Positions 1 to 64,000 of a stretch of DNA of 64,000 bases are shown in pieces. The position numbers and the translations under genes are program-made. Within the stretch, counting starts at the first letter, position 1. Every line of letters starts with the position of its first letter. Under the pieces are notes generated by a model, which saw only the letters and a program-made list of their open reading frames with translations, ran no database searches and had not been told where the DNA came from. The DNA is from Acetobacterium sp. KB-1 (GTDB lineage: Bacteria > Bacillota > Clostridia > Eubacteriales > Eubacteriaceae), in contig NZ_CP030040.1 of NCBI RefSeq assembly GCF_003260995.1, positions 2,837,176 to 2,901,175 on the forward strand. Direction: 5' to 3'.

Positions 1-181
1 AATCTGATAGCTTTACGGCGAAACCAACCTTTTTTTTATTCTTTTCCGGAAGGTCAGTTGAAGCGTTTAATGGTGATTCTGAAGGCATTGGTTTTTTGGG
101 GGATGCTTCTACAATGGGTTCTTTTTTATCTTTTTTTGTTAGCTTTGTTCGTCCATGGAATTCGTCTCGTGTGATTCGCAA
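1..181 (-). CDS. Hypothetical protein, 5' portion (runs off the window)
   Basis: An open frame of 60 codons begins at a TTG codon and continues past the window edge without a stop. The start is chosen because GGAGGT lies seven bases upstream on the minus strand, a near-ideal ribosome site, and no ATG competes. The visible N-terminus (MRITRDEFHGRTKLTKKDKK) is hydrophilic and highly charged. It is followed by a Pro/Ser/Glu/Lys-rich linker, with no signal peptide or membrane segment. I do not recognise a family. It is transcribed away from the MATE gene, or lies downstream of it on the same strand, across a 160-base gap with no clear gene. Confidence 0.6.
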   Translation of the reverse strand, partial: MRITRDEFHGRTKLTKKDKKEPIVEASPKKPMPSESPLNASTDLPEKNKKKVGFAVKLSD

Positions 182-340
182 GGTGGTTACCTCCAATAAG
201 TATGGGAATAGGTTTGTTTAATGGAAATTGATGTAAAAATAAGATTTCATAATTGTCTTATTCTATCACCTTTTAGGGGAAATGACTATTAATAAATTTG
301 GTCAAGTTGAGCAACTTTGAAAAGCACAGTAAATGTTATT

Positions 341-1678
341 TTACTGATCTTGATTCAAAGGATAAGTTGCGATTCTTTTAATCCATTTTCGGCTCTTCAA
401 TCGATAGATACACCAGATCGCTTTGATAATCTGGTCAATTTTCAGTAGCGTATAGATCCAAAATGCCGGTAAATGCCAGACGAAACCAGCCATTGCTCCA
501 AGCGGAACCGAGGCAGCCCATAAGAAGATAATATCCGCCACCATTAAAAATCGGGTGTCTCCACCGCCGCGAAGAACCCCCTTGGTCAGGATACTGTTGG
601 TCGATTGAAAAATAACAATAAAACCGATGGCAAACATTAGTTGAGCCGCAATTTGTTGAGTCTCTGGGGTCAGGTTGTAGAGACCAATCATCGGTTTGCT
701 GGTGATCCAGATAAGCATAGCACTACAGAGGCCGATGGCGATGCCCAGATATAAAAAGGTGACGCCTTGCTGCTGAGCAGTTTCCTCATCACCCCGCCCC
801 AGGGTGTGACCTGTGATAATAGCACTGGCGTTGGCAATCCCCTGGATAAGCACCGTACTCAGTTGCTGAAGAACCATCGTGATGGCATTAGCAGAAACAA
901 AACTGACGCCTAACCGTCCAATCACCATCGCCACAGCATTATTGCCAAGGGCGAGTAAAACATCACTGATCAAAACCGGAATAGCGATGTTAATGTATTC
1001 CCTTAAGATATCCCGACATCGCATAAAGAGATGAAAGAGGCGATAACGGATTTTTTTGTCAATAAAAAATAGATAACCGCAAATAAACGAAAACTCAAAA
1101 ATTCTGGCAATTAATGTTGATAGGGCAGAACCCTCAATACCCATCCGGGGGGCTCCCAAATTGCCAAAGATAAACAGGTAGTTAAAGAAAATATTGATGA
1201 TAAATGCAAAAATCGATGAAACTAAAGGGAGTCGAACTTGACCGACACTTCGTAGTACAATGGTGGATGTCAGCGAGAGTCCTAAAAGCAGATAGCAGGG
1301 AACTGCCCATTTAAAATAGCGCGTACCTTCTTGGATAATTTCTGGATCGGTCGTATAGATACGCATGATCGCTTCAGGAGCAAAAAAGGTCACCAATGAA
1401 AAAAGCAAAGCAAAACCAATGCAGATGCGGAACATAATGGTAATTGATTTTTTTAAGGCATCAGGGTTTTTCATTCCCCAGAAACGAGAGGTGAGTACAG
1501 AGGCACCCATGCCAATCCCCATGCAACAGATCTGAAAAACCATAATGAACTGATTGGCCAGGGAAGCACCAGACAAGGGCAGTTCTCCCAGCGCCCCCAC
1601 CATTATTGTATCGGTCATGTTAATGCCAATGGTAATGAGGCTTTGTAAGGTGATCGGAATGGCAATAGCAGCCACCAT
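341..1678 (-). CDS. MATE family multidrug/Na+ antiporter
   Basis: Integral membrane exporter of the MatE family, expected to expel cationic drugs or metabolites using an Na+ or H+ gradient. The 445 residues give about twelve hydrophobic segments in two homologous halves, and the first helix has the typical sequence PITLQSLITIGINMTDTIMVG. Family members usually carry 10-20 residues before this helix. The sequence upstream of the ATG encodes such a stretch (IKYIIKDKSFYK) in frame, preceded by GGAGGT six bases before an ATC codon at 1714. The ATG at 1678 has no ribosome site, so translation may really begin at the ATC. The gene lies 18 bases downstream of the hydrolase gene and is probably cotranscribed with it. 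The family call is secure; the substrate is unknown. Confidence 0.9.
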   Translation of the reverse strand: MVAAIAIPITLQSLITIGINMTDTIMVGALGELPLSGASLANQFIMVFQICCMGIGMGASVLTSRFWGMKNPDALKKSITIMFRICIGFALLFSLVTFFAPEAIMRIYTTDPEIIQEGTRYFKWAVPCYLLLGLSLTSTIVLRSVGQVRLPLVSSIFAFIINIFFNYLFIFGNLGAPRMGIEGSALSTLIARIFEFSFICGYLFFIDKKIRYRLFHLFMRCRDILREYINIAIPVLISDVLLALGNNAVAMVIGRLGVSFVSANAITMVLQQLSTVLIQGIANASAIITGHTLGRGDEETAQQQGVTFLYLGIAIGLCSAMLIWITSKPMIGLYNLTPETQQIAAQLMFAIGFIVIFQSTNSILTKGVLRGGGDTRFLMVADIIFLWAASVPLGAMAGFVWHLPAFWIYTLLKIDQIIKAIWCIYRLKSRKWIKRIATYPLNQDQ

Positions 1679-1732
1679 TTTATAAAAGGATTTATCTTTG
1701 ATGATATATTTGATTGGTCTACCTCCAGAAAA

Positions 1733-2326
1733 CTACAGTATTATTTCGTCATTGGGTTCTAAAATCAGGCGGCCTTCAGCCACAAAGGCTTCGGCAATTT
1801 TACGATCAAACAAAGCACCCGGTTTCATATGAATGGGGATGGTATGGACGGCACCGATGACTGCTGCACAGTCGGAGGCTTCCTTGGGATCCATATTATA
1901 AAAGCCATCAGTCGGCAACAAGGCATAGTCAAGTTTTTCTTTAGATAAAACGTCTTTCATATAGTCGGTGGTGGAAGTATCACCGGAAGCATAAATTTTA
2001 ACGCCATCAAGCTCAATCACATAGCCCACACACTTGTTTTTGTCATGCCCGGAATTATAGGCCGGTACGGCCTGGATAGCAACTTCATGAATAGTCCGGG
2101 TTCCATAATTACCGTTTATCAGAATGGTTTCCGGTCGGACAACTACACACCCCTGATGTTGCTGTAATAATGATAAATTGTTATGATCGGGATGTTCATG
2201 GGTTATCAGGGCAATATCAGCAGGAAGATCGTAGCCTTCCCCAGCAAATGGATCAACGTAGAGTACGATGCCCTGATCGGTGACAAGCCGATAACTGCCA
2301 TGGCCTTGATAGAATAATTTTCCCAT
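1733..2326 (-). CDS. MBL-fold metal-dependent hydrolase (UlaG/UPF0173-like)
   Basis: Cytosolic metallo-beta-lactamase-fold hydrolase of 197 residues. The metal-binding signature THEHPDHN lies near residues 42-49. Further ligand candidates are the histidine in NSGHDKN, the aspartate in YASGDTS and the histidine in IPIHMKPG. The short single-domain layout and early DPF motif match the L-ascorbate-6-phosphate lactonase-like/UPF0173 group. No sugar genes are nearby, so the substrate cannot be named. GAAGGAG lies seven bases before the ATG. It is the first gene of a probable two-gene operon with the MATE exporter. Confidence 0.88.
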   Translation of the reverse strand: MGKLFYQGHGSYRLVTDQGIVLYVDPFAGEGYDLPADIALITHEHPDHNNLSLLQQHQGCVVVRPETILINGNYGTRTIHEVAIQAVPAYNSGHDKNKCVGYVIELDGVKIYASGDTSTTDYMKDVLSKEKLDYALLPTDGFYNMDPKEASDCAAVIGAVHTIPIHMKPGALFDRKIAEAFVAEGRLILEPNDEIIL

Positions 2327-2540
2327 TTAATTTCTCCTTCAATAAATTTTGTTTGATCAATTTACTTACTTAAATAGTCGCGATTAAATGTTGATTCAGC
2401 ATCATAATTTAATTTTGTTGATTTTAGTTTATAACCATGAATTGATTTTGTCAAAGGAATTTAAGAAGAATAAGCCGATATAAGCGGAGAGATTAAGATT
2501 GGCATGAGGAAAAGTGGCAGTATTAAAGCTTAGAAGGAGA

Positions 2541-2580
2541 AACAAAAAATAAAAACAACGGCTCTTCGATAAGACCGTTG
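2541..2580 (-). terminator. Rho-independent terminator-like hairpin, minus strand
   Basis: Arms CAACGG and CCGTTG enclose an inner TCTT/AAGA stem with a CGAT loop and one bulged base. On the minus strand the hairpin is followed by TTTTTATTTTTT, the layout of an intrinsic terminator. No minus-strand gene is recognisable between here and 3149, so the transcript it would end is unknown: read-through, a small RNA or a lost gene. The rest of 2327-2708 shows nothing I can support. Confidence 0.6.
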
Positions 2581-2708
2581 CTTTCATGAAAGGTTAGGAT
2601 AGTTTAAGTGTTTGATGATGCTTTGTATGTTTATAATATATATGCCAATGCTTAAAAATGTCTTGAAATGGTTCTAAGTTAAGAATTAATTAAGAAATTC
2701 TAATATAC

Positions 2709-2858
2709 ATGGATGTAGTGTATAAGGCACATAAATATTTATTTGCAACCTGGTTATCCAAGCATCACTTAGCAACCATGCCCTTTACAATTGAACGCTA
2801 TGCCAGTCATGACCCGAAGATAACGAAGATGGAAGTTTGGGTGATGCCAATAAAATGA
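2709..2858 (+). pseudogene. C-terminal remnant of a GyrI-like/AraC-effector-binding domain protein
   Basis: A 49-codon open frame whose translation ends ERYASHDPKITKMEVWVMPIK. This matches the end of the GyrI-like small-molecule-binding domain found in AraC and MerR regulators, where a tyrosine and a Glu-x-Trp-x-Pro motif close the last strands. A WLSKHHL segment about ten residues earlier fits the preceding helix. The family domain is roughly 150 residues, so only the last third remains. No ribosome site precedes the ATG, and no HTH region is present upstream. I interpret it as a decayed gene rather than a functional peptide. It is followed by a terminator. Confidence 0.55.
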
Positions 2859-2897
2859 TTGAAGGGTTGATTTTTTCAATAAAAAATGAGTGAGAAA

Positions 2898-2923
2898 AGT
2901 CTGATTAGGTTCAGGCTTTTTTT
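2898..2923 (+). terminator. Intrinsic terminator after the regulator remnant
   Basis: Seven-base arms AGTCTGA and TCAGGCT (one G-T pair) with a six-base loop, followed by a run of seven T. The position 40 bases after the remnant's stop suggests it once ended that gene and now insulates the large operon from upstream transcription. Confidence 0.65.
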
Positions 2924-3010
2924 ATGTCAAAACGAGAGCTTCATTGTCAGAAAATTTTTGAAAACGTTCCAATTAATTAAATAAATCTTGAGCATCGCAT
3001 GAATAATATA

Positions 3011-3019
3011 TGCTATAAT
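3011..3019 (+). promoter_or_regulatory. Extended -10 promoter for the eight-gene signalling/transport operon
   Basis: TGC followed directly by a perfect TATAAT forms an extended -10 element. The best -35 candidate, TTGAGC at 2988-2993, sits 20 bases away, which is long, so recognition may depend on the TGn extension. The first start codon is at 3149, leaving a leader of about 120 bases in which I see no riboswitch-like fold. Confidence 0.5.
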
Positions 3020-3148
3020 AACCACGTATAACTTTTTTTTAATTGGGTGATATTTTAGCAACGTAATTATTTGATAATCAATCGATTTGTTGTTCCCCTG
3101 GGATCAGTTTACTAAAACTGAAAAAGTAGGACGTGGAGAGAAGGCATC

Positions 3149-4876
3149 ATGAATAATCAACATTTTGTTAACAAGGCTTTTCGCATATTTGTTATCAACA
3201 GTATCCTTTCTTCGGCTGGGGTAGTGCTGGGAACCTTTGTCGATGCTATCATTCTGGGGAATGCTTTTGGTGCAGTTGGTTTGTCAGTACTGGCCGTTTC
3301 AATGCCGATATACGCGGTTTATAACCTGTTCGGTTACGCCTTTGGGGTTGGTGGATCACTGAGAGTTTCCGAGTCCATTGGCGCTGAGGATAAAGATGGG
3401 GTTCGATCCTATTTTACCCAGGCAGTAGTTTTTGCAGCGGCAGTGGGAGTCGTTATTGCGGTATTGGGAAGCCTCTTTCTGCCGACCATTATTGCTCTTA
3501 CCGGAGGGGCGGGAATTGCTAGTGCCAGGGATTATATGTGGCCGATTGTAGTCATGGCACCGATATTTATTCTGGCTCCGGTGATGTCGTTGCTGATTCG
3601 CAGTGACGCCGATCCATTTTTGTCGACTCTGGGGATTGGTGTTTCGGTGGCGGTAAATCTGGTTTTGGATCTGATTTTCATCTTTGGACTGAAGATGGGT
3701 GTGTTTGGTGGGGCGCTCGCTATGATTATCGGACAGCTGTGTGCGGTTTTCATCTATTCACTGCACTTTTTTAAAAAGCATAATCACCTTAAATTGAGTC
3801 GGACTTCCCTGAGTCCCAAAGCCGGCGCTCAGCTTTTTCAGGGGGGCTTTGGGATTGCATCGGCCTTTATTTATCAGGGGATCACCTTGATCGTTATTAA
3901 TAATTTACTCAGTGTAACCGCGGGGGGCGGGGGATTGGGTGTCTATAATATCCTTTTTAACGTATCATTATTTGCTTATGCCATATTTGATGGTATTTCG
4001 TTGGCTCTGGCACCACTGGTCGCAACGTTTGCCGGGGAGAAGGATACTGAAGGTGTTTATAACACCATGGGCCTGTCCTTAAAGACGGCAGTTTTACTTA
4101 GTGCTTCATGTGCCCTGGCTTTGCTGATCTTCGCAGAACCTATTGCGTCGATGTTTGGGGTGGCGGACAATCTGCCGCTGGTAGCTCAGACCATCCGCAT
4201 CTTTGCCTTCGGGGTAGTACAAACCTGCTTTAACTGCATCATGGCACACTTTTACCAGACCATTAAGCGGCCGTCTCTGGCGGGGCTGATTTACTTTATG
4301 CGGGGGCTATTGCTGCTGGTTGCCTTTTCGGCCTGGTTTATTCCGGTTTTTGGAGTGCTCGGAACAGCATTGGCAATGGTAGCGGCGGAAACGGCAACCA
4401 TGGTGATCCTGCTCATTGCGGCACTGGTTATCAAGAAACAGGGCGGGTACCGAAATATTTTATTGTTTAGAGAACCGATTATCGCGAAGGATAAACTATA
4501 TGAAACAACCCTTTCTTCTGACATTAAAGAGCTTGAAAATTGTGTGGTTGAGATTGAAGCTTTCTGTGAACGGCTTGATATTGATAGCAGGAACGCTTAT
4601 TTTATTAACCTGACCATTGAAGAATTGGCAACTAATATAATTAATTTTGGATTTAGTGATGGGAAACCGCATTATATCCATATAAAAATTGCTCTATTTG
4701 AAGAGGACATCTATATTCGGCTCAGGGATGACAGCACCAGCTACAATCCTTTTGAAGAACCGGAAAAACCGGATGAAGGGCTTGATTATCTGGGTGTATC
4801 AATTGTACGCAAAAAGGCAAAATCATTTGCCTATAACCGAACCCTGGTATTTAACAATTTGCTTATTATTTTATAG
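3149..4876 (+). CDS. MATE transporter fused to an RsbW-type ATPase domain
   Basis: Residues 1 to about 435 form a twelve-helix MatE transporter; the early helix reads VVLGTFVDAIILGN. Residues about 445-575 form a cytoplasmic GHKL/HATPase domain of the anti-sigma-kinase (RsbW/SpoIIAB) type. This domain has an N-box (LTIEELATNIINFGF), a G1-like LRDDSTSYNP and a late Gly motif (DYLGVSIVRKKA). Ordinary MATE proteins end near residue 450, so the ATPase is a true fusion. The natural reading is a transporter whose activity is coupled to partner-switch phosphorylation, but that is inference. It is the first gene of the operon. GTGGAGAGAAGG precedes the ATG. The SpoIIE phosphatase begins 14 bases after its stop. 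Confidence 0.85.
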   Translation: MNNQHFVNKAFRIFVINSILSSAGVVLGTFVDAIILGNAFGAVGLSVLAVSMPIYAVYNLFGYAFGVGGSLRVSESIGAEDKDGVRSYFTQAVVFAAAVGVVIAVLGSLFLPTIIALTGGAGIASARDYMWPIVVMAPIFILAPVMSLLIRSDADPFLSTLGIGVSVAVNLVLDLIFIFGLKMGVFGGALAMIIGQLCAVFIYSLHFFKKHNHLKLSRTSLSPKAGAQLFQGGFGIASAFIYQGITLIVINNLLSVTAGGGGLGVYNILFNVSLFAYAIFDGISLALAPLVATFAGEKDTEGVYNTMGLSLKTAVLLSASCALALLIFAEPIASMFGVADNLPLVAQTIRIFAFGVVQTCFNCIMAHFYQTIKRPSLAGLIYFMRGLLLLVAFSAWFIPVFGVLGTALAMVAAETATMVILLIAALVIKKQGGYRNILLFREPIIAKDKLYETTLSSDIKELENCVVEIEAFCERLDIDSRNAYFINLTIEELATNIINFGFSDGKPHYIHIKIALFEEDIYIRLRDDSTSYNPFEEPEKPDEGLDYLGVSIVRKKAKSFAYNRTLVFNNLLIIL

Positions 4877-4890
4877 AAAAGGTGGCATGT

Positions 4891-6513
4891 ATGAAAGAAC
4901 AAAAGAGCATTCGTCGAATCAGTTTAAAAACCAAGTTTGCCTCAGCCAGTATGATTCTGGCACTGGTGTTATCATTGGTGATTGTGCTGGTTTCCTATTT
5001 TAGTTATCGGGATTCCATGTTTAAACGCTATGAAGAAAACATCACATCACTCGTGAAAACCGCTTCATCCTTTGCTCCGGTAGACAAGGTCAACCAGTAT
5101 TATGAAACGGGCCAGACCGATTCTGATTATGAATTGTTCATTAAAGAGTTGCAGGTCATCCAGGAACAGAACCACTTGGAATTCCTTTATGCCTATGTCC
5201 CAATTGAACAAGGGTTTAAAGTTTTTGGGCAGGGAACCAAACCGGGGACGGCAGGTCATTTTGTTCTTGGTGATTTTCTGGGAACAGACTATTATCCACA
5301 AGAAGATATTGATGCTGCTAATCAATATTTTATCGGTTCTGAGAAATCAAAGACCATTATCACGAATGAAAGTGAGTTCGGATATCTGATTTCTGCAGTT
5401 CATGTGTTAAAAGATGCAGAAGGGAATCCGACTTTGATTATTGGGGCAGATATGTCCATGAAAGATATTAATTCGACTCTTAGTAATTATATTATTCTGG
5501 TTTCTTTTGTTGCGGCACTGATCCTAATTTTATTTATCACCATTTATCTGCTATTTCTTAACAAATCGATTATCGATCCGTTACAGGTGATTGTTGATAA
5601 TGCCACCGATTTTGTCAATACCAACATCGATGATAACCTCAATGAGATTGTGGCTTTGAATATCGAAGTACGAACCGGTGATGAAATCGAAATTCTGGCC
5701 GAAGCCTTTAACAAGATGACCAGTGATATTATCCGTTATATCAAAGAATTGACTAGCGTCACGTCTGAACGGGAGCGGATTGAAACCGAGTTGCGGATTG
5801 CCACCCTGATTCAGGAAGGCATGCTGCCCCGGAATTTTTTATATCCTGACAGAAACGAGTTCACCCTTTATGCCTCGATGCGGGCGGCTAAAGATGTCGG
5901 CGGCGACTTTTATGACTTCTTTTTCGTGGATGATGATCACTTCTGTATCACCATTGGCGATGTTTCCGGGAAAGGGGTTCCAGCGGCTTTGTTTATGGCG
6001 ATGACCAAAGCGACCGTAAAAGATCTGGTACTCAGGCGCCTGCCTGTCGATGAGGTCATGACCGAAGCTAATGTTAGTCTGTGCAACAACAATGAACAGG
6101 GTATGTTTGTGACCTTGCTGATTGCCATTATTAATGTCAAAACTGGGGTCTTCCAGTGGTGCGATGCCGGACATGACCCGGCAATTATCTGGAAAAAAGA
6201 TGGCACCGTTGAAATGCTTACTGGTAAGAAAGGATTTGTTTGTGCTGGCATGGAAACGGCTAAATATAAGATGAATGAATCGCAAATCGAAAAAGGGGAT
6301 ATTATCTATCTCTATACTGATGGGATTCCCGAGGCGAATAATACCAAAAATGAGTTTTATGGACTGGAACGCCTGAAAACATTGGTTGCTTCAAAAGACG
6401 AGCATGATATTAAATCACTGTGCGCCGATATTTTAGCGGATGTAGACGAATTTGCCGATACCGAACCGCAGTTTGATGATATCACTATGCTCGGGTTTAA
6501 GCTTGAGGAGTAG
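4891..6513 (+). CDS. Membrane sensor PP2C (SpoIIE-type) serine phosphatase
   Basis: RsbU/SpoIIE-like phosphatase with an extracytoplasmic sensor. A transmembrane segment near residues 20-40 is followed by about 150 residues of Cache-like sensor, a second membrane helix near 195-220, a HAMP-like linker and a SpoIIE domain from about residue 300. The metal-binding motifs DVGGDFYD and GDVSGKGVPAA and the late DDITML are all present. Such enzymes dephosphorylate STAS-type antagonist proteins in partner switching. No STAS gene lies in this operon, while ATPase partners lie on both sides. ATG 4891 is preferred over an in-frame GTG nine bases upstream because AAGGTGG is well spaced to it. Confidence 0.88.
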   Translation: MKEQKSIRRISLKTKFASASMILALVLSLVIVLVSYFSYRDSMFKRYEENITSLVKTASSFAPVDKVNQYYETGQTDSDYELFIKELQVIQEQNHLEFLYAYVPIEQGFKVFGQGTKPGTAGHFVLGDFLGTDYYPQEDIDAANQYFIGSEKSKTIITNESEFGYLISAVHVLKDAEGNPTLIIGADMSMKDINSTLSNYIILVSFVAALILILFITIYLLFLNKSIIDPLQVIVDNATDFVNTNIDDNLNEIVALNIEVRTGDEIEILAEAFNKMTSDIIRYIKELTSVTSERERIETELRIATLIQEGMLPRNFLYPDRNEFTLYASMRAAKDVGGDFYDFFFVDDDHFCITIGDVSGKGVPAALFMAMTKATVKDLVLRRLPVDEVMTEANVSLCNNNEQGMFVTLLIAIINVKTGVFQWCDAGHDPAIIWKKDGTVEMLTGKKGFVCAGMETAKYKMNESQIEKGDIIYLYTDGIPEANNTKNEFYGLERLKTLVASKDEHDIKSLCADILADVDEFADTEPQFDDITMLGFKLEE

Positions 6514-6517
6514 TGGC

Positions 6518-7072
6518 ATGGATATTAGGATAAAGCAGGGCGAGTGTTTGTCGAGGCAGGACTTTGAAGCGATAATTGATTTGGATCGTAAAATTTTCGG
6601 AGATAGCATAATATCTAATGAAGGGATGGCCGAAAAACGGTTTTTGAAATTTAAAGACGGTTTGATTGCGGCATTTTCTGGTGATATGCTAATTGGTTTT
6701 ACCAGCTTTTTTAGTGTGAATTCGAGTATTTATCAACGGGCGGCCGACAACCGGGAGTATATTGATGATAATCTTAATGATACAGATGTCGTTCCCTTGG
6801 AAAAAGGAAGGAATAACGATATTCTCTTGTTTGATATTGTTGTCGAGCAAGCTTTTCGTCATCAGGGTGTTTCATATTTATTAGTGGATTCAATCAGGGA
6901 TTATTTGAAGAAAAAACATGCAGAAGGCTATGCGCTTGGGAAAATTATCGCTTTCGCAATAACTTCTGATGGTATTAACAATATGGTATCTCTTGGCGGG
7001 AAGTTGATCTGGTCCAATGACAAGGCGACACTTTTTGAAATAAGCAAAGAGACGTTCTTGGGGTGCTTATGA
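6518..7072 (+). CDS. GNAT-family acetyltransferase-like protein
   Basis: About 184 residues with the GNAT fold pattern: an early helix (FEAIIDLDRKIFGD), a central strand ending LLFDIVVEQAFRHQGVSYLLVDSI, which resembles the acetyl-CoA loop (Q/R-x-x-G-x-G/A) with a degenerate last position, and a late strand (KIIAFAITSDGINN). The substrate is unknown. GAGGAG precedes the chosen ATG and overlaps the end of the phosphatase gene. The stop overlaps the next start (ATGA), which suggests translational coupling. Paired GNAT proteins beside a SpoIIE phosphatase and an RsbW-type kinase could act as sensors or protein modifiers; that is inference. Confidence 0.7.
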   Translation: MDIRIKQGECLSRQDFEAIIDLDRKIFGDSIISNEGMAEKRFLKFKDGLIAAFSGDMLIGFTSFFSVNSSIYQRAADNREYIDDNLNDTDVVPLEKGRNNDILLFDIVVEQAFRHQGVSYLLVDSIRDYLKKKHAEGYALGKIIAFAITSDGINNMVSLGGKLIWSNDKATLFEISKETFLGCL

Positions 7073-7671
7073 TAACCATATGGGACAGAAAGCTCGACAA
7101 AAATAACATGAAAAAGGCGACTGATGTGTTGTGCCACGCCTTTAAGAATGACCCCCTCTACCGAACCGTGTTTCAGAATGAAAAGGATCTTTGCCGATAT
7201 ATCAAGCTAATGGTCAATTACTACAATCGCAATGGTGAAATTCATGTGGCGGTTGTTGATGATAAAGTAGTCGGTGCTTCCATTTGGAATCATAAAGGCA
7301 GACCGTTTTTTAGTATCCGCACGGCCCTAGTCAGTGGTATGTTGGGAGAACTCATCAAATTTCTAATGCTTGCGCAGGTTAAAAGTTTGATTATGGTAAA
7401 AAATGAAGCTCTGATCACTGAGCGCTATCATTATAATAAAGAACACCATTATATCTTTATGCTTGGCTCTGTGATGAAAGGGGCGGGCCGGGTGCTGATG
7501 GAATATGATATTAAAAAGTTCAGCGAATGTCCCATTTATTTAGAAAACAGCAACATCACGGACAATAAGAATTTTTACGAGCGACTTGGATTTCATTCCA
7601 TTAAAACGATTGATGTGATGGGGGTCCCGGTGGATTTGTTAACCAACAGTAAAGGAGATCAGAGCGTATGA
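7069..7671 (+). CDS. GNAT-family acetyltransferase
   Basis: About 200 residues. The C-terminal part has the GNAT ending CPIYLENSNITDNKNFYERLGFHSIKTIDV, where the N-x-x-F/Y-Y-x-R-x-G-F motif is the family's acceptor and CoA exit region. The N-terminal half (ATDVLCHAFKNDPLYRTVF) resembles GNATs of the type found beside MarR or polyketide genes. The loop near LGSVMKGAGRVLMEY occupies the acetyl-CoA position but is not a clean Q/R-x-x-G-x-G. The start overlaps the previous stop by four bases, and the end overlaps the next start by four bases, so it is in the middle of a coupled block. Confidence 0.8.
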   Translation: MITIWDRKLDKNNMKKATDVLCHAFKNDPLYRTVFQNEKDLCRYIKLMVNYYNRNGEIHVAVVDDKVVGASIWNHKGRPFFSIRTALVSGMLGELIKFLMLAQVKSLIMVKNEALITERYHYNKEHHYIFMLGSVMKGAGRVLMEYDIKKFSECPIYLENSNITDNKNFYERLGFHSIKTIDVMGVPVDLLTNSKGDQSV

Positions 7672-8078
7672 AGAAATTAACCGTTGATGCATCTACAGAA
7701 AATTTATCTAAGATTCTTGAATTTATCGATGCCGAACTGGAGGCGGCTGGAGCCGATATGAAAATGATCTTTCAAGTTGATTTGGCGGTAGAAGAAATAT
7801 ATACAAACATTGCCCACTATGCCTATGCTCCGGATGATGGCAAGGTGATCATTCAATTTGACGCCTATGGTGACCCGTTGCTGGTGGAAATACAGTTTAT
7901 TGACTGTGGAAAACCATTCAATCCCCTTGATAACCCGGATCCGGACATCACATTGACAGCTGAAGAGCGCCAAATCGGTGGTTTAGGTGTGCTGATGGTC
8001 AAAAAAACCATGGATGAGGTGGACTATCGTTTTGAAGAAAATAAAAACATTTTAACAATAAAAAAATATGTAAGTTAG
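7668..8078 (+). CDS. RsbW/SpoIIAB-type ATP-binding protein (anti-sigma-like kinase)
   Basis: A 136-residue stand-alone GHKL ATPase of the serine-protein-kinase/anti-sigma class. The N-box reads VDLAVEEIYTNIAHYAY, the G1 region FIDCGKPFNPL, and the G2 region GGLGVLMVKKTMDEVDY, all intact. Family members phosphorylate a STAS antagonist and bind a sigma factor or another target. Neither partner is encoded here, so the target is unknown. The gene starts within the stop of the preceding GNAT gene (ATGA). With the upstream SpoIIE phosphatase it forms the kinase-phosphatase pair expected of a partner-switching module. Confidence 0.88.
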   Translation: MKKLTVDASTENLSKILEFIDAELEAAGADMKMIFQVDLAVEEIYTNIAHYAYAPDDGKVIIQFDAYGDPLLVEIQFIDCGKPFNPLDNPDPDITLTAEERQIGGLGVLMVKKTMDEVDYRFEENKNILTIKKYVS

Positions 8079-8199
8079 GTTATTAAACAAAGTGATAAGG
8101 AAGATGTTGGATTGTGATTATAAAAAGATTATAGCGAAGGGGTTTGATCCCGATGCACCAGTGTTAGCGGCAAAAGAGGATAGAATTGAGGAGGGGATA

Positions 8200-10488
8200 A
8201 TGCCCAATAGACAGAAGCTTTTGGCCTTAATGCTAGGGTTTATAATTGTATTGTTCGGTGGTTGTTCAGCCGCGGATGAAGCGAAAATTGACAGTACCAG
8301 TGATTTAAACCAGGCCGGCTATATCATCGGCGTTCCGGAAGGAACGCCACCAGAAGAAGTGGCGAAAGAGTTTATGCCCAATGCCGAAATCTCGTACTTC
8401 ACCCAGTTTATTGATGGCGTGGCGGCGCTTAAAAGTGGCAAGGCCACGGCGGTCATTTATGACAGCTCGGGGGTTGATCGTATTCTGCTCAGCAATCCCG
8501 ATCTGGTCAAGCTGCCCGAGGAACTGGGCAATATTGAAATCGCTGCTGTGGTCAGGTTGAGTGATACGGGGCTTAATGACCAGGTTAATGCTTTTATTAA
8601 ACGGATTCATCAGGATGGAACTGCCGACGAAATGGTGACCCGCTGGATTGAGAACATTGGTGGCGTGATGCCCGATATTCCCAAACCCCAGAACCCGGAA
8701 AAGAAGCTGACAATTATTACTAACGGCATGACCGAACCGATGAATTACTACGAAAATGGCGAGCTCACCGGTTACGATATTGAGTTTATCGAGCGCTTCG
8801 CCAATTACGCCAACTTTGATTATGAAATCATTACCATGGATTATGCCGCGATGATCCCGGCGCTGCAAAGCGGCAAAGGCGATATTATTATCTCTGACTT
8901 TTTTAAAACCGACGAACGGGGACAGGAAGTCCTTTACAGTGATGCCTATGTGGTGCTTCACAACAGCGTGATGGTACGAAAAAGCATGTTTTCGGGAAAT
9001 ATAGAAGCGGAAAACAGCACCATTGCCACCAATGATGAGCTTAATGGCAAACGGGTGGGCTTTATTACCGGCATGGTGCACATTGATAATTTTCGCCCAT
9101 TGTATGATTCCATGGAATATGAATTTAACGATTTTTCAGCGATGACAGAAGCCCTGAAAGCGGATCGGATTGATGCGATGCTAACGAGTGAATCCAAGGT
9201 GGCTGAAATTATCGAACAGAATCCTGACCTGCTGGCCTTACCCCCATATGCGGATAACTCGGCATCGATTGGGATGAGCAAAACAAACACCGAGCTTGGG
9301 GACAAGCTGGATGCGGTGGTGAAAAGCATGATCACCGATGGTTCATTGGATGCCTTGACAAAAAAATGGATGGGCAGTGATGAGGCCCAAAAGGTGCTGA
9401 CACCGGTTACCTTGACCGGCGAAAAGGGTACCTTGGTCGCTGGCGTTCTCGGTGATGATTATCCTTATTCTTATTATAAAGACAATGAGCTGGTGGGTCT
9501 GGAAGTCGATCTGGCCAGAATCCTGGCGGCCAAACTGGGAATGAGTTTAGACGTTAAGACGATGGATTTTTCAGCCATTATCCCCAGCATTACCGCGGGC
9601 AAGATTGACCTGGCTTTCTACCTGGCCTATACACCGGAACGGGCAGCGTCGATCCGATTCCTGACACCGCTTAAATCAGATCGTGCCGTGGCCCTCGTTA
9701 AAAATAAAGTCTCCACCGACAGTACCGCTACTGCGGGTTCATTCTTGACCGGTTTTTTTACCTCGCTTCAGGATAGCTTTAATAAAACATTTGTTGTCGA
9801 AGATCGCTATAAGCTGATTTTGCAGGGGTTGTGGACAACCATTGTTATTTCGATGTTGTCACTATTGTTTGGCAGCGTTCTGGGAGCAGTAGTCTGTGCG
9901 ATGCGCAAGTCCCGGGTAAAGATTGTATCCGGGCTGGCGATTGTTTATATCCGGCTGATACAGGGGGTGCCAATTGTCTTAACCCTGATGATCCTGTATT
10001 ACATTTTGTTTGCGTCAGTGGATATTGCCCCGATTCTCATCGCTGTGGTGGGTTTCTCGATTAACTTTGCCGCCTATTCGGCCGAGATATTCAGGACTGC
10101 CATTGATGCCACCGACAAGGGTCAACTGGAGGCGGCCTACGCGTTGGGATTTACCAGGGTATCCAGCTTTTTTAAGGTCACCTTACCCCAGGCACTGCGT
10201 CACATTCTGCCGATTTTTAAGGGCGAATTTATCAGTATGGTAAAAATGACCTCGGTCGTCGGCTATATTGCTATTCAAGATTTGACCAAGATGACAGATA
10301 TTATCAGGAGCCGAACCTTTGATGCTTTTTTCCCGCTCTTTGTGACCGCTTTTATTTATTTTGTGATCACCTACCTGTTTATTATCGTGCTGGGAAAAAT
10401 TGAAGTTTCGATTGATCCTAAACGCCGGAAACGGGTGGTCAAAGCGATTATCGATCCGGAAGTGAGTGTAGCGGAGGTGGCAGAATGA
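8200..10488 (+). CDS. Amino-acid-type ABC transporter: lipoprotein receptor fused to permease
   Basis: The start is placed at the ATG preceded by GAGGAGGGG. It gives a clear lipoprotein signal ([17 protein letters not shown]), although the frame is open to an ATG 108 bases upstream. After the lipid-anchored Cys, the receptor part looks permuted. About residues 40-160 resemble the second lobe of an SBP_bac_3 domain, 167-400 a complete domain ([19 protein letters not shown]), and 407-500 only a first lobe ([19 protein letters not shown]). About residues 535-760 are a HisM/GlnP-type permease with the EAA-loop-like [18 protein letters not shown]. It should import a polar amino acid with the ATPase that overlaps its stop. 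Fused receptor-permeases are known in Firmicutes; the extra half-domains are unusual. Confidence 0.85.
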
Positions 10489-11564
10489 TAACAATTAATG
10501 GTTTGTCCAAAAACTTTGGAGAATTGGCGGTGCTTAAGGGCATCAGCACCGAGATAAAAGAAGGCGAAGTGATTTCGATCATCGGGCCATCAGGCTGCGG
10601 CAAGTCAACCTTTTTGCGCTGCATCAATTTGCTGGAAACCCCGACTAGTGGCGAGATCGTCATTGATGGCCAGAACATCCTGGCTAAAAATGCCGATGTC
10701 TCAGGACTGCGCCAGAAAATGGGAATGGTGTTTCAGTCTTTCAACCTCTTTTCCCATCTGATGATTATTGAAAACCTGATGCTGGGGCCGGTTAATTTAT
10801 TAAAAATGCCCCGGCAACAAGCCTATGATGAAGGGCTGGCTTATCTGGAAATGGTCGGGCTGCGGTCAAAAGCCCTGGCCTTCCCTGACGAATTATCCGG
10901 TGGCCAGAAACAGCGGGCGGCGATTGCCAGAACTCTGGCGATGAAACCGGAGATTGTTTTGTTTGATGAACCCACATCAGCCCTGGATCCCACGATGGTC
11001 AGTGAAGTACTGGGGGTTATCCGTAAACTGGCGTCAAGCGGGATGACGATGATGATCGTAACCCATGAGATGAAGTTTGCCCGCGATGTTTCCAGCCGGG
11101 TGTTTTATATGGACGAAAAGGGAATTTACGAAGATGGAACACCAGCAGAAATTTTTGATCATCCCAAGAAGGCCAAGACTCGGGCGTTTATCCGGAAAAT
11201 TTCATCCTTTGAATATATCGCCGCGGGCAGCGGCTTTGATCTCTATGAACTTAATGCCAGAATCGAAACCTTCCTTAAAAAGCAGATGTTTACCGATCGT
11301 CAGATTATGAATGTCCAACTGGTTTGTGAGGAGCTGGTCCTCGCGATCCTGCTGCGGGCGTTTCCCAAGGCCAGCGTTGCACTTTTGGTGGAGTATTCAG
11401 ATTTAAACGGTGAGATCACCATTAAGGCCAGCTTTGAAGGGGATGCCTATGAACTGGAAAAGGCAGAGGAAAACGAACTATCACTGGCGATTATTAATAC
11501 ATATGCCAAATCCGTTACCGTTACCAATGAGGCGGGCCGAAATAGGGTGAAGATAATTATTTAA
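10485..11564 (+). CDS. Polar-amino-acid ABC transporter ATPase with degenerate RsbW-like tail
   Basis: Residues 1 to about 240 are a GlnQ/HisP-type ATPase with Walker A (GPSGCGKST), a Q-loop (MVFQSFNLF), the signature LSGGQKQR, Walker B ([13 protein letters not shown]) and an H-loop (VTHEM). It partners the permease encoded immediately upstream with a four-base overlap. Family proteins end near residue 245. Here about 110 residues follow that resemble an RsbW-type ATPase fold: [17 protein letters not shown] sits where the N-box should be but lacks the Asn, and the Gly-rich lid is replaced by [17 protein letters not shown]. The tail is probably a pseudo-ATPase that docks the transporter to the signalling partners of this operon; that is inference. 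Confidence 0.88.
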
Positions 11565-11595
11565 CTAAATCGATTGTAATCAGGGGGATAGAAAA

Positions 11596-14500
11596 ATGGC
11601 GAACGTGTTTTCTTCCAAGGCTTTAGAGGCCAATCTTAATCAGACCCGGGAAAGTGTCACTGAGATCCCGGAGATTCAGCTATGGTTCGGCGAGTTATCA
11701 AAAGAGTACTGGGGGATTCATAAGCGCACCCAGGAATTTTTGGTTGAGCTCAATCATAAGTATCGCAACAATCGCTATGTCATTGAGTCGCTGCAGACCA
11801 TTTGTCTTGGCGATCTCTGGCTCTACTACGAGCTGGAAGAATCCGAAAAGGCTTTCACGGTACTGGTGGAGATGATCCGCTCAGTGCTGCGTTCCAAACT
11901 AAAAGACAGCCAACGGGTCTTACTCAGTCAGGTATTAATCCGCTTTATGGATCGTCTGGCCAATCTTGATGATTATCCCAAAACAATAATTTCTTTGTGC
12001 ATCGAGGTCCTTAAAGCGGACATGACGGCGCACGAACTTCTTTATGTTAAAAATTCCGGTATATTTAAAATACATTTAAACAAGGTAGCGGCGGAACCCG
12101 AATTTAGCGCAACGCTGGTAGAGATCACCACAAACTTGCTCGATCAGTGCATTGATTACTGGGATCAAAGCTCCCAGGCTGATGTATGGTTTGCTTCCCG
12201 GCAAAAACTCTTTCCCCATTTGCAAGCGGACGACATCGAGGCCATCGGTCATGCTTTTTTTGAGGAGCTCAGAACGAAGCGCCAACAAGCCACCGATTGG
12301 CAGGAACTTCAGCAGCAGCCTTTTTTTAATGACATCGCTAATTATTTTCGCAGCTTCTCAGAAAAATTCCCGACCCATCTGGAAACGATTTACTATTTGT
12401 ATTATCTGCTGCATTTGCCCGGGATGGCTACCCTCAACGACCATCTGATCTATGATATCAACCGGAATCTGCGCAACATCTTTGATGAACTGGATTCTAA
12501 CGATATCATCGATTTTATCAATACCATCATGGACGAGTTTAAAGAACTTAGTGCGGAGCATGGCGGCACCGTACTGGATTGTATTCTCACCCTGGGCAAA
12601 GAAATCATTGCCACCGGAGACACTGCCAATATTGATTACTTCACTAAAGCGCTGATTAAGATGGGTTTTAACTACCCGGGGAAATTGAGTCTCAATACCG
12701 ATTGGCAGATTCTGATCGATTCCAATCACGTCAAAAACATTCGGGTATGGCTGGAATTAATTGAAGAAAATCCCCGGGCCATGCGGGAGCTGTTGGCGGC
12801 CCTTATTGTCAATCTCAAGCTTGGTGGGATCTTTATTTCCGACACCGATCTTTTTCAGCGGGATATCACCCGGCTGCTAAACGGTGAAATCACGCCGGTT
12901 TATCGGGAAATCAAACAATTGGCGCGTATCTTTCCGGTCTATTTTCGGGAAATTGGGGCTGAGGGTGAGCTTCGGGATGTGACAACCGCCATTGACGAGG
13001 CCTCCCGTCGTAAAGACCGGCTGATCCATTTTATGCGCAAACAGATTCATATTGAAAGCAATAATACCCATATCGATCTGGCCCGGAAAATCATCACCTA
13101 CTGGTATGATGGCAATAAGGAACCGTTACAAGAGATGATTCCCCAGGAAATCTATGAAGGTCTCGATCAGGACAGTAAGTGGTTTATCCGACCTCACGAA
13201 ACGATGATCCGACTTTGCCAGGAACTGAAAGTAACCCCGCCTGAGCTATTCCGTCTGGATATTGACGTGATTCGGGAGGTGTTGCACAGGTTTGGATCGG
13301 ATCTATCGCTCGATGTCAAACGGGTGCTTTATCTTCTCAGAGCTTATTTTTTACTGTTGGAAAAATACTCCTTCGAATTTGACGATGTTCTAGCGATGCT
13401 CAGAGGTTACAGCCCCCACCTGACCGGAGATTTGACCGAACTAAAACAAAGCCTTAAAAAAGATGATAAGGAAGCATCGATTCGGCAGTTTTATAAACAC
13501 ATGAACCATCTTAAATTGATTATACAGGACCCTCATCCCAGTGAAGCCACTGAAAATATTTATTACAAGCGGCACATCGCGGCGGATATTCCCTCGATGT
13601 ACGGCGAATATGTGGAACCCAAATTTGACGCTCTGGGTCTGATGTATCGGCTCGAAAAAACCGTGGCCAAGCTGATGACTCAGGTCACCCAGCCTTTTAA
13701 TGCAGAATACATTACCGCAAAAACATTTCGTCAGATTTATCAGATCCTGCTGCTGTTTAAGGATGGGCTGGAGCTTGATGGCATTTACAATCAAGGGTTT
13801 AACTCCCATCTGGATATGCTTAAATTTGGGCTGGCCTCGCCCAGCTTTTCGATTCATCAGTACGTCAATATTTTTCAGTTCATGGCTAATGATATCAAAC
13901 AAATGATCAGTGAATACTTTTTTGATCTCTTTGAAATCCCGATGAAGGTTATTATTCCCCAGATTCTTGCCTCAAAACAGGTGGAAATGGCAGGAGACAA
14001 CCGTAAGTTTTATCATATGGAATCGGAGAAATTCTTGCGCGATAATCTGTCCACGGCTTTTCTGGTTCAGGATTTAGATAACTTTATCACTGACACCATC
14101 AACGGGCTTAGAAGCATGATGAAAAACTATTCGAGCACCTTTATTGAAAGCATGATGACCTATGACCCCGATATTAGCTTTAGTCTGCTGACCCAAACCA
14201 CCGCAGAAATAGACAACCCGGTTTTTCTGGGAGCCAAGGCTTATTTTCTAAAAAAACTGATTACCTACGGATTTCATGTGCCGCCAGGATTTGTGATTAC
14301 TACCGAAGTGTTTCGGCATAAGGAAACGATTGAAGGCCATCCGGATATGATGCGTGATATGGATTTGCGCATTGCAAAGCATATTGCGGTTATTGAGGAA
14401 ATCACGGGACAGTCTTTTGGCAACGCTGACAACCCCTTATTCTTCTCGATCCGCTCGGGTTCGTCGATTTCTTTGCCGGGTGCGATGAAAACGTTTTTAA

Positions 14501-15684
14501 ACGTCGGTATGAATGATGAAATTGCCGAAGCTTTAAGCAAACAGGAAGGTTTTGGTTGGACAGCCTGGGATTGTTACCGGCGCTTTCTCCAGAGTTGGGG
14601 GATGGCTTATGGCATTGATCGGGATGTTTTTGACCGGGTGATGTTGGAACACAAACAACAATGGGATGTGGCGCTTAAAATCAATTTTAGTCCCGACCAG
14701 ATGAAAGCCATCGCTTACGGCTACAAAATGGTTTTAAATGACTATGGCATTGAAATCGAAAGCAACCTGTTTCAACAGCTAAAACAGGCGATTCGCTCGG
14801 TTTTGGACTCCTGGTTTTCCCAAAGTGCGGTTTACTATCGCGATCATCTGCAGATTGCTAACGACTGGGGCACGGCCGTGGTGGTTCAGAAAATGGTGTT
14901 GGGGAACCGCTCGGCCCGCTCCGGCACCGGGGTAGTTTTTACCAGCAGTCCTTTTAACGGATGTGCCGGGATTAATCTCTATGGCGATTTTGCCCTCTGC
15001 AGTCAGGGCGAAGATGTGGTTTCCGGGCTGGTCAATACCTTGCCCATCAGTGAGTCGCAAAGAAAACGGGATTATCGCGATAGCAGCTTGTCACTGGAGT
15101 CGGGATTTCCCCAAATATATAATGCCCTGATTCGATATGCCGGACGGCTGATTGAAGAATATGGCTTTGTTCATCAGGAAATAGAATTCACTTTTGAATC
15201 CGATAACCCGGAAGATTTATATATCCTGCAGACTAGGAATCAGAACCTGAAAAAACAAACCTCCTTTTTCAGCTTTTTGCCAGCACCCAACGAAATGGAG
15301 CTGGTCGGTCACGGCATTGGCATGAGCAGCGCCGTGTTGTCAGGACTCCTGGCCTTTGATATGGCAGATATGGAGGGTTTAAAACGAAACACGCCTGAGG
15401 CAAAAATTATTCTGGTGCGGCCGGATACGGTGCCCGATGATATTCCGCTCATCTTTGTCTGTGACGGCCTGATTACGGCCAAGGGCGGGGTCACCTCCCA
15501 TGCCGCAGTGGCAGCCGCCAGCATCGGTAAGGTCTGTATTGTTAAATGCAAGGGCCTGGAAGTTAATGATTCGACCAAAGAATGTACCATCAATGGGCAT
15601 CGCTTCAAATCCGGCGATCCCATCTCCATCGACGGCGGGCTGGGGAATATTTACAAGGGGAATTATGAGATTGGTGAGATTTAA
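11596..15684 (+). CDS. Large PEP-synthase/PPDK-like phosphotransferase with unique N-terminal region
   Basis: 1362 residues. The first 870 match no domain I recognise: mostly helical, no membrane segments, rich in acidic and aromatic residues. From about residue 873 there is a PPDK/PEP-synthase ATP-grasp nucleotide-binding region (LGAKAYFLKKLITYGFHVPPG, then SIRSGSSISLPGAMKTFLNVG). At about 1290-1345 lies the swivelling phosphohistidine domain, GGVTSHAAVAAA with His1302, followed by SIDGGLGNIYKG. The PEP-binding TIM barrel of true PPDK and PEP synthase is missing. The acceptor is therefore probably not pyruvate, as in GWD- or rifampin-phosphotransferase-like relatives. It is the last gene of the operon, 31 bases after the ABC ATPase, with GGGGGATAG before the ATG. 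Confidence 0.78.
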   Translation: MANVFSSKALEANLNQTRESVTEIPEIQLWFGELSKEYWGIHKRTQEFLVELNHKYRNNRYVIESLQTICLGDLWLYYELEESEKAFTVLVEMIRSVLRSKLKDSQRVLLSQVLIRFMDRLANLDDYPKTIISLCIEVLKADMTAHELLYVKNSGIFKIHLNKVAAEPEFSATLVEITTNLLDQCIDYWDQSSQADVWFASRQKLFPHLQADDIEAIGHAFFEELRTKRQQATDWQELQQQPFFNDIANYFRSFSEKFPTHLETIYYLYYLLHLPGMATLNDHLIYDINRNLRNIFDELDSNDIIDFINTIMDEFKELSAEHGGTVLDCILTLGKEIIATGDTANIDYFTKALIKMGFNYPGKLSLNTDWQILIDSNHVKNIRVWLELIEENPRAMRELLAALIVNLKLGGIFISDTDLFQRDITRLLNGEITPVYREIKQLARIFPVYFREIGAEGELRDVTTAIDEASRRKDRLIHFMRKQIHIESNNTHIDLARKIITYWYDGNKEPLQEMIPQEIYEGLDQDSKWFIRPHETMIRLCQELKVTPPELFRLDIDVIREVLHRFGSDLSLDVKRVLYLLRAYFLLLEKYSFEFDDVLAMLRGYSPHLTGDLTELKQSLKKDDKEASIRQFYKHMNHLKLIIQDPHPSEATENIYYKRHIAADIPSMYGEYVEPKFDALGLMYRLEKTVAKLMTQVTQPFNAEYITAKTFRQIYQILLLFKDGLELDGIYNQGFNSHLDMLKFGLASPSFSIHQYVNIFQFMANDIKQMISEYFFDLFEIPMKVIIPQILASKQVEMAGDNRKFYHMESEKFLRDNLSTAFLVQDLDNFITDTINGLRSMMKNYSSTFIESMMTYDPDISFSLLTQTTAEIDNPVFLGAKAYFLKKLITYGFHVPPGFVITTEVFRHKETIEGHPDMMRDMDLRIAKHIAVIEEITGQSFGNADNPLFFSIRSGSSISLPGAMKTFLNVGMNDEIAEALSKQEGFGWTAWDCYRRFLQSWGMAYGIDRDVFDRVMLEHKQQWDVALKINFSPDQMKAIAYGYKMVLNDYGIEIESNLFQQLKQAIRSVLDSWFSQSAVYYRDHLQIANDWGTAVVVQKMVLGNRSARSGTGVVFTSSPFNGCAGINLYGDFALCSQGEDVVSGLVNTLPISESQRKRDYRDSSLSLESGFPQIYNALIRYAGRLIEEYGFVHQEIEFTFESDNPEDLYILQTRNQNLKKQTSFFSFLPAPNEMELVGHGIGMSSAVLSGLLAFDMADMEGLKRNTPEAKIILVRPDTVPDDIPLIFVCDGLITAKGGVTSHAAVAAASIGKVCIVKCKGLEVNDSTKECTINGHRFKSGDPISIDGGLGNIYKGNYEIGEI

Positions 15685-15712
15685 GGCCGGGATTAAGTAT
15701 AAGAATAGATTA

Positions 15713-15771
15713 CGATATAACGAAAACAAATGCGATTTAGTAGGATCGTTTTCGTTATATCGAAAACGATC
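15713..15771. promoter_or_regulatory. Overlapping inverted repeats, probable operator or attenuator
   Basis: CGATATAACGAAAAC at 15713-15727 is perfectly repeated in inverse at 15748-15762. The second arm is also part of a shorter perfect inverted repeat, GATCGTTTTCG (15744-15754) with CGAAAACGATC (15761-15771). The heptamer CGAAAAC thus occurs three times in alternating orientation. As DNA it resembles an array of operator half-sites; as RNA it offers two mutually exclusive hairpins. It lies between the large operon's last gene and the XRE-type regulator, 130 bases upstream of the latter, so control of that gene is plausible. There is no T-run, so a simple terminator is unlikely. Confidence 0.55.
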
Positions 15772-15901
15772 ATTGAAATAATCGTGAATTTTTTCAGAGC
15801 AAAGCTAGTGATCGCAACAGCATAATCTGTTGAAACTCTACGGAGCGTTGATTGAATAAATTTTCGTTATCAACTATTATAGTTCATATGGAGGTAAGAC
15901 T

Positions 15902-16504
15902 ATGGATTGCACGAAGGTAGGCATCCTACTAAAGGCGTTGCGAAAAGAAAAAGAAATGACCCAAAAGCAGGTTGCCGATCAGATGCACATCAGTGATAAA
16001 ACCATCTCCAAATGGGAACGTGGTATGGGTTGTCCGGATGTATCCCTGCTGGGAGAGCTGTCGGAACTATTTGAGGTGAATATTGAAAAAATACTTTTAG
16101 GAGATCTGGAACTAAATGATATGGAAACAGGAAATTTGAAACGAATAAAATTTTATGTTTGTCCAAACTGCGGAAATGTGATCAGCACGACTGGCGATGC
16201 ACAGCTTTCCTGTTGTGGACGAAAACTGGCCCCACTGGTGGCCAAACCGGCCGATGAAAAACATAGTGCTATGGTAGAAGATGACGATGGCGAATACTAC
16301 ATTACCTTTGACCATGAAATGAGTAAAGACCATTTTCTTTCTTTTGTGGCTTATGTGTCGGCGGATCGAAGTTTGTTTATCAAACTGTATCCCGAGCAAA
16401 TGGCGGCGGTACGGCTACCGGCAATGAGCGGTGGAAAGCTGGGGAAGAAGTATGGCAGTAAACTGTACTATTATTGTAGTAGAGATGGTCTATGGGTATT
16501 GTAG
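15902..16504 (+). CDS. XRE-family regulator with zinc-ribbon and superoxide-reductase-like tail
   Basis: 200 residues. The N-terminal HTH_3 domain, residues 8-62, has TQKQVADQMHISDKTISKWE as its DNA-recognition region. A four-cysteine cluster (CPNCGN...CCGRKL) follows at about 80-105, then a segment beginning EYYITFDHEMSKDHFLSFVAYV. That arrangement recalls the beta-sandwich of desulfoferrodoxin/superoxide reductase, whose iron ligands come from His residues in just such a strand. The protein may sense redox state or a metal; this is inference. GGAGG lies eight bases before the ATG. The inverted-repeat array upstream is a possible autoregulatory operator. Confidence 0.8.
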   Translation: MDCTKVGILLKALRKEKEMTQKQVADQMHISDKTISKWERGMGCPDVSLLGELSELFEVNIEKILLGDLELNDMETGNLKRIKFYVCPNCGNVISTTGDAQLSCCGRKLAPLVAKPADEKHSAMVEDDDGEYYITFDHEMSKDHFLSFVAYVSADRSLFIKLYPEQMAAVRLPAMSGGKLGKKYGSKLYYYCSRDGLWVL

Positions 16505-16541
16505 GCAAAATAAACAGAGTTACATAAGGGGAATTAGATAG

Positions 16542-16901
16542 ATGGAAACACGATCAAAAAAAGAATTAAAAGATAACTATAAAAACAGAACCGTTGTCGG
16601 GGGGATTTATGGCATCAAATGCAATGGCAATGACCGGATCTGGATAAAATCGACCAAGGATATGGCGGGTCAAAAAAACCGGCTTGGGTTTGCGGTTGCA
16701 ATCGATTCATGCCCTGAACCCGCGATGCTTAGGGAATGGAAACAGTATGGCGGCAAATCATTTTCCTTTGTTGTCCTCGAAGAAATCGAAAAAGGTGAAA
16801 CCCAGACCGAGCGGGAGTTTAGTGATGACGTTGCGATACTGTTTGAAATATGGAAGGATAAGGAAAAACTAAAAAATGAACACACAATTACATCCCATTG
16901 A
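16542..16901 (+). CDS. GIY-YIG-like nuclease-family small protein
   Basis: 119 residues, all within one domain. The opening strand (VVGGIYGIKCNGNDRIWIKST) corresponds to the GIY...YIG core, with the second motif altered to WIKST. The following LGFAVAIDSCPEPAMLREWKQYGGKSFSFVVLEE matches the Arg/Glu-bearing helices of the small Firmicute GIY-YIG proteins. The catalytic glutamate position appears kept (LEEIEKGE). Small versions such as this have no established function; DNA nicking is possible. The GGGG-containing leader and ATG follow the XRE gene by 37 bases. Its 3' end overlaps the start of the broken cat gene by 26 bases. Confidence 0.75.
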   Translation: METRSKKELKDNYKNRTVVGGIYGIKCNGNDRIWIKSTKDMAGQKNRLGFAVAIDSCPEPAMLREWKQYGGKSFSFVVLEEIEKGETQTEREFSDDVAILFEIWKDKEKLKNEHTITSH

Positions 16902-17076
16902 CTTTGAAAACTGGGATCGAAGACAATACTTTTATTATTTTACCGAAATGCTGCCCACCGGATTTAACCTGAATATAGAGATCGATATCACTAAGGCCCA
17001 TCAGAAGATTAAAGCAGCGGGCAAAAAGTTTTTTCCTGCCTATCTTTATCTGACGGCAAAACTGATAACCGAGCAG

Positions 17077-18727
17077 GGGGGTGCGGACGTTTTGTTGGAC
17101 CGACTAAGCGACCAACCCCAGACTTTTTCTATAGTTTAATGGGCTCATTCCCCCGAGTGATAGCTTAATCCGCTTTTCACCGTACCACTGAATGTATGCA
17201 TCAAGCTGATCAATGAATTGGTCTATCGTTACACCAGTCCATGAGCAGCCATAAAACATCTCGTTTTTTAGTCTGCCAAAAAATCCTTCACATGCTGAAT
17301 TATCTGGCGAGCAGCCTTTCTTTGACATTGACCTTGTAAGCTCAGCTTTTTCAATACGTTCAAGCCAGCCTGGCCAACGATAGTGACAACCACGATCAGA
17401 ATGAACGATGGGTTTTTCGTCTTCTCTAAGCTGGGAAATAGCTTCATCAAGCATTATATTTACAAGTTCTGCATTTGGTGATGTACCGATGGTCCAGCTT
17501 ACCGGAAGACCATCAAAGCAATCAATGATTGGAGATAAGTATATTTTTCCGGCGGGGATATGAAATTCGGTTATATCTGTCAGCCATTTATTGTTGGGCT
17601 TATCAGCCTTGAAATCGCGGTTAATGACATTTTCAACCGCAGGGGTGATTTCGCCTTTATACGAGCTGTATTTCTTGCGTTTGATATTCGGAACAATAAG
17701 GTCTTCCTCTTTCATTATTCGGCGAATAACCTTCTCTGATATGGTAGCTCCGGCTGATTTTATAACCGAATGAATTCTGCGGGAACCATACCTACTGGAT
17801 GATTCTTCGAAGGTGCCTTTCACCTTTGTTCTTAAATCAGCATATTTATCGGTATTGATAGCGAGTACCTGGTAACAGTAGCTACTTTTAGCCATAACCA
17901 TTATGTTGAGAAGCATATTTAATTGATGGGATTCTCGCAGGGCATTAATAATTGTGGCCTTCTCACGGTTCGTAAGCGTTTGAAGATTAATGCCCTTGTC
18001 TTTTTTTATGAGTTCAGCAGCTTTTTCATAAATATCGCGCTCAATCTTCAGGCGATGAACTTCCTTCTGAAGTTCCGCAACCTGTGACGAAAGCTCATCT
18101 TTTTTTTCATGAAGCTCTGACACCTCAGTTTCATGAGATTGAACATTTTGGGATTGAATGATTTTCTTTATGGGCTTTTTCATTGACTGAACGCATCCTT
18201 CTTTCAAAAACAGTCGTTTCCAGTTATAGAGATTTTCTCTTGTTGTTCCATACTCAGCAGCAACTTCTTTAGCAGGTTTGCTACGGGAACATAGGGAAAT
18301 GACAGCCTGTTCTTTTTGATCACGCGTATATTTTACAACAGCACCACCGGAACGGCAATACCTTTTTTGGTCTGGAGCAAGTTCTGTTATCCATTTATCC
18401 AGCATTGGGCGACTAGGATAACCAAGCTTTTTCACTGTCCGTGAAACACATTTGCCATGCTCACGATAATAGTCAACGGCCTTTTGTTTCTCTTCATCAG
18501 TAAATTTCGATTGCTTGATAAAATTCTGATGAAGATCTCCATTCTGAGAATACTCATTGTACCAATTCCAAAGAGCTTTTTTGGAAGGATAGCCCAACTC
18601 ACGGATTACGGTAGCGTAACTCATATCGTATTGAATAAGCAATTTGACAGCTTTAATGTTTTCCTGATAGGAAAACATGTGGTACCTCCTGGTATTATAC
18701 TAAGTCCAGGTTTTTGTCCGCACCCCC
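17077..18727 (-). mobile_element. Complete IS3-family insertion sequence inside cat
   Basis: The ends are the perfect 12-bp inverted repeats GGGGGTGCGGAC and GTCCGCACCCCC, with imperfect pairing continuing inward (TTGGACCGACTAAG against CTGGACTTAGTAT). The element is flanked on both sides by GCAG (17073-17076 and 18728-18731), a four-base target duplication typical of IS3-family transposition. The length of 1651 bp is at the upper end for the family and holds one transposase gene on the minus strand. Exact repeats and an intact host reading frame on both sides indicate a recent, undamaged insertion. Confidence 0.92.
17104..18678 (-). CDS. IS3-family transposase, single-frame form
   Basis: 524 residues in one uninterrupted frame; most IS3 elements split this into two frames joined by -1 frameshifting. 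Residues 1 to about 160 hold three helix-turn-helix-like segments (LIQYDMSYATVIRELGYPSKKALWNWY, repeated in style at YREHGKCVSRTVKKLGYPSR and SRSKPAKEVAAEYGTTRENLYNW). A coiled coil with a leucine pattern follows at about 195-230, then an HTH_21-type linker, then the rve integrase core. The DDE residues are in WLTDITEF, VHSDRG and ACEGFFGRLKNE. AGGAGGT precedes the ATG by six bases. The stop lies 27 bases inside the downstream inverted repeat. Confidence 0.95.
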   Translation of the reverse strand: MFSYQENIKAVKLLIQYDMSYATVIRELGYPSKKALWNWYNEYSQNGDLHQNFIKQSKFTDEEKQKAVDYYREHGKCVSRTVKKLGYPSRPMLDKWITELAPDQKRYCRSGGAVVKYTRDQKEQAVISLCSRSKPAKEVAAEYGTTRENLYNWKRLFLKEGCVQSMKKPIKKIIQSQNVQSHETEVSELHEKKDELSSQVAELQKEVHRLKIERDIYEKAAELIKKDKGINLQTLTNREKATIINALRESHQLNMLLNIMVMAKSSYCYQVLAINTDKYADLRTKVKGTFEESSSRYGSRRIHSVIKSAGATISEKVIRRIMKEEDLIVPNIKRKKYSSYKGEITPAVENVINRDFKADKPNNKWLTDITEFHIPAGKIYLSPIIDCFDGLPVSWTIGTSPNAELVNIMLDEAISQLREDEKPIVHSDRGCHYRWPGWLERIEKAELTRSMSKKGCSPDNSACEGFFGRLKNEMFYGCSWTGVTIDQFIDQLDAYIQWYGEKRIKLSLGGMSPLNYRKSLGLVA

Positions 18728-19185
18728 GCAGTCGGAATTTCGAGTTGCAAAAACAGCGGATAAGCTGGAGTATTATGAGGTTTTACACCCCTCCTATGCC
18801 TGTTTTCACGAGGATGACAAAACGATGTCGAACATGTGGACAGAATTTGATCCGGATTTTGAAAGCTTTTATCAAAACTACATGAATGATCAGAAACAAT
18901 ACTCCGGAAACCACGGGATTCTGGCAAAACCAGAACTGCCACCCCCCAACAGCTTTATGGTTGGGATGCTACCGTGGACACAGTTTAGCAGTTACTCACC
19001 GGTACCTTATGCCAAGGCGGATTATTATTTTCCCGTTTTACAGGCCGGTAGATTCTTTGAAAAAAGCGGCCGAAAAATGATGCCCTTTTCGATCACCGTT
19101 CACCATGCCGTTGCTGATGGCTATCATGTGAGCTTATTCCTGGAAAAATTTCAGACTGCTATGAATCATCCCGAACAATGGATCA

Positions 19186-19214
19186 GGTTATGACGAAAGT
19201 TGTGGCCTTTTTTT
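19186..19214 (+). terminator. Intrinsic terminator at the 3' end of cat
   Basis: GGTTATGAC and GTTGTGGCC pair (with several G-U pairs) around a GAAA tetraloop, followed by TTTTTTT. The cat stop codon lies in the first arm. A near-copy of this structure occurs at 22222-22248. Confidence 0.75.
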
Positions 19215-19265
19215 ATTTGGGCAGACGACAGATTGCAAAAGCTGTTTTAAATGCGATCAGGTTTA

Positions 19266-19294
19266 TTGACATTAATCTAATGATGTGGTATATT
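19266..19294 (+). promoter_or_regulatory. Sigma-A-type promoter for the DUF3796/XRE/M23 operon
   Basis: A perfect -35 TTGACA at 19266-19271 is separated by 17 bases from TATATT at 19289-19294. The -10 hexamer lies inside the left arm of the palindrome at 19284-19322. This should be a strong promoter that is normally silenced by whatever binds the palindrome. Confidence 0.8.
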
Positions 19295-19322
19295 TCTAAC
19301 ATGATGTTATAAATATACCACA
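19284..19322. promoter_or_regulatory. 39-bp palindromic operator
   Basis: Outer arms TGTGGTATATTT and AAATATACCACA are perfect inverses. Between them TAACAT-G-ATGTTA is also a perfect inverse with the same centre at 19303. Only one symmetric base pair (19296/19310) is mismatched. It covers the -10 box and the start region, and GGAGG and the first ATG follow within 11 bases, so a bound protein would block initiation. The XRE-type regulator encoded second in this operon is the obvious candidate ligand; that is inference. Confidence 0.8.
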
Positions 19323-19332
19323 TGGAGGCAAG

Positions 19333-19674
19333 ATGAAATTGAATCGACTGGGATTTTTATCACTACTTTCACTGTTGGGCATACTGGGGTTATTTGTTGA
19401 TAATAGTGGTCTGCTGGGCTTCTTTGGTTTCTTATACTATCTTCGTTATTTTTTTGTAATCCCGGATGAGCTGTTTCAGGAGAATGTCAGGAAGGCCGCA
19501 AGTATCGGATTTTTTACAGGAGTTGCTGCAACTGGTTTAGTCTTTGCATTGCGCGTCGTGTTACCGGTTTCTATAGCGCCAAGTGTCGCATTGGCGACTA
19601 CTTTTATTGTTTCGGTAGCTTGCTTCACTATTGCCCTAGTGGTGTTTGAAATTAGAGAACAGCGGGGAATATGA
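19333..19674 (+). CDS. DUF3796-family small membrane protein
   Basis: 113 residues, with two hydrophobic segments at the start ([34 protein letters not shown]) and two more at about 60-105. The N-terminal pattern L-G-F-L-x-L-L-x-L-L-G-I-x-G and the [11 protein letters not shown](F) run match the DUF3796 family, which is nearly always encoded beside a small XRE regulator, as here. The molecular function is unknown. GGAGG is four bases before the ATG. The stop overlaps the next start (ATGA), so the two are translationally coupled. Confidence 0.82.
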
Positions 19675-19886
19675 AGATGGCTCTGATTACAAAAATACGC
19701 GAGTATCGGGCCCGGTACAATCTGACCCAGGATGAGCTGGCAACCCGGGTGGGGGTGCGGCGGGAAACCATTGTCAATCTGGAGCGTGGTCGCTATAATC
19801 CGTCGCTTAAATTAGCAATGGATATTGCCAGGGTTTTTGTCACCACGGTGGAAGAATTGTTTATCTTTAGTGACGAGGTGAAATGA
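19671..19886 (+). CDS. Small XRE-family (YozG-like) transcriptional regulator
   Basis: 71 residues, essentially only an HTH_3 domain: [48 protein letters not shown], with the usual short C-terminal TVEELFIF. Proteins of this class bind palindromes at their own promoter and often answer to the neighbouring membrane protein. The 39-bp palindrome at the operon promoter is the likely target. An alternative ATG lies two codons in. Its 3' end overlaps the peptidase start by four bases. Confidence 0.88.
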
Positions 19887-20770
19887 TGAAGCAATGGATT
19901 AACTGGTGTGGTAAACTAAAATTTTTGGGATTGCTCGGATTGCCGGGTCTTTTCTTTGACGACAAAATTTTTGATATTTTCTGGTTGTTCTGGCTGTTTG
20001 GTTTGGTTGAAATATTTAATAATCTGCCGGTATTTGTTCAGTCGATTAAACAATTTGGGGGGATGTTGATTATTCCACTGCGTTATCGTTCGCGGCTTCC
20101 CAATCCTAACAATTATGTCAGCCCGATTAAATATTCCCTACCGTTTTCAGGCGACTGGATGGTGGTTAACGGTGGCATTGAGAAAGCGTTTTCTCATTCC
20201 TGGAGCGTTCCGACTCAACGTTACGCTTACGACTTCCTGATCCTTGACGAAAACGGTAAAAGTTTTCAGGGCGATCATCAAAACGTCAGCAATTATTATT
20301 GCTATAGCAAACCGATTTTAGCTCCTGCTGATGGGAACGTAGTTGAAATCGGCAACGACTCACCCGACAGTCGCGTTGCCGGAAACGGCCAGATCGATTG
20401 TGCTGGCCGTGATATCCGTGGTAACTACCTTTTGATTTGTCATGCCAAAGCGGAATACAGTCTTTTGGCCCATTTGCAGCCAGGCAGTATTGGTGTTAAA
20501 GTCGGAGACACCGTCAAGCGGGGACAGATCATTGCCTATTGTGGAAATTCGGGCAACAGCTCCGAGCCTCATCTCCACTTTCACCTTCAGAATGGAATCA
20601 GTTCTTTTTATTCGGCAGGGCTTCCCATTGAATTCACGCAGTTATCCGTCAAACCCACGCCCAACTATTCCGTTTATGATTCCCGCCCGGTGCCAGCGCT
20701 TACTTATCAATCGAAAAATCACATTGCCCGCGGTCAAACGGTGGTAAATAGAAATGATCCAGCGCAGTAA
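19883..20770 (+). CDS. Membrane-anchored M23 (LytM-like) peptidase
   Basis: 295 residues. Hydrophobic stretches lie at about 12-30 and 30-65, and the first repeats the [16 protein letters not shown] style of the DUF3796 protein. The catalytic part starts near residue 140 ([11 protein letters not shown]). The LytM zinc motifs are present: H-x-x-x-D is represented by RYAYDF, and the late HLHFH of [13 protein letters not shown] is intact, with [32 protein letters not shown] typical of the family. It probably cleaves peptidoglycan cross-bridges outside the membrane or processes a peptide. It is the third gene of the palindrome-controlled operon and starts inside the regulator's stop; ATGATG leaves two adjacent start choices. 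Confidence 0.85.
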
Positions 20771-21089
20771 AAAGGACACGGGTTTTAAAGATTTCCGATG
20801 GTGATCGTATTTTCTGAATCAAATTGGAAACACGACCCTGATTACATCAAATGCGGAAATGGATAGCTTCACTATTTCCCGAAACGAAATTATTGGGAAG
20901 TTTGAGAGCAGTGAGAGAACCTCTGGCTATTCCATGCAGATCTGCCTTTGCAGCTTCTTTTCGCTGAACATAACGGTTGGTTAATAATACCAAAAGAATC
21001 ATGACAATGCTTCACTTGTGAGGAACCGGAATTTTTGCTATGCTAGTTAACAAAGGTCCAGTGCATTTATCTGATGGGAGAAGCAACAC
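20771..21089. other. 319-base gap between peptidase and XRE/TPR regulator genes
   Basis: No coding potential, repeat or convincing terminator is seen after the peptidase gene. Near its end, TTGTGAGGAACCGGAATTTTTGCTATGCTAG contains a TATGCT that could be a weak -10 box for the next gene, without a clear -35. Confidence 0.4.
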
Positions 21090-22130
21090 ATGAAAATAAA
21101 CAAAGTAATACGAAAGTATCGAAAAGAAGCAAATCTTACTCAGGAACAGATCGCAAATTGTCTGGGCGTATCAGCTCCGGCGGTAAACAAGTGGGAGAAT
21201 GGAATATCATATCCAGATATTACTTTATTATCACCACTTGCCCGGGTTTTGAAAATTAACATTGATACATTATTGTCCTTCAACGAAGAATTAACGGATA
21301 AAGAAATTGACCTGCTGGCAAATGAAATAGCCGAGTTGGCCCAAAATGCGGGTTATCAGCAGGCGTATGAAAGAGGTGCAGATCTCATTAAAGAATATGC
21401 TACTTGTGATCGACTCATTCTTTCGATTACAAGTATTTTAGATTGCTTTCTTACTCAGGGCGTGGAAAATCAGGATGGATATGAGGCGCAAATTTTGCTC
21501 TGGTATGAATTAATAGCCACAAGCGAGAAACAAGAAATTGCGTCCATGGCAGCGGCTTCATTGGTGTCAAAATATACAAGTAAGCAAGAATTTGAAAAAG
21601 CGCAGCAACTGATCGATCGTATTCCACCAGCGGGTTATGATAAACAACTTATTCAGGCGATGCTTTTTAAAAATCAGGGTAAAAACGAAAAAGCTTATGA
21701 AATTTATGAGCGGATGTTATTAAAGAATGCCAATGAGTTATGGAACATTATCCAATTAATTATTCGCTTACTATCCCAGGAAGAAGCCTTTAATAAAACG
21801 AAAAGATATATCGATTTAGGTAAAGAAGTCGTTCAATTGTTTGATTTGGGAGCCTATAGTGAAAATACGACAGAACTTTTTCTTGCCATTGAACGGCGTG
21901 AAACAGAGAAAAGTCTGGAAATCTTAGAACAAATGGTTTCGAAAATTGAAACCATTTCTGATTTCAGAAAATCGGATTTATACACCCACATTAAGTTTAG
22001 GGAGCCACGTGGATCGGATTTTGACATGGCAAAATTGATGCTGAAAAGAGGACTGGAAAGCGATGAAGAAAGCGCATTCTTTAAAGATGAACCGCGATTC
22101 AAAGCCATTCTTAAGGCCTTAGATCATTAA
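21090..22130 (+). CDS. XRE-family regulator with C-terminal TPR-like region
   Basis: 346 residues. An HTH_3 domain at 1-65 (LTQEQIANCLGVSAPAVNKWENGISYPDITLLSPLARVL) is followed by about 270 helical residues with repeated A-x-x-L/Y pairs. One example is EFEKAQQLIDRIPPAGYDKQLIQAMLFKNQGKNEKAYEIYERML, characteristic of TPR-like solenoids. Such proteins are common in Firmicutes and often respond to a peptide or protein ligand held by the solenoid; the target here is unknown. GGGAGAAG precedes the ATG. A strong terminator follows within 15 bases, so the gene is monocistronic. Confidence 0.85.
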   Translation: MKINKVIRKYRKEANLTQEQIANCLGVSAPAVNKWENGISYPDITLLSPLARVLKINIDTLLSFNEELTDKEIDLLANEIAELAQNAGYQQAYERGADLIKEYATCDRLILSITSILDCFLTQGVENQDGYEAQILLWYELIATSEKQEIASMAAASLVSKYTSKQEFEKAQQLIDRIPPAGYDKQLIQAMLFKNQGKNEKAYEIYERMLLKNANELWNIIQLIIRLLSQEEAFNKTKRYIDLGKEVVQLFDLGAYSENTTELFLAIERRETEKSLEILEQMVSKIETISDFRKSDLYTHIKFREPRGSDFDMAKLMLKRGLESDEESAFFKDEPRFKAILKALDH

Positions 22131-22142
22131 GGGGTGTTTATT

Positions 22143-22176
22143 ACCCAGTTGCTAATGCTAGCAACTGGGTTTGTTT
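22143..22176 (+). terminator. Intrinsic terminator after the XRE/TPR gene
   Basis: A perfect twelve-pair stem, ACCCAGTTGCTA with TAGCAACTGGGT, has a four-base loop and is followed by the T-rich TTGTTT. Confidence 0.85.
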
Positions 22177-22223
22177 CTGGAAAATTTCAGGATGCCATGA
22201 ATCATCCTGAGCAATGGATCTAG
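22175..22223 (+). pseudogene. Remnant of a second chloramphenicol-acetyltransferase 3' end
   Basis: GGA AAA TTT CAG onward translates to GKFQDAMNHPEQWI and a stop. It is nearly identical to the last residues of the split cat gene upstream (EKFQTAMNHPEQWIRL). Nucleotide identity with 19139-19211, including the trailing terminator, is roughly 85 percent by eye. Nothing homologous to cat lies before the remnant, so only the final 15 codons survive. Confidence 0.8.
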
Positions 22224-22248
22224 GTTATGACGAAAGTCATAGCCTTTT
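22222..22248 (+). terminator. Intrinsic terminator, copy of the one after cat
   Basis: AGGTTATGAC and GTCATAGCCT pair around a GAAA loop with TTTT following. The stem is better paired than the upstream copy, showing compensatory changes (TTGTGG to TCATAG) that kept the structure. Confidence 0.75.
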
Positions 22249-22378
22249 ATTTCTTTTTGCACTATGTAAGCCGTTCCCAAAATGATATCTTAATCATGAA
22301 CAATCTGTGGTGATCAAAGAATCGGGCAGATTATGGCGTGAGATAGATAAAAAGTGTGATAGAGAAAGGATATTAATT

Positions 22379-23152
22379 ATGGGAGATGCAATTGTAAAAC
22401 TGGAAGGCCTGACAAAAAAATATGATGGTAAGGCTGTCGTCGATCATGTTTCACTGGAAATTCGGCAGGGGGAGATTTTTGGCTTGCTGGGACCAAACGG
22501 TGCTGGTAAAAGTACGACGATGAATATGATCTGTTCGTTAGTGAAGCCAACCGCCGGTAAAATCAGGCTGTTTGGAAAAGATGTCCAAACCGATATGAAG
22601 GCGGCTAAAGAAAGGCTCGGCTACATTCCCCAGGAACTGGCCATTCATGGCAATCTGAAAGCCTGGGAAAATGTCGAGCTGTTTACCTCTCTTTATGGAG
22701 TAAAGGGTAAAGAACTAAAAAAAGCAATTGATGATTCCTTGGAATTTGTGGGATTAAAGGATAAACGCAATGTCTTTTGTAAGAATTTTTCCGGCGGCAT
22801 GAAACGCCGACTAAACATTGCCTGTGCCATCGGACATCATCCGGAGCTGTTGATTTTTGATGAACCCACGGTGGGGATTGATCCCCAATCCCGAAATTTT
22901 ATTTTAGAAAAGATAAAGGTTGCCAATGAACAGGGGGCCACCATTATTTATACCAGCCACTATATGGAAGAAATCGAAGCAATCTGTTCCCGGATTGCGA
23001 TCATGGATAATGGCAAAATCATTGCCATGGGAACCAAAAAAGAACTAACTGAACTGGTCACAGCGGAAACTGACTCGACAATGAGCCTGGAAGAGGTTTT
23101 TCTAACCTTGACCGGCAAGAAGCTACGCGATTATGCTGAGGGAGAGATGTGA
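22379..23152 (+). CDS. ABC-2 exporter ATPase (LnrL-like)
   Basis: About 257 residues with Walker A (GPNGAGKST), Q-loop (YIPQELAIHGNL), signature (FSGGMKRRL), Walker B (ELLIFDEPTVGID) and H-loop (YTSHYMEE). The GGMKRRL signature and YTSHYMEEIE belong to the drug/lantibiotic/sodium exporter group. It should energise the two ABC-2 permeases encoded next. The ATG is chosen because GAAAGGA lies upstream and the family begins right here (IVKLEGLTKKYDGK); 24 further open codons upstream lack a ribosome site. Confidence 0.92.
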   Translation: MGDAIVKLEGLTKKYDGKAVVDHVSLEIRQGEIFGLLGPNGAGKSTTMNMICSLVKPTAGKIRLFGKDVQTDMKAAKERLGYIPQELAIHGNLKAWENVELFTSLYGVKGKELKKAIDDSLEFVGLKDKRNVFCKNFSGGMKRRLNIACAIGHHPELLIFDEPTVGIDPQSRNFILEKIKVANEQGATIIYTSHYMEEIEAICSRIAIMDNGKIIAMGTKKELTELVTAETDSTMSLEEVFLTLTGKKLRDYAEGEM

Positions 23153-23153
23153 T

Positions 23154-24266
23154 ATGCCACTGATACTGATTAAAAATAACATGAAACTGATGTTTCGTAA
23201 TAAGTCCTTTCTGCTGTTGATGATCATTATGCCGATCATTGTCATTGCCCTTTTGTCCAGTGCCTTTAAGGACATGATGGCAGCGGCCCGGGATATTGAT
23301 CCCTTTACAGTAGGGTACCGGATCACGGCGAATAGCCCGTATCAAACCTATCTGCCGGAACTTAAAAAGGCAAGTGCCAAGAATGATGTAACCCTAATTG
23401 AATATCCGGAAGGTGAGATAAAAAAGCTGATTGAAAATGAAACCGTGTCTGCTTTTGTGGATATCCAGGATGACGATTATATCGTGTATCAATCAAGTGC
23501 GAAGAAAGCCGAGGCATTGGTTTCAGAAAGTCTTTTCGACAATTTCTTTTATCAGGTGGATGCCAATACCGCCCTGGTAACCGCCCAGATGAAGAAAGGA
23601 CTTGTCGATATAAAATTGCTGGAAACAGATCGCGAAAGGGCGTCCCGGGAAGTGCTCTCAGTCGAGCCAATGCCCACCTCCACCGATTATTATGGCATTA
23701 TTTACATCGTCTTCTGGAGCTTCTGCGGGATTATTCCGTTGGCCGCAGTGATCGCCAGCGAACGAAAAAATGCGATACCGCAGCGGATGCGGGTGTCGCA
23801 GATGAGCAAGACGCAGTTATATCTGGCAAAATTTGTGCCCTGTTTTCTGGTAACCTTTATGGCCATGGCGGTGGCCGGGACAATTTCGGCGCTACTCTTT
23901 CAGGTGCATTGGGGCGCATTACCGGCTTCAGTAGGGATTATCCTGCTTTCTACCATGGCAGCCGCCGCTTTTGGGGTTTTTCTTTATCAGTTATTCAACA
24001 AGGTGGTTGTTAGTGTGGTCGTGGGCTTTTCACTGACCTGGATACTGGGATTATTTGGCGGTTCCTTTGATCCGTATATGTATGAAGACTTTTCGATTAC
24101 GCTAATGAAGGCATCGCCCCTTTATTATGTCAACCGGACCCTGGTGGAATTTTCCACCAAAGGATACAGTGATTATGTTGGGATCTGTCTGATTTATCTG
24201 ATTGGTCTGATTTTAGTTTTTGGAATACTGGGCAGTATGCTGATGAACCGGAAAGTGGAGGAATAG
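23154..24266 (+). CDS. ABC-2 type permease (LnrM-like)
   Basis: About 370 residues in the ABC2_membrane_3 layout: a first helix (FLLLMIIMPIIVIALLSSAF), a large extracytoplasmic domain of about 150 residues, then five to six helices from about residue 180 (YGIIYIVFWSFCGIIPLAAVIASERKNAIPQRMRVSQMSK). The RMRVSQMS-type coupling loop contacts the ATPase. It starts two bases after the ATPase stop, with GGGAGAG as ribosome site. With the next gene it probably forms a heterodimeric export channel, likely for a membrane-active antimicrobial. Confidence 0.88.
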   Translation: MPLILIKNNMKLMFRNKSFLLLMIIMPIIVIALLSSAFKDMMAAARDIDPFTVGYRITANSPYQTYLPELKKASAKNDVTLIEYPEGEIKKLIENETVSAFVDIQDDDYIVYQSSAKKAEALVSESLFDNFFYQVDANTALVTAQMKKGLVDIKLLETDRERASREVLSVEPMPTSTDYYGIIYIVFWSFCGIIPLAAVIASERKNAIPQRMRVSQMSKTQLYLAKFVPCFLVTFMAMAVAGTISALLFQVHWGALPASVGIILLSTMAAAAFGVFLYQLFNKVVVSVVVGFSLTWILGLFGGSFDPYMYEDFSITLMKASPLYYVNRTLVEFSTKGYSDYVGICLIYLIGLILVFGILGSMLMNRKVEE

Positions 24267-24267
24267 A

Positions 24268-25527
24268 ATGAACGGCTTTGTTACGATGGTAAAAACTAAT
24301 CTGAAGCTGTTGCTTCGAAATAAGGGCTATCTGGCACTGGTGCTGCTGCTGCCGATTTTATCGGCGGGTCTGCTTTCGTTGCAATTAGGTGGTGAAGTGT
24401 CAATGAAGGATGACACCTCGTATATGGTTCAAACGATTGAAGATCGGGCGGACAGCATTACCAGTATTGAGAATACCAAACTGATGGTTAAGCTGTATGA
24501 TAACAGCAACACCGAAACATCAGACTATCTGGCCCAGGAACTGGCCGGTTCAGGCCTTTTCCGAGTTTTTCGTTATAATCAGGAAGTGGTTGATCTGCCG
24601 ACGGCAAGACAGGAAAGTATTGATGGCGCCGGAAAGAGCAATATCGGTGCGGTGGTCTATATTCCTAAGGATTTTGAAGCCGATCTGTTAGCGGGGGGAA
24701 CCGGAAAGCTATCGCTTCTGGAGATTAAAAGTGACGGACGAAATGCCTTGTTAAACAGTAATGTCAATACCTATCTCAATTTTATCATGAAGGCGACGGA
24801 AACAACCGGCTATGATAAGACTGCCCTTGATGCGATGCTTAGTGAACTGAAAGAGAGTAAGCTTAATAAAAAAATTGAGGCGGTGGAAATCGGAAATAGC
24901 CTGACATTAACCAGTCAGCAGAACCACCAAAGCACCCGCATTGGTTATTCAATTGCAGTGCTGACAATGGGTTTTCTGTTCTGTGGAGTCTTTATTGCCG
25001 ATATTATCGTTAGAGAAAGAAACAATCAGGTCTATAACCGGATATTTCTATCAAAAGCCAGTATTCTCAATTATGTTTTGTCAAAAATGGCCATGATCTT
25101 ATTAACGGTCGGGATCCAGACAACTATTTTAGCCATGGCAACGCCGCTACTGGTGAGTACTGATTTTGGCATCCCCTTTCCCAGTTATTTGTTTCTGGTT
25201 TTTGGTCTGGGCTTATGCATTAGTACCCTTTCAGTGGTCATTGGCACCCTGGTAGGGAATACCATGAATGCGACCTACGCCGTCTTTGCCATCTGGATTG
25301 TGTCAAACATCATGGCCGGCTTGTACTTTCCTATCACCAGTGCGGCTCAATGGTGGGTAAAAGCCTCACTGCTGATTCCCCAGCGGTGGGTGATCGTCGC
25401 TTCAGAAATGTTGATGACTGGCGAAACCGGGGTTTATGCAATGTACGGGCTGATTGTCGGCAGCTATCTGCTGATCCTTATGGCCGGCACCTCGATTGGC
25501 ATCATGGTTGGAAAAAAGGATTATTAA
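24268..25527 (+). CDS. ABC-2 type permease (LnrN-like)
   Basis: 419 residues, a paralogue of the preceding permease with the same opening (TNLKLLLRNKGYLALVLLLPILSAGLL), a larger external domain at about 35-225, and six helices to the end. The coupling loop reads RERNNQVYNRIFLSKAS. Late in the protein, NTMNATYAVFAIWIVSNIMAGLYFP is the conserved ABC-2 pattern. It begins one base after the previous stop, so the pair is made in equal amounts. The transported compound is unknown. Confidence 0.88.
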   Translation: MNGFVTMVKTNLKLLLRNKGYLALVLLLPILSAGLLSLQLGGEVSMKDDTSYMVQTIEDRADSITSIENTKLMVKLYDNSNTETSDYLAQELAGSGLFRVFRYNQEVVDLPTARQESIDGAGKSNIGAVVYIPKDFEADLLAGGTGKLSLLEIKSDGRNALLNSNVNTYLNFIMKATETTGYDKTALDAMLSELKESKLNKKIEAVEIGNSLTLTSQQNHQSTRIGYSIAVLTMGFLFCGVFIADIIVRERNNQVYNRIFLSKASILNYVLSKMAMILLTVGIQTTILAMATPLLVSTDFGIPFPSYLFLVFGLGLCISTLSVVIGTLVGNTMNATYAVFAIWIVSNIMAGLYFPITSAAQWWVKASLLIPQRWVIVASEMLMTGETGVYAMYGLIVGSYLLILMAGTSIGIMVGKKDY

Positions 25528-25601
25528 ACAATTGCATTGAAGTGAAAATCGAAAATGTGATAGAATGTTCGTAAAGTAAAGGTGGATGGGAAGTCAGACA
25601 G

Positions 25602-26741
25602 ATGTTTGAAAAGATGAAGGATAACTATTTCTCGATGATGAAATTTTGCTGTCTGACGGTCATGCTGGCATATGTGATTGTTGACGGTGAGAAATCATTT
25701 CAAGTGATCAGCCAGGAGGGGTTTTGGCTGGGATTGTTTGTGGTGGTATCAACCCTTTATGAGTTGCTGGATAAGGAAAAAATCGGCTGCTTGCTTACTG
25801 AAATAATCTTTGCGATAGGGATCTTCGTTTTATTTAGGGAAAGTAGCATCGGTTTTTATTTAATTCCGGTGGTGGTATTGGATACGGTGGTTTATTTTAA
25901 ACTGCCCCTCGTCGTCGGCTTGATGGTCTTTGCCGGTGTCCTTTTTCATCCCCCGGATTTAGCCGTTTATATGATTTATAGTATCTTTATTAGTGTTATT
26001 TATTTTCAGAATCATGTGCTGATCAAGCGGTATCAAGATAAGCTGGAAAATTATGAGCAGGAAGAGTTTAAACTAAAGGATTCCATTTCGGACAAAGACT
26101 TGCACTTTAAAAAGAAACTGGAACAGAACAGCCTGCATTATAAAAATCAAATCCTTACCGAACGGGCCGGAATTTATCAGGCCTTGCATGATAAGCTGGG
26201 GCACAGCATTAACGGTTCCGTTTATCAATTGGAAGCCAGTAAGGTGCTGATTCATAATAAACCGGAACAAAGCAGTCGGATCATTCAGGCCGTCATTGAT
26301 ACCTTAAGAGAAAGCATGGATGAAATCCGCTTTATCTTGCGGAAGGAAAAACCGGAGCACAAAAAGGTGGCCCTGCATCAGCTTCAGGGATTGTGCGAAG
26401 AATGTCGGGAAAAATATGGCATTCAGGCGATCTTGCGACTAGAGGGGGAAGATAAAGAGATCCCCGATCACATTTGGGAAGTGATTCTGGATAATGCCAT
26501 TGAAGCCGTTTCCAATGCCCTTAAATATGCAAAATGCTCCAGACTGGCCATCGAATTGGTGGTTATGAACAAAATCGTCCGTTGCAGTATTTATAATAAT
26601 GGCACAAGCTGCGAAACAATTGTCGAAGGAATGGGGATTCAGGGAATGAAAGACCGCACCCGGAAAGTAAGTGGTCTGATTGATATTGATGGTCAAAACG
26701 GATTTCGGATCAATATGATTTTTCCATTAACTTCCGCTTAA
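25602..26741 (+). CDS. NarL/LiaS-type sensor histidine kinase
   Basis: 379 residues. Five or six short hydrophobic segments fill residues 12-135 with almost no external loop, an intramembrane-sensing layout. A coiled coil lies at about 140-180, then the HisKA_3 box with the phospho-acceptor His in GIYQALHDKLGHSINGSVYQ. The HATPase has the N-box VILDNAIEAVSNALKYA and the late G-box GMGIQGMKDRTRKVSG. Such kinases typically sit with a peptide/lipid-active exporter and report envelope attack. The regulator gene follows after 14 bases. It is the fourth gene of the exporter operon, 74 bases after the second permease. Confidence 0.9.
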   Translation: MFEKMKDNYFSMMKFCCLTVMLAYVIVDGEKSFQVISQEGFWLGLFVVVSTLYELLDKEKIGCLLTEIIFAIGIFVLFRESSIGFYLIPVVVLDTVVYFKLPLVVGLMVFAGVLFHPPDLAVYMIYSIFISVIYFQNHVLIKRYQDKLENYEQEEFKLKDSISDKDLHFKKKLEQNSLHYKNQILTERAGIYQALHDKLGHSINGSVYQLEASKVLIHNKPEQSSRIIQAVIDTLRESMDEIRFILRKEKPEHKKVALHQLQGLCEECREKYGIQAILRLEGEDKEIPDHIWEVILDNAIEAVSNALKYAKCSRLAIELVVMNKIVRCSIYNNGTSCETIVEGMGIQGMKDRTRKVSGLIDIDGQNGFRINMIFPLTSA

Positions 26742-26755
26742 GAAAGGCGACAGAC

Positions 26756-27385
26756 ATGACTAAAATAAAGGTAATCATTGTTGATGACTCTGATTTTGTA
26801 CGAGACGGCATGGGCATCATCTTGGGTGTCGATGACGAATTTCAAGTCGTTGGCTGTGCTAAAAATGGCAGAGAGGCGCTGGAATTTGCCCAGAAAGAAA
26901 AACCGGATGTTTTTTTGATGGACATCCAGATGCCGGAAATGGACGGCATTGCCGCGACCAAAGAGATTGTTGCAAAAGGTTTGGGAAAGGTGCTGATTCT
27001 GACCACCTTTGATGATCGCGAGCTGGTGGAAAAGGCGATGAAAAATGGGGCCGACGGATACCTGATCAAAAATCATACTCCGGAACAATTAAAACAGAGC
27101 ATTAAATCCGTTTATCATGGGGTTCATTTTCTTGACAGTCAGGTGCTTGATAAATTTACCGAACCGGAAACAAAATGCAGCACCGGTTTTGACGGCAGTT
27201 TGTTTACCGTCAGAGAGCTGGGGATTATCGAAGCCGTAGCCAACGGCTTATCGAATAAGGAAATTGCCGAAAAACTTTTCTTAAGTGAAGGCACTGTTAA
27301 GAATTATATCAGTGTGATTCTGGACAAGGGCAATCTTTCTCACCGCACCCAAATGGCTATTTATTATTTAACCGGCCGACGATAA
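26756..27385 (+). CDS. NarL/FixJ-family response regulator
   Basis: 209 residues. The receiver domain has the acidic pocket DD at 10-11, phospho-acceptor Asp56 in FLMDIQMPEMDG, a switch Thr in LILTTFDD and Lys in GYLIKNHTPEQL. The C-terminal LuxR-type HTH has FTVRELGIIEAVANGLSNKEIAEKLFLSEGTVKNYISVIL, intact. It is the cognate partner of the kinase just upstream and probably activates the exporter operon. I could not identify its binding site. AAAGGCG precedes the ATG. Confidence 0.92.
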   Translation: MTKIKVIIVDDSDFVRDGMGIILGVDDEFQVVGCAKNGREALEFAQKEKPDVFLMDIQMPEMDGIAATKEIVAKGLGKVLILTTFDDRELVEKAMKNGADGYLIKNHTPEQLKQSIKSVYHGVHFLDSQVLDKFTEPETKCSTGFDGSLFTVRELGIIEAVANGLSNKEIAEKLFLSEGTVKNYISVILDKGNLSHRTQMAIYYLTGRR

Positions 27386-27479
27386 GCAGGAAAACTCAGC
27401 CACTCAACTAGAAAGATGTTGTATTTTAACGATTTGGGGTATCCAATAAGTAAGTATAGTCTTATTTGGAGGGTACTTT

Positions 27480-30221
27480 ATGCAAGAACAAAAGAAAAAA
27501 CAGTCGCAGACAGAAAATTTTATCCGAAAAAATTGGCATGCTCTTGAAGAAAAGGTTGTTTTTAAAGCGTTAGAGAGTAATCCGGCCGGGCTTGAACCTG
27601 GAGAAGCAGCCAGTCGGCAGTCCGCTTATGGTAAGAATGCGTTACCGATGAAAAAGTTGCCGTCGATCTGGACCATTCTGCTTCATCAAATTAAGAATCC
27701 GCTGATCTTTATCCTGATTGCGGCGGCAATTTTATCGCTGGCGTTAGGCGATGCCAAGGATGCTATTTTTATTCTGATTGTCATTATTCTAAACAGTGTT
27801 TTAGGTGCCTACCAGGAGTACAATGCGGAGAAGAGCGCCGCCAGTTTACAGAATTTGCTTAAGATTAAGGCCAACCTCAGGCGGGGCGGAAAAGAGGTTG
27901 AAATTGATTCAGAGGAGCTTGTTCCTGGAGATATTGTTTTACTGGCATCGGGAGACAAGGTACCCGCGGATTTGCGCCTGCTGGAGGCTAAAAATCTCGC
28001 GTCAGATGAAAGTTTTCTAACCGGCGAATCCATCGAAGCAAGTAAAAAAGTAGGTCGGTTGTCCGAAAATATGGGCATCGCTGAACGAACGAATATGGCT
28101 TATGCCGGCGCCGTAATTACATCGGGCCGGGGAACGGGTATTGTGGTTGAAACAGGGACAAACACCGAAGTTGGTCAAATAGCCGAGCAACTCAGTGAGT
28201 CTGAAAGTGCAAGCCCGCCGCTGGTCACGCGGATGGAAAAATTCACCAAACAAATTAGTGTGGTGGTTTTACTCATCAGTGTTTTTTTAGCTGTTCTGCT
28301 AAGACTGCAGGGGCTTGATTTTGCGGCCATCTTCTTTGTAGTGCTGGCCCTGGCGGTTTCAGCGATTCCCGAAGGGCTTCCGGTAGCACTAACAGTGGCA
28401 CTTTCGATTGCGGCATCCAAAATGGCAAAACGCAACGTCATTGTCAGAAAACTACCAGCGGTGGAAAGTCTGGGTAGCTGTACCGTGATTGCCACCGATA
28501 AAACAGGTACACTGACGGTTAATCAACAAACAGCACGGCAGGTTTTTTTGCCAGATGGACAAGGGTTTCACATCTCAGGCCAGGGCTATAATGGTGAAGG
28601 AAGTCTTGAGACCGAACAGAAAAATCAGATCTCGGATCAGCAGCAGATACGTTTAGAAAAGTTGGCGGTTTCTTTTGTCATGGCAAATGAAGGAACCCTA
28701 ACACAAGAAAGTGGTGCCTGGACGCATCACGGCGATGCCATGGATGTGGCATTTTTGGCACTGGGCTATAAGCTTGGGATATTACCGGAAGCGGTAAAGT
28801 CTGAAAACAGGCTGCTGGAGATGATTCCCTATGAATCGGAACGGCAATTTTCAGCGGCCTTTTATGAGAAAGAAAGCACAACCTTTGTTGCGGTTAAAGG
28901 TGCCGTTGAAAAGATACTAAAGTTTTGTGATCAAATGGCAAATCAGGATGAAACGGTTTCTCTCGACCCGACAACGATTGAAAAACAGGCTGAAGCGCTG
29001 GCTGCTCAGGGTTACCGGGTATTGGGAGTTGCGGGAGGCAAACACCCGGGATATGAAAAAAAGGACCAGTATGAAGATGAGGATTTGCCAGAAATGGTTT
29101 TTCAGGGGTTGGTTGCCTTTATTGATCCGTTACGACCAGAAGTGGCTGATGCGGTGGACGAATGTAAGCAAGCCGGAATAAAGGTGATCATGGTTACCGG
29201 CGATCACCCCAAAACGGCAATGGCCATTGCCAATGAGGTGGGGATTGTCGAGCCCGATGAGGCAGTGGTAACCGGGAAAAAATTAAGTCAGGCAGGATCT
29301 TTGGTTGATGCGGAATTTAAAAGTCTGGTTAATTCAACCCATGTCTTTGCCAGAGTTTCACCCAAACAAAAATTGGAAATTGTTGAAGTTCTGATTAACC
29401 AGAACGAATTTGTGGCCGTTACCGGTGACGGGGTTAACGATGCCCCGGCGTTAAGACGGGCAAACATTGGGGTTGCCATGGGCTCCGGTACGGATGTTGC
29501 CAAAGAGATCAGTTCGATGATTGTAACAGATAACAATTTTGCTTCGATTGTATCCGGTGTGGAAGAAGGGCGCTTCGCCTATGATAATGTGCGCAAAGTA
29601 ATCTATCTGCTCATTTCAACTGGTGCGGCTGAAGTTGCTCTTTTTCTAGCGGCGATCTTCACCGGGATGCCCTTACCCTTAATTGCGGTTCAGCTACTTT
29701 GGCTTAATCTGGTTACTAACGGTATCCAGGGTGTGGCTCTGGCTTTTGAAGATGGCGAGCCAGGAGCCATGAAAAGGAAACCCCGAAAAACCGATGAGAA
29801 GATTTTTAATCCCCAGATGATTAGTCAAACAGTGCTTTCAGGCGTTACCATGGGAACCATCGCTTTTGGGTTCTGGTATTACCTGATCATTCTCCAGGGG
29901 TGGGATCATATGGCGGCTCGAAATATCGTGCTCCTATCAATGGTATTGATGGAAAATGTCCATGTCTTTAATTGTCGGTCGGAATTTTCATCAGCATTTA
30001 AAGTTCCAATTAGCCGTAATTACATATTGGTGATGGGCGTTTTAGCTGCTCAGGGGATTCATATTCTGAGTATGCATCTTCCTTTTATGCAACAAACACT
30101 TGAGATAGAACCGATTTCAATTTTTGAATGGTTGGTGGTTTTTGGCTTTACCCTGCTACTCTTAGTGGTCATGGAAATTTATAAAATCGTCCGCAGGAAA
30201 ATGAACGCAGCACTCAGTTAA
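27480..30221 (+). CDS. P-type cation-transporting ATPase (P2, Ca2+-type)
   Basis: 913 residues. The order of motifs is complete: N-terminal cation-ATPase domain (LEPGEAASRQSAYGKNALP), actuator TGES (ESFLTGES), transport-site helix PEGLPVAL, phosphorylation site DKTGTLT, nucleotide-binding KGAVEKIL, hinge VTGDHPKTA and GDGVNDAPAL, then the C-terminal four-helix cation domain. The PEGLP-type motif and a C-terminal membrane domain point to the P2 (Ca2+ or Na+) group rather than to heavy-metal pumps. GGAGG lies nine bases before the ATG and the gene has its own 90-base upstream gap. A strong hairpin follows, so it is monocistronic. Confidence 0.93.
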   Translation: MQEQKKKQSQTENFIRKNWHALEEKVVFKALESNPAGLEPGEAASRQSAYGKNALPMKKLPSIWTILLHQIKNPLIFILIAAAILSLALGDAKDAIFILIVIILNSVLGAYQEYNAEKSAASLQNLLKIKANLRRGGKEVEIDSEELVPGDIVLLASGDKVPADLRLLEAKNLASDESFLTGESIEASKKVGRLSENMGIAERTNMAYAGAVITSGRGTGIVVETGTNTEVGQIAEQLSESESASPPLVTRMEKFTKQISVVVLLISVFLAVLLRLQGLDFAAIFFVVLALAVSAIPEGLPVALTVALSIAASKMAKRNVIVRKLPAVESLGSCTVIATDKTGTLTVNQQTARQVFLPDGQGFHISGQGYNGEGSLETEQKNQISDQQQIRLEKLAVSFVMANEGTLTQESGAWTHHGDAMDVAFLALGYKLGILPEAVKSENRLLEMIPYESERQFSAAFYEKESTTFVAVKGAVEKILKFCDQMANQDETVSLDPTTIEKQAEALAAQGYRVLGVAGGKHPGYEKKDQYEDEDLPEMVFQGLVAFIDPLRPEVADAVDECKQAGIKVIMVTGDHPKTAMAIANEVGIVEPDEAVVTGKKLSQAGSLVDAEFKSLVNSTHVFARVSPKQKLEIVEVLINQNEFVAVTGDGVNDAPALRRANIGVAMGSGTDVAKEISSMIVTDNNFASIVSGVEEGRFAYDNVRKVIYLLISTGAAEVALFLAAIFTGMPLPLIAVQLLWLNLVTNGIQGVALAFEDGEPGAMKRKPRKTDEKIFNPQMISQTVLSGVTMGTIAFGFWYYLIILQGWDHMAARNIVLLSMVLMENVHVFNCRSEFSSAFKVPISRNYILVMGVLAAQGIHILSMHLPFMQQTLEIEPISIFEWLVVFGFTLLLLVVMEIYKIVRRKMNAALS

Positions 30222-30258
30222 AATTAGCAAAGATACAGAAAAAAAGAGGTTTAACCGA

Positions 30259-30292
30259 AAACGCCATTGGAATTGGGATTCCAATGGCGTTT
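30259..30292. terminator. Terminator between convergent ATPase and LOG genes
   Basis: A perfect fourteen-pair stem, AAACGCCATTGGAA with TTCCAATGGCGTTT, has a six-base loop. The short T-run on either strand makes it usable, if modest, in both directions. Confidence 0.75.
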
Positions 30293-30331
30293 AGTGGGCA
30301 CTTAATTTAGGGCAATGTTTTTTTTTGCATT

Positions 30332-30925
30332 TTATTTTATCGTGGCCGGATCCAATTGCTGCCACTTGTTGCCCAGAACAGGCGGGGTATAGTGAATCAT
30401 TTGACGGATCAATTCGTCGGGGTCTGTTGAGACCAGCACCAGCTTTGTGTTGGACGGGTTCATAAAACCTTCATTGACAATGTTTTGCATCATTGCAATA
30501 AAGGAATCAAAAAAGTTTGAAATATTGAAAATCCCAATCGGTTTTTTATGAATCCCCAGTTGTGCCCAACTAAAGGTTTCAAATAATTCTTCGAAGGTCC
30601 CCACCCCTCCGGGAATGGCAATAAAACCATCAGATAAGTCGGCCATGGTTTGTTTGCGTTCATGCATGTTTTTTACTTCAATAAAACGAGTCAAATGGTC
30701 GTTAATCACTTCGTTGGGGAAAAGGCCTCCGGGCATAACCCCTGTGACACAGCCACTATTGTCTAACATATGATTGGCGATTTCGCCCATTAGACCAAAT
30801 TTTGATCCGCCGTAAACTAATTCAATGTTGTTCTTGACGAGCACCAGACCCAATTTTTTTGTCATTTCTTTGTACTCCGGACGAACACCGAGATTGGAGC
30901 CGGAATAAACACAAATTCTTTTCAT
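30332..30925 (-). CDS. LOG-family nucleoside-monophosphate phosphoribohydrolase
   Basis: About 197 residues of Rossmann-like fold from the TIGR00730 (Lonely-Guy) family. It has the N-terminal ICVYSGSNLGVRPEY, the catalytic-region MHERKQTMADLSDGFIAIPGGVGTFEELFE with the diagnostic PGGxGTxxE, and a late helix binding the partner subunit. These cytosolic enzymes cleave nucleoside monophosphates to base and ribose phosphate; in bacteria the physiological role is usually unclear. The ATG is taken after AGGAGGT with six-base spacing. An in-frame start 13 codons upstream has no ribosome site. Confidence 0.9.
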   Translation of the reverse strand: MKRICVYSGSNLGVRPEYKEMTKKLGLVLVKNNIELVYGGSKFGLMGEIANHMLDNSGCVTGVMPGGLFPNEVINDHLTRFIEVKNMHERKQTMADLSDGFIAIPGGVGTFEELFETFSWAQLGIHKKPIGIFNISNFFDSFIAMMQNIVNEGFMNPSNTKLVLVSTDPDELIRQMIHYTPPVLGNKWQQLDPATIK

Positions 30926-31107
30926 AATGATGACCTCCTGAAATATGAATGCTAAAGCTAGCAATTATTCTACTTATATCTTAAAATAAGAATATTTAAA
31001 TGAGATCTTAAATTATAACAAACAAAACCGTGATATGACAAGTTATATTTAGCAGATGCTTAAATAGTTTACAGCAATATTCGACTAATAATCTTTGTAT
31101 AATACCA

Positions 31108-31136
31108 TTGACACAAAAGAAGCGTAGGCTTACAAT
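31108..31136 (+). promoter_or_regulatory. Promoter of the metal ABC transporter/Fur operon
   Basis: TTGACA at 31108-31113 and TACAAT at 31131-31136 are separated by exactly 17 bases, close to consensus. The start codon is at 31190, and the adjoining palindrome begins at the last base of the -10 box. Confidence 0.8.
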
Positions 31137-31168
31137 TAATATGCAAATACAAATCATTTGCATATTAA
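31136..31168. promoter_or_regulatory. Palindromic operator, probable Fur/Zur-family site
   Basis: Thirteen-base arms TTAATATGCAAAT and ATTTGCATATTAA are perfect inverses around a seven-base centre. The site covers the transcription start region, so binding would repress. The Fur-family gene that ends this operon is the natural ligand, giving metal-dependent feedback. The arms do not match the textbook Fur (GATAATGATAATC) sequence closely. Confidence 0.7.
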
Positions 31169-31189
31169 CCAAAAGAAGGTGGTAGGAAA

Positions 31190-32080
31190 ATGAAAAAGAT
31201 GAGAACATTGCGTGTTTTATCGGGATTAATTCTGGCCGTTTGTCTGTTATTATTAGTAAGTGGCTGCAAGAGCGGCAAAGAAACTTCAGCGATCAGTAAT
31301 GGTGAGGATAAAAAGCCAATCGTGGCCGTGACCATTGTACCGGAAAAAACTTTTGTGGAAGCCGTTTGCGGCGATCTGGCGGAGGTTATTGCATTGGTAC
31401 CGCCGGGAAATAGTCCGGAAAATTATGAACCGACGCCTCAGGAAATGGAGAAATTCAGTCAGGCAGAAGTATATTTTACTATCGGCGTACCAACGGAGGA
31501 AGCAAACATCTTACCAAGTGCAGGAGAGGTTAAGATCGTTTCATTACAGGAAGCAGCAAAGGCTGTTTATCCCGAAAGATTATTTTCCTCGGGCGAAAGA
31601 GATCCCCACATCTGGCTTTCACCAAAGCGGGTGGAGGTAATGGTAGAAACCATTGCAAAAGAAATGTCAGCACGAGATCCTGAGAATCAAGCGGTTTATC
31701 AAAAAAATGCCGAAGATTATATTGCCAAACTTAAGGCTTTAGATCAGGAAATAACCACCGCTCTGGCACCGGTTCAAAATAAAAAAATTATTGTGTATCA
31801 TCCGGCATTTGGTTATTTAGCCGATGATTATGGGCTGGAAATGATTGCCCTGGAAGAAGAAGGCAAGGAAGCAACCGCTCAGCAGCTTCAAGCGATCATT
31901 GACCTGGCAAAGAAAGATAATATTAAGGTTATTTTTTATCAGGCCGAAATTGATAGTAGTCAGTCTCAGGCTTTTGCCGATGAACTCGGTGGAAAAACGG
32001 TTCAACTAGCTCCGCTGGCGGAAAATTATATTGAAAATCTACAAACGATGGCAAAAACGATGGCCGAGGTTATGCAGTGA
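31190..32080 (+). CDS. Metal ABC transporter substrate-binding lipoprotein (ZnuA/TroA family)
   Basis: 296 residues. The lipoprotein signal (LSGLILAVCLLLLVSGC) is followed by a cluster A-I (ZinT/TroA) domain. Metal-ligand candidates are His in DPHIWLSPKR, His in YHPAFGYLADDYGL and an acidic residue in YQAEIDSSQ. The first ligand of most ZnuA/TroA proteins, the His of the H-x-Y-E-P-x-P motif, is replaced: here it reads NSPENYEPTP. There is no His-rich loop, which argues against a classical high-affinity zinc receptor. The metal may be zinc, manganese or another. AAGGTGG precedes the ATG. The stop overlaps the ATPase start by four bases. Confidence 0.88.
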   Translation: MKKMRTLRVLSGLILAVCLLLLVSGCKSGKETSAISNGEDKKPIVAVTIVPEKTFVEAVCGDLAEVIALVPPGNSPENYEPTPQEMEKFSQAEVYFTIGVPTEEANILPSAGEVKIVSLQEAAKAVYPERLFSSGERDPHIWLSPKRVEVMVETIAKEMSARDPENQAVYQKNAEDYIAKLKALDQEITTALAPVQNKKIIVYHPAFGYLADDYGLEMIALEEEGKEATAQQLQAIIDLAKKDNIKVIFYQAEIDSSQSQAFADELGGKTVQLAPLAENYIENLQTMAKTMAEVMQ

Positions 32081-32844
32081 AAAATAAAGTCGTACAGGTG
32101 GATAATTTAACCGTCTACTATGGACAAACACCGGCAATTGCCGGTGTTTGTCTTGATGTTTATGAAGGTGAGTATTTAGGGATCATTGGACCCAACGGCG
32201 GTGGAAAAACAACGTTGCTAAAAACAATTTTAGGAATCAACCCGCCAACGGAGGGAACCGTCCAGATATATGGAGAGCCGATTGCGAAAAAACGGATACT
32301 GATGGGGTACGTTCCTCAGTATGCAGCCATGCATAAGACATTTCCGATTACGGTATTTGAAGTGGTTTTAACCGGTCGGATCAAAGCTGGCTTTAAACCC
32401 TTTTTTCATTACTCGGAAGAAGATAAGGAGATCGTCGTGAATTTATTGGCAAAGGTTGGGCTTAGTGATCTGGCAGACCGGCAGATTTCTCAGCTTTCAG
32501 GGGGAGAATTTCAAAAGATGTTAATCGCCAGAGCATTGGCAGTTAAACCGAAACTGCTGCTTTTGGATGAACCCACAGCCAGTGTCGATGCGGTATCACG
32601 TGAGCAAATATATGGTCTTTTAGAGGAACTCAACAAAGAAATGACGATCATTCTGGTGACCCACGATCTGCTTGCCGTATCCTCTTATGTGGGGCGACTA
32701 GCATGTTTGAATACAAAATTGGTTTATCATGGCGAGCCTGAATTGACGGAAGATGTGGTTAACCATCTTTACGGCTGTGCAGTTGATCTCATTGCCCATG
32801 GCGTTCCTCATCGGGTACTAAAGGATCACGGGGAGGATTGCTGA
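32077..32844 (+). CDS. Metal ABC transporter ATPase (ZnuC/TroB family)
   Basis: 255 residues with Walker A (GPNGGGKTT), Q-loop (GYVPQYAAMHKTFP), signature (LSGGEFQKM), Walker B (KLLLLDEPTASVD) and H-loop (VTHDLLAV). The GPNGGGKTT form and the closing CAVDLIAHGVPHRVLKDH are typical of metal-uptake ATPases; the His-rich end may contact metal. The start is GTG (AGTGAAAAATAAAG), overlapping the receptor stop by four bases. It supplies energy to the permease encoded one base after its stop. Confidence 0.92.
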   Translation: MKNKVVQVDNLTVYYGQTPAIAGVCLDVYEGEYLGIIGPNGGGKTTLLKTILGINPPTEGTVQIYGEPIAKKRILMGYVPQYAAMHKTFPITVFEVVLTGRIKAGFKPFFHYSEEDKEIVVNLLAKVGLSDLADRQISQLSGGEFQKMLIARALAVKPKLLLLDEPTASVDAVSREQIYGLLEELNKEMTIILVTHDLLAVSSYVGRLACLNTKLVYHGEPELTEDVVNHLYGCAVDLIAHGVPHRVLKDHGEDC

Positions 32845-32845
32845 G

Positions 32846-33706
32846 ATGTTAGATGCATTATCTAAATATCAATTTTTACAGAATGCTTTTTTTGCCGGGA
32901 TTTTAGCCAGCATAGTTTGTGGGTTGATCGGAGTAATCATTGTTGAGCGAAAACTGGTAATGATGAGCGGCGGCATTGCCCATACGGCCTATGGTGGGGT
33001 TGGTTTGGGCTATCTGCTAGGTTTTGAGCCGATTATTGGGGCCTTTGTTTTTTCAGTCTGTGCCGCGTTGGGAATTGGTTATATTAATAAAAAGGGCGGA
33101 GCTGAATCGGATGTTGTCATCGGTCTGTTCTGGTCAGTTGGTATGGCACTGGGGATTTTTTTTATTGCCTTGATGCCCGGCTATCCGCCTGATTTGAGTT
33201 CCTATCTTTTTGGGAGTATTCTATCGGTTACACGCTTTGATCTTTATTTGATGATCGGCTTAACACTGATTGTCGTTTTTGTGGTGGTGGTGTTTTTTAA
33301 TCATTGGAAGGCCTATCTGTTTGATGAGGAATTTGCTACTATTTTAGGTGTTAATACGACAATACTAGAGTATGGTCTTTTGATTCTGGTGGCAATGACC
33401 GTGGTGGTGCTGATTCGGGTTGTCGGAATTATTCTGGTTATTGCCTTGCTGACCGCCCCGGCGGCATCAGCGGGAATGCTTAGCTCAAATTTCAGAAATC
33501 GGATGTTTTATGCTATAATATTAGGGATTATCTTTTGCCTATCGGGCATGTGGATTTCGTATGAGATGAACATTGCTTCAGGTGCGACGATCGTTATTCT
33601 GTCAGTGGGATGTTATTTTTGTTTGTATCTGGGTCAGGCAATCAGACGCAAAATAAATCGGAACGCTCAGAAAAGTCGAAGTAAGCGGAATGAGGAAATC
33701 AAATGA
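32846..33706 (+). CDS. Metal ABC transporter permease (ZnuB/TroC family)
   Basis: 286 residues with about eight hydrophobic helices and the ABC-3 family landmarks. These are the opening FLQNAFFAGILASIVCGLIGVIIVERKLVMMSGGIAHTAYGG and the cytoplasmic coupling region (FDEEFATILGVNTTILEYGLL). The pattern VVGIILVIALLTAPAASA in the ninth tenth of the helix bundle is strongly conserved. It probably works as a homodimer with two ATPase subunits. GGGGAGG precedes the ATG. The stop overlaps the Fur-type gene start by four bases. Confidence 0.92.
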   Translation: MLDALSKYQFLQNAFFAGILASIVCGLIGVIIVERKLVMMSGGIAHTAYGGVGLGYLLGFEPIIGAFVFSVCAALGIGYINKKGGAESDVVIGLFWSVGMALGIFFIALMPGYPPDLSSYLFGSILSVTRFDLYLMIGLTLIVVFVVVVFFNHWKAYLFDEEFATILGVNTTILEYGLLILVAMTVVVLIRVVGIILVIALLTAPAASAGMLSSNFRNRMFYAIILGIIFCLSGMWISYEMNIASGATIVILSVGCYFCLYLGQAIRRKINRNAQKSRSKRNEEIK

Positions 33707-34161
33707 AAAAGTTGGATATCCGTGAAGAACTGAAAAACAACGGCATGAAATCGACAAAACATCGGGTGGCGATTCTGGAGATACTGATAAAAAATGATCA
33801 GCCTGTTTCAGCCGAGAATATATTTTTTGACATACAGAAAATGGATGTGTCCATCAATTTGTCAACCGTTTATCGAAATCTTGAAGCTTTGGCAGAAAAG
33901 GGACTGGTGACAAAATTAAGTTTGTCGGGGGACAACCGTTCGGTGTTTGAGTATAATAAAATGGTTCATCGGCACTATCTGATTTGTTTGGGTTGTAAAA
34001 AGATCCTGGCCATTGAGCATTGTCCCATTAAAAGCTATGAACATCAAATTGAAGACGAAACCGATTATGAAATTGTTGGACACAAACTGGATCTTTATGG
34101 TTATTGTCCTAAATGTAAAAAAAATAATCCCGGCTATCAGCCAAAAAATTCGCAGGACTGA
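33703..34161 (+). CDS. Fur-family metalloregulator (Zur/Fur type)
   Basis: 152 residues. The winged helix at 10-80 includes MKSTKHRVAILEIL and the Fur-family signature VSINLSTVYRNLEALAEKGLV. The dimerisation domain follows with HRHYLICLGCKKI and a second CxxC in YGYCPKCKKNN, which together make the structural zinc site. Regulatory ligands would include the His pair in VHRHY and the histidine in GHKLDLYG. Its place at the end of a metal-import operon with a palindromic promoter suggests it represses that operon when metal is plentiful. Zur and Fur cannot be told apart by eye. Confidence 0.92.
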   Translation: MKKLDIREELKNNGMKSTKHRVAILEILIKNDQPVSAENIFFDIQKMDVSINLSTVYRNLEALAEKGLVTKLSLSGDNRSVFEYNKMVHRHYLICLGCKKILAIEHCPIKSYEHQIEDETDYEIVGHKLDLYGYCPKCKKNNPGYQPKNSQD

Positions 34162-34200
34162 ATTATGAAGATTTGTTAAAGATTTGTTAAGCGCATTGAT

Positions 34201-34229
34201 AAAGTATACCGTGGATGCTATACTTTTTT
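34201..34229 (+). terminator. Intrinsic terminator after the Fur-family gene
   Basis: AAAGTATA and TATACTTT pair around a ten-base loop and run into TTTTTT. The stem is AT-rich, so efficiency may be partial. The MFS gene's ribosome site lies 13 bases further on. Confidence 0.6.
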
Positions 34230-34253
34230 CATGAAGAAAAAAGGAGCATATTG

Positions 34254-35549
34254 ATGAAGCTGGATTACCGACTCACTGTTTTAGTAGGCCTGGGTTTTAT
34301 GACTGTTAGTGCATTTTGGAGCCTGTATGATTTTGTGATTCCAATGATTATGTTAAAAGCCTTTGAATTTGGTGATACCATGGCTGGTGTGGTTATGTCC
34401 CTTGACAATGTTTTGGCGTTGTTTATGTTGCCTCTATTTGGGATGCTTTCGGATAATACCAGTACCAGGATGGGGAGACGGATGCCCTATATTTTAGGCG
34501 GTACGGCAATGGCAGTGGTCTCCATGCTGATCATTCCCTATGCGGTGATGGCCAATAAACTGGGGTTGTTTATTGTCGCCTTGGCTTTAGCACTGTTATC
34601 AATGTCCCTTTATCGATCACCGGCAGTGGCCCTGATGCCTGATGTGACACCAAAACCGCTTCGCTCCAAGGGCAATGCAGTGATTAATCTGATGGGTGCC
34701 GTCGGCGGGATTATGGTTTTGGCGATGGTCGCACTGCTGGCACCAGACAAAGCTAACATCAACTATTGGCCGCTGTTTTTGGGAACGGCCGGTGTTATGG
34801 TAGTGGGTGTCATTATTCTTAAACTGACCGTCAATGAACCGGCAGAAGTTATCAAAATGCGTCATAACAGTGCGACTTTGGGGATTGATGTTGAAGAAGC
34901 GGAGCATGACGATACCCTGGTCACTCATGAAAGACTTCCCAAAGAATATCGAAAGAGTCTGATTTTTATCCTTTTGTCGGTCGCCTTATGGTTTATGGGA
35001 TATAATGCGGTAACCTCGGCCTTTTCTAAATATGCCATGGTTTCGTTGAATATGCAGGAATCCCAGTCGGCATCGATTTTAATGGTGGCCAGTATAGCCG
35101 CCATCATTTCTTTTATTCCAGTTGGGATTCTTTCTTCTCGGATTGGACGAAAGAAGATGATCCTTGTGGGTGTGGTGGTGCTGGCCACGGTTTTTGGAAC
35201 ATCGGCATTCTACACGGGATTTAATCCCCTGCTGTTTGTGTCTTTTGCTCTGGCTGGGATTGCCTGGGCGGCGATTAATGTCAATTCTCTGCCAATGGTG
35301 TTGGAAATGTCCAAGGGAGCCAACATTGGTCGCTATACCGGTTATTATTATACGGCATCGATGGCAGCTCAGGTGATTACACCGATTATTTCCGGTGCAC
35401 TACTGGAACATTTGGGATATCATACCTTAATGCCCTATGGGGCTTTGTTTGTCGGGCTGGCATTTTTAACGATGATGATGGTGAACCATGGCGATTCAAA
35501 ACCGATTATCGGGCCATCCAAGCTGGAGTTATTTGATGTGGCAGACTGA
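34254..35549 (+). CDS. MFS transporter (SLC45/sugar-carrier-like)
   Basis: About 431 residues and twelve helices. The loop between helices 2 and 3 reads GMLSDNTSTRMGRRMPYILGG, the D-x-x-T-x-x-x-G-R-R-x-P form of the glycoside/SLC45-like MFS subfamily. The symmetric loop in the second half is GILSSRIGRKKMILVG. The central cytoplasmic loop carries an acidic stretch (VEEAEHDDT). The substrate is uncertain, possibly a sugar or glycoside. AAGGAG precedes the chosen ATG; 13 open codons upstream overlap the terminator and are excluded. The neighbouring glycerophosphodiesterase gene starts 27 bases after its stop, so cotranscription is likely. Confidence 0.88.
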   Translation: MKLDYRLTVLVGLGFMTVSAFWSLYDFVIPMIMLKAFEFGDTMAGVVMSLDNVLALFMLPLFGMLSDNTSTRMGRRMPYILGGTAMAVVSMLIIPYAVMANKLGLFIVALALALLSMSLYRSPAVALMPDVTPKPLRSKGNAVINLMGAVGGIMVLAMVALLAPDKANINYWPLFLGTAGVMVVGVIILKLTVNEPAEVIKMRHNSATLGIDVEEAEHDDTLVTHERLPKEYRKSLIFILLSVALWFMGYNAVTSAFSKYAMVSLNMQESQSASILMVASIAAIISFIPVGILSSRIGRKKMILVGVVVLATVFGTSAFYTGFNPLLFVSFALAGIAWAAINVNSLPMVLEMSKGANIGRYTGYYYTASMAAQVITPIISGALLEHLGYHTLMPYGALFVGLAFLTMMMVNHGDSKPIIGPSKLELFDVAD

Positions 35550-35576
35550 TGATTTAGAGAAACGACGAGGCAGAAG

Positions 35577-36395
35577 ATGATCATCATTATAACAATGGTA
35601 ACCGTTGGCGTAATACTTTTATATCTGTTTATGATTTCGCCGGCTCAGTTGCCCCCCAATTCAGACACGAGACTCTGGCAATATCATTACGCCCATCGCG
35701 GCCTTCATAATAAGGATCGGTCGATTCCGGAAAACTCGGTGTTAGCCTTTGAGAAGGCCGTTGAGGCCGGATATGGGATGGAGCTGGATATCAATCTCAG
35801 TGCCGATGGACAGGTGGTGGTTTTTCATGATGACAATCTTCTGCGGGTCTGTGGTGTGGATAAATTGATCACCGATTGTTCCCTGATGGAACTTTTAGGA
35901 TATCGCCTGGAACAGACCGGTGAAGGGATTCCCCTTTTGACGGATGTTTTGAAACGGGTCAATGGCCAAACACCACTTATCGTAGAGTTGAAAAACACCA
36001 AAAATTGGCAGCTGCTTTGTGAAAAAGCCGCAGCGATTCTGGATCATTATCCGGGCTCTTATTGTGTGGAGTCTTTTCATCCCGGCATTGTCCGATGGTT
36101 TTACAAAAATCGGCCGCTGGTGATCAGAGGACAGCTATCAGCTAACCATCGCAGCTTTGAAGAATTGCCGGTATGGCAAAGTCTAATGATTGCATCAATT
36201 CTGACAAACGTGGCGGCCCGTCCTCATTTTGTGGCCTATGACCATAAAGATGCCCATCATCGGCTCAGTCTTCGTCTTTTCCGCCAATTAGGCGGTAAAC
36301 TGGCTGGTTGGACAATCCGAGATACGGATGATCCCCTGCGGTGCATGAGGTTTTTTGATGTAATTATCTTTGAATTTTTCAGACCAGCGGTTTAA
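35577..36395 (+). CDS. Membrane-anchored glycerophosphodiester phosphodiesterase
   Basis: 272 residues. A single N-terminal helix (MIIIITMVTVGVILLYLFMI) is followed by a complete GDPD TIM barrel. The catalytic His-Arg is in YAHRGLHNKD, the metal Glu-x-Asp in GMELDINLSADGQVVVFHDD, the second catalytic His in that VFHDD, and further metal Glu in LIVELKN; CVESFHP is also conserved. It hydrolyses glycerophosphodiesters to glycerol-3-phosphate and an alcohol, probably at the membrane surface. It is the first of two tandem paralogues. Confidence 0.92.
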   Translation: MIIIITMVTVGVILLYLFMISPAQLPPNSDTRLWQYHYAHRGLHNKDRSIPENSVLAFEKAVEAGYGMELDINLSADGQVVVFHDDNLLRVCGVDKLITDCSLMELLGYRLEQTGEGIPLLTDVLKRVNGQTPLIVELKNTKNWQLLCEKAAAILDHYPGSYCVESFHPGIVRWFYKNRPLVIRGQLSANHRSFEELPVWQSLMIASILTNVAARPHFVAYDHKDAHHRLSLRLFRQLGGKLAGWTIRDTDDPLRCMRFFDVIIFEFFRPAV

Positions 36396-36552
36396 AAAAC
36401 AAGATTTTACAGAAAATAGTCTAAATACTAATCTATTTTTAATGAAAGATTGAGAAAATAGTAGGGTAAATAAAAGAACATGGGTTTATAATAGATACTA
36501 GCGGTAAAAAAGAAGTGATCAGGTTATTGTGAAACAGACAAACAACCTAGTG

Positions 36553-36570
36553 TTTTTGCGATCGCAAAAA
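36553..36570. repeat. Perfect 18-bp palindrome upstream of the second GDPD gene
   Basis: TTTTTGCGATCGCAAAAA is fully self-complementary and lies 54 bases before the start codon, in a 228-base gap that otherwise shows no gene. It may be an operator; a regulator cannot be assigned. Confidence 0.5.
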
Positions 36571-36623
36571 TTTAAGAGAAAGGGACTGATTTGAATTAGA
36601 TTAGCAAAAGTAGGTAAGGTTAC

Positions 36624-37439
36624 ATGACAGTGTATATCGTGGCAGGAATAGCCATATTTATCATTTATATTTTGTTGCTGCTCCCGGGCAGGATGCCAAA
36701 GGAAGTCGATGATCGATTGTGGACCAGTTATTATGCCCATCGGGGCTTGCACCAAAAGGATAAGACAATCCCAGAAAATTCGATGGCAGCCTTTAAAAAA
36801 GCAGTCGATGCCGGCTATGGAATTGAAATGGATTTAAATCTTACCGCAGATGGAAAAATCGTTGTGTTTCACGACGATAATTTATTACGTTTGTGTGGAG
36901 TGGAGCGGTTAATAACCGATTGTACCTATGAGGAATTATTGGCCTATAACCTGGGAAACACGGAAGAGAAAATCCCTCTGTTTGACGAGGTTCTGAGAAT
37001 GGTGGATGGTCGGGTTCCCTTAATTGTCGAACTGAAAAATACGAAATATCTCAATGAACTCTGTGCAAAAACAGCAAGTCAGCTTGATGAATATGACGGG
37101 CTTTATTGTGTCGAATCTTTTCATCCTTTAATTGTAAGATGGTTTTATAAGAATCGGCCTGATGTAGTAAGAGGGCAGCTTTCAGTCGGTAGAAAAAGTC
37201 TCAAAGGGCTGGATGTTAAGTTCTGGCAATGGTTGTTAATTATTTCATTTGGAACCAATTTTATCACGCGCCCGCATTTTATGGCATTCTGTCACGGGGA
37301 TGCCCGGCGGAAATTGGGTCTTAGCCTGTTCCACTTGTTGACCGGAAGGCTGGTCGGATGGACAGTTCAGGATACCGATGACATTGAGTATTGCAAGAAA
37401 AAATTTGATGCAATTATCTTTGAATATTTCGAACCATGA
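36624..37439 (+). CDS. Membrane-anchored glycerophosphodiester phosphodiesterase, paralogue
   Basis: 271 residues, with the same plan as its upstream neighbour: an N-terminal helix (YIVAGIAIFIIYILLLLPG), then the GDPD barrel with YAHRGLHQKDKTIPENS, IEMDLNLTADGKIVVFHDD, LIVELKNTKY and CVESFHP. All catalytic and metal positions are kept. By eye about 55-60 percent of residues agree with the first copy, so the duplication is not recent. It has its own 228-base upstream region and a terminator, suggesting separate control. TAAGG before the ATG is a modest ribosome site. Confidence 0.92.
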   Translation: MTVYIVAGIAIFIIYILLLLPGRMPKEVDDRLWTSYYAHRGLHQKDKTIPENSMAAFKKAVDAGYGIEMDLNLTADGKIVVFHDDNLLRLCGVERLITDCTYEELLAYNLGNTEEKIPLFDEVLRMVDGRVPLIVELKNTKYLNELCAKTASQLDEYDGLYCVESFHPLIVRWFYKNRPDVVRGQLSVGRKSLKGLDVKFWQWLLIISFGTNFITRPHFMAFCHGDARRKLGLSLFHLLTGRLVGWTVQDTDDIEYCKKKFDAIIFEYFEP

Positions 37440-37449
37440 GTTTAAGGCA

Positions 37450-37489
37450 AAAGGTCGTAGCAGATCAGGGGATGTGCTAGGCCTTTTTT
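37450..37489 (+). terminator. Intrinsic terminator after the second GDPD gene
   Basis: AAAGGTC-G-TAGCA pairs with TGCTAGGCCTTT (one bulged G, one G-U) around a twelve-base loop and ends in TTTTTT. Confidence 0.75.
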
Positions 37490-37613
37490 GGGTTAAAGGA
37501 GTAAAGATTCCAAGAATTCTTTTTTATACTATTTAAAGAGCAGCGCTCATTGACAGACTTCGATTTTCACAATATACTTGAGAAAAGTAAGTAAAATTAA
37601 TCAGGAGGAAGCA

Positions 37614-38069
37614 ATGGCAATACGACAACTTCGGCTTGATGAGGATCCAATCCTCAGAAAAAAATGCAAAGAAGTAAACGAAATCGATGAAAAAATACAA
37701 ATGATTCTTGATGATATGCTAGAAACATTACAGAGTATTCCCAATAGTGCTGCAATTGCCGCCAATCAGGTGGGTATCCTAAAGCGATTGGTGGTTATTA
37801 ATATGGGTGAAGGGGTGATAAAACTGGTTAATCCCGAAATCATTGAGACCAGTGGCGAACAGGAGTGCACAGAAGGTTGTCTGAGTTTTCCGGGAAAATT
37901 TGGAACGACCATCCGTCCCCAAAAAGTTACTGTTAAAGCGCGCAATGAAAAGGGTGATGAAATCATCATTGACGGCGAAGATGATTTGGCCAAGTGTTTT
38001 TGCCATGAATTGGATCATCTGGATGGGGAAGTATTTATTGATAAGGTGATCACATTTCTTGACGTTTAA
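37614..38069 (+). CDS. def: Peptide deformylase
   Basis: About 151 residues. The three family motifs are present: motif 1 as SAAIAANQVG (usual GxGxAAxQ, here with Asn before Gln), motif 2 EGCLSFPG with the metal-binding Cys, and motif 3 CHELDHLDG with both His ligands and the catalytic Glu. It removes the N-formyl group from new proteins in the cytosol. Motif 1's first Gly is replaced by Ser-Ala, as in several clostridial second deformylases, so this may be an accessory copy. AGGAGG is five bases before the chosen ATG. Confidence 0.93.
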   Translation: MAIRQLRLDEDPILRKKCKEVNEIDEKIQMILDDMLETLQSIPNSAAIAANQVGILKRLVVINMGEGVIKLVNPEIIETSGEQECTEGCLSFPGKFGTTIRPQKVTVKARNEKGDEIIIDGEDDLAKCFCHELDHLDGEVFIDKVITFLDV

Positions 38070-38107
38070 ATATGGACCTTTAAAAGGTTTTAATAAAAGG
38101 ATCGCAT

Positions 38108-39010
38108 ATGAAAATTGATCGGCTAATCGGGATACTATCGATTCTTCTACAGCAAAAAAAAGTGACGGCTCCTTACCTGGCAGAGATGTTTGAAGTCTCC
38201 CGCCGAACCATTAATCGGGATATTGAAGACATCTGCAAGGCTGGAATTCCGCTGACGACAACCCAGGGAGCAAACGGCGGGATCGCCATTATGGAAGGCT
38301 ATAAGATCGATAAAACGCTATTATCATCAGCGGAGCTGCAGTCTATATTGGCAGGACTTAAGAGTCTGGACAGCATTGCCGGAACCAATCAATATCGGCA
38401 ATTAATTGATAAACTGGCAGTGCGTGGGGGAGTGACCCAGCCGGATAATCATCTTGTTATTGATCTGTCCTCACACTATAAAAATTCATTGGCCCCCAAA
38501 TTTGAAACCATTAAAAAAGCCATTGATCAGAGGCAGGTCATTTCTTTTTATTACTATTCACCAAAAGGCGAAAGCAGCCGACAGATTGAGCCTTATTTGA
38601 TTGTCTATCAATGGTCATCCTGGTATATCTGGGGCTATTGTCCGGAGCGTTGTGATTACCGACTTTTTAAGCTCAATCGGCTCTGGAACCTGCAGGTGCT
38701 GGATGAGACCTATGAGCCCCGGATTCTGCCAGAATATAACACTCAGAAGCAATTGGCCATGCCCAGCCAGATTCATCTGGTGGCAGAATTTGACCCCGCT
38801 ATGAAATGGCGGCTGATTGATGAATATGGGATGGACTCTTATCAAATGACCAGGGAAGGAAAACTCCGCTTTGAATTTTATTTCTCAAGCCAAGAAAATC
38901 TTTTTAGTTGGCTGCTGAGCTTTGGTGATGGGGTAGAATTAATAAAACCTGAAGCACTAAGAGAAGACATTTTGATGATTGCGAAAAAAATTGCTGAAAA
39001 ATACCAGTGA
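38108..39010 (+). CDS. YafY-type HTH/WYL-domain transcriptional regulator
   Basis: 300 residues. An HTH_11 domain at the N-terminus (VTAPYLAEMFEVSRRTINRDIEDICKAGIPL) is followed by a WYL domain at about 140-215, where ISFYYYSPKGE and the WSSWYIWGYCPE segment replace the literal W-Y-L with related residues. The C-terminal WCX-like extension contains FSWLLSFGDGVELI. Proteins of this group sense small ligands or nucleic acid through the WYL domain and usually act locally. The downstream VOC gene is separated by 72 bases and may be a target or cotranscribed. AAAGGA precedes the ATG. Confidence 0.9.
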   Translation: MKIDRLIGILSILLQQKKVTAPYLAEMFEVSRRTINRDIEDICKAGIPLTTTQGANGGIAIMEGYKIDKTLLSSAELQSILAGLKSLDSIAGTNQYRQLIDKLAVRGGVTQPDNHLVIDLSSHYKNSLAPKFETIKKAIDQRQVISFYYYSPKGESSRQIEPYLIVYQWSSWYIWGYCPERCDYRLFKLNRLWNLQVLDETYEPRILPEYNTQKQLAMPSQIHLVAEFDPAMKWRLIDEYGMDSYQMTREGKLRFEFYFSSQENLFSWLLSFGDGVELIKPEALREDILMIAKKIAEKYQ

Positions 39011-39082
39011 TTGATTTAAACATGACAGACTGGTGTCGTGATTAGTCAGGTAGAATAAACTAAAAACAAGGAGGATTAAGAA

Positions 39083-39550
39083 ATGAAATTTGAAGCACCG
39101 ATGCTGGTGGTGGATGATATCAATCGTTCACGGGCTTTTTATTGTGATGTTTTTGGTTTGGAAGTGGTGATGGATTTTGGTGAAAATATTACCTTTAACG
39201 CAGGATTTTCGCTGCAGGATAAAGCGCTTTGGGCGAAATTTATTAATGCCGACGAAAAGTCGATTGTCTATCGGGGTAACGATATGGAGATGTACTTTGA
39301 AGAAGAAAATCTTGATGACTTTTTAAAACATCTGAAAAGTTTTGAAGGGATAAACTATTTACACGATGTCGAGGAAGCCGCCTGGGGGCAGCGAGCCATC
39401 CGCTTTTATGATCCGGATTACCATATCATCGAAGTGGGCGAAAGTATGGCCATGGTTTGCCGGCGTTTTCATGACCAGGGGATGACGGTGGATGCCATTG
39501 TGGAGCGGACCATGATGCCAGCGGAAGCGGTTAAGAGTTTTCTATTATAA
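39083..39550 (+). CDS. VOC-family (glyoxalase/bleomycin-resistance-like) protein
   Basis: 155 residues. One VOC module spans about residues 1-120: PMLVVDDINRSRAFYCDVFGLEVVMDFGENITF gives the first beta-alpha-beta-beta unit, and WGQRAIRFYDPDYHIIEVGE ends the second, with Glu as the usual metal ligand. The first ligand position carries no obvious His. The last 30 residues (CRRFHDQGMTVDAIVERTMMPAEAVKSFL) form a helical tail seen in some Firmicute members. The substrate is unknown. AAGGAGG precedes the ATG. A terminator follows. Confidence 0.85.
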   Translation: MKFEAPMLVVDDINRSRAFYCDVFGLEVVMDFGENITFNAGFSLQDKALWAKFINADEKSIVYRGNDMEMYFEEENLDDFLKHLKSFEGINYLHDVEEAAWGQRAIRFYDPDYHIIEVGESMAMVCRRFHDQGMTVDAIVERTMMPAEAVKSFLL

Positions 39551-39576
39551 ATAAGCTTAAATTTAATCTAAATAGG

Positions 39577-39613
39577 AGAATCCCTTATACAGAAATGTGA
39601 AGGGATTCTTTTC
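39577..39613 (+). terminator. Intrinsic terminator after the VOC gene
   Basis: AGAATCCCTT and AAGGGATTCT are perfect inverses with a thirteen-base loop, followed by TTTT. Confidence 0.8.
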
Positions 39614-39672
39614 CGTTGTTTTTAGAAATGTTATAATAAAATAGTTGAAATTGAGAAAAGAAGGATATAAAT

Positions 39673-40224
39673 ATGAGCAGAGACATTATCATCCGTAGGG
39701 CGAAGGCCTCAGATGCACAAGACTTACTGGGCATTTATGCGCCCTATGTCAGAGAAACCGCGATTACCTTTGAATATACCGTCCCGTCCCTTAAAGAATT
39801 TAGTGAACGAATAAATAAGACCTTAACTAAATATCCTTTTTTAGTGGCCGTGCATGAAGCGCAAATTCTTGGCTATGCTTATGCTTCGGCGTTTAAAAAC
39901 CGGGCCGCCTATGACTGGGCGGTGGAAACCACCATCTATGTCAAACAGGACAACCGTCAAAGCGGGGTGGGAAAAAAACTCTACCAGAACTTAGAGGCAG
40001 TTTTGAGAAAGCAGAACATTTGTAATTTGTATGCCTGCATTGCCTATCCCAATCCCGGGAGTATCGGTTTTCATGAACACCTGGGCTTCCAAACCATTGG
40101 TCATTTTTCAAAATGCGGTTATAAATTTGAAACCTGGTATGACATGGTCTGGATGGAAAAAATAATTGGTGAGCATGGTGCCAATCCAAAATCAGTTATC
40201 CCCATCACTGAATTGGAGGCGTAA
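39673..40224 (+). CDS. GNAT N-acetyltransferase, phosphinothricin-acetyltransferase-like
   Basis: 183 residues. The opening IIRRAKASDAQDLLGIYAPYVRETAITFEYTVPS is the hallmark of the Pat/Bar/YncA group. The acetyl-CoA loop is VKQDNRQSGVGKKLYQNL. The acceptor-side motif is YPNPGSIGFHEHLGFQTIGHFSKCGYKFETWYDMVWMEK. Relatives acetylate phosphinothricin, methionine sulfoximine or similar amino-acid analogues; the natural substrate here is unknown. AGAAGG lies before the ATG. It is not obviously part of the downstream peptide cluster, from which it is separated by 208 bases. Confidence 0.9.
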   Translation: MSRDIIIRRAKASDAQDLLGIYAPYVRETAITFEYTVPSLKEFSERINKTLTKYPFLVAVHEAQILGYAYASAFKNRAAYDWAVETTIYVKQDNRQSGVGKKLYQNLEAVLRKQNICNLYACIAYPNPGSIGFHEHLGFQTIGHFSKCGYKFETWYDMVWMEKIIGEHGANPKSVIPITELEA

Positions 40225-40257
40225 ATAGTTAAACCGGGCTTCGAGTCGGTATTGCCG

Positions 40258-40410
40258 ATGTCATTATTGGGCGCAGTATCAAGTAAAATTTTTAAAATAG
40301 GGAAAGCTAAAAAGTGCAGCGGATTTAACAAAAAAGCAATAGACAAATCACAAAAAAAAGAATACACTGTGAATAAAAAAATTTACGAAATAGATCTTAA
40401 CGATGCATAA
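40258..40410 (+). CDS. Candidate 50-residue basic peptide upstream of the RiPP operon
   Basis: An ATG-initiated open frame of 50 codons ends 22 bases before the first maturase gene. The product starts MSLLGAVSSKIFKIGKAKK, is lysine-rich (about a quarter of residues), has one Cys and ends YEIDLNDA. No Shine-Dalgarno sequence is visible, and an in-frame TTG lies two codons upstream. It resembles no family I know. The AT-rich sequence makes lysine codons likely by chance, so this may be only the leader region of the operon. It is recorded because its position and size fit a second peptide or a regulatory leader. Confidence 0.3.
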   Translation: MSLLGAVSSKIFKIGKAKKCSGFNKKAIDKSQKKEYTVNKKIYEIDLNDA

Positions 40411-40432
40411 AAATTAAACTTGGAGGCGCATA

Positions 40433-43400
40433 GTGAAAACGATCAACTTAAAACTGATGCTGATTCATCGTGGAACACGGACCCATTCGATCACTCAAAT
40501 TGAGCCCATCGGTCATATGTCATTGGCGGAAATGATGGCCAGTAAAGGACTTGATGTAGCTGTTTTTTCCGGCGAGCTGTTAAGAGGACTGGAATTTCTG
40601 GATCGGAGTGGCGCGGATAAAAATACGGTGGTGGGTTTATATTGTGATTATGAGAATCAGTCGGCCGTTTTAAGTTTTACCAAAGAAATAAAAAAGCGCT
40701 ATGGTGCCATTGTTTTTATCGGCGGGCCCCAGACGGTGGGTTTGGGTGAAGACTTTTTGCGCGCCAGCCAGGCCGATGCGATTATGCGGGGAGAAGGTGA
40801 GTATTCCCTTTACGAAGCGATCCACGCCATTCAAAATGAAGCAAGAGAACGATGGGAAAATATCTCCGGTATGTGTTCATTTCGGAATGATGGCAGCTAT
40901 TATGATAATGACATTTATCCAGCCATTGAAAATTTAGACGAATTGCCAATCATCACCGGTACAATTAAATCTGCCCAGCATCAGGGCATTAATCATATGG
41001 CAGTCATGTCAGGACGAGGGTGTCCTTTCCACTGCTCTTTTTGTTATGAGGGGGGAAACAGCAAGAACGTCCGGCGCCGCAGTGTTGAAAATGTGATGAA
41101 AGAAATCCGCTGTCGGCTTAAACAAAACCCCAATGTGAAGTACATCTTTTTCGGCGATGATACCTTCACCCTGGACAAGGAACGGGTGCGGACTTTTTGT
41201 GACCAACTCAAAGAGTTGCGCAAAGAACACGATTTTGTCTGGTTCGCCGATGCCCACGTCAATATTGTCATCAAGTATCCGGAAATTGTAAAAATGATGG
41301 TGGATGCTGGTCTGGTGCGGATGCAGATCGGCATTGAGAGCTGTAACCAGCATATCATTGATATTTATAACAAAAAAATAAAGCGGGAAGGACTTTTTGA
41401 CGTCATCGAGATCTGTCACGCCGCCGGATTGCCTCAATTGGTGGGGAACATCATCATCGGCGGGGCACTGGAAACCCGGGAAACCCTGGATTTTACCTTT
41501 GATACGGTTAATGAAATGATTAAAGCTGGTCGGGGGATGGTAGAAGTCGTCAGCACCTTTTATATGCCCTTCCCGGAAACCGCGATGTCAAAAGATCCCG
41601 CAGCCTTCGGGATTATTGTAAAGGATGAAAAAGCCCTTACATCGGTGGGTGATTTTCCGGTGATTGAAACTAAAACTCTGAGCATCGAAGAAATCTGTGC
41701 GGCTCGAAATGCGTTTTTCGAAGAAAATATCAGACTGATGCGAAAAATGCTAAACGATGGCGAAATTCCTGATGCGGTCATTTTACAAAGCTATGCGCTC
41801 AGTGAAAAATACGGTCTCAGTGGGATGTGGCAGGGACTGGCCTATTCCCGGTACCCCTATTTTGATGCCCAGTATAAAGCCCGCGTTCGTGGGGATAAGC
41901 TGACGAAAGATTATCCCGGAGAGACGGTGTTTGCGACGCACCCGCAACGGATCGCTCTGCTTTCTCTGACCCCCGAGCTGGCGGCAGAAATTCCGGCGTT
42001 AAACGGATTTGTTTATTCTCCCTTTGAATTTGAAGTTTTAAAATATAGCTCCGGAAAACTGGCGATGTTTGAGATGGCCAAAATACTTTTTCCGGAATAC
42101 CAGAAGAGCTTTGAGAATTTTGACGCGTTTAAGTTGCATCTGCTAGATACTATCAAAAAACTCGAAGCTGTCGGTATGTGTGTATTGTCAGGTTCACTGA
42201 GTGCGAAAGTGGCAGATAAAGAATGGGAGAATCGGGGAGAAACAGTGAAAAAAACAGTTGAGGATGTTGTGAAAAATAAGTTTATGCTGTTTAAGTTATC
42301 AACCATTGGGATGGAAATTGCCGGCTTTAGCCGAAACGGTGCCTTTCTGGGTATCTATGGTCTGGCAAGCTATCTGGATTCGAAGGGTTATGACACCATT
42401 GTTTGTGAATGCCGACCAGATCAGGCGATCGATTATTTGAAACGATACCCCTTCAACGAAATTTGCGGTATTGGCTTTTCGGTAGACTTTGAAAATAAGC
42501 ATGTGGTTAAAAAAGTCAGTGCGGCAATTACACAAATGCATAATATTCCAGTGCTGATTGGCGGACCCGAAGCCATTTCTCTGGATGAAGACGATCTGCG
42601 TCAGTCTCAAGCGGTAGCCATTGTCAGAGGCGAAGGTGAACTGGCAATGGTGGCGGTTCTCAATGCCTTAAAAGAAAACAGAAGCCTGGATGGGATTGCC
42701 GGAATCTGTTATCTCAACGAAAAAGGTGAGTATATCGATATGGGCGAAGGTCCAGTGGTAGAGAATCTGGATGAACTACCGTTTCCGGCCTATCATAAAA
42801 GCATTACTCCGATTGATTATGCCAGCCTTTATCTCATGAGCAGCCGGGGCTGCCCCTATCATTGTGTTTTCTGCCATGAAGGAGCCTTGAAGCGGCCAAT
42901 GCGGCAGCGGAGTGTAGCAAACGTTATTGCCGAAATGAAACATTTTCTCCTTAAATACCCGGAGCTCAGTTATTTTAAATTCTGTGACGACACCCTGGTC
43001 ACCGACCCTAAATGGCTGGATACCTTTTGCCGTGAGGCTAAAGCGCTTCAGGCCGTGAAACCCTTTCAGTTCTATTGTGAGGCTGATGTGGTGTCCTTAA
43101 GCAGGCGACCGGAAGTCCTTAAGTTGATGGTGGATGCCGGCCTTAACCGGCTTCAAATTGGTATTGAAACCGTGGATAAGGCGATGCTCAAGATTTATCG
43201 TAAAAATATTTCACCGGAAATGGTGGAAACTGTTGTTAAAGCGGCCTACGATGCCGGGGTGCAGCAGGTCTTCGGAGCGTTGTTAGTGGGTGGTCCCTTT
43301 GAAAATCGTGAGCACATTGAAAAAAACAAGGCCTTCGGCGCCAAACTGTTGCGATTGGGCCCGGGGATGATGGAAATTGCGCCCAGTATTGTGATGCCCT

Positions 43401-44035
43401 ACCCGATGACCGATATTGGGCTGCACCCCGATAAATACGGGCTGACAATTTACGATAAACAGGGACTGGGCTGTATTTCTGATTACCCGATTATGGATAG
43501 CGAAACCATGGATCGTCGGGAGATCATGGCGGCCTATCAAGAATACCTTCAGAGCTTTGTCGATGAGATCAAGATCATGCTTAGCGATGGCGAACTGGGT
43601 CATGAGGATATTTTAAGGTGCTATCAAACATCGATGGCTTCAAATGGGCCCAAATATTGGATTAATATTATTTCTCATCATAAGCCGACCTTAACCGCTT
43701 ATTACACGATGCTGGCCCGGGAATCCGCCAGCCGGGTTATCGATGTCGATCCGGCTGAGCTGCCGAATTGGCGACCTCAGCGAATGATTGAGATGTGGCG
43801 GGATGTCGATTTTTCCCAGGGCTATCCACTGTTATGGGGTGAGGCATTGTCACCCTTTGAATACGAAATTATGAAATACTGTACCGGCAAAAGTACCATC
43901 TTTAGCATTGCTGAGATCCTTTATGAGCGATTCGGAAAACCATTTAATGAGGGTGTGGATGAATTAATGGAGCGGATCATTGAAACTCTGAAAGTTTTTG
44001 ATAAAAAATATTGGTTGCTTGTTGTTCCGTACTAG
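40433..44035 (+). CDS. Tandem B12-binding radical SAM RiPP maturase (two modules in one chain)
   Basis: 1200 residues containing two complete enzymes. Module 1 (about 1-590) has a cobalamin-binding Rossmann domain (FIGGPQTVGLGEDFL), a radical SAM barrel whose cluster cysteines are Cys197, 201 and 204 in GRGCPFHCSFCYEGG, and a C-terminal PqqD-like segment at about 523-582. Module 2 (about 620-1200) repeats the order with LIGGPEAISLDEDDL, Cys807, 811 and 814 in SRGCPYHCVFCHEGA, and another PqqD-like end (LSPFEYEIMKYCTGKSTIF). Cobalamin-dependent members of this class often C-methylate unactivated carbons of peptide cores. It is the first gene of the RiPP operon. The start is GTG with GGAGG six bases upstream. 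Confidence 0.88.
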   Translation: MKTINLKLMLIHRGTRTHSITQIEPIGHMSLAEMMASKGLDVAVFSGELLRGLEFLDRSGADKNTVVGLYCDYENQSAVLSFTKEIKKRYGAIVFIGGPQTVGLGEDFLRASQADAIMRGEGEYSLYEAIHAIQNEARERWENISGMCSFRNDGSYYDNDIYPAIENLDELPIITGTIKSAQHQGINHMAVMSGRGCPFHCSFCYEGGNSKNVRRRSVENVMKEIRCRLKQNPNVKYIFFGDDTFTLDKERVRTFCDQLKELRKEHDFVWFADAHVNIVIKYPEIVKMMVDAGLVRMQIGIESCNQHIIDIYNKKIKREGLFDVIEICHAAGLPQLVGNIIIGGALETRETLDFTFDTVNEMIKAGRGMVEVVSTFYMPFPETAMSKDPAAFGIIVKDEKALTSVGDFPVIETKTLSIEEICAARNAFFEENIRLMRKMLNDGEIPDAVILQSYALSEKYGLSGMWQGLAYSRYPYFDAQYKARVRGDKLTKDYPGETVFATHPQRIALLSLTPELAAEIPALNGFVYSPFEFEVLKYSSGKLAMFEMAKILFPEYQKSFENFDAFKLHLLDTIKKLEAVGMCVLSGSLSAKVADKEWENRGETVKKTVEDVVKNKFMLFKLSTIGMEIAGFSRNGAFLGIYGLASYLDSKGYDTIVCECRPDQAIDYLKRYPFNEICGIGFSVDFENKHVVKKVSAAITQMHNIPVLIGGPEAISLDEDDLRQSQAVAIVRGEGELAMVAVLNALKENRSLDGIAGICYLNEKGEYIDMGEGPVVENLDELPFPAYHKSITPIDYASLYLMSSRGCPYHCVFCHEGALKRPMRQRSVANVIAEMKHFLLKYPELSYFKFCDDTLVTDPKWLDTFCREAKALQAVKPFQFYCEADVVSLSRRPEVLKLMVDAGLNRLQIGIETVDKAMLKIYRKNISPEMVETVVKAAYDAGVQQVFGALLVGGPFENREHIEKNKAFGAKLLRLGPGMMEIAPSIVMPYPMTDIGLHPDKYGLTIYDKQGLGCISDYPIMDSETMDRREIMAAYQEYLQSFVDEIKIMLSDGELGHEDILRCYQTSMASNGPKYWINIISHHKPTLTAYYTMLARESASRVIDVDPAELPNWRPQRMIEMWRDVDFSQGYPLLWGEALSPFEYEIMKYCTGKSTIFSIAEILYERFGKPFNEGVDELMERIIETLKVFDKKYWLLVVPY

Positions 44036-44038
44036 AAA

Positions 44039-45763
44039 ATGGGTAATAAAATGAAAATACTACTTAGCAATGTGTCAAAAAAATACGAAACAAGCGCTCA
44101 TGATTATTTGGGACTCTTTTATCTGGCCGGAGCGCTGGAAGAAGCTGGGTTTGAACCCCTTGTTTTTCATGGCAAACCGGAACACCTGCTGGAACAGGTA
44201 AAAAAGAACCAGCCGGATGCCGTGGGCTTTTCCTGTGATTTTGATAATGTTCAAATTATTGAGGATTTATCTAAAAAAATAAAAGCAATCGATAATATTC
44301 CCATTGTGGTTGGTGGCCCTCAAAGCATTGGTCTGGGGCAAAAGTTTTTAGAAGACAGTCAGACCGATTTTATCTTAAGAGGCGAGGGCGAAGTGTCATT
44401 GCCGCTGCTTCTTAAGGCTGTTTTAAAAGAAGAGGGGGACTTAAGTGCGATCAACGGATTGGCAATGATCAAAGACGGGATTTTCAGAGAAACCCCGCCG
44501 GAAATTATCTCCGATCTGGATGCCCTGCCGCTGCCGGCCTATCACGCCTCACTACATATTGATCACGCTTATGGCAAGTTGATTTTTACTGGTCGGGGCT
44601 GTCCTTATCAATGTGCCTATTGTGCGCCCAGTCCTGGCAAGCACAAGGTTCGGTTGCGCAGCATGCCGTTAGTGCTGGAAGAAATCAGACTAAACCTAAA
44701 AAACAATCCGGATTTAAATTATATTATTATCATGGACGATACCTTTACCCTCAATCGGGAGCGGATTGAAGCATTTTGTCAAGGGATGAAAGAAATTAGA
44801 AAAGACCGCGATCTGGTCTGGTATTGCGAATGTCATGTGGGCCGAATCAAAGACTGGATGGATATTCTGCCGACGATGATTGAGGCCGGGCTGATCCGCT
44901 TGCAGATTGGTATTGAGTCTGGTGATCAGAAGGTTGTTAACCAATACAACAAGCATGTACAGATTGATGACATCATTGAATTTGTGACTTACGCTGCCGA
45001 CTGTGGACTGACCCAAATTGCTACTAACTTTATTGTCGGCGGTCCTGAGGAAGAAGAGGGGGCAACCGCGACGCTGATAAAAACCCTGATTAATCAGGCT
45101 CCCGGGGTTATTGATATTATTACTGGCTTTTTAAGAGCTTATCCCGGTACCCCGATCTTTGAGAATCCTGAAAAATTTAATTTACAACTGCATGATCAGT
45201 CAGGTCGCTTATCTGGCGATGACTATCCTTTTGTTACGCCATTGGGATATAGCCAGGATCAGGTGATGAAAAACCGTCAAGAACTCAATAAGGTCATTCG
45301 GCAAAGCATGCAACATAAAATCAAAAATCATGAATTAAAACAAAATGCGGTAATGAAACAGTTTAAAGCCGCCCTGAATTATGGTATTAGGAGCCGCTGG
45401 TTTGAGGAAATTTCTGCCAATCCAAGAGCCTATGAATATTATTATGTCTTGTATTTGAATGAAGGACAGGCTTTTGAGCCCGCTCTGGATTTCACCCGGG
45501 ACTACCCACAGCGTACCTTTGAATTGTGGCGCACCATGACCTTTACCGAAGGTTTTCCCAAACTTGACGGTATGGCGCTTTCGCCGCTGGAATATGAGCT
45601 ACTGCTGCGTTGTGCCGGAAAAAGAAGCCTGGCCGAGTTAGAAACTGAATTGTTTTTAAGGTTCGGTGGTCCCTATCAAAACCAGGCCGAATTCCATGAA
45701 AAATTAGTTGATATTTTATATCAATTTAATTTTAAATATTGGTTAACCCATTTTATGATTTAG
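44039..45763 (+). CDS. B12-binding radical SAM RiPP maturase
   Basis: 574 residues. The cobalamin domain covers about 1-140 (AVGFSCDFDNVQ, VVGGPQSIGLGQKFL). The iron-sulfur motif is GRGCPYQCAYCAPSP with Cys188, 192 and 195; the residues after the last Cys differ from the CYEGG or CFEGG of its siblings. The SAM barrel continues with IIMDDTFTLNRERIEAFCQGM and LIRLQIGIESGDQKVV. The C-terminal segment from about 512 (LSPLEYELLLRCAGKRSLAEL) is PqqD-like. It starts three bases after the tandem enzyme with no good ribosome site; an ATG four codons later is an alternative. The precursor gene follows directly. Confidence 0.88.
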   Translation: MGNKMKILLSNVSKKYETSAHDYLGLFYLAGALEEAGFEPLVFHGKPEHLLEQVKKNQPDAVGFSCDFDNVQIIEDLSKKIKAIDNIPIVVGGPQSIGLGQKFLEDSQTDFILRGEGEVSLPLLLKAVLKEEGDLSAINGLAMIKDGIFRETPPEIISDLDALPLPAYHASLHIDHAYGKLIFTGRGCPYQCAYCAPSPGKHKVRLRSMPLVLEEIRLNLKNNPDLNYIIIMDDTFTLNRERIEAFCQGMKEIRKDRDLVWYCECHVGRIKDWMDILPTMIEAGLIRLQIGIESGDQKVVNQYNKHVQIDDIIEFVTYAADCGLTQIATNFIVGGPEEEEGATATLIKTLINQAPGVIDIITGFLRAYPGTPIFENPEKFNLQLHDQSGRLSGDDYPFVTPLGYSQDQVMKNRQELNKVIRQSMQHKIKNHELKQNAVMKQFKAALNYGIRSRWFEEISANPRAYEYYYVLYLNEGQAFEPALDFTRDYPQRTFELWRTMTFTEGFPKLDGMALSPLEYELLLRCAGKRSLAELETELFLRFGGPYQNQAEFHEKLVDILYQFNFKYWLTHFMI

Positions 45764-45787
45764 CCAAAAAATTTAAGGAGGAAGAAC

Positions 45788-46060
45788 ATGAGTATTGATG
45801 GAGCAAGAGCGTTGGCCGCAAAAGTATTAACCGATGAGGCATTGGCAAAACAACTGGATGAAGCAAAAACTGGGGCAGAATTTGACGCAGTGGTTGCAAA
45901 ATTAGGTTACAGCTGTACTGCTGATGAATTTCATGCTGCTTTTAAAGAAGCACAAGCCAAACAACCAATCACAGATGATCAATTGGATCAGGCTGCTGGC
46001 GGTTTAAGTATTGTTGGCGTGGATTATGCCTTTACAGCAACACAAACAGCGAGAGCTTAA
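45788..46060 (+). CDS. Nif11-type RiPP precursor peptide
   Basis: 90 residues. Residues 1-72 form a Nif11-family leader: short acidic/alanine-rich helices (GARALAAKVLTDEALAKQLD, AEFDAVVAKLGYSCTADEF) followed by the cleavage region DDQLDQAAGG. The Gly-Gly at 71-72 is the expected cut site of the C39 peptidase-exporter encoded later in the cluster. The predicted core is LSIVGVDYAFTATQTARA. It contains no Cys, and its Ser/Thr residues are not in a lanthipeptide arrangement, so C-methylation or another radical change is more likely than thioether rings. AAGGAGG lies five bases before the ATG, the best ribosome site of the cluster, and a strong hairpin follows the stop. Confidence 0.9.
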   Translation: MSIDGARALAAKVLTDEALAKQLDEAKTGAEFDAVVAKLGYSCTADEFHAAFKEAQAKQPITDDQLDQAAGGLSIVGVDYAFTATQTARA

Positions 46061-46068
46061 TAAGCGAA

Positions 46069-46130
46069 GAAGGGGTTCTGCCCCTTCGAAGGCTGTCGGT
46101 GCTAGGTTATTTTGACAGCCTTCGAAGGGG
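46069..46130 (+). promoter_or_regulatory. Intercistronic hairpins between precursor and maturase genes
   Basis: A seventeen-base arm at 46081-46097 (CCCCTTCGAAGGCTGTC) is perfectly repeated in inverse at 46114-46130 with a sixteen-base loop. The first seven bases of that arm can instead pair with GAAGGGG at 46069-46075, so two structures compete. There is no T-run, so this is not a plain terminator. The 3' arm ends in the purine-rich GGGG that begins the ribosome site region of the next gene (ATG 46143). The likely roles are protecting the precursor mRNA and lowering translation of the downstream enzyme. Confidence 0.75.
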
Positions 46131-46142
46131 GAGAAAGAGACG

Positions 46143-47894
46143 ATGGAACTATTATTGATTAAATCACATCGCTATGTCAGCGGTTATATTCCCGGCAGTA
46201 ATCTGGGAATGAATATATTGATCCAACTCTTAAGACAAAAAGGCTATCAGGTTGAGATGTTTCAGGGTTATGCCAAAGAAGCATTGAATTATGTTGTCGA
46301 TTTGATGAAACAAGAAGACATACCCAAAATCATCGGTTTCTACTGTGATTTTAACAATGTTCACTGGGTGAAAACATTTGCTCAGGAAGTAAAAAAACGC
46401 TATCCCGAGGTGATCCTGCTGGCCGGAGGGCCGCAAACCGCTGGGATGGATGCCAAATTTTTAAAAGAAACCGCCATTGCGGCGGCCTGTATCGGCGAGG
46501 GTGAAGAAACCATTCTGGAGTTGATGGATTATTTTATCAAAAACAAAGGTTCTCTCAATGAAATTCAAGGAATTATTTATCTCGATAAAACAGGAACCCT
46601 GGTGGAAACCGAACCACGAAAGCCTCCGGAAGAACTGGATGATATTCCCTGGCCGGATATTACGCTGACCAACGATTATAAGTATTATCAGTTGCTACCG
46701 ATCTTGACTGGTCGGGGTTGTCCCTTTGGTTGTACCTTCTGTTATGAAGGGGCTAATGCCAAAAGGGTTCGGCGTCATTCGGTGCCATCCCTGATGACTG
46801 AAATCCGGGAGAATTTCAGGCGCGATCCGGCCATCAATTATATCAACTTTCTGGATGATACCTTTACGCTGGACCATAAGCGGGTTAACCAGATTTGTGA
46901 AGAAATAAAAGAGATCCGCAAAGACTATGATTTTGTCTGGTTTGCCAGTGCTCACATCTCAACGATTGATAAGCATCGGGAGATGGCAAAAAATATGGCG
47001 GTGGCAGGGCTAAAAAAAATATTCTTTGGTTTGGAATCCGGCAGTGATAGGGTTTTAAAGAGTTACAATAAAAAAATAAACAAAAAAATGGTGGTGGATG
47101 TCATTGACCATTGTGTTGAATCGGGGATTCATGGCATTTCTGGCAACATTATTATTGGCGGTCCCCACGAAACGGCGGGAACCATTAAAGAATCTGAAGA
47201 TTTGATTATGGAATTGCTTTACCGGGCTCCGGGACAGTTTGAAACGGCTTATTTTTCATTTCTGCCCTATCCCAAGACGCCCATTACGCTTAATCCGAAG
47301 AAATTTGGGATGGAAATCTATGAGGAACTGATTGATTGTTGCAATGAGGATATTCCCCTTTCCCGCACCAAAGAACTGGATTTTACGGATCTGATCAATA
47401 TTCGCTTGCAGGCCAACAAACGACTCCAGAATGAAATGCGCAAAATCTATTTTGATGGAAAAATCCCCGAAGCGGTGATTCTGGATTCCTACCGACTGGG
47501 TCGACAATACGGGGTTTTTACCCGTTGGAATGACTATGTCTATAAAAATATTCCGATTGATGATGCGTATTGGAAAATGCGCGCCTCGGATGAGTATGTT
47601 TTGAGTGTTGAGTTGGGAAAAAATAATGAAGCGGCGATTGTCCACCGAACCTTTGAACTGTGGCTTTACACCGATGTCAGTGGTAAAAAACCACAGATAT
47701 TTGATCAGGAACTGGATGAAATTGACGATACCCTGCTAAAATTATGCAATGGCAAGCTGTCAAAAAAAGAAGTTCTGCAACAGGGGAAAATGAAACTCGA
47801 TCCGCAGGGAAAAAATGCCAATTTCTATCGCCAGGCACAGCAAGCCCTTGATAAATTGGAGGGGAATAAGTGGATTTTATACCGGAAGCCTTAA
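46143..47894 (+). CDS. B12-binding radical SAM RiPP maturase
   Basis: 583 residues. The N-terminal cobalamin-binding region includes IIGFYCDFNNVHWV and LLAGGPQTAGMDAKFL. The cluster-binding Cys193, 197 and 200 are in GRGCPFGCTFCYEGANAK. Barrel landmarks are INFLDDTFTLDHKRV and LKKIFFGLESGSDRVL. A C-terminal segment from about 522 (LDEIDDTLLKLCNGKLSKKEV) is PqqD-like but more diverged. It is separated from the precursor gene by the hairpin region. Its last 25 bases overlap the next enzyme gene, pointing to coupled translation. The modification site on the core is unknown. Confidence 0.88.
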   Translation: MELLLIKSHRYVSGYIPGSNLGMNILIQLLRQKGYQVEMFQGYAKEALNYVVDLMKQEDIPKIIGFYCDFNNVHWVKTFAQEVKKRYPEVILLAGGPQTAGMDAKFLKETAIAAACIGEGEETILELMDYFIKNKGSLNEIQGIIYLDKTGTLVETEPRKPPEELDDIPWPDITLTNDYKYYQLLPILTGRGCPFGCTFCYEGANAKRVRRHSVPSLMTEIRENFRRDPAINYINFLDDTFTLDHKRVNQICEEIKEIRKDYDFVWFASAHISTIDKHREMAKNMAVAGLKKIFFGLESGSDRVLKSYNKKINKKMVVDVIDHCVESGIHGISGNIIIGGPHETAGTIKESEDLIMELLYRAPGQFETAYFSFLPYPKTPITLNPKKFGMEIYEELIDCCNEDIPLSRTKELDFTDLINIRLQANKRLQNEMRKIYFDGKIPEAVILDSYRLGRQYGVFTRWNDYVYKNIPIDDAYWKMRASDEYVLSVELGKNNEAAIVHRTFELWLYTDVSGKKPQIFDQELDEIDDTLLKLCNGKLSKKEVLQQGKMKLDPQGKNANFYRQAQQALDKLEGNKWILYRKP

Positions 47895-49573
47895 ACAAGA
47901 AGCCCGAAGTTCTGCTAATCTACACGCAACGGATGATCCGCGGACGGACCTTTGAAATGATTGAAAATCTGGGCATTCTAACGCTGGCGGCTCAACTCAA
48001 TGCCAATGGCTTTGAGGCAAAGGCTTATACGGGCATTACCACCGATGCGGTGAAAACCATTAAAAATATGAAAGACCGCCTGTTTGCGGTCTGTTTTTAC
48101 TGTGATTTTGATAATCAGTCAGCGGTGGCTGCCATCATCAGCTATTTAAAAAAACATTATCATTTTTACGTTGTGTTAGGAGGCCCTCAAACCCTCCATA
48201 TGACTGAAAAGGATCTGGGCAGCTTTCAAGCCGACGGTATTTTAAAAGGAGAAGGCGAAGAAACCCTCTTAACCTGGTTAAATGCAAAAATCAGGGGCGA
48301 AGCGGTCCTTGTTCCCGGAGAAATCCAGCCAGCTCAGAATGCTGATTACATCTATCTGGAAGACTTTTCAAAGTATGCCTTGCCCCGAAATGAAGATGTG
48401 CTTGATTATCATGAACGTCCACTGTTGTCAGTAATTACGGCCAGAGGCTGTCCCTATCGTTGTGCTTTCTGCTTTGAGGGGGGAAATTCTAAAAATTTGA
48501 GAATGCGAACAGCGAAAGATGTGCTGGATGAAATAGAAGCCCGCTTAAAAAGAAGTCAACGACCCCGGTACCTGTTTTTTTGCGATGATACCTTTACCAC
48601 CAATCCGGTCAGGCTGCGGAAAATCTTATCTGGAGTAAAACGGCTAAGGGAAAAATATGATTTTGTCTGGTTTTGTGAAGGTCATCCCGGATTTCTGGTG
48701 AAACATCTGGAATTCATTAGAGAAATGATTGACAGCGGCATGGTGCGAATGCAAATCGGCATGGAGTCCGGGGTCGACGATGTGCTCAAAGCTTATGGTA
48801 AACAGGCCAGCCCCGAGGACATCAAAAAAGTGGTTGAGATCTGCTATGCTGCCGGATTACCGCAACTAACCGGGAATTACATTATCGGCGGGGCCTTTGA
48901 AACAGCCGAAACATTGGCTACAACCACTAGAAAAGCGTTAGAATTACTGGATCTGGCCCCCGGAATGCTGGACTTATCGACAACGTTTATTATGCCCTTG
49001 CCCGGTACCCAGATTTATAATCAACCTGAAAAATTTGGGATCGTTCTGGAAGACCGGGAATGCCTTACCAACCTGGAGGATTTTCCGGTTAATCATACCA
49101 AAGAATTATCGCTGCCGGAAGTCTGCATGGGTCGCTCCCGATTTATTACCGCAGTTTCTAATAAAATGAAAGAACAATATGAACACGGTCTGATTACCAA
49201 AGAACGGATTCAAGCCGATTTCAAGCTGGCTTTTAACTATGGGATTGCCGCGGGATATCTTAAATTTATTTATGGTAAAAATAATCTGATGGTGGAGTAT
49301 TATAAAAAACTGATCGACTATCAGGGTCTTCTTAAAGAATGGCATGAACTCAGTGAGCAAGAAAAAAACACCTGGGTCATCCAGAGGATTCCTGATTTTT
49401 CGCTGTTTGATATCAATACGCTAAGTCAGTTAGAAATCGATATTCTGGCCGGCGCGGGTAGCGATACGATTGGAGAAACAGCAGAAAAACTGAGTTTATC
49501 CGCTGAGAAGATCGGCGTGTTGCTAAAAGGCCTGAGTGACCGGTATTTTGTTTTGTTCTCGCCATTTATTTAG
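47870..49573 (+). CDS. B12-binding radical SAM RiPP maturase
   Basis: 567 residues. The order is cobalamin domain (AVCFYCDFDNQSAV, VLGGPQTLHMTEKDL), then the [4Fe-4S] motif ARGCPYRCAFCFEGGNSK with Cys194, 198 and 201, barrel strands (LFFCDDTFTTNPVRL, MVRMQIGMESGVDDVL), and a degenerate PqqD-like end from about 515 (LSQLEIDILAGAGSDTIGET). The motif sequence is closest by eye to that of module 1 of the tandem enzyme. The start is GTG with GGAGGGG before it, inside the preceding gene. After its stop, 93 bases with a weak TGAGCT/AGCTCA stem separate it from the binding-protein gene. Confidence 0.88.
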   Translation: MDFIPEALNKKPEVLLIYTQRMIRGRTFEMIENLGILTLAAQLNANGFEAKAYTGITTDAVKTIKNMKDRLFAVCFYCDFDNQSAVAAIISYLKKHYHFYVVLGGPQTLHMTEKDLGSFQADGILKGEGEETLLTWLNAKIRGEAVLVPGEIQPAQNADYIYLEDFSKYALPRNEDVLDYHERPLLSVITARGCPYRCAFCFEGGNSKNLRMRTAKDVLDEIEARLKRSQRPRYLFFCDDTFTTNPVRLRKILSGVKRLREKYDFVWFCEGHPGFLVKHLEFIREMIDSGMVRMQIGMESGVDDVLKAYGKQASPEDIKKVVEICYAAGLPQLTGNYIIGGAFETAETLATTTRKALELLDLAPGMLDLSTTFIMPLPGTQIYNQPEKFGIVLEDRECLTNLEDFPVNHTKELSLPEVCMGRSRFITAVSNKMKEQYEHGLITKERIQADFKLAFNYGIAAGYLKFIYGKNNLMVEYYKKLIDYQGLLKEWHELSEQEKNTWVIQRIPDFSLFDINTLSQLEIDILAGAGSDTIGETAEKLSLSAEKIGVLLKGLSDRYFVLFSPFI

Positions 49574-49666
49574 TCTGTGGTGAGCTAAAACCGACCGCAC
49601 TGTCGATAAGTACGGGAAAGCTCAGAGCATTTTATTGCCTCAATTATAAAATCAAAGGAGTGGGAC

Positions 49667-50818
49667 ATGAAAAAAAATTGGATAATATTATCCACCCTGG
49701 GCGTTCTGGTTATTGGCGGGTTGCTTTGTTTTGGCTGTACCAGCACGGTCAAAGAAACCGGTAAGTTATCAGTGGATGTGGTTTATCCGTTCTCCCAGGA
49801 ATACAGTGCCTCCTTCAAAAATGGCATTGAACTGGCCGCCAGGGAAATCAATGATCAGGGCGGAATCCTTAACCAACCGATCGAAATCAACTACAATGAT
49901 GACGGCAACAACACCAATACGGCGGTCGAAGTGGCTACCCGGATTGCCGAAAAAGCAGGTTTTCCAATTGTTATCGGACATCGAAGCACCGATGATGTGC
50001 TAAAGGTCGGGAATATCTATAAGCAGAATAACAAGCTGCTTTTTGCGCCCATTATTGCCAGTTCAAAATTGAATCGCCCTGAAAATGAAGGCGCCTATCT
50101 CTGCGCGCCATCGGATGACGCCATGGCCGATGAAATGGTAAGAAGTATGGCCACCCAGGGAATCCAAAGAATCGCGGTTGTTCATAGCGCCGGCAATACC
50201 TATGGCAAAGATTTTATTCAAAAAGTTGAAGAACATGGTGCTGAAGTGGGCATTGAAATTGTCGATGCGGTTTCTTATCTGCCCAATCTTGATTATTTTC
50301 GTTATTATCTAAAAAAATGGGACAGTTTGGGGGTCCAGGCGATTGTTACCGCCTGTGTCGGAAATGACATTACGGTGCTTTATGAGTATCTGGAAAAAAC
50401 CGGTAACACCCGGCCAATTTTTGCCAGCTATGACATTGAGATTCAGCCCTATATTATTCCTACGAACATGAAAAATCTGACCCAGGTTACCAGTTATTTT
50501 AACAATACCGCCGCGGCTGGCCCGGAATCGGCATTTATTAAGGCTTATCAGAAAGCTTATGGGAAGAACCCGGATGTGCCAGCCGCCCAAGCCTATATGT
50601 CGCTGCATCTGGCCGCAGATGCGGCGAGTGCGGCCCAGAGTCTGGAAGTAGAAACGATAATAAAAGTGCTGGGAGAAAACAGTTTTGAGACGGTCTATGG
50701 CAGTTTAGACTTTGATAAACGGTTGATTGATGGGATTCCGGTATTTCAAAAGATTTATATCAATGATCAATTGGTGCCCAGGGAAAATTTGACGGGGGGA
50801 GGACAAAGCGGTGAGTAA
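49667..50818 (+). CDS. Branched-chain-amino-acid-type binding lipoprotein (Peripla_BP_6)
   Basis: 383 residues. The lipoprotein signal ends in LLCFGC, followed by a type I periplasmic binding fold: VVYPFSQEYSASFKNGIELAAREINDQGG, then VIGHRSTDDVLKVGNIYKQNNKLLFAPIIASS, typical of the LivJ/LivK family. No permease or ATPase of that transporter class is nearby, and the gene ends by overlapping the exporter adaptor. In this setting it may capture the matured peptide, a fragment or an amino acid, or serve immunity or sensing; that is inference. AAGGAG precedes the ATG. Confidence 0.88.
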   Translation: MKKNWIILSTLGVLVIGGLLCFGCTSTVKETGKLSVDVVYPFSQEYSASFKNGIELAAREINDQGGILNQPIEINYNDDGNNTNTAVEVATRIAEKAGFPIVIGHRSTDDVLKVGNIYKQNNKLLFAPIIASSKLNRPENEGAYLCAPSDDAMADEMVRSMATQGIQRIAVVHSAGNTYGKDFIQKVEEHGAEVGIEIVDAVSYLPNLDYFRYYLKKWDSLGVQAIVTACVGNDITVLYEYLEKTGNTRPIFASYDIEIQPYIIPTNMKNLTQVTSYFNNTAAAGPESAFIKAYQKAYGKNPDVPAAQAYMSLHLAADAASAAQSLEVETIIKVLGENSFETVYGSLDFDKRLIDGIPVFQKIYINDQLVPRENLTGGGQSGE

Positions 50819-51635
50819 ATCCATTTTTCAGAACAAAGAGGATAAAAACACCAAAAAAAGTGAACACGCCGCTTTGATGACCGTTATCGGTCCGGGGAAC
50901 CTGCTGATTCTACTGGGAATTATCATTTTTTTAGTCTGCGTGGTTATTTATTCGATGACTGTTCCGATTAATATCACCACCACCCTCGACGCCGTTGTAT
51001 CTTATGGTGAGGGAACGGCCCAAGTAGTGGTTGAAAATGAAGGGATTCTGACCCAGCTGAGTGTTTCCGATGGCGATTATGTGAAAAGAGGAGATTTGCT
51101 GGGGGTTGTGACTGTCGAGAACACAGCAGCTCAGATCACGAGTGGAGCAGTGCTGACAGAGGAAGAAAAGAGCAGATTTAAGCGACAAACGATGATTGTA
51201 GCGATGGAAAGCGGGATGATAGCGGGACTAAATTTTGGAGATGGGGCATTTTTACCGAAAAACTCGACCCTGTGTCAAATTGTCAAACGGGAAAATGAAG
51301 ACACCACCGTGGTGGTGCTGGCTTATTCCAGCTATGAAGACGCCATTAATGTTAAGCAAGGCGATCCGGTCTTTGTTGCGGTTGAATCGGCATCCACCGA
51401 TGACTATGGCTATTTAAGAGGGATTGTACGAAGTGTTAAGCGAAGCGGTTTGACTCAGGATCAAGAAAATCCGCTGGAAATGCAAATTATTATTGATCCC
51501 AAGGTGGATGATCAGGGAAATTATATCTGGACCAAAAAAAACAACGGTTTTAGTGGTGAAATCACGACGGGAACCTCTGCCAGTGCAATCATTTTTACGG
51601 ATCGCTTATATCTCATTGATATGATTATCTCCTAG
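50811..51635 (+). CDS. NHLM-type bacteriocin export membrane-fusion protein (HlyD-like)
   Basis: 274 residues. One membrane helix lies at about 27-50 (LLILLGIIIFLVCVVIYSM), then a short barrel-sandwich/lipoyl-like domain (VENEGILTQLSVSDGDYVKRGDLLGVV), and a beta-barrel part (LAYSSYEDAINVKQGDPVFVAVESA). It lacks the long coiled coil of classical HlyD, as is usual for the NHLM adaptor in single-membrane bacteria. It bridges the two ABC exporters encoded next. The start is GTG within the last eight bases of the binding-protein gene, with GGGGGGAGG upstream. Confidence 0.85.
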   Translation: MSKSIFQNKEDKNTKKSEHAALMTVIGPGNLLILLGIIIFLVCVVIYSMTVPINITTTLDAVVSYGEGTAQVVVENEGILTQLSVSDGDYVKRGDLLGVVTVENTAAQITSGAVLTEEEKSRFKRQTMIVAMESGMIAGLNFGDGAFLPKNSTLCQIVKRENEDTTVVVLAYSSYEDAINVKQGDPVFVAVESASTDDYGYLRGIVRSVKRSGLTQDQENPLEMQIIIDPKVDDQGNYIWTKKNNGFSGEITTGTSASAIIFTDRLYLIDMIIS

Positions 51636-51651
51636 AAAGGCGGCCAGACGC

Positions 51652-53853
51652 ATGACGAAATCAGAAGCAGAGAAAAGTCGGGATGAGAAAGAAAAACGGC
51701 CTAAAATAGCCAGGGTACCCGTGGTTTTGCAAATGGAAGCGGTCGAATGCGGGGTCGCCTCGCTCTCGATGATTTTGGCCTATTATGGGCGCTATGAAAC
51801 CCTCGAGACGCTTCGGATTGATTGCGGAGTATCCCGCGACGGGGTAAAGGCCGGAAATATTGCCAGGACTGCCCGACTTTATGGTCTTAATTCCCAGGGT
51901 TTTGTCTGTACGGTGGATAAGTTAAAAGAAATGCAAATGCCAGTGATTATTCACTGGGATTTTAGTCACTTTGTTGTTCTGGAAGGGTTTAAGAACGACA
52001 AGGTTTATTTGTGCGACCCGGCTTCAGGAAAACGGGTAATCACTCCAGAAGAACTGGGACAGATGTTTACTGGGGTAGTGATTGAGTCCCGGCCGGGACC
52101 GGAATTTAAAAAGGCCGGAGAAAAGCCCGATGTCTGGAAGGCACTGTTTAAACGCCTTTCTCAAACCGGTATTTCACCCTTGCTTTATGCCCTGGTGTTG
52201 GGGGTATTGTTAGTTATTCCCGGTCTGATTATTGCCAATTATGCAAAAATATTTGTCGATTATTACCTCGATAATACCGAAAAATTTGATATCCTGATTT
52301 TTATTTTTATCCTCTTAAACACGGTGGTGCTCCAGGCCATTCTCAACTGGTTAAAGGAGAACGCGCTGGTGCGGATGGAGAACTATATCGCCATTGACAG
52401 TGCGGGTACTTATCTTCGTCACGTCCTCCGCTTGCCGGTAGAGTTTTTTAATCAGCGCCAATCCGGGGATATCAATAGCCGGATGCAAAGCATCAATACC
52501 GTGGCAACGGCGTTATCAAGCAATCTGGCTCGTATTCTGGTCAATCTGGTTACTGCATTTTTGTATTTAATCCTGCTTTTTCAGTACAATGTTGTGTTAA
52601 CCTTAATCGGCATTGTGATCACCGGGATCAATATTTTCTTGCTGCAATATACAGCTAAAAAGAATGCCGATAACAACCGGGTGTTACTCCAGTATCAGGG
52701 CAAATCGATTGGCTGGATCATGGTTAATCTAAAATCGATCGAAACCATAAAATCGATTGGAGAAGAAGATAACTTCTTTACCCGCATCGCCGGACTCAGT
52801 GCCGAAACCCTGGCGGTGGAGCAGCGTATGGGTCGGATGGAAGCCGTGATCTCCGTTTTACCCACCCTGATGACTTCGATTTTAACAGCCCTGATCTTTA
52901 CCATCGGTAGCGAGTACGTGTTAATGGGAGCGATGACCATTGGTACTTTTGTGGCCTTTAACACGCTGATGACGGGCTTTACTCAGCCAATGAGCGAGCT
53001 GGTCAGTACCAGTGCCGCCTTGCAGGGGATGATCGCCGATATTGCGCGCTTGGATGATGTGGAAAAATATCCCGAAGATATCGCCCTGGAATCAGAAAAG
53101 CTTTCACTCGATGGCTTTGATTGTGATCAATTAGAAGGTGAGATTGAGATCCGGGATTTAACCTTTGGCTATAACCGACTCTCAGATCCGATTATAGAGG
53201 GCTTGAACCTGAAACTTCGGGCTGGCGGTTCGATTGCCCTGGTCGGTTCATCGGGAAGCGGTAAATCGACGATTGCTAAAATGATTACCACCCTTTATCA
53301 GCCCTGGAGCGGCGAAATACGCATTGATGGTATTGATATTAAAGCGATTCCAGCCGAACTACGGGTCAATACGATGAGCTCAGTGGATCAGGAAATTGTG
53401 ATGTATTCAGCCTCGGTGCTGGATAACATTACCATGTGGGATGAAACCATTGCCGTTGAGGATGTGATAAAGGCCACCAAAGACGCCTGTATTTATGAGG
53501 ATATTCTGGCGCTGCCCAATGCCTTTGACCACATCTTAAGCGAAGGCGGAAAAAACTTAAGTGGGGGCCAACGGCAGCGACTGGAAATCGCCCGGGCCTT
53601 ATGCAAAAATCCCCGGATTCTGGTCATGGATGAGGCCACCAGTGCCTTAGATACCGCCACCGAAGCAGAAGTCAGTGAAAATATCAAAAAGCGCGGCATC
53701 AGTACCATTCTGGTAGCCCATCGGTTATCGACGATTCGGGATTGCGATGAGATTATCGTGCTAAGCGGTGGGGTTGTCAAAGAGCGGGGAACCCATGAAG
53801 AATTGATGGTTTTAGGCGGCGAGTACGCAAGTTTGATCAGAACTGAGGGATAA
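51652..53853 (+). CDS. C39 peptidase-containing ABC exporter (NHLM ABC1/PCAT)
   Basis: 733 residues. The N-terminal C39 protease domain has catalytic Cys33 in QMEAVECGVAS, His106 in FSHFVVLEG and Asp122 in LCDPASGKR, an intact triad. Six membrane helices lie at about 170-460. The ATPase has Walker A (GSSGSGKST), signature (LSGGQRQRL) and Walker B (ILVMDEATSALD). Such proteins cut the leader after Gly-Gly and export the core in one step. The precursor in this cluster carries a matching Gly-Gly site. It begins 16 bases after the adaptor and its stop is three bases before the second exporter. Confidence 0.93.
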   Translation: MTKSEAEKSRDEKEKRPKIARVPVVLQMEAVECGVASLSMILAYYGRYETLETLRIDCGVSRDGVKAGNIARTARLYGLNSQGFVCTVDKLKEMQMPVIIHWDFSHFVVLEGFKNDKVYLCDPASGKRVITPEELGQMFTGVVIESRPGPEFKKAGEKPDVWKALFKRLSQTGISPLLYALVLGVLLVIPGLIIANYAKIFVDYYLDNTEKFDILIFIFILLNTVVLQAILNWLKENALVRMENYIAIDSAGTYLRHVLRLPVEFFNQRQSGDINSRMQSINTVATALSSNLARILVNLVTAFLYLILLFQYNVVLTLIGIVITGINIFLLQYTAKKNADNNRVLLQYQGKSIGWIMVNLKSIETIKSIGEEDNFFTRIAGLSAETLAVEQRMGRMEAVISVLPTLMTSILTALIFTIGSEYVLMGAMTIGTFVAFNTLMTGFTQPMSELVSTSAALQGMIADIARLDDVEKYPEDIALESEKLSLDGFDCDQLEGEIEIRDLTFGYNRLSDPIIEGLNLKLRAGGSIALVGSSGSGKSTIAKMITTLYQPWSGEIRIDGIDIKAIPAELRVNTMSSVDQEIVMYSASVLDNITMWDETIAVEDVIKATKDACIYEDILALPNAFDHILSEGGKNLSGGQRQRLEIARALCKNPRILVMDEATSALDTATEAEVSENIKKRGISTILVAHRLSTIRDCDEIIVLSGGVVKERGTHEELMVLGGEYASLIRTEG

Positions 53854-53856
53854 AAG

Positions 53857-56001
53857 ATGGCAAAAAAATTAGAAGAAATCAGACAGATCAACAAAAAGTA
53901 TGATAACAGTGCCAAAAAAGCATTTGATCGTGTTTTGACCCCTAAAAAGGCGGCGACTACCCTGGATGATAGTCCCTTGATTGCAGCGGTAAGCAAGGTC
54001 GCCGAAGCGATGGGCATCGCCGTAAAAATCCCACCGCTCCGGAAGCTAAGTGGCGGGGATCCGTTTAAGTTGATTGCTGATGAGTCCGGTTTTCGTTTTC
54101 GCCTGGTGGAGTTAAAAGCGGATTGGTATAAAAACGACAATGGCCCGATGCTGGCCTTTACCGCAGCAGGAGAGCCGGTCGCTCTGATCCCCCAATCCCC
54201 TAACCGCTATCGGTGTTGGAGCGTTGATAAAAAGCCACAAGAAGTGGATGCCGAGTCGGAATTTCCCCGAGCCTACGTCTTTTATCCGCCCTTACCCAAG
54301 GAACCCGTTTCTTTTTTTGACATGGTAAAATTGGGCATAAAACTGTTCTCACGGCGAGATCTAATCTGGACCCTGGTGTTGGCGGTGGTGACCGCGCTGT
54401 TATCGCTGCTACCGGCAATGGCAATGCAGGAGACCTTTAACGTTTGGATTCCCCAAAACCAGTCAGTGACGATTTGGGTGGTGGGGTTTATCCTGGTGGC
54501 AGTCGCCATCAGCCGCGGTTTGTTTACGATGGTTCAAAACATCAGTGTCCTTCGAATCCAAGGTAAGTTATCGATTTTGCAGAATTCACTGTTGGACAAA
54601 CTCTTATCGCTGCCGGCGTCCTTTTTTAAACAGTATTCATCCGGAGCTCTGGCGATGCGGGCCACCGGCTTTGCGATGATTCAAAAAATCCTTTCAGTTA
54701 ATGTGATTACCATGATCATTACCAGCTCGTTTTCGATTATCAATGGATTATATATCTTTACGATTAGTCCGACCATTGGTTTGCTTGCGATGGGGTTAAC
54801 TGCCATCAGTGTAGCAATCACCCTGGTCATCGGAAAAATGCAAATGAAATGCCAGCGGGCTTCTCTGGAGATGTCCAATGATATTTCAGGAATGGTGTTT
54901 GAGTTGATCACCTCGGTTTCCCGGTTACGGGTGGCTGGGGCGGAAAGCCGGTCTTACTTGAAATGGGTGAGGGCGTATGCCAAACAGCGCAAGGTGGAGT
55001 ATAAAAGAGGGCAGCTGATGGCACTACTTAGGCTTACAACGATTGCCTTACCAACCCTTTCGATGTGCGTGATTTATTACTACGTGAGTGTGAACGGCAT
55101 TTCTTCGGGGGGGTTTGTGGCCATCAATTCGGCCTTTATGATTTTTATATCCTCCCTGCTGGGATTGGTTCAAACCTTGATTTCGATCAATAGTGTAGTA
55201 CCACAATATGAAAATACCAAGCCGATCATTAATGGCGTTCCGGAAGTGGACAGCTTTAAAACCACGCCGGGAATAATTCAGGGTGATATCGAAATAAATC
55301 ATCTGTACTTTTCTTATTATGAGGGCGGCGCAACGATTCTTGATAATATTTGTTTCAACATCAAACATGGCGAATACGTGGCCATTGTTGGGGCCTCCGG
55401 TAGTGGCAAATCAACGCTGTTACGTTTGCTGCTGGGGTTTGAAAAACCGACGAGCGGCAGTATTTACTGCGGCGGATTTGATCTGGAAAGTGTTGATATT
55501 CGAGAAATCAGAAAGCAAATGGGGGTGGTGCTCCAGGACAGCCAGCTAATCCCCGGGGATATCTTATCGAATATTGCCGGCTCAAAAAAGGAATTAACCG
55601 AAGATGATGTTTGGGAATTGCTTAAAAAAGTAGGCATGGATGAAGAAATCCGGCAAATGCCCATGGGTCTTAAAACGATGGTGGCCGAAGGAGCGGGAAC
55701 CCTATCAGGGGGACAGCGGCAGAAGTTGCTGATCGCCAGAGCCATTGCAGCCAGTCCGGCGATTATCTTTTTTGACGAAGCCACCAGCGCCCTGGATAAC
55801 CGATCCCAGCAGATTGTCTCAGCAAGCATGAAAAATCTCGATGCCACGCGGATTGTTATTGCTCATCGGCTTAGTACGATTATGAATTGCGACCGGATTC
55901 TGGTTCTGGAAAAAGGCAATATCGTCGAAGAAGGCACCTATAATGAACTGATGAAAAAAGAAGCGTATTTTTATAAATATGCCAAAAGACAACTGGTCTG
56001 A
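53857..56001 (+). CDS. NHLM-type second ABC exporter (ATPase-permease)
   Basis: 714 residues. About 150 cytoplasmic residues without a C39 triad come first (a degenerate peptidase-like or NHLM-specific domain). Six helices follow at about 165-430, then the ATPase with GASGSGKST, LSGGQRQKL, IIFFDEATSALD and the H-loop AHRLST. This is the standard partner of the peptidase-exporter in NHLM systems and probably forms a heterodimer with it. It is the last gene of the RiPP cluster. The only hairpin after its stop is the terminator of the opposing rubrerythrin gene, which may serve both. Confidence 0.9.
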   Translation: MAKKLEEIRQINKKYDNSAKKAFDRVLTPKKAATTLDDSPLIAAVSKVAEAMGIAVKIPPLRKLSGGDPFKLIADESGFRFRLVELKADWYKNDNGPMLAFTAAGEPVALIPQSPNRYRCWSVDKKPQEVDAESEFPRAYVFYPPLPKEPVSFFDMVKLGIKLFSRRDLIWTLVLAVVTALLSLLPAMAMQETFNVWIPQNQSVTIWVVGFILVAVAISRGLFTMVQNISVLRIQGKLSILQNSLLDKLLSLPASFFKQYSSGALAMRATGFAMIQKILSVNVITMIITSSFSIINGLYIFTISPTIGLLAMGLTAISVAITLVIGKMQMKCQRASLEMSNDISGMVFELITSVSRLRVAGAESRSYLKWVRAYAKQRKVEYKRGQLMALLRLTTIALPTLSMCVIYYYVSVNGISSGGFVAINSAFMIFISSLLGLVQTLISINSVVPQYENTKPIINGVPEVDSFKTTPGIIQGDIEINHLYFSYYEGGATILDNICFNIKHGEYVAIVGASGSGKSTLLRLLLGFEKPTSGSIYCGGFDLESVDIREIRKQMGVVLQDSQLIPGDILSNIAGSKKELTEDDVWELLKKVGMDEEIRQMPMGLKTMVAEGAGTLSGGQRQKLLIARAIAASPAIIFFDEATSALDNRSQQIVSASMKNLDATRIVIAHRLSTIMNCDRILVLEKGNIVEEGTYNELMKKEAYFYKYAKRQLV

Positions 56002-56011
56002 TAAACGCAAC

Positions 56012-56059
56012 AAAAAAACCAGAAGAATTCGGCCGATCAGCCGGTGAGATTCTTCTGGT
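56012..56059 (-). terminator. Terminator of the rubrerythrin gene, shared with the RiPP operon
   Basis: ACCAGAAGAAT and ATTCTTCTGGT are perfect inverses, with an inner CGGC/GCCG pairing. On the minus strand the stem runs into TTTTTTT; on the plus strand only CTTCTTC follows, so it is strong in one direction and weak in the other. Confidence 0.8.
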
Positions 56060-56096
56060 CTTCTTCAAGTTAGGAAATGCATTAGATTTAGTATTT

Positions 56097-56585
56097 TTAG
56101 TACTTAATAAAGCTGGTTCCGGGAACGCCGCAGATGACGCATTTATCGGGAACTGCTTTTTCAATATTGCCGCACAGTGGACAGAGGTAGTAAAAGACTT
56201 CTTCGGTTTGATCCAAATTTTCAAGGGCTTCCTGATACAGTCGGGCATGAACAGCTTCTGCTTTCATAGCAAAGGTAAAGGTCTTGATCGCCTCTTTATT
56301 TCCTTCAGCTTCGGCTTCTTTTAAAAAGTCAGGATACATCTCGGTATACTCATGGGTTTCTCCGGCGACGGCATCTTTAAGGTTTTCTGCCGTTGTATGA
56401 ATCTTTCCGGCAACTTCAAAATGCTTCAGGGCATGCAAGGTTTCGGCATCAGATGCGGCTTTAAATAATTTAGCAGCATTGATATTTCCATCTGCTTCCG
56501 CTTTCTTTGCATAAGCTGTGTACTTTCTATTTGCCTGAGATTCTCCGGCAAAGGCCTCCATAAGATTGTTTAATGTTTTTGACAT
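56097..56585 (-). CDS. Rubrerythrin
   Basis: 162 residues. The ferritin-like di-iron domain has its ligands in FAGESQANRKY, DAETLHALKHF, GETHEYTEMYPDF and KAEAVHARLY. The C-terminal rubredoxin domain binds one iron through CPLCGN and CVICGVPG. The protein reduces hydrogen peroxide to water with electrons from rubredoxin or NADH systems, protecting anaerobes from oxygen. GGAGG lies eight bases before the ATG. The promoter overlaps a PerR-like box, so induction by peroxide is likely. Confidence 0.96.
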   Translation of the reverse strand: MSKTLNNLMEAFAGESQANRKYTAYAKKAEADGNINAAKLFKAASDAETLHALKHFEVAGKIHTTAENLKDAVAGETHEYTEMYPDFLKEAEAEGNKEAIKTFTFAMKAEAVHARLYQEALENLDQTEEVFYYLCPLCGNIEKAVPDKCVICGVPGTSFIKY

Positions 56586-56698
56586 TTGTTTTCCTCCATA
56601 TTAATTTTTAAATTAGGCAGTTTGAGTAGTCAAGGGTCAGAAAAGGAATCGTTCCAGCCTTGATAATCAAACGTCATTTTTGAGTAATGATTTCTAAA

Positions 56699-56744
56699 CA
56701 GTAATCATTATAAATAAGATACCATAGATAAATTGAGATGTCAA
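56699..56744 (-). promoter_or_regulatory. Rubrerythrin promoter with PerR-like box
   Basis: On the minus strand TTGACA (56739-56744) and TATCTT (56716-56721) are 17 bases apart. Just downstream, 56699-56713 reads TTATAATGATTACTG, matching 11 of the 14 defined positions of the PerR box TTATAATnATTATAA. It overlaps the expected start of transcription. An adjoining TAATGATT/AATCATTA inverted repeat may extend the site. Confidence 0.65.
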
Positions 56745-56773
56745 TAAAATTTAAAAAATGTATAAATAAAAAA

Positions 56774-56800
56774 GCCGAAGCAGTCGCCTCGGCTTTTTTT
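56774..56800. terminator. Intrinsic terminator at the 3' end of the alarmone synthetase gene
   Basis: GCCGA and TCGGC with an inner GC pair, flanked by A6 on one side and T7 on the other, form a bidirectional terminator. It overlaps the last base of the minus-strand stop codon. Confidence 0.75.
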
Positions 56801-57467
56801 ATTTTTGTTCGCAGTCATCAGAGGTGATTTCTTCATAAATCATTTGCATTTCCTCATCAAGTCGGGTAATCGACTCGGCGCAGTATTTAAGCCGTTCCCG
56901 GAGACCCTCAGACATGTCACTATGCCCTTTGTACTTAAGCTGATGCTCAAGACTGGCCCAGAAATCCATCGCAATGGTTCTAATTTGGATTTCAACGGGC
57001 ACAGATTCAGTTCGTTCAGCCAGGAAAATCGGCACCAGAACAATCAGGTGGAGGCTGCGGTAGCCATTTTTCTTCGGCTCGGCAATATAGTCGTTTTTTC
57101 GAACCAGGGTAATATCATCTTGACGGACTAACAGGTTAGCAATATGGTTAATATCATTTAGATAGTTACAGATGACCCGAACCCCGGCAATATCAGTCAA
57201 GTTTTTACGGATATTTTCTGGCGTGATCTCCAGCCCTTTTTTTTGCATTTTTTCGGCGATGCTCTGAGGTGCTTTTAGTCGATACTCCATGTGATGAATC
57301 GGATTATGATCATATCTGGCCTGAAATTCTTCATCCAGGATCTCAAGCTTGGTTTTAATTTCTTTAATGGCAGCCCGATAAATCTGTTGTTGCAGGAGAA
57401 ACTCTTTCAAATTTCCGTTAATATCCAGGTCTTCAGAAAAGGGTGCTTCGGTTGAATTAATTTGCAT
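56799..57467 (-). CDS. Small alarmone synthetase, RelQ-like GTP pyrophosphokinase
   Basis: 222 residues consisting of one RelA/SpoT synthetase domain without hydrolase, TGS or ACT domains. Motifs are HHMEYRLKAPQSIAEKM, the catalytic IAGVRVICNYLNDI, NGYRSLHLIVLVP, and VEIQIRTIAMDFWASLEHQLKY, where the Glu and Gln bind magnesium and nucleotide. The C-terminal helix pair (RLKYCAESITRLDEEMQMIYEE) is the RelQ oligomerisation region. It makes (p)ppGpp from ATP and GDP/GTP, often in cell-wall stress. The ATG lacks a strong Shine-Dalgarno sequence. Confidence 0.92.
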   Translation of the reverse strand: MQINSTEAPFSEDLDINGNLKEFLLQQQIYRAAIKEIKTKLEILDEEFQARYDHNPIHHMEYRLKAPQSIAEKMQKKGLEITPENIRKNLTDIAGVRVICNYLNDINHIANLLVRQDDITLVRKNDYIAEPKKNGYRSLHLIVLVPIFLAERTESVPVEIQIRTIAMDFWASLEHQLKYKGHSDMSEGLRERLKYCAESITRLDEEMQMIYEEITSDDCEQK

Positions 57468-57839
57468 TGTTTTTTATCACTTAAAAGTAAAAGTGCCTTT
57501 CTATAGTTAGTCGTGTCAATAAGTAAATGGTAAACAAGGAATAGGGAAACGTCGCAATATCAATGAAGGCTGGAGAGCTAACAAGTATCTCAACAATGAT
57601 GAACGCATTTAATAGATGCGGTTAGTATTAAATAAAGTCTACAGTTTGTGATTATACATCTGAAACCTTAGGTGCATTTTAAAAAACTGGTGAAAGTGAA
57701 AAAATACTAAAGGTAAGTAATGATGAAGAAACTCTGTTTTTAAGTTGAAGAGGTTTACTGTGACACCCAACGAGTTGCATGATTTATTCTAAAATAAGTG
57801 GGTATAATAGTACATAGAAGTAAGAAAGGAAGTGAGCTT
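57468..57839. other. 372-base gap between divergent alarmone-synthetase and GlsB-like genes
   Basis: No gene is evident. A TATAAT at 57803-57808, 32 bases before the GlsB-like start, is a probable -10 box without a clear -35 at the normal distance. On the minus side no good promoter for the alarmone gene stands out. Confidence 0.4.
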
Positions 57840-58088
57840 ATGGGATTTTTCACATGGATAATACTTGGCGGTTTAGCCGGCTGGCTGGCCAGCATGCTGA
57901 CTAAAAACAATGAAAAGATGGGACTTATTAAAAATATTGTGGTCGGAATTTTGGGAGCAATGATCGGTGGTTTTGTATTTAGCTTTTTCGGAGCAACAGG
58001 CGTAACCGGATTTAATTTATGGAGTATTTTCGTTGCTTGCGTGGGAGCGGTAATCCTGCTGGTAATTATTAATTTGTTTACGAAATAA
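57840..58088 (+). CDS. GlsB/YeaQ/YmgE-family stress membrane protein
   Basis: About 82 residues and three hydrophobic segments. The family's opening is MGFFTWIILGGLAGWLASML, then MGLIKNIVVGILGAMIGGFVFSFFG with the glycine-zipper pattern, and a last helix LWSIFVACVGAVILLVIINLF. Members (transglycosylase-associated by old naming) are small inner-membrane proteins induced by general or envelope stress; the molecular role is unknown. AAGGAAG precedes the chosen ATG. Fourteen open codons upstream lack a ribosome site and overlap the promoter. Confidence 0.93.
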   Translation: MGFFTWIILGGLAGWLASMLTKNNEKMGLIKNIVVGILGAMIGGFVFSFFGATGVTGFNLWSIFVACVGAVILLVIINLFTK

Positions 58089-58117
58089 TTAACTTGATTA
58101 TGTATAAGGTTCAATTG

Positions 58118-58151
58118 GTGGGGAAAGAGATAATCTCTTCCCCACTTTTTT
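58118..58151 (+). terminator. Intrinsic terminator after the GlsB-like gene
   Basis: GTGGGGAAAGAGA pairs with TCTCTTCCCCAC (one bulged A), followed by TTTTTT. It lies between convergent genes. Confidence 0.85.
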
Positions 58152-58168
58152 GAGCATTAAAAAAGTGG

Positions 58169-59050
58169 TTAATCATATGAACGGTTGGCCTGATTATTTT
58201 TGAGATTTTCTTTTATTTCGTAGAGCTTTTTATCGGCTTCGATGATAACCTTCTCAAGGGTTTCCTCGTCATGCATCTGGTATAAACCAAAACTGGCGCT
58301 GACGTGGATAAGGGCGTCATTATAAGTAATTGCGATGGTGTCCAAAATATCTTGTAATCGGGAAATGATGCTGGCGGCTTTGGCATAATTCGTATTTGGC
58401 ATCAGCAATACAAATTCATCCCCACCATAGCGACCAAAAAGGTCAAAAGTCCGGATGCTGTCGTTAATGGTTTGGGCGACAGTTTTTAGCACCAGATCCC
58501 CGGCATGATGGCCATAGGTATCGTTGATACACTTAAATTTATCGATGTCGATCATGGCAATACAAAGATCGGATTGAAAGCGTTTGGCTTTGGAAAATTC
58601 AATATTGGCCAACTGTTCAAAATATTGACGACTGTAGATCCGGGTCAGACCGTCCCGTTGGGCAAGATCCCGCATCTTTTGACCTTCCACCTTGTCGGTT
58701 ACATCCATGCAACTGCCAATGTATCCGGCAAACTCATGATCATTAAGATAATAGGGAACACCCCGGTCATTAATCCAGCGATAGACGCCATCGCTGCGTT
58801 TAAGTCGGTATTCCATTTCAAAAGATTCCTGCTTGGCAAAGGCGTCTAAATATATTTTTAGGCACATATCAAAGTCTTCCGGGTGAACGCCCTCGGCCCA
58901 GCCAGTTCCGACTTCTTCTGCCATGGTTTTGCCTGAAAAGTTCAGCCAGGTGGTGTTAAAGTAATTGCACAAGGTATCGGTACCAGCGCGCCAGATCATA
59001 TTGGGGGATGACTCGACAATGATCCGGTATTGTTCGTTATCCAGCTTCAT
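58169..59050 (-). CDS. PAS-GGDEF diguanylate cyclase
   Basis: 293 residues, soluble. A PAS fold at about 8-120 (IVESSPNMIWRAGTDTLCNYFNTTWLNFSG, ending in a PAC-type WINDRGVPYY) is followed by a short linker (MRDLAQRDGLTRIYSRQYF) and a GGDEF domain with the intact active site FGRYGGDEFVLLMP. The RxxD inhibitory site is not evident upstream. It should make cyclic di-GMP in response to a ligand or redox cue held by the PAS domain. GGAGGT lies seven bases before the ATG. A minus-strand TATAAT lies about 50 bases upstream. Confidence 0.92.
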   Translation of the reverse strand: MKLDNEQYRIIVESSPNMIWRAGTDTLCNYFNTTWLNFSGKTMAEEVGTGWAEGVHPEDFDMCLKIYLDAFAKQESFEMEYRLKRSDGVYRWINDRGVPYYLNDHEFAGYIGSCMDVTDKVEGQKMRDLAQRDGLTRIYSRQYFEQLANIEFSKAKRFQSDLCIAMIDIDKFKCINDTYGHHAGDLVLKTVAQTINDSIRTFDLFGRYGGDEFVLLMPNTNYAKAASIISRLQDILDTIAITYNDALIHVSASFGLYQMHDEETLEKVIIEADKKLYEIKENLKNNQANRSYD

Positions 59051-59439
59051 GGAAATACCTCCAGAGAATTTAAAGATTTATGCGTCTAGCTAATACTTAT
59101 TATAGCCTGATATTGGTATTTTTGCAGTAAATTTTTAACCCATCAATTTATTTATTCGTGCCTTAGGAAAAGTGATTATAAAGGGAACAACCTAAATGAT
59201 CAAGAGAAGCTTAAAGTCAGATCGGGAAATAGATTTTCGTTTAGGTTAAGCTCAATCATCGACACAAAGCGATTGGCTCCTTTTTAATTACGTATTGCAA
59301 ATAAAAAATTAACAAGACGGTTAAAATTTCAGTGCTTTTTCGCTTAGTTTTTATGATAGAATAATTGATAAATCAATTGAATCAGGGTAAAAAAAGAAAT
59401 AGTGAAAAACGCTATATGATTTTTGAAAGGATGAAGAAA
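59051..59439. other. 389-base gap between divergent cyclase and beta-lactamase-like genes
   Basis: The first 60 bases hold the cyclase's ribosome site and a minus-strand TATAAT (about 59098-59103) with a weak TGCAAA 16 bases away. An AACCTAAA/TTTAGGTT inverted repeat at about 59188-59256 encloses further partial pairing. I cannot assign it to a known RNA class. No gene is seen. Confidence 0.4.
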
Positions 59440-61443
59440 ATGTTAAAAAAACGATTAGCAGGTGTTCTCCTCAGTTTATTGTTATTTCTTGTTTTTGTGT
59501 CGGGATGCACCACAACCTCTTCACAAAGCCAGAACCAGAGCTATGAAAAAACAATTGCCACGGCCCGGACTGAAATTTGGAAGGAAGTTATTGGAAGAGG
59601 GGCATCCAGTGCGACCATTGCGATCATGGATAATGGCAAAATTGTCTATGAAGAGGGGTTTGCCATGGCTAATCGGGTGGAGGCGCTGGCTGTAGATACC
59701 AGTACCCAATATAATATCGGTTCAGTCAGCAAGGTGTTCACCGGAGCGGCCATTATGCAGCTGGTCGAAGAAGGGGTGCTTGAGCTGGACAAACCAGTGG
59801 TGGACTACCTCCCGGACTTTACCATGCAAGACAGCCGATATCAGGATATCACGGTGCGAATGCTACTCAATCATTCGTCAGGGCTACCGGGGACGTTTAT
59901 GCCGAATGGCTTTGCAACAGCCGAAGATCCGGATTTTCTGGCAAACTTTATGGATTATCTGGCTAACAGTACATTAAAGGAGAATCCCGGGGTGGTCAGT
60001 GTTTATTGCAACGATGGTTTTACCTTGGCTGAGGTGCTGATTGAAAAAATGTCCGGCCAGAGTTATTCGGCGTACATGGATAAAAATATTTTTGCAAAAG
60101 CCGGTATGCGTAATAGTAGCTGTTCGTTTGCGAAAGGAAATGCAAACATCGCCTGGCAGTATAGCAATGACGATGGGTTGGCTCTCCCGTCAGAAATTAT
60201 CAATTTGATGGGAACCGGTGGAATTTCCGCAACGACGGCTGATTTATGCCGCTTTAGCAACGCATTGTTAAGTGACAAACTAATGACCGCTGAGTCTTTT
60301 ACCGAATATACCAGCCCCCAATATGCAAAAGAAACAGTACCGTCGGGAACACCCATAACTAACTACGGATTGGGTTGGGATATGGTTTCAGTGGCCGCCT
60401 TTGCCGAAGAGGGTGTTCACGTGGTCAGTAAAAACGGTGGAACCCTCCAGTTTAATTCCCAGCTTTACGTGATTCCTGAAGAAAATCTTTCGGTTGCATT
60501 AATTTTTGCTGGAGTAGCGGATGTAACCGGCGTTGCCAATAGCATTACGCAGACGTTATTAGAAGAAAAAGGTATTATTCCGGAAAAAGCCGCAGAGGAC
60601 ACAAAAACCATTGCAGCGACACCCATTCCCAATGAAATTCTCGATTTTGCCGGATATTATGGAACCAGTGGCAGTATCATAAAAATTGAGTTTGATCAGC
60701 AAAAAAATACCCTTGAGTATAAGCGCTTTGATGGTAAAGCTTTTGTTACGGCTGGAAGCTATCCTTATACTGGCGACGGATATTTTGATATGCAAAATGA
60801 TCATCGGATGTCATTATCAGAAAGCTTCGGAAAAAAACTGGTGCTCCAGTCTCTGAGTAATACGGACTATTCAATTGTTACCGCCGAAGATATTACCGCC
60901 AATAATCCCGTTGATACCAGCCGTTTTGAAGGTAAAGCCTGGATTCCAGTGAGTCTCAGTGCCATCGATCTTTATGCGTTTTCCGCAACGACCGGGAGCT
61001 TACCGGAGTTTCCCGGGTATATTTATTTCGGCAGTGATGGTGGTTATACACCTTATCCGTTAAAGGATGAAAATACCGCGTTCATGAATCTGGCTTATGC
61101 CCGGGATTTGGTCGAACCTATGATTAAAGAAGAAAACGGAAAAACAACGATGACAGCCATGGGTTATACCTTACTGGATGTCGCCGTGGTCCCAAGTCTT
61201 CAGAATGGCGAAAAAATCGCTATTGGGGATACCGGCGAAAATATCGTCAAAAGGCTGGATGCCGATGGTAGCTTTGGAGTAACCCTGCCTGAGGGTAGTC
61301 GGGTCGTGATTTATGATCCCGCTGTGGCAGTAGCTTATGATACGATGTATGCGGCGATTGAAGATGTCCCGGTCGCTGCCGGCTCCTATGTGATGTTTAT
61401 CGCGAACGACGGTGATCAATTTGAGTACCAGTATCGCTTTTAA
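59440..61443 (+). CDS. Class C beta-lactamase-related serine hydrolase lipoprotein
   Basis: About 667 residues. The signal ends in a lipobox (LVFVSGC, Cys23). The penicillin-binding-protein/AmpC fold follows, with nucleophile Ser95 in GSVSK, the YxN motif as YCN at 189-191, and a third motif near HVVSKNGG. Helical landmarks such as GLGWDMVS match the Beta-lactamase (PF00144) family. From about residue 390 two extra beta-rich segments of 140 residues each replace the usual end. It probably acts outside the membrane on peptidoglycan-like or D-amino peptides rather than as a resistance enzyme. The start follows GAAAGG; an ATG eight codons upstream is possible. Confidence 0.87.
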   Translation: MLKKRLAGVLLSLLLFLVFVSGCTTTSSQSQNQSYEKTIATARTEIWKEVIGRGASSATIAIMDNGKIVYEEGFAMANRVEALAVDTSTQYNIGSVSKVFTGAAIMQLVEEGVLELDKPVVDYLPDFTMQDSRYQDITVRMLLNHSSGLPGTFMPNGFATAEDPDFLANFMDYLANSTLKENPGVVSVYCNDGFTLAEVLIEKMSGQSYSAYMDKNIFAKAGMRNSSCSFAKGNANIAWQYSNDDGLALPSEIINLMGTGGISATTADLCRFSNALLSDKLMTAESFTEYTSPQYAKETVPSGTPITNYGLGWDMVSVAAFAEEGVHVVSKNGGTLQFNSQLYVIPEENLSVALIFAGVADVTGVANSITQTLLEEKGIIPEKAAEDTKTIAATPIPNEILDFAGYYGTSGSIIKIEFDQQKNTLEYKRFDGKAFVTAGSYPYTGDGYFDMQNDHRMSLSESFGKKLVLQSLSNTDYSIVTAEDITANNPVDTSRFEGKAWIPVSLSAIDLYAFSATTGSLPEFPGYIYFGSDGGYTPYPLKDENTAFMNLAYARDLVEPMIKEENGKTTMTAMGYTLLDVAVVPSLQNGEKIAIGDTGENIVKRLDADGSFGVTLPEGSRVVIYDPAVAVAYDTMYAAIEDVPVAAGSYVMFIANDGDQFEYQYRF

Positions 61444-61458
61444 AGAAAGGGAATTGTC

Positions 61459-61548
61459 ATGAAGAAAACCACAAAGTTACTCTGTCTGCCCCAGGAGACG
61501 GTGCTTGATGGGACCTGGCAACCGCCGACAATTAAAAAGACGGAATAA
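61459..61548 (+). CDS. Candidate 29-residue peptide downstream of the serine hydrolase
   Basis: A short frame, MKKTTKLLCLPQETVLDGTW and nine further residues, begins 15 bases after the preceding stop with AAAGGGA eight bases before its ATG. The ribosome site and the Lys-Lys start look genuine, but there is no family match and no conservation evidence. It could be the broken start of a longer protein. Confidence 0.35.
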   Translation: MKKTTKLLCLPQETVLDGTWQPPTIKKTE

Positions 61549-61619
61549 AATAGCGGGTAGTTGGTGGTGCTTTGGATAACGTCAGTTTTAGACATCGTTT
61601 GAATGGAATGGGAGAATAG

Positions 61620-63086
61620 ATGAATGTAGCACTCAGTACGTTATTGATAATTTCATCTCTGGTTCAGGTAATTCTGGGGATAATCGGATTTCGTCATCGG
61701 GATATTGCCGGGGTCAAGGCGATTTCACTGTTGATGTTTGCCTTGGCGATTCATAGTTATGCTTATGGAATGGAGTTGCTAAGTTCAGATTTGGCTAGCA
61801 TCTACAATTGGATTCGGGTCGAGTATATTGGGGCGGCCTTCTATCCGATCCTTATTTTATGGTTTACCAGAACCTATGCTGGCGAGCGGCGATTTGCCAA
61901 TACCTATGTAATGGCAGTTGTTTTAGGCATTTGTATAATCACCTTTTTTATGGTTCAATCCAATACCACACATTATTTATACTATGCTAATCTGGAGGTG
62001 GATACGGAACTTGGATTTAGTGTTTTGGTAACCCAAAAGGGTTTATGGTATAAGATTCAGGTTGCAGCCCTTTATTTTGCAATGGGATACGCAATGGTGG
62101 TTCTGATCAATCGGTTACTCAAAACCCGGGGGGTATCGCGAAGGCGAGTTGGTCTGGTTTTGGCAGGAATGGCGATACCAGTGATTACGAGTACGATTTA
62201 TTTGATGGGATGGGGAATTGGCGAAATTGATCTGCTTCCTTTTTCATTTGTTTTTTTAAGTGTGTTGATTGCCAGTGGCATCTATCGTTACGATATTCTT
62301 TTTTTTAGTGAAGTAACCCATGAAATGATTTTGGATACCATTGATGAAGCTGTGATTGTAGTGGATTGTGAGGGCTATATTTTAAAAATGAACCAGGCCA
62401 CCCGTAGTTTGTTTGGAACCTTGGGACAAATTAAGCTGGGAGACCCAGTTGGACATTTTACAGTGTTGGCGCAGCTTCTTAAAATAAACCAACCGAAGTC
62501 GCTATCGATGGGTGATAAGCATTATCAGGTTCGTCTGATTCCGATTGGCAAACGTCATGGGACCATTGTGGTTTTTACCGATGTGACCGAAATAATCGAG
62601 GCAAAAAAACAGGTTGAGCTTTTGGCCATTACCGATCAACTCACTAAACTCTATAATCGTCGGCATTTTGTGGATTGTTTTGATCTGCTTAAGCAGGAGG
62701 GGATCGTCATGTTATTGGATATTGATCATTTTAAGAATGTCAATGATCAATATGGGCACCCTGCCGGGGATCAGGTTCTTCGTGAAATGGCTCAGTGCTT
62801 AAATGAACATTTTTCCGACGGTGTGGTTTGTCGCTATGGCGGCGAAGAGTTTGCTGTCATTATTGAAGGGGAAACCCTTGAAAATGCCAAAAGACGGGGC
62901 AATAAATTCAAAGAGGCTTTTCAATTCCGGCAAACCCAAGTTCCTTGTACGGTCTCCATTGGCGTATGCGCTTACGAAAAGGGAAATTATAGCAGTACCA
63001 TGAATCTGGTTGATAAGCTTTTGTACCAGGCCAAAAATGCCGGGCGAAATGCTCTGGTTTCTGAGGATGCAGCAGTGAAAAATTAG
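61620..63086 (+). CDS. Seven-helix membrane (HisKA_7TM) PAS-GGDEF diguanylate cyclase
   Basis: 488 residues. Seven hydrophobic helices fill about 1-220 (LSTLLIISSLVQVILGIIGF at the start, WIRVEYIGAAFYPILILWFTRTYAG in the middle), the N-terminal 7TM sensor common in Firmicute kinases and cyclases. A PAS-like domain at about 235-330 (ILDTIDEAVIVVDCEGYILKMN) leads to GGDEF with active site CRYGGEEFAVI, the accepted GGEEF variant, and DIDHFKNVNDQYGHPAGD. It should synthesise cyclic di-GMP. GGGAGAATAG precedes the ATG. It is the second cyclase within 5 kb, with different sensing input. Confidence 0.92.
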   Translation: MNVALSTLLIISSLVQVILGIIGFRHRDIAGVKAISLLMFALAIHSYAYGMELLSSDLASIYNWIRVEYIGAAFYPILILWFTRTYAGERRFANTYVMAVVLGICIITFFMVQSNTTHYLYYANLEVDTELGFSVLVTQKGLWYKIQVAALYFAMGYAMVVLINRLLKTRGVSRRRVGLVLAGMAIPVITSTIYLMGWGIGEIDLLPFSFVFLSVLIASGIYRYDILFFSEVTHEMILDTIDEAVIVVDCEGYILKMNQATRSLFGTLGQIKLGDPVGHFTVLAQLLKINQPKSLSMGDKHYQVRLIPIGKRHGTIVVFTDVTEIIEAKKQVELLAITDQLTKLYNRRHFVDCFDLLKQEGIVMLLDIDHFKNVNDQYGHPAGDQVLREMAQCLNEHFSDGVVCRYGGEEFAVIIEGETLENAKRRGNKFKEAFQFRQTQVPCTVSIGVCAYEKGNYSSTMNLVDKLLYQAKNAGRNALVSEDAAVKN

Positions 63087-63092
63087 TTATAA

Positions 63093-63130
63093 AAAATTGG
63101 CGAATACCACTAGGGGTATTCGCCAATTTT
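63093..63130. terminator. Bidirectional terminator between convergent genes
   Basis: A perfect sixteen-pair stem, AAAATTGGCGAATACC with GGTATTCGCCAATTTT, has a six-base loop and is A/T-flanked on both sides, serving both the cyclase and the oxidoreductase gene. Confidence 0.85.
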
Positions 63131-63163
63131 TAGATAAAAGAAGAATAGTGTGCGATTTAAGTG

Positions 63164-64000
63164 CTAAACTAAATGATAAGCGGCAACAAAACCGGTTTTT
63201 ACGGCGTTGGCAATGCGGCCGACTTGGGCGGTATCACCAATCTTTTCGACACGGTCAAAGTTCTTGAGGATTTCATCCGCCAGCGTCTGATCTGCTTTGA
63301 CACCGAGGGATAGAACCACATGATCAACAGCGAGGTCAATATGTTGGCCATCTGGTTGCTCTAATTTAATGGACTGATCTTCAATTTCAACTAGTTTGTG
63401 AGCTGGCATAAAAACAGTGCCGAAGCGCATCAGTCGGGCTTGGACATCGCTGAAACTCTGCCAGCTGGCATCGGGTCCGATGCGATCCGCCATTTCCACC
63501 ACAAAGACCTCGTTGTCCTGGGTTTCTAAAAGTTCAGCCGTTTCCACCCCAGTCATGCCAGAGCCGATGACAGCTACTTTTTTACCGGTTAAGGTTACCT
63601 TCCCGGAAAGAATATCAGAACTGGTACAGACATGGGCTTTTTTAACACCCTTGATCGATTGGGGAACAATGGCTTCGGCACCGGTTCCCACAAAGACGGC
63701 ATAAGGATCGAGGGCGCTTATGGCATTATGGGTTGCTGGGGTATTGAGGCGGACATCCACACCGAGCTTTGTGAGTTGCGTTTTATAATAATCAATCAGC
63801 CAGTTGATTTTATCTTTGTGGGGCGGTTTGTTGCCTAAGCAGAGCTGCCCGCCCAGTTCACTATTTTTCTCAAATAAGACGACCTTGAATTGGCGCTGCG
63901 CTAGTTTTCTAGCGGCTTCCATTCCCGCTGGCCCGCCGCCGATTACAACCACTAAACGGCCATCACCATCGCGGCGGTCATCGTTGTAGAACCATTCCCG
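63164..64000 (-). CDS. FAD/NAD(P)-binding part of a 2,4-dienoyl-CoA-reductase-like flavoenzyme (5' end beyond window)
   Basis: The visible C-terminal 278 codons stay open to the window edge. They show the FAD-binding motif VVVIGGGPAGMEAARKLAQRQFKVVLFEKNSELGGQL, a linker typical of the old-yellow-enzyme/NADH:flavin-oxidoreductase fusion family (NKPPHKDKINWLIDYYKTQL), and a second Rossmann motif (KVAVIGSGMTGVETAELLETQDNEVFVVEM) for NAD(P)H. The missing N-terminal part should be the FMN-binding TIM barrel with a four-cysteine iron-sulfur site just upstream. Such enzymes reduce enoates, dienoyl-CoA or bile-acid-type enones in anaerobes. The GTG at 63952 is not the start, because the motif continues upstream. 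Confidence 0.88.
   Translation of the reverse strand, partial: REWFYNDDRRDGDGRLVVVIGGGPAGMEAARKLAQRQFKVVLFEKNSELGGQLCLGNKPPHKDKINWLIDYYKTQLTKLGVDVRLNTPATHNAISALDPYAVFVGTGAEAIVPQSIKGVKKAHVCTSSDILSGKVTLTGKKVAVIGSGMTGVETAELLETQDNEVFVVEMADRIGPDASWQSFSDVQARLMRFGTVFMPAHKLVEIEDQSIKLEQPDGQHIDLAVDHVVLSLGVKADQTLADEILKNFDRVEKIGDTAQVGRIANAVKTGFVAAYHLV

Follow-up and report, generated by a model that had tools for sequence, protein, structure and literature searches.

Why should a single short peptide be accompanied by five B12-radical SAM modules? The question is raised by a nine-gene cluster at positions 40433-56001 of a 64,000-nucleotide stretch (the window) from the genome of Acetobacterium sp. KB-1, which is probably an acetogen. 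The answer that we favour, with somewhat better than even confidence, is a RiPP pathway dedicated to this precursor: modules bearing an RRE-like domain would introduce separate radical C-modifications into the sequence LSIVGVDYAF, with C-methylation as the likeliest type, before a C39 peptidase cleaves the peptide and it is exported.

Gene content and distribution of the cluster

All nine genes are read from the forward strand. The first (40433-44035) encodes a fused pair of modules, rA1 and rA2, with PF04055 and PF02310 each matching in two stretches; based on the module alignment, their approximate limits are 40433-42262 and 42263-44032, respectively. One module each is encoded by rB (44039-45763, 574 residues), rC (46143-47894, 583 residues, recognized by its domain matches) and rD (47870-49573, 567 residues), and the reading frames of rC and rD overlap by 25 bases. 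All four maturase proteins exceed the Radical_SAM cut-off, and the alignment showed that CxxxCxxC, which an earlier note on this DNA had described, is kept in all five modules as RGCPxxCxxC. That note also placed a cobalamin-binding-like domain before each motif, which holds by profile for three of the four proteins; in rD, the B12-binding domain scored 21.6 bits against a Pfam cut-off of 32.1, and the predicted structure (pLDDT 87.8) still opens with alternating strands and helices. The models of rB (AlphaFold, pLDDT 91.4) and rD match cobalamin-dependent radical SAM enzymes in architecture.

The gene located between rB and rC (45788-46060) encodes a 90-residue precursor that scored 45.9 bits with TIGR03798 (cut-off 32.3) and 44.3 bits with PF07862 (cut-off 23.8). 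Its end reads QAAGG-LSIVGVDYAFTATQTARA, where Gly-Gly occupies residues 71-72 and AGG is followed by an 18-residue core peptide (residues 73-90; 46004-46057). The TIGR03798 score, the GG-type leader end and the short C-terminal core identify it as a Nif11-leader precursor, in agreement with the earlier note. Downstream of it, at 46069-46135, the sequence can form two mutually exclusive RNA hairpins that share CCCCTTC (fold z -6.2), and the longer one covers the likely ribosome-binding site of rC with its 3' arm. In an alignment of 13 intergenic regions (L056 and L068 dropped for their long inserts, L058 and L060 left out, and, for genomes with several precursors, the copy adjoining rC used alone), the short hairpin is kept in all 13, and the long stem pairs over most of its length, the majority of rows having two mismatched positions.

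The export genes follow rD. The product of 51652-53853, with C39 peptidase (PF03412, 113.8 bits), permease and ATPase, is an NHLM ABC1 (TIGR03796, 897 bits, cut-off 853), which is expected to cleave the precursor behind Gly-Gly and to export the product, and 53857-56001 encodes the NHLM ABC2 permease/ATPase (TIGR03797, 773 bits, cut-off 709). The adaptor of the earlier note (50811-51635) proved to be HlyD-like, with an HlyD_3 domain (PF13437) above cut-off; it scored 63.2 bits with the NHLM-HlyD family TIGR03794, below the cut-off of 156.2. A Peripla_BP_6 periplasmic-binding protein (49667-50818; PF13458, 152 bits), sited between the enzymes and the adaptor and found in the same place across the genus, had been overlooked. 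The usual lanthionine or azole enzymes are missing, as first noted: no lanthionine synthetase (LanM/LanBC-like) and no YcaO/azole enzyme is among the matches listed for the nine proteins.

Within the host genus, the cluster is present at least in part in 18 of 19 genomes, and complete, with identical nine-gene order, in 13. Since this order recurs over the host genus, chance ORFs were ruled out as an explanation. In searches that scored up to three candidates per genome, a class search with rA2 yielded 4 of 391 genomes, all of the host genus; a phylum search yielded 2 of 398 (G000 and G737), and a second, on apparently largely the same genomes, 1 of 398 (G737). An order search with the module profile found 19 of 67 genomes, namely 18 of the host genus and one weak match (G873), and a search in the class of G737 found 1 of 82. 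Plasmids searched with rC held no relatives at 1e-40. A contig scan recovered at least 80 loci with generic B12-radical SAM proteins (23-33% identity), and at 80 such loci, among the matches listed, no ORF of at least 40 residues matched the precursor profile.

The locus of G737, a single genome of a different class, has six modules, and its core is LTFVGIDYAFVGVKTSSG, which contains GIDYAF; the VGxDYAF part is common to both classes. In the tree that includes module m6 of G737, the pairs rB/m3, rC/m5 and rD/m6 are orthologous with starred support and rA2/m2 with 94/98 (100/98 in the tree without m6), while rA1 and m1 are unpaired, rA1 having no clear G737 orthologue. Weighing against the favoured pathway, the G737 leader has no plain Gly-Gly, the 3.9 kb left on the contig beside the locus hold no NHLM exporter, and the genome gave no C39-type match.

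That the maturases target another peptide elsewhere in the genome, for which it can be said that a Nif11 search is blind to leaders of other families, is highly improbable: in every one of the 17 genus genomes that yielded it, the precursor stands between rB and rC, in G737 it lies among the modules, and a search of the whole KB-1 genome (E up to 0.001) gave a single Nif11 match. The dedicated RiPP locus is well supported, because the same order is kept genus-wide, a related set surrounds a similar precursor in another class, the genome has a single Nif11 match, and the modules share an RRE-like domain.

The modules and their candidate chemistry

In a tree of 30 modules (G737 m6 left out) and 11 outside B12-radical SAM proteins, selected at a bit score above 140 from the at least 80 loci, the modules formed one group with support of 100/100; the second tree, with m6, used four outside loci. 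Judged from these sequences, the modules form their own clade, and five separately recruited enzymes were ruled out by this grouping.

The RRE-like domain lies at the C-terminus of the modules (approximately residues 488-573 in rB). The profile of 15 such domains scored 31.9 against 19 PqqD sequences, those among the matches listed, over 57 columns with a probability of 77%, and shuffles reached at most 15.0 (n = 60). This relation was scored for the domain family as a whole and not module by module; a direct Pfam scan of the 15 domains and a PDB sequence search with the domain gave no PqqD match. At the family level, then, the shared domain is PqqD/RRE-like by profile comparison.

Neither curated family of RiPP B12-radical SAM enzymes accommodates the modules. 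The four proteins scored 139, 73, 83 and 29 bits with the RiPP C-methyltransferase TIGR03975 (cut-off 281.85) and 200, 115, 105 and 37 bits with ApyD (NF050148, cut-off 750), and membership of both was rejected. ApyD is the nearest RiPP enzyme family by profile in all four; it methylates Tyr at C-beta (PMC10635010), and an RRE is fused to it (PMC11002830). Overall, the best family is HpnJ in two proteins, PhpK in one and ApyD in one. Based on Foldseek searches with the rB and rD models, the lowest E-value belongs to the peptide C-methylase MgmA, and the TM-scores of the non-methylase AprD4 (0.57/0.70 and 0.56/0.69) are slightly above those of MgmA (0.51/0.69 and 0.50/0.67). Among PDB sequences, the methylase CysS ranks first. 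Dense C-methylation of the core, as proposed in the earlier note, is plausible, and in the models non-methylating enzymes are equally close to the modules in fold.

The same RiPP pathway may comprise mostly non-methylating modules, which would introduce C-C or C-O cross-links, ring contraction or cyclopropane formation, desaturation or dehydration on the core Val, Ile, Asp, Tyr or Phe. HpnJ, BchE, AprD4 and OxsB are neighbours by profile and fold, and Gly, Asp, Tyr and Phe are invariant among six distinct cores. In an alignment of 42 rows (31 modules and 11 outside proteins), the loop under the cobalt carries Asp in 31 of 31 modules (Asp67 in rB), aligned with Asn186 of the non-methylase OxsB; in the accessible part of PMC13331322, which treats the roles of this position, Asp is not the residue in any of the four structures reviewed. 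Nevertheless, MgmA and CysS gave the best E-values, and the B12-radical SAM enzymes of RiPPs described in the portions available of PMC11285071 and PMC10635010 are C-methylases. We regard mostly non-methylating modules as possible, if on the unlikely side.

Alternatively, the division of labour may be partly structural: some modules would be a catalytically weak, leader-binding scaffold, and the product would therefore bear only one to three changes. The low B12-binding score of rD, the fusion of two modules in one chain, and the several methylations achieved with three and two B12-radical SAM enzymes for bottromycin and polytheonamide (as far as covered by PMC11285071) are consistent with this. 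The CxxxCxxC motif of all five modules and the cobalt-side Asp of all 31, relatives included, argue against it, as do the four orthologous pairs across classes, which suggest that the paired modules are needed. This structural division is quite improbable.

In the favoured pathway, with dedicated modifying modules, the leader of the one Nif11 precursor would be held by the RRE-like domain at the module ends. Each module would introduce a radical C-modification, or a few of them, into the hydrophobic stretch; C-methylation of unactivated carbons is the likeliest type, and paralogous enzymes would divide the labour rather than one enzyme acting iteratively. Cleavage behind Gly-Gly by the C39 protease of ABC1 would follow, with secretion through ABC1/ABC2 and the HlyD-like adaptor, and outside the membrane the binding protein might bind the peptide or the product. 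Should every module prove to have a target of its own, the cluster would supply five to six orthogonal B12-radical SAM peptide modifiers ready for use, and natural variants across classes could map residue choice.

Core conservation and the role of the product

Of 17 genus genomes, 16 share the same first 15 core residues, LSIVGVDYAFTATQT, with codons that differ synonymously: none of the 15 codons shows an amino-acid change and 10 show a synonymous one. Core and leader have similar pS (0.325 and 0.322), and pN is 0 in the core vs 0.047 in the leader; taken alone, the contrast in changed codons is weak (Fisher p 0.063).

These data bear on function, a matter compatible with either chemistry. 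The product may be a conserved signal or a metal- or cofactor-type peptide rather than an antibiotic, sensed or retrieved by the producer via the binding protein, a proposal that we rate slightly below an even chance. The near-invariant core, with VGxDYAF in both classes, differs from arms-race peptides, the cluster is almost ubiquitous in the genus, and the nine genes include no separate permease for the binding protein, which by eye has a lipoprotein-like signal. Extra precursor copies in 4 of 17 genomes, some with diverged cores, speak against it. Additionally, the Peripla_BP_6 gene adjoins Nif11/NHLM genes in another genus, where the order binding protein-HlyD-ABC1-ABC2 recurs with unrelated Nif11 cores; therefore, the binding protein may belong to the export device. 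In its fullest form, the proposal depicts a RiPP that is old and under strong conservation: five to six paralogous modules, a separate clade with the cobalt-side Asp, would each have their own carbon of the nearly invariant LxxVGxDYAF, and the hyper-modified product would act as a signal- or cofactor-like molecule, not an antibiotic, for which the binding protein would be receptor or carrier; as a whole, this is unlikely and is offered tentatively. An invariant-core peptide almost throughout an acetogen genus would hint at an overlooked physiological role, and the product, directly testable in culture through its predicted masses ([M+H]+ 1883.986 for the bare 18-residue core, with 14.016 more for every methyl), looks worth isolating.

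Comparison with known systems

The earlier note knew of no described product with this gene set, and no characterisation was found in the literature searched; the cluster itself, however, almost certainly appeared in print in 2019. The antiSMASH 'bacteriocin' cluster of Acetobacterium in PMC6925170 is almost certainly the present locus, judging by its gene content (Nif11-like precursor, two radical SAM and two B12-radical SAM proteins, HlyD-like adaptor). In the sections available, that paper gives a seven-gene listing, without core, module, orthology or chemistry analysis, and states that the cluster is missing from A. bacchi. The core conservation, the G737 locus, the RRE-like domain and the module clade with its Asp are new in this analysis.

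The aminopyruvatide (apy) system resembles the present one in combining a B12-radical SAM enzyme with an RRE, fused in ApyD, and a short core with aromatic residues, and the double module reaches its highest RiPP-family score (200 bits) with ApyD. This score is far under the cut-off of 750, and apy, as described in the accessible text, uses a single B12-radical SAM enzyme plus an MNIO, a P450 and a methyltransferase. With BotRMT1-3 of bottromycin and PoyB/PoyC of polytheonamide (PMC11285071, in part), the locus shares several B12-radical SAM enzymes for one RiPP core, which there C-methylate it; those are three and two enzymes vs five or six here, and the present proteins fall below the cut-off of rSAM_ocin_1 (TIGR03975). 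MgmA, the methyl-coenzyme M reductase glutamine C-methylase, likewise acts on a protein side chain and has the lowest Foldseek E-value for both modelled modules, but its chain is shorter (417 residues), its identity to the modules is 16-21%, and AprD4 has slightly higher TM-scores. Finally, the Nif11 leader, the C39 ABC1 and ABC2, all above curated cut-offs, are those of Nif11/NHLP systems with NHLM export, from which this locus differs in that, among the matches listed, the B12-radical SAM modules are the only candidate maturases.

Gene content and conservation of the locus

The locus at 40433-56001 comprises nine plus-strand genes that follow one another head to tail, in a host genome that forms one contig of 3,988,268 bases. 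Four of them encode proteins with B12/radical-SAM modules: rA (1200 aa), a fused pair of modules (rA1 and rA2), and rB (574 aa), rC (583 aa) and rD (567 aa). The precursor, a 90-residue Nif11 peptide with C-terminus AAGG-LSIVGVDYAFTATQTARA, is encoded between rB and rC (45788-46060) by a gene whose ribosome-binding site is discernible by eye. Downstream of rD follow a Peripla_BP_6 binding protein, an HlyD-like adaptor and the two NHLM exporters, ABC1 (with a C39 peptidase) and ABC2, both of which scored above the curated cut-offs. The single 90-residue Nif11 precursor with Gly-Gly described in the earlier note was borne out by the family search, by the AAGG end and by the one match in a Nif11 search of the whole host genome. 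The adaptor and two exporters it named are all present, but it omitted the binding protein; its five cobalamin radical SAM modules in four proteins hold for Radical_SAM, the cut-off of which was passed by all four, whereas the B12-binding domain was above its cut-off in rA, rB and rC and below it in rD (21.6 versus 32.1 bits). The claimed absence of lanthionine and azole enzymes agrees with the listed family matches of the nine proteins, which include none. A tandem pair of glycerophosphodiester phosphodiesterase-family genes (PF03009) lies at 35577-36395 and 36624-37439.

The same note had proposed looking for the cluster in other acetogens. Among 19 genomes of the genus, 18 carry it at least in part: complete, on one contig and in the same order in 13, with a first ORF 47 residues short in one, and cut at contig ends in four; the module search found none in one genome. 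The precursor was found in 17, four of which have one or two additional precursors beside the main copy. Core residues 1-15 are identical in 16 of these 17, and the remaining genome has one substitution, Thr to Val. Over the 16 genomes, none of the 15 core codons is amino-acid-changing, 10 are synonymously variable and five identical, versus 16, 30 and 26 of the 72 leader codons. pS is the same in core and leader (0.325 vs 0.322), while pN is 0 in the core and 0.047 in the leader; for amino-acid-changing codons alone, the difference is not significant (Fisher p 0.063). Six distinct long cores have GxDYxF in common, with Gly5, Asp7, Tyr8 and Phe10 invariant, and one more, short core of 12 residues, ARGIDFYENSIW, keeps GID. 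The constancy of the core speaks for a conserved role of the product rather than an arms-race toxin.

Flanking genes at 37578-40224 and 56097-57467 (WYL-, VOC- and GNAT-like; rubrerythrin- and relA-like; named by eye) are common to some genomes of the genus. They did not turn up in the stretches retrieved for four others (L052, L054, L062 and L064); therefore, the cassette occupies at least two contexts. In G011, whose cluster genes are ~99% identical to those of the window, an insert within ABC1 (L061 14161-15579, minus strand), which codes for a reverse transcriptase/maturase of group II intron type (RVT_1, GIIM), splits the C39 exporter gene.

Between the precursor and rC, two mutually exclusive hairpins with CCCCTTC in common were located at 46069-46135. 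The short one, GAAGGGG/CCCCTTC, occurs in all 13 aligned sequences. In the long one (-43.8 kcal/mol, z -6.2 for the window sequence), the 3' arm includes the probable ribosome-binding site of rC, which the hairpin would mask. Its stem has 19 aligned positions, two of which lack pairing, one in 11 and the other in 10 of the 13 rows; some pairs of the upper part vary on both sides (G-C to A-T, C-G to T-A), and pairs are broken in some rows. When the 13 regions were folded singly, nine adopted the long stem and four the short hairpin. The hairpins could hold maturase output under precursor output, and might act as a switch of it, possibly at translation.

A module family shared with another class

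In a tree of 30 modules, of which five belong to the window, 20 to four relatives and five to G737 (a genome of another class, with six modules in all), with 11 outside B12/radical-SAM proteins, the modules formed a single group with support 100/100, although the tool flagged long branches. In the loop that follows the third strand of the B12 domain, the modules carry xxD[FY][DEN]N. The residue there under the cobalt is Trp76 in TokK, Asn186 in OxsB and Arg69 in TsrM, according to PMC13331322. In profile alignments, with residue numbers counted along the alignment rows, the invariant loop Asp aligns with OxsB Asn186 and [DEN] with TokK Trp76. The Asp, present in 31 of 31 modules versus one of 11 outside proteins, marks the module group.

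The modules end in a C-terminal domain of ~90 residues, in which a Pfam scan gave no PqqD match. Its profile (15 rows) compared with a PqqD profile (19 sequences) scored 31.9 over 57 columns (probability 77%). By comparison, 60 column shuffles reached no more than 15.0, the reversed profile 14.2, and module windows without overlap with the domain no more than 17.5. We read it as a putative RRE, a family-level result rather than one for each module.

G737 was the one other genome matched in a phylum sample of 398. In its locus, L190, modules m1, m2 and m3 precede a Nif11-type precursor and m4, m5 and m6 follow it. Its core, LTFVGIDYAFVGVKTSSG, has 8 of 18 residues in common with the window core, 7 of them among the first 10; the leaders have 27 of 72 aligned columns in common. 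In the trees, m3 pairs with rB, m5 with rC and m6 with rD (starred support), and m2 with rA2 (support 94/98 in one tree, 100/98 in the other); an rA1-m1 pairing was not found in the tree with all six G737 modules. At least four module types, together with their order around the precursor, are thus older than the divergence of the classes or have been transmitted jointly. Within G737's class the locus was found in one of 82 genomes, a pattern indicative of sporadic or horizontal distribution; an ISL3-family transposase gene ~1.2 kb downstream of the last module (L191 1102-2334) fits a sporadic occurrence. No exporter was matched in the fetched stretch, whose contig stops 3.9 kb past the cluster, and the best ABC1 match in the genome (29% identity) falls short of the C39 part.

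Export, chemistry and relation to known systems

The binding protein may serve as a receptor or carrier, or belong to the export machinery. In another genus, the same succession of binding protein, HlyD, ABC1 and ABC2 adjoins Nif11 precursors with other cores, which favours an export role. In that genus (g102), L192, L193, L194 and L195 hold Nif11 precursors with cores starting CG after Gly-Gly, e.g., CGGGSLCLEKIGDTSITVW, followed in L192 and L194 by the four genes. The order rests on BLAST and a Pfam HlyD match in L192, and in L194 on a family search with all scores above cut-off (Peripla_BP_6, 169.8 bits; TIGR03794, 345.5; TIGR03796, 1117; TIGR03797, 983). Next to the L194 precursor lies a radical SAM protein in which Pfam matched no B12 domain. 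A second, different NHLM-type RiPP locus was observed in G005 (L071 3626-9237), with a 74-aa Nif11 precursor (TIGR03798, 65 bits; C-terminus GGGCTVYVGTIF), a radical SAM protein closest to the PapB/SPASM families but under their cut-offs, a second radical SAM protein, an HlyD-like protein and a C39 ABC.

The RRE-like domains would bind the precursor, the five modules would modify the core within LSIVGVDYAF, and the C39 domain would cut at Gly-Gly before export, which is probably the pathway as a whole. As to the chemistry, C-methylases give the lowest fold E-value and the best PDB sequence match (CysS), and the RiPP enzymes closest to the modules are C-methylases as well; on these grounds, we lean towards C-methylation as the first choice. 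For the AlphaFold models of rB (pLDDT 91.4) and rD (pLDDT 87.8), the lowest Foldseek E-value was to MgmA, the C-methylase of a protein glutamine, followed by AprD4, OxsB, TsrM, CysS and TokK. C-methylation is disfavoured by the TM-scores of both models, which are slightly higher to AprD4, a dehydratase and non-methylase, than to MgmA, and more generally by the equal nearness in fold of non-methylases, the family cut-offs missed, and HpnJ as the best family in two of the four proteins.

The locus is real, coherent and conserved and, as far as our literature search showed, uncharacterised; it belongs, as a variant, to the known Nif11/NHLM type of RiPP locus. That no product of this gene set is described stands for a characterised product, none being found in the literature searched; the cluster itself is almost certainly already in print, because an Acetobacterium cluster almost certainly identical to it appears in PMC6925170 (2019), which lists it, apparently without further study, and gives it as absent from A. 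bacchi. Among enzymes described elsewhere, ApyD produces beta-methyltyrosine (PMC10635010), and bottromycin has three and polytheonamide two C-methylases of this type (PMC11285071), numbers exceeded by the five to six modules per core of the window and G737 loci.
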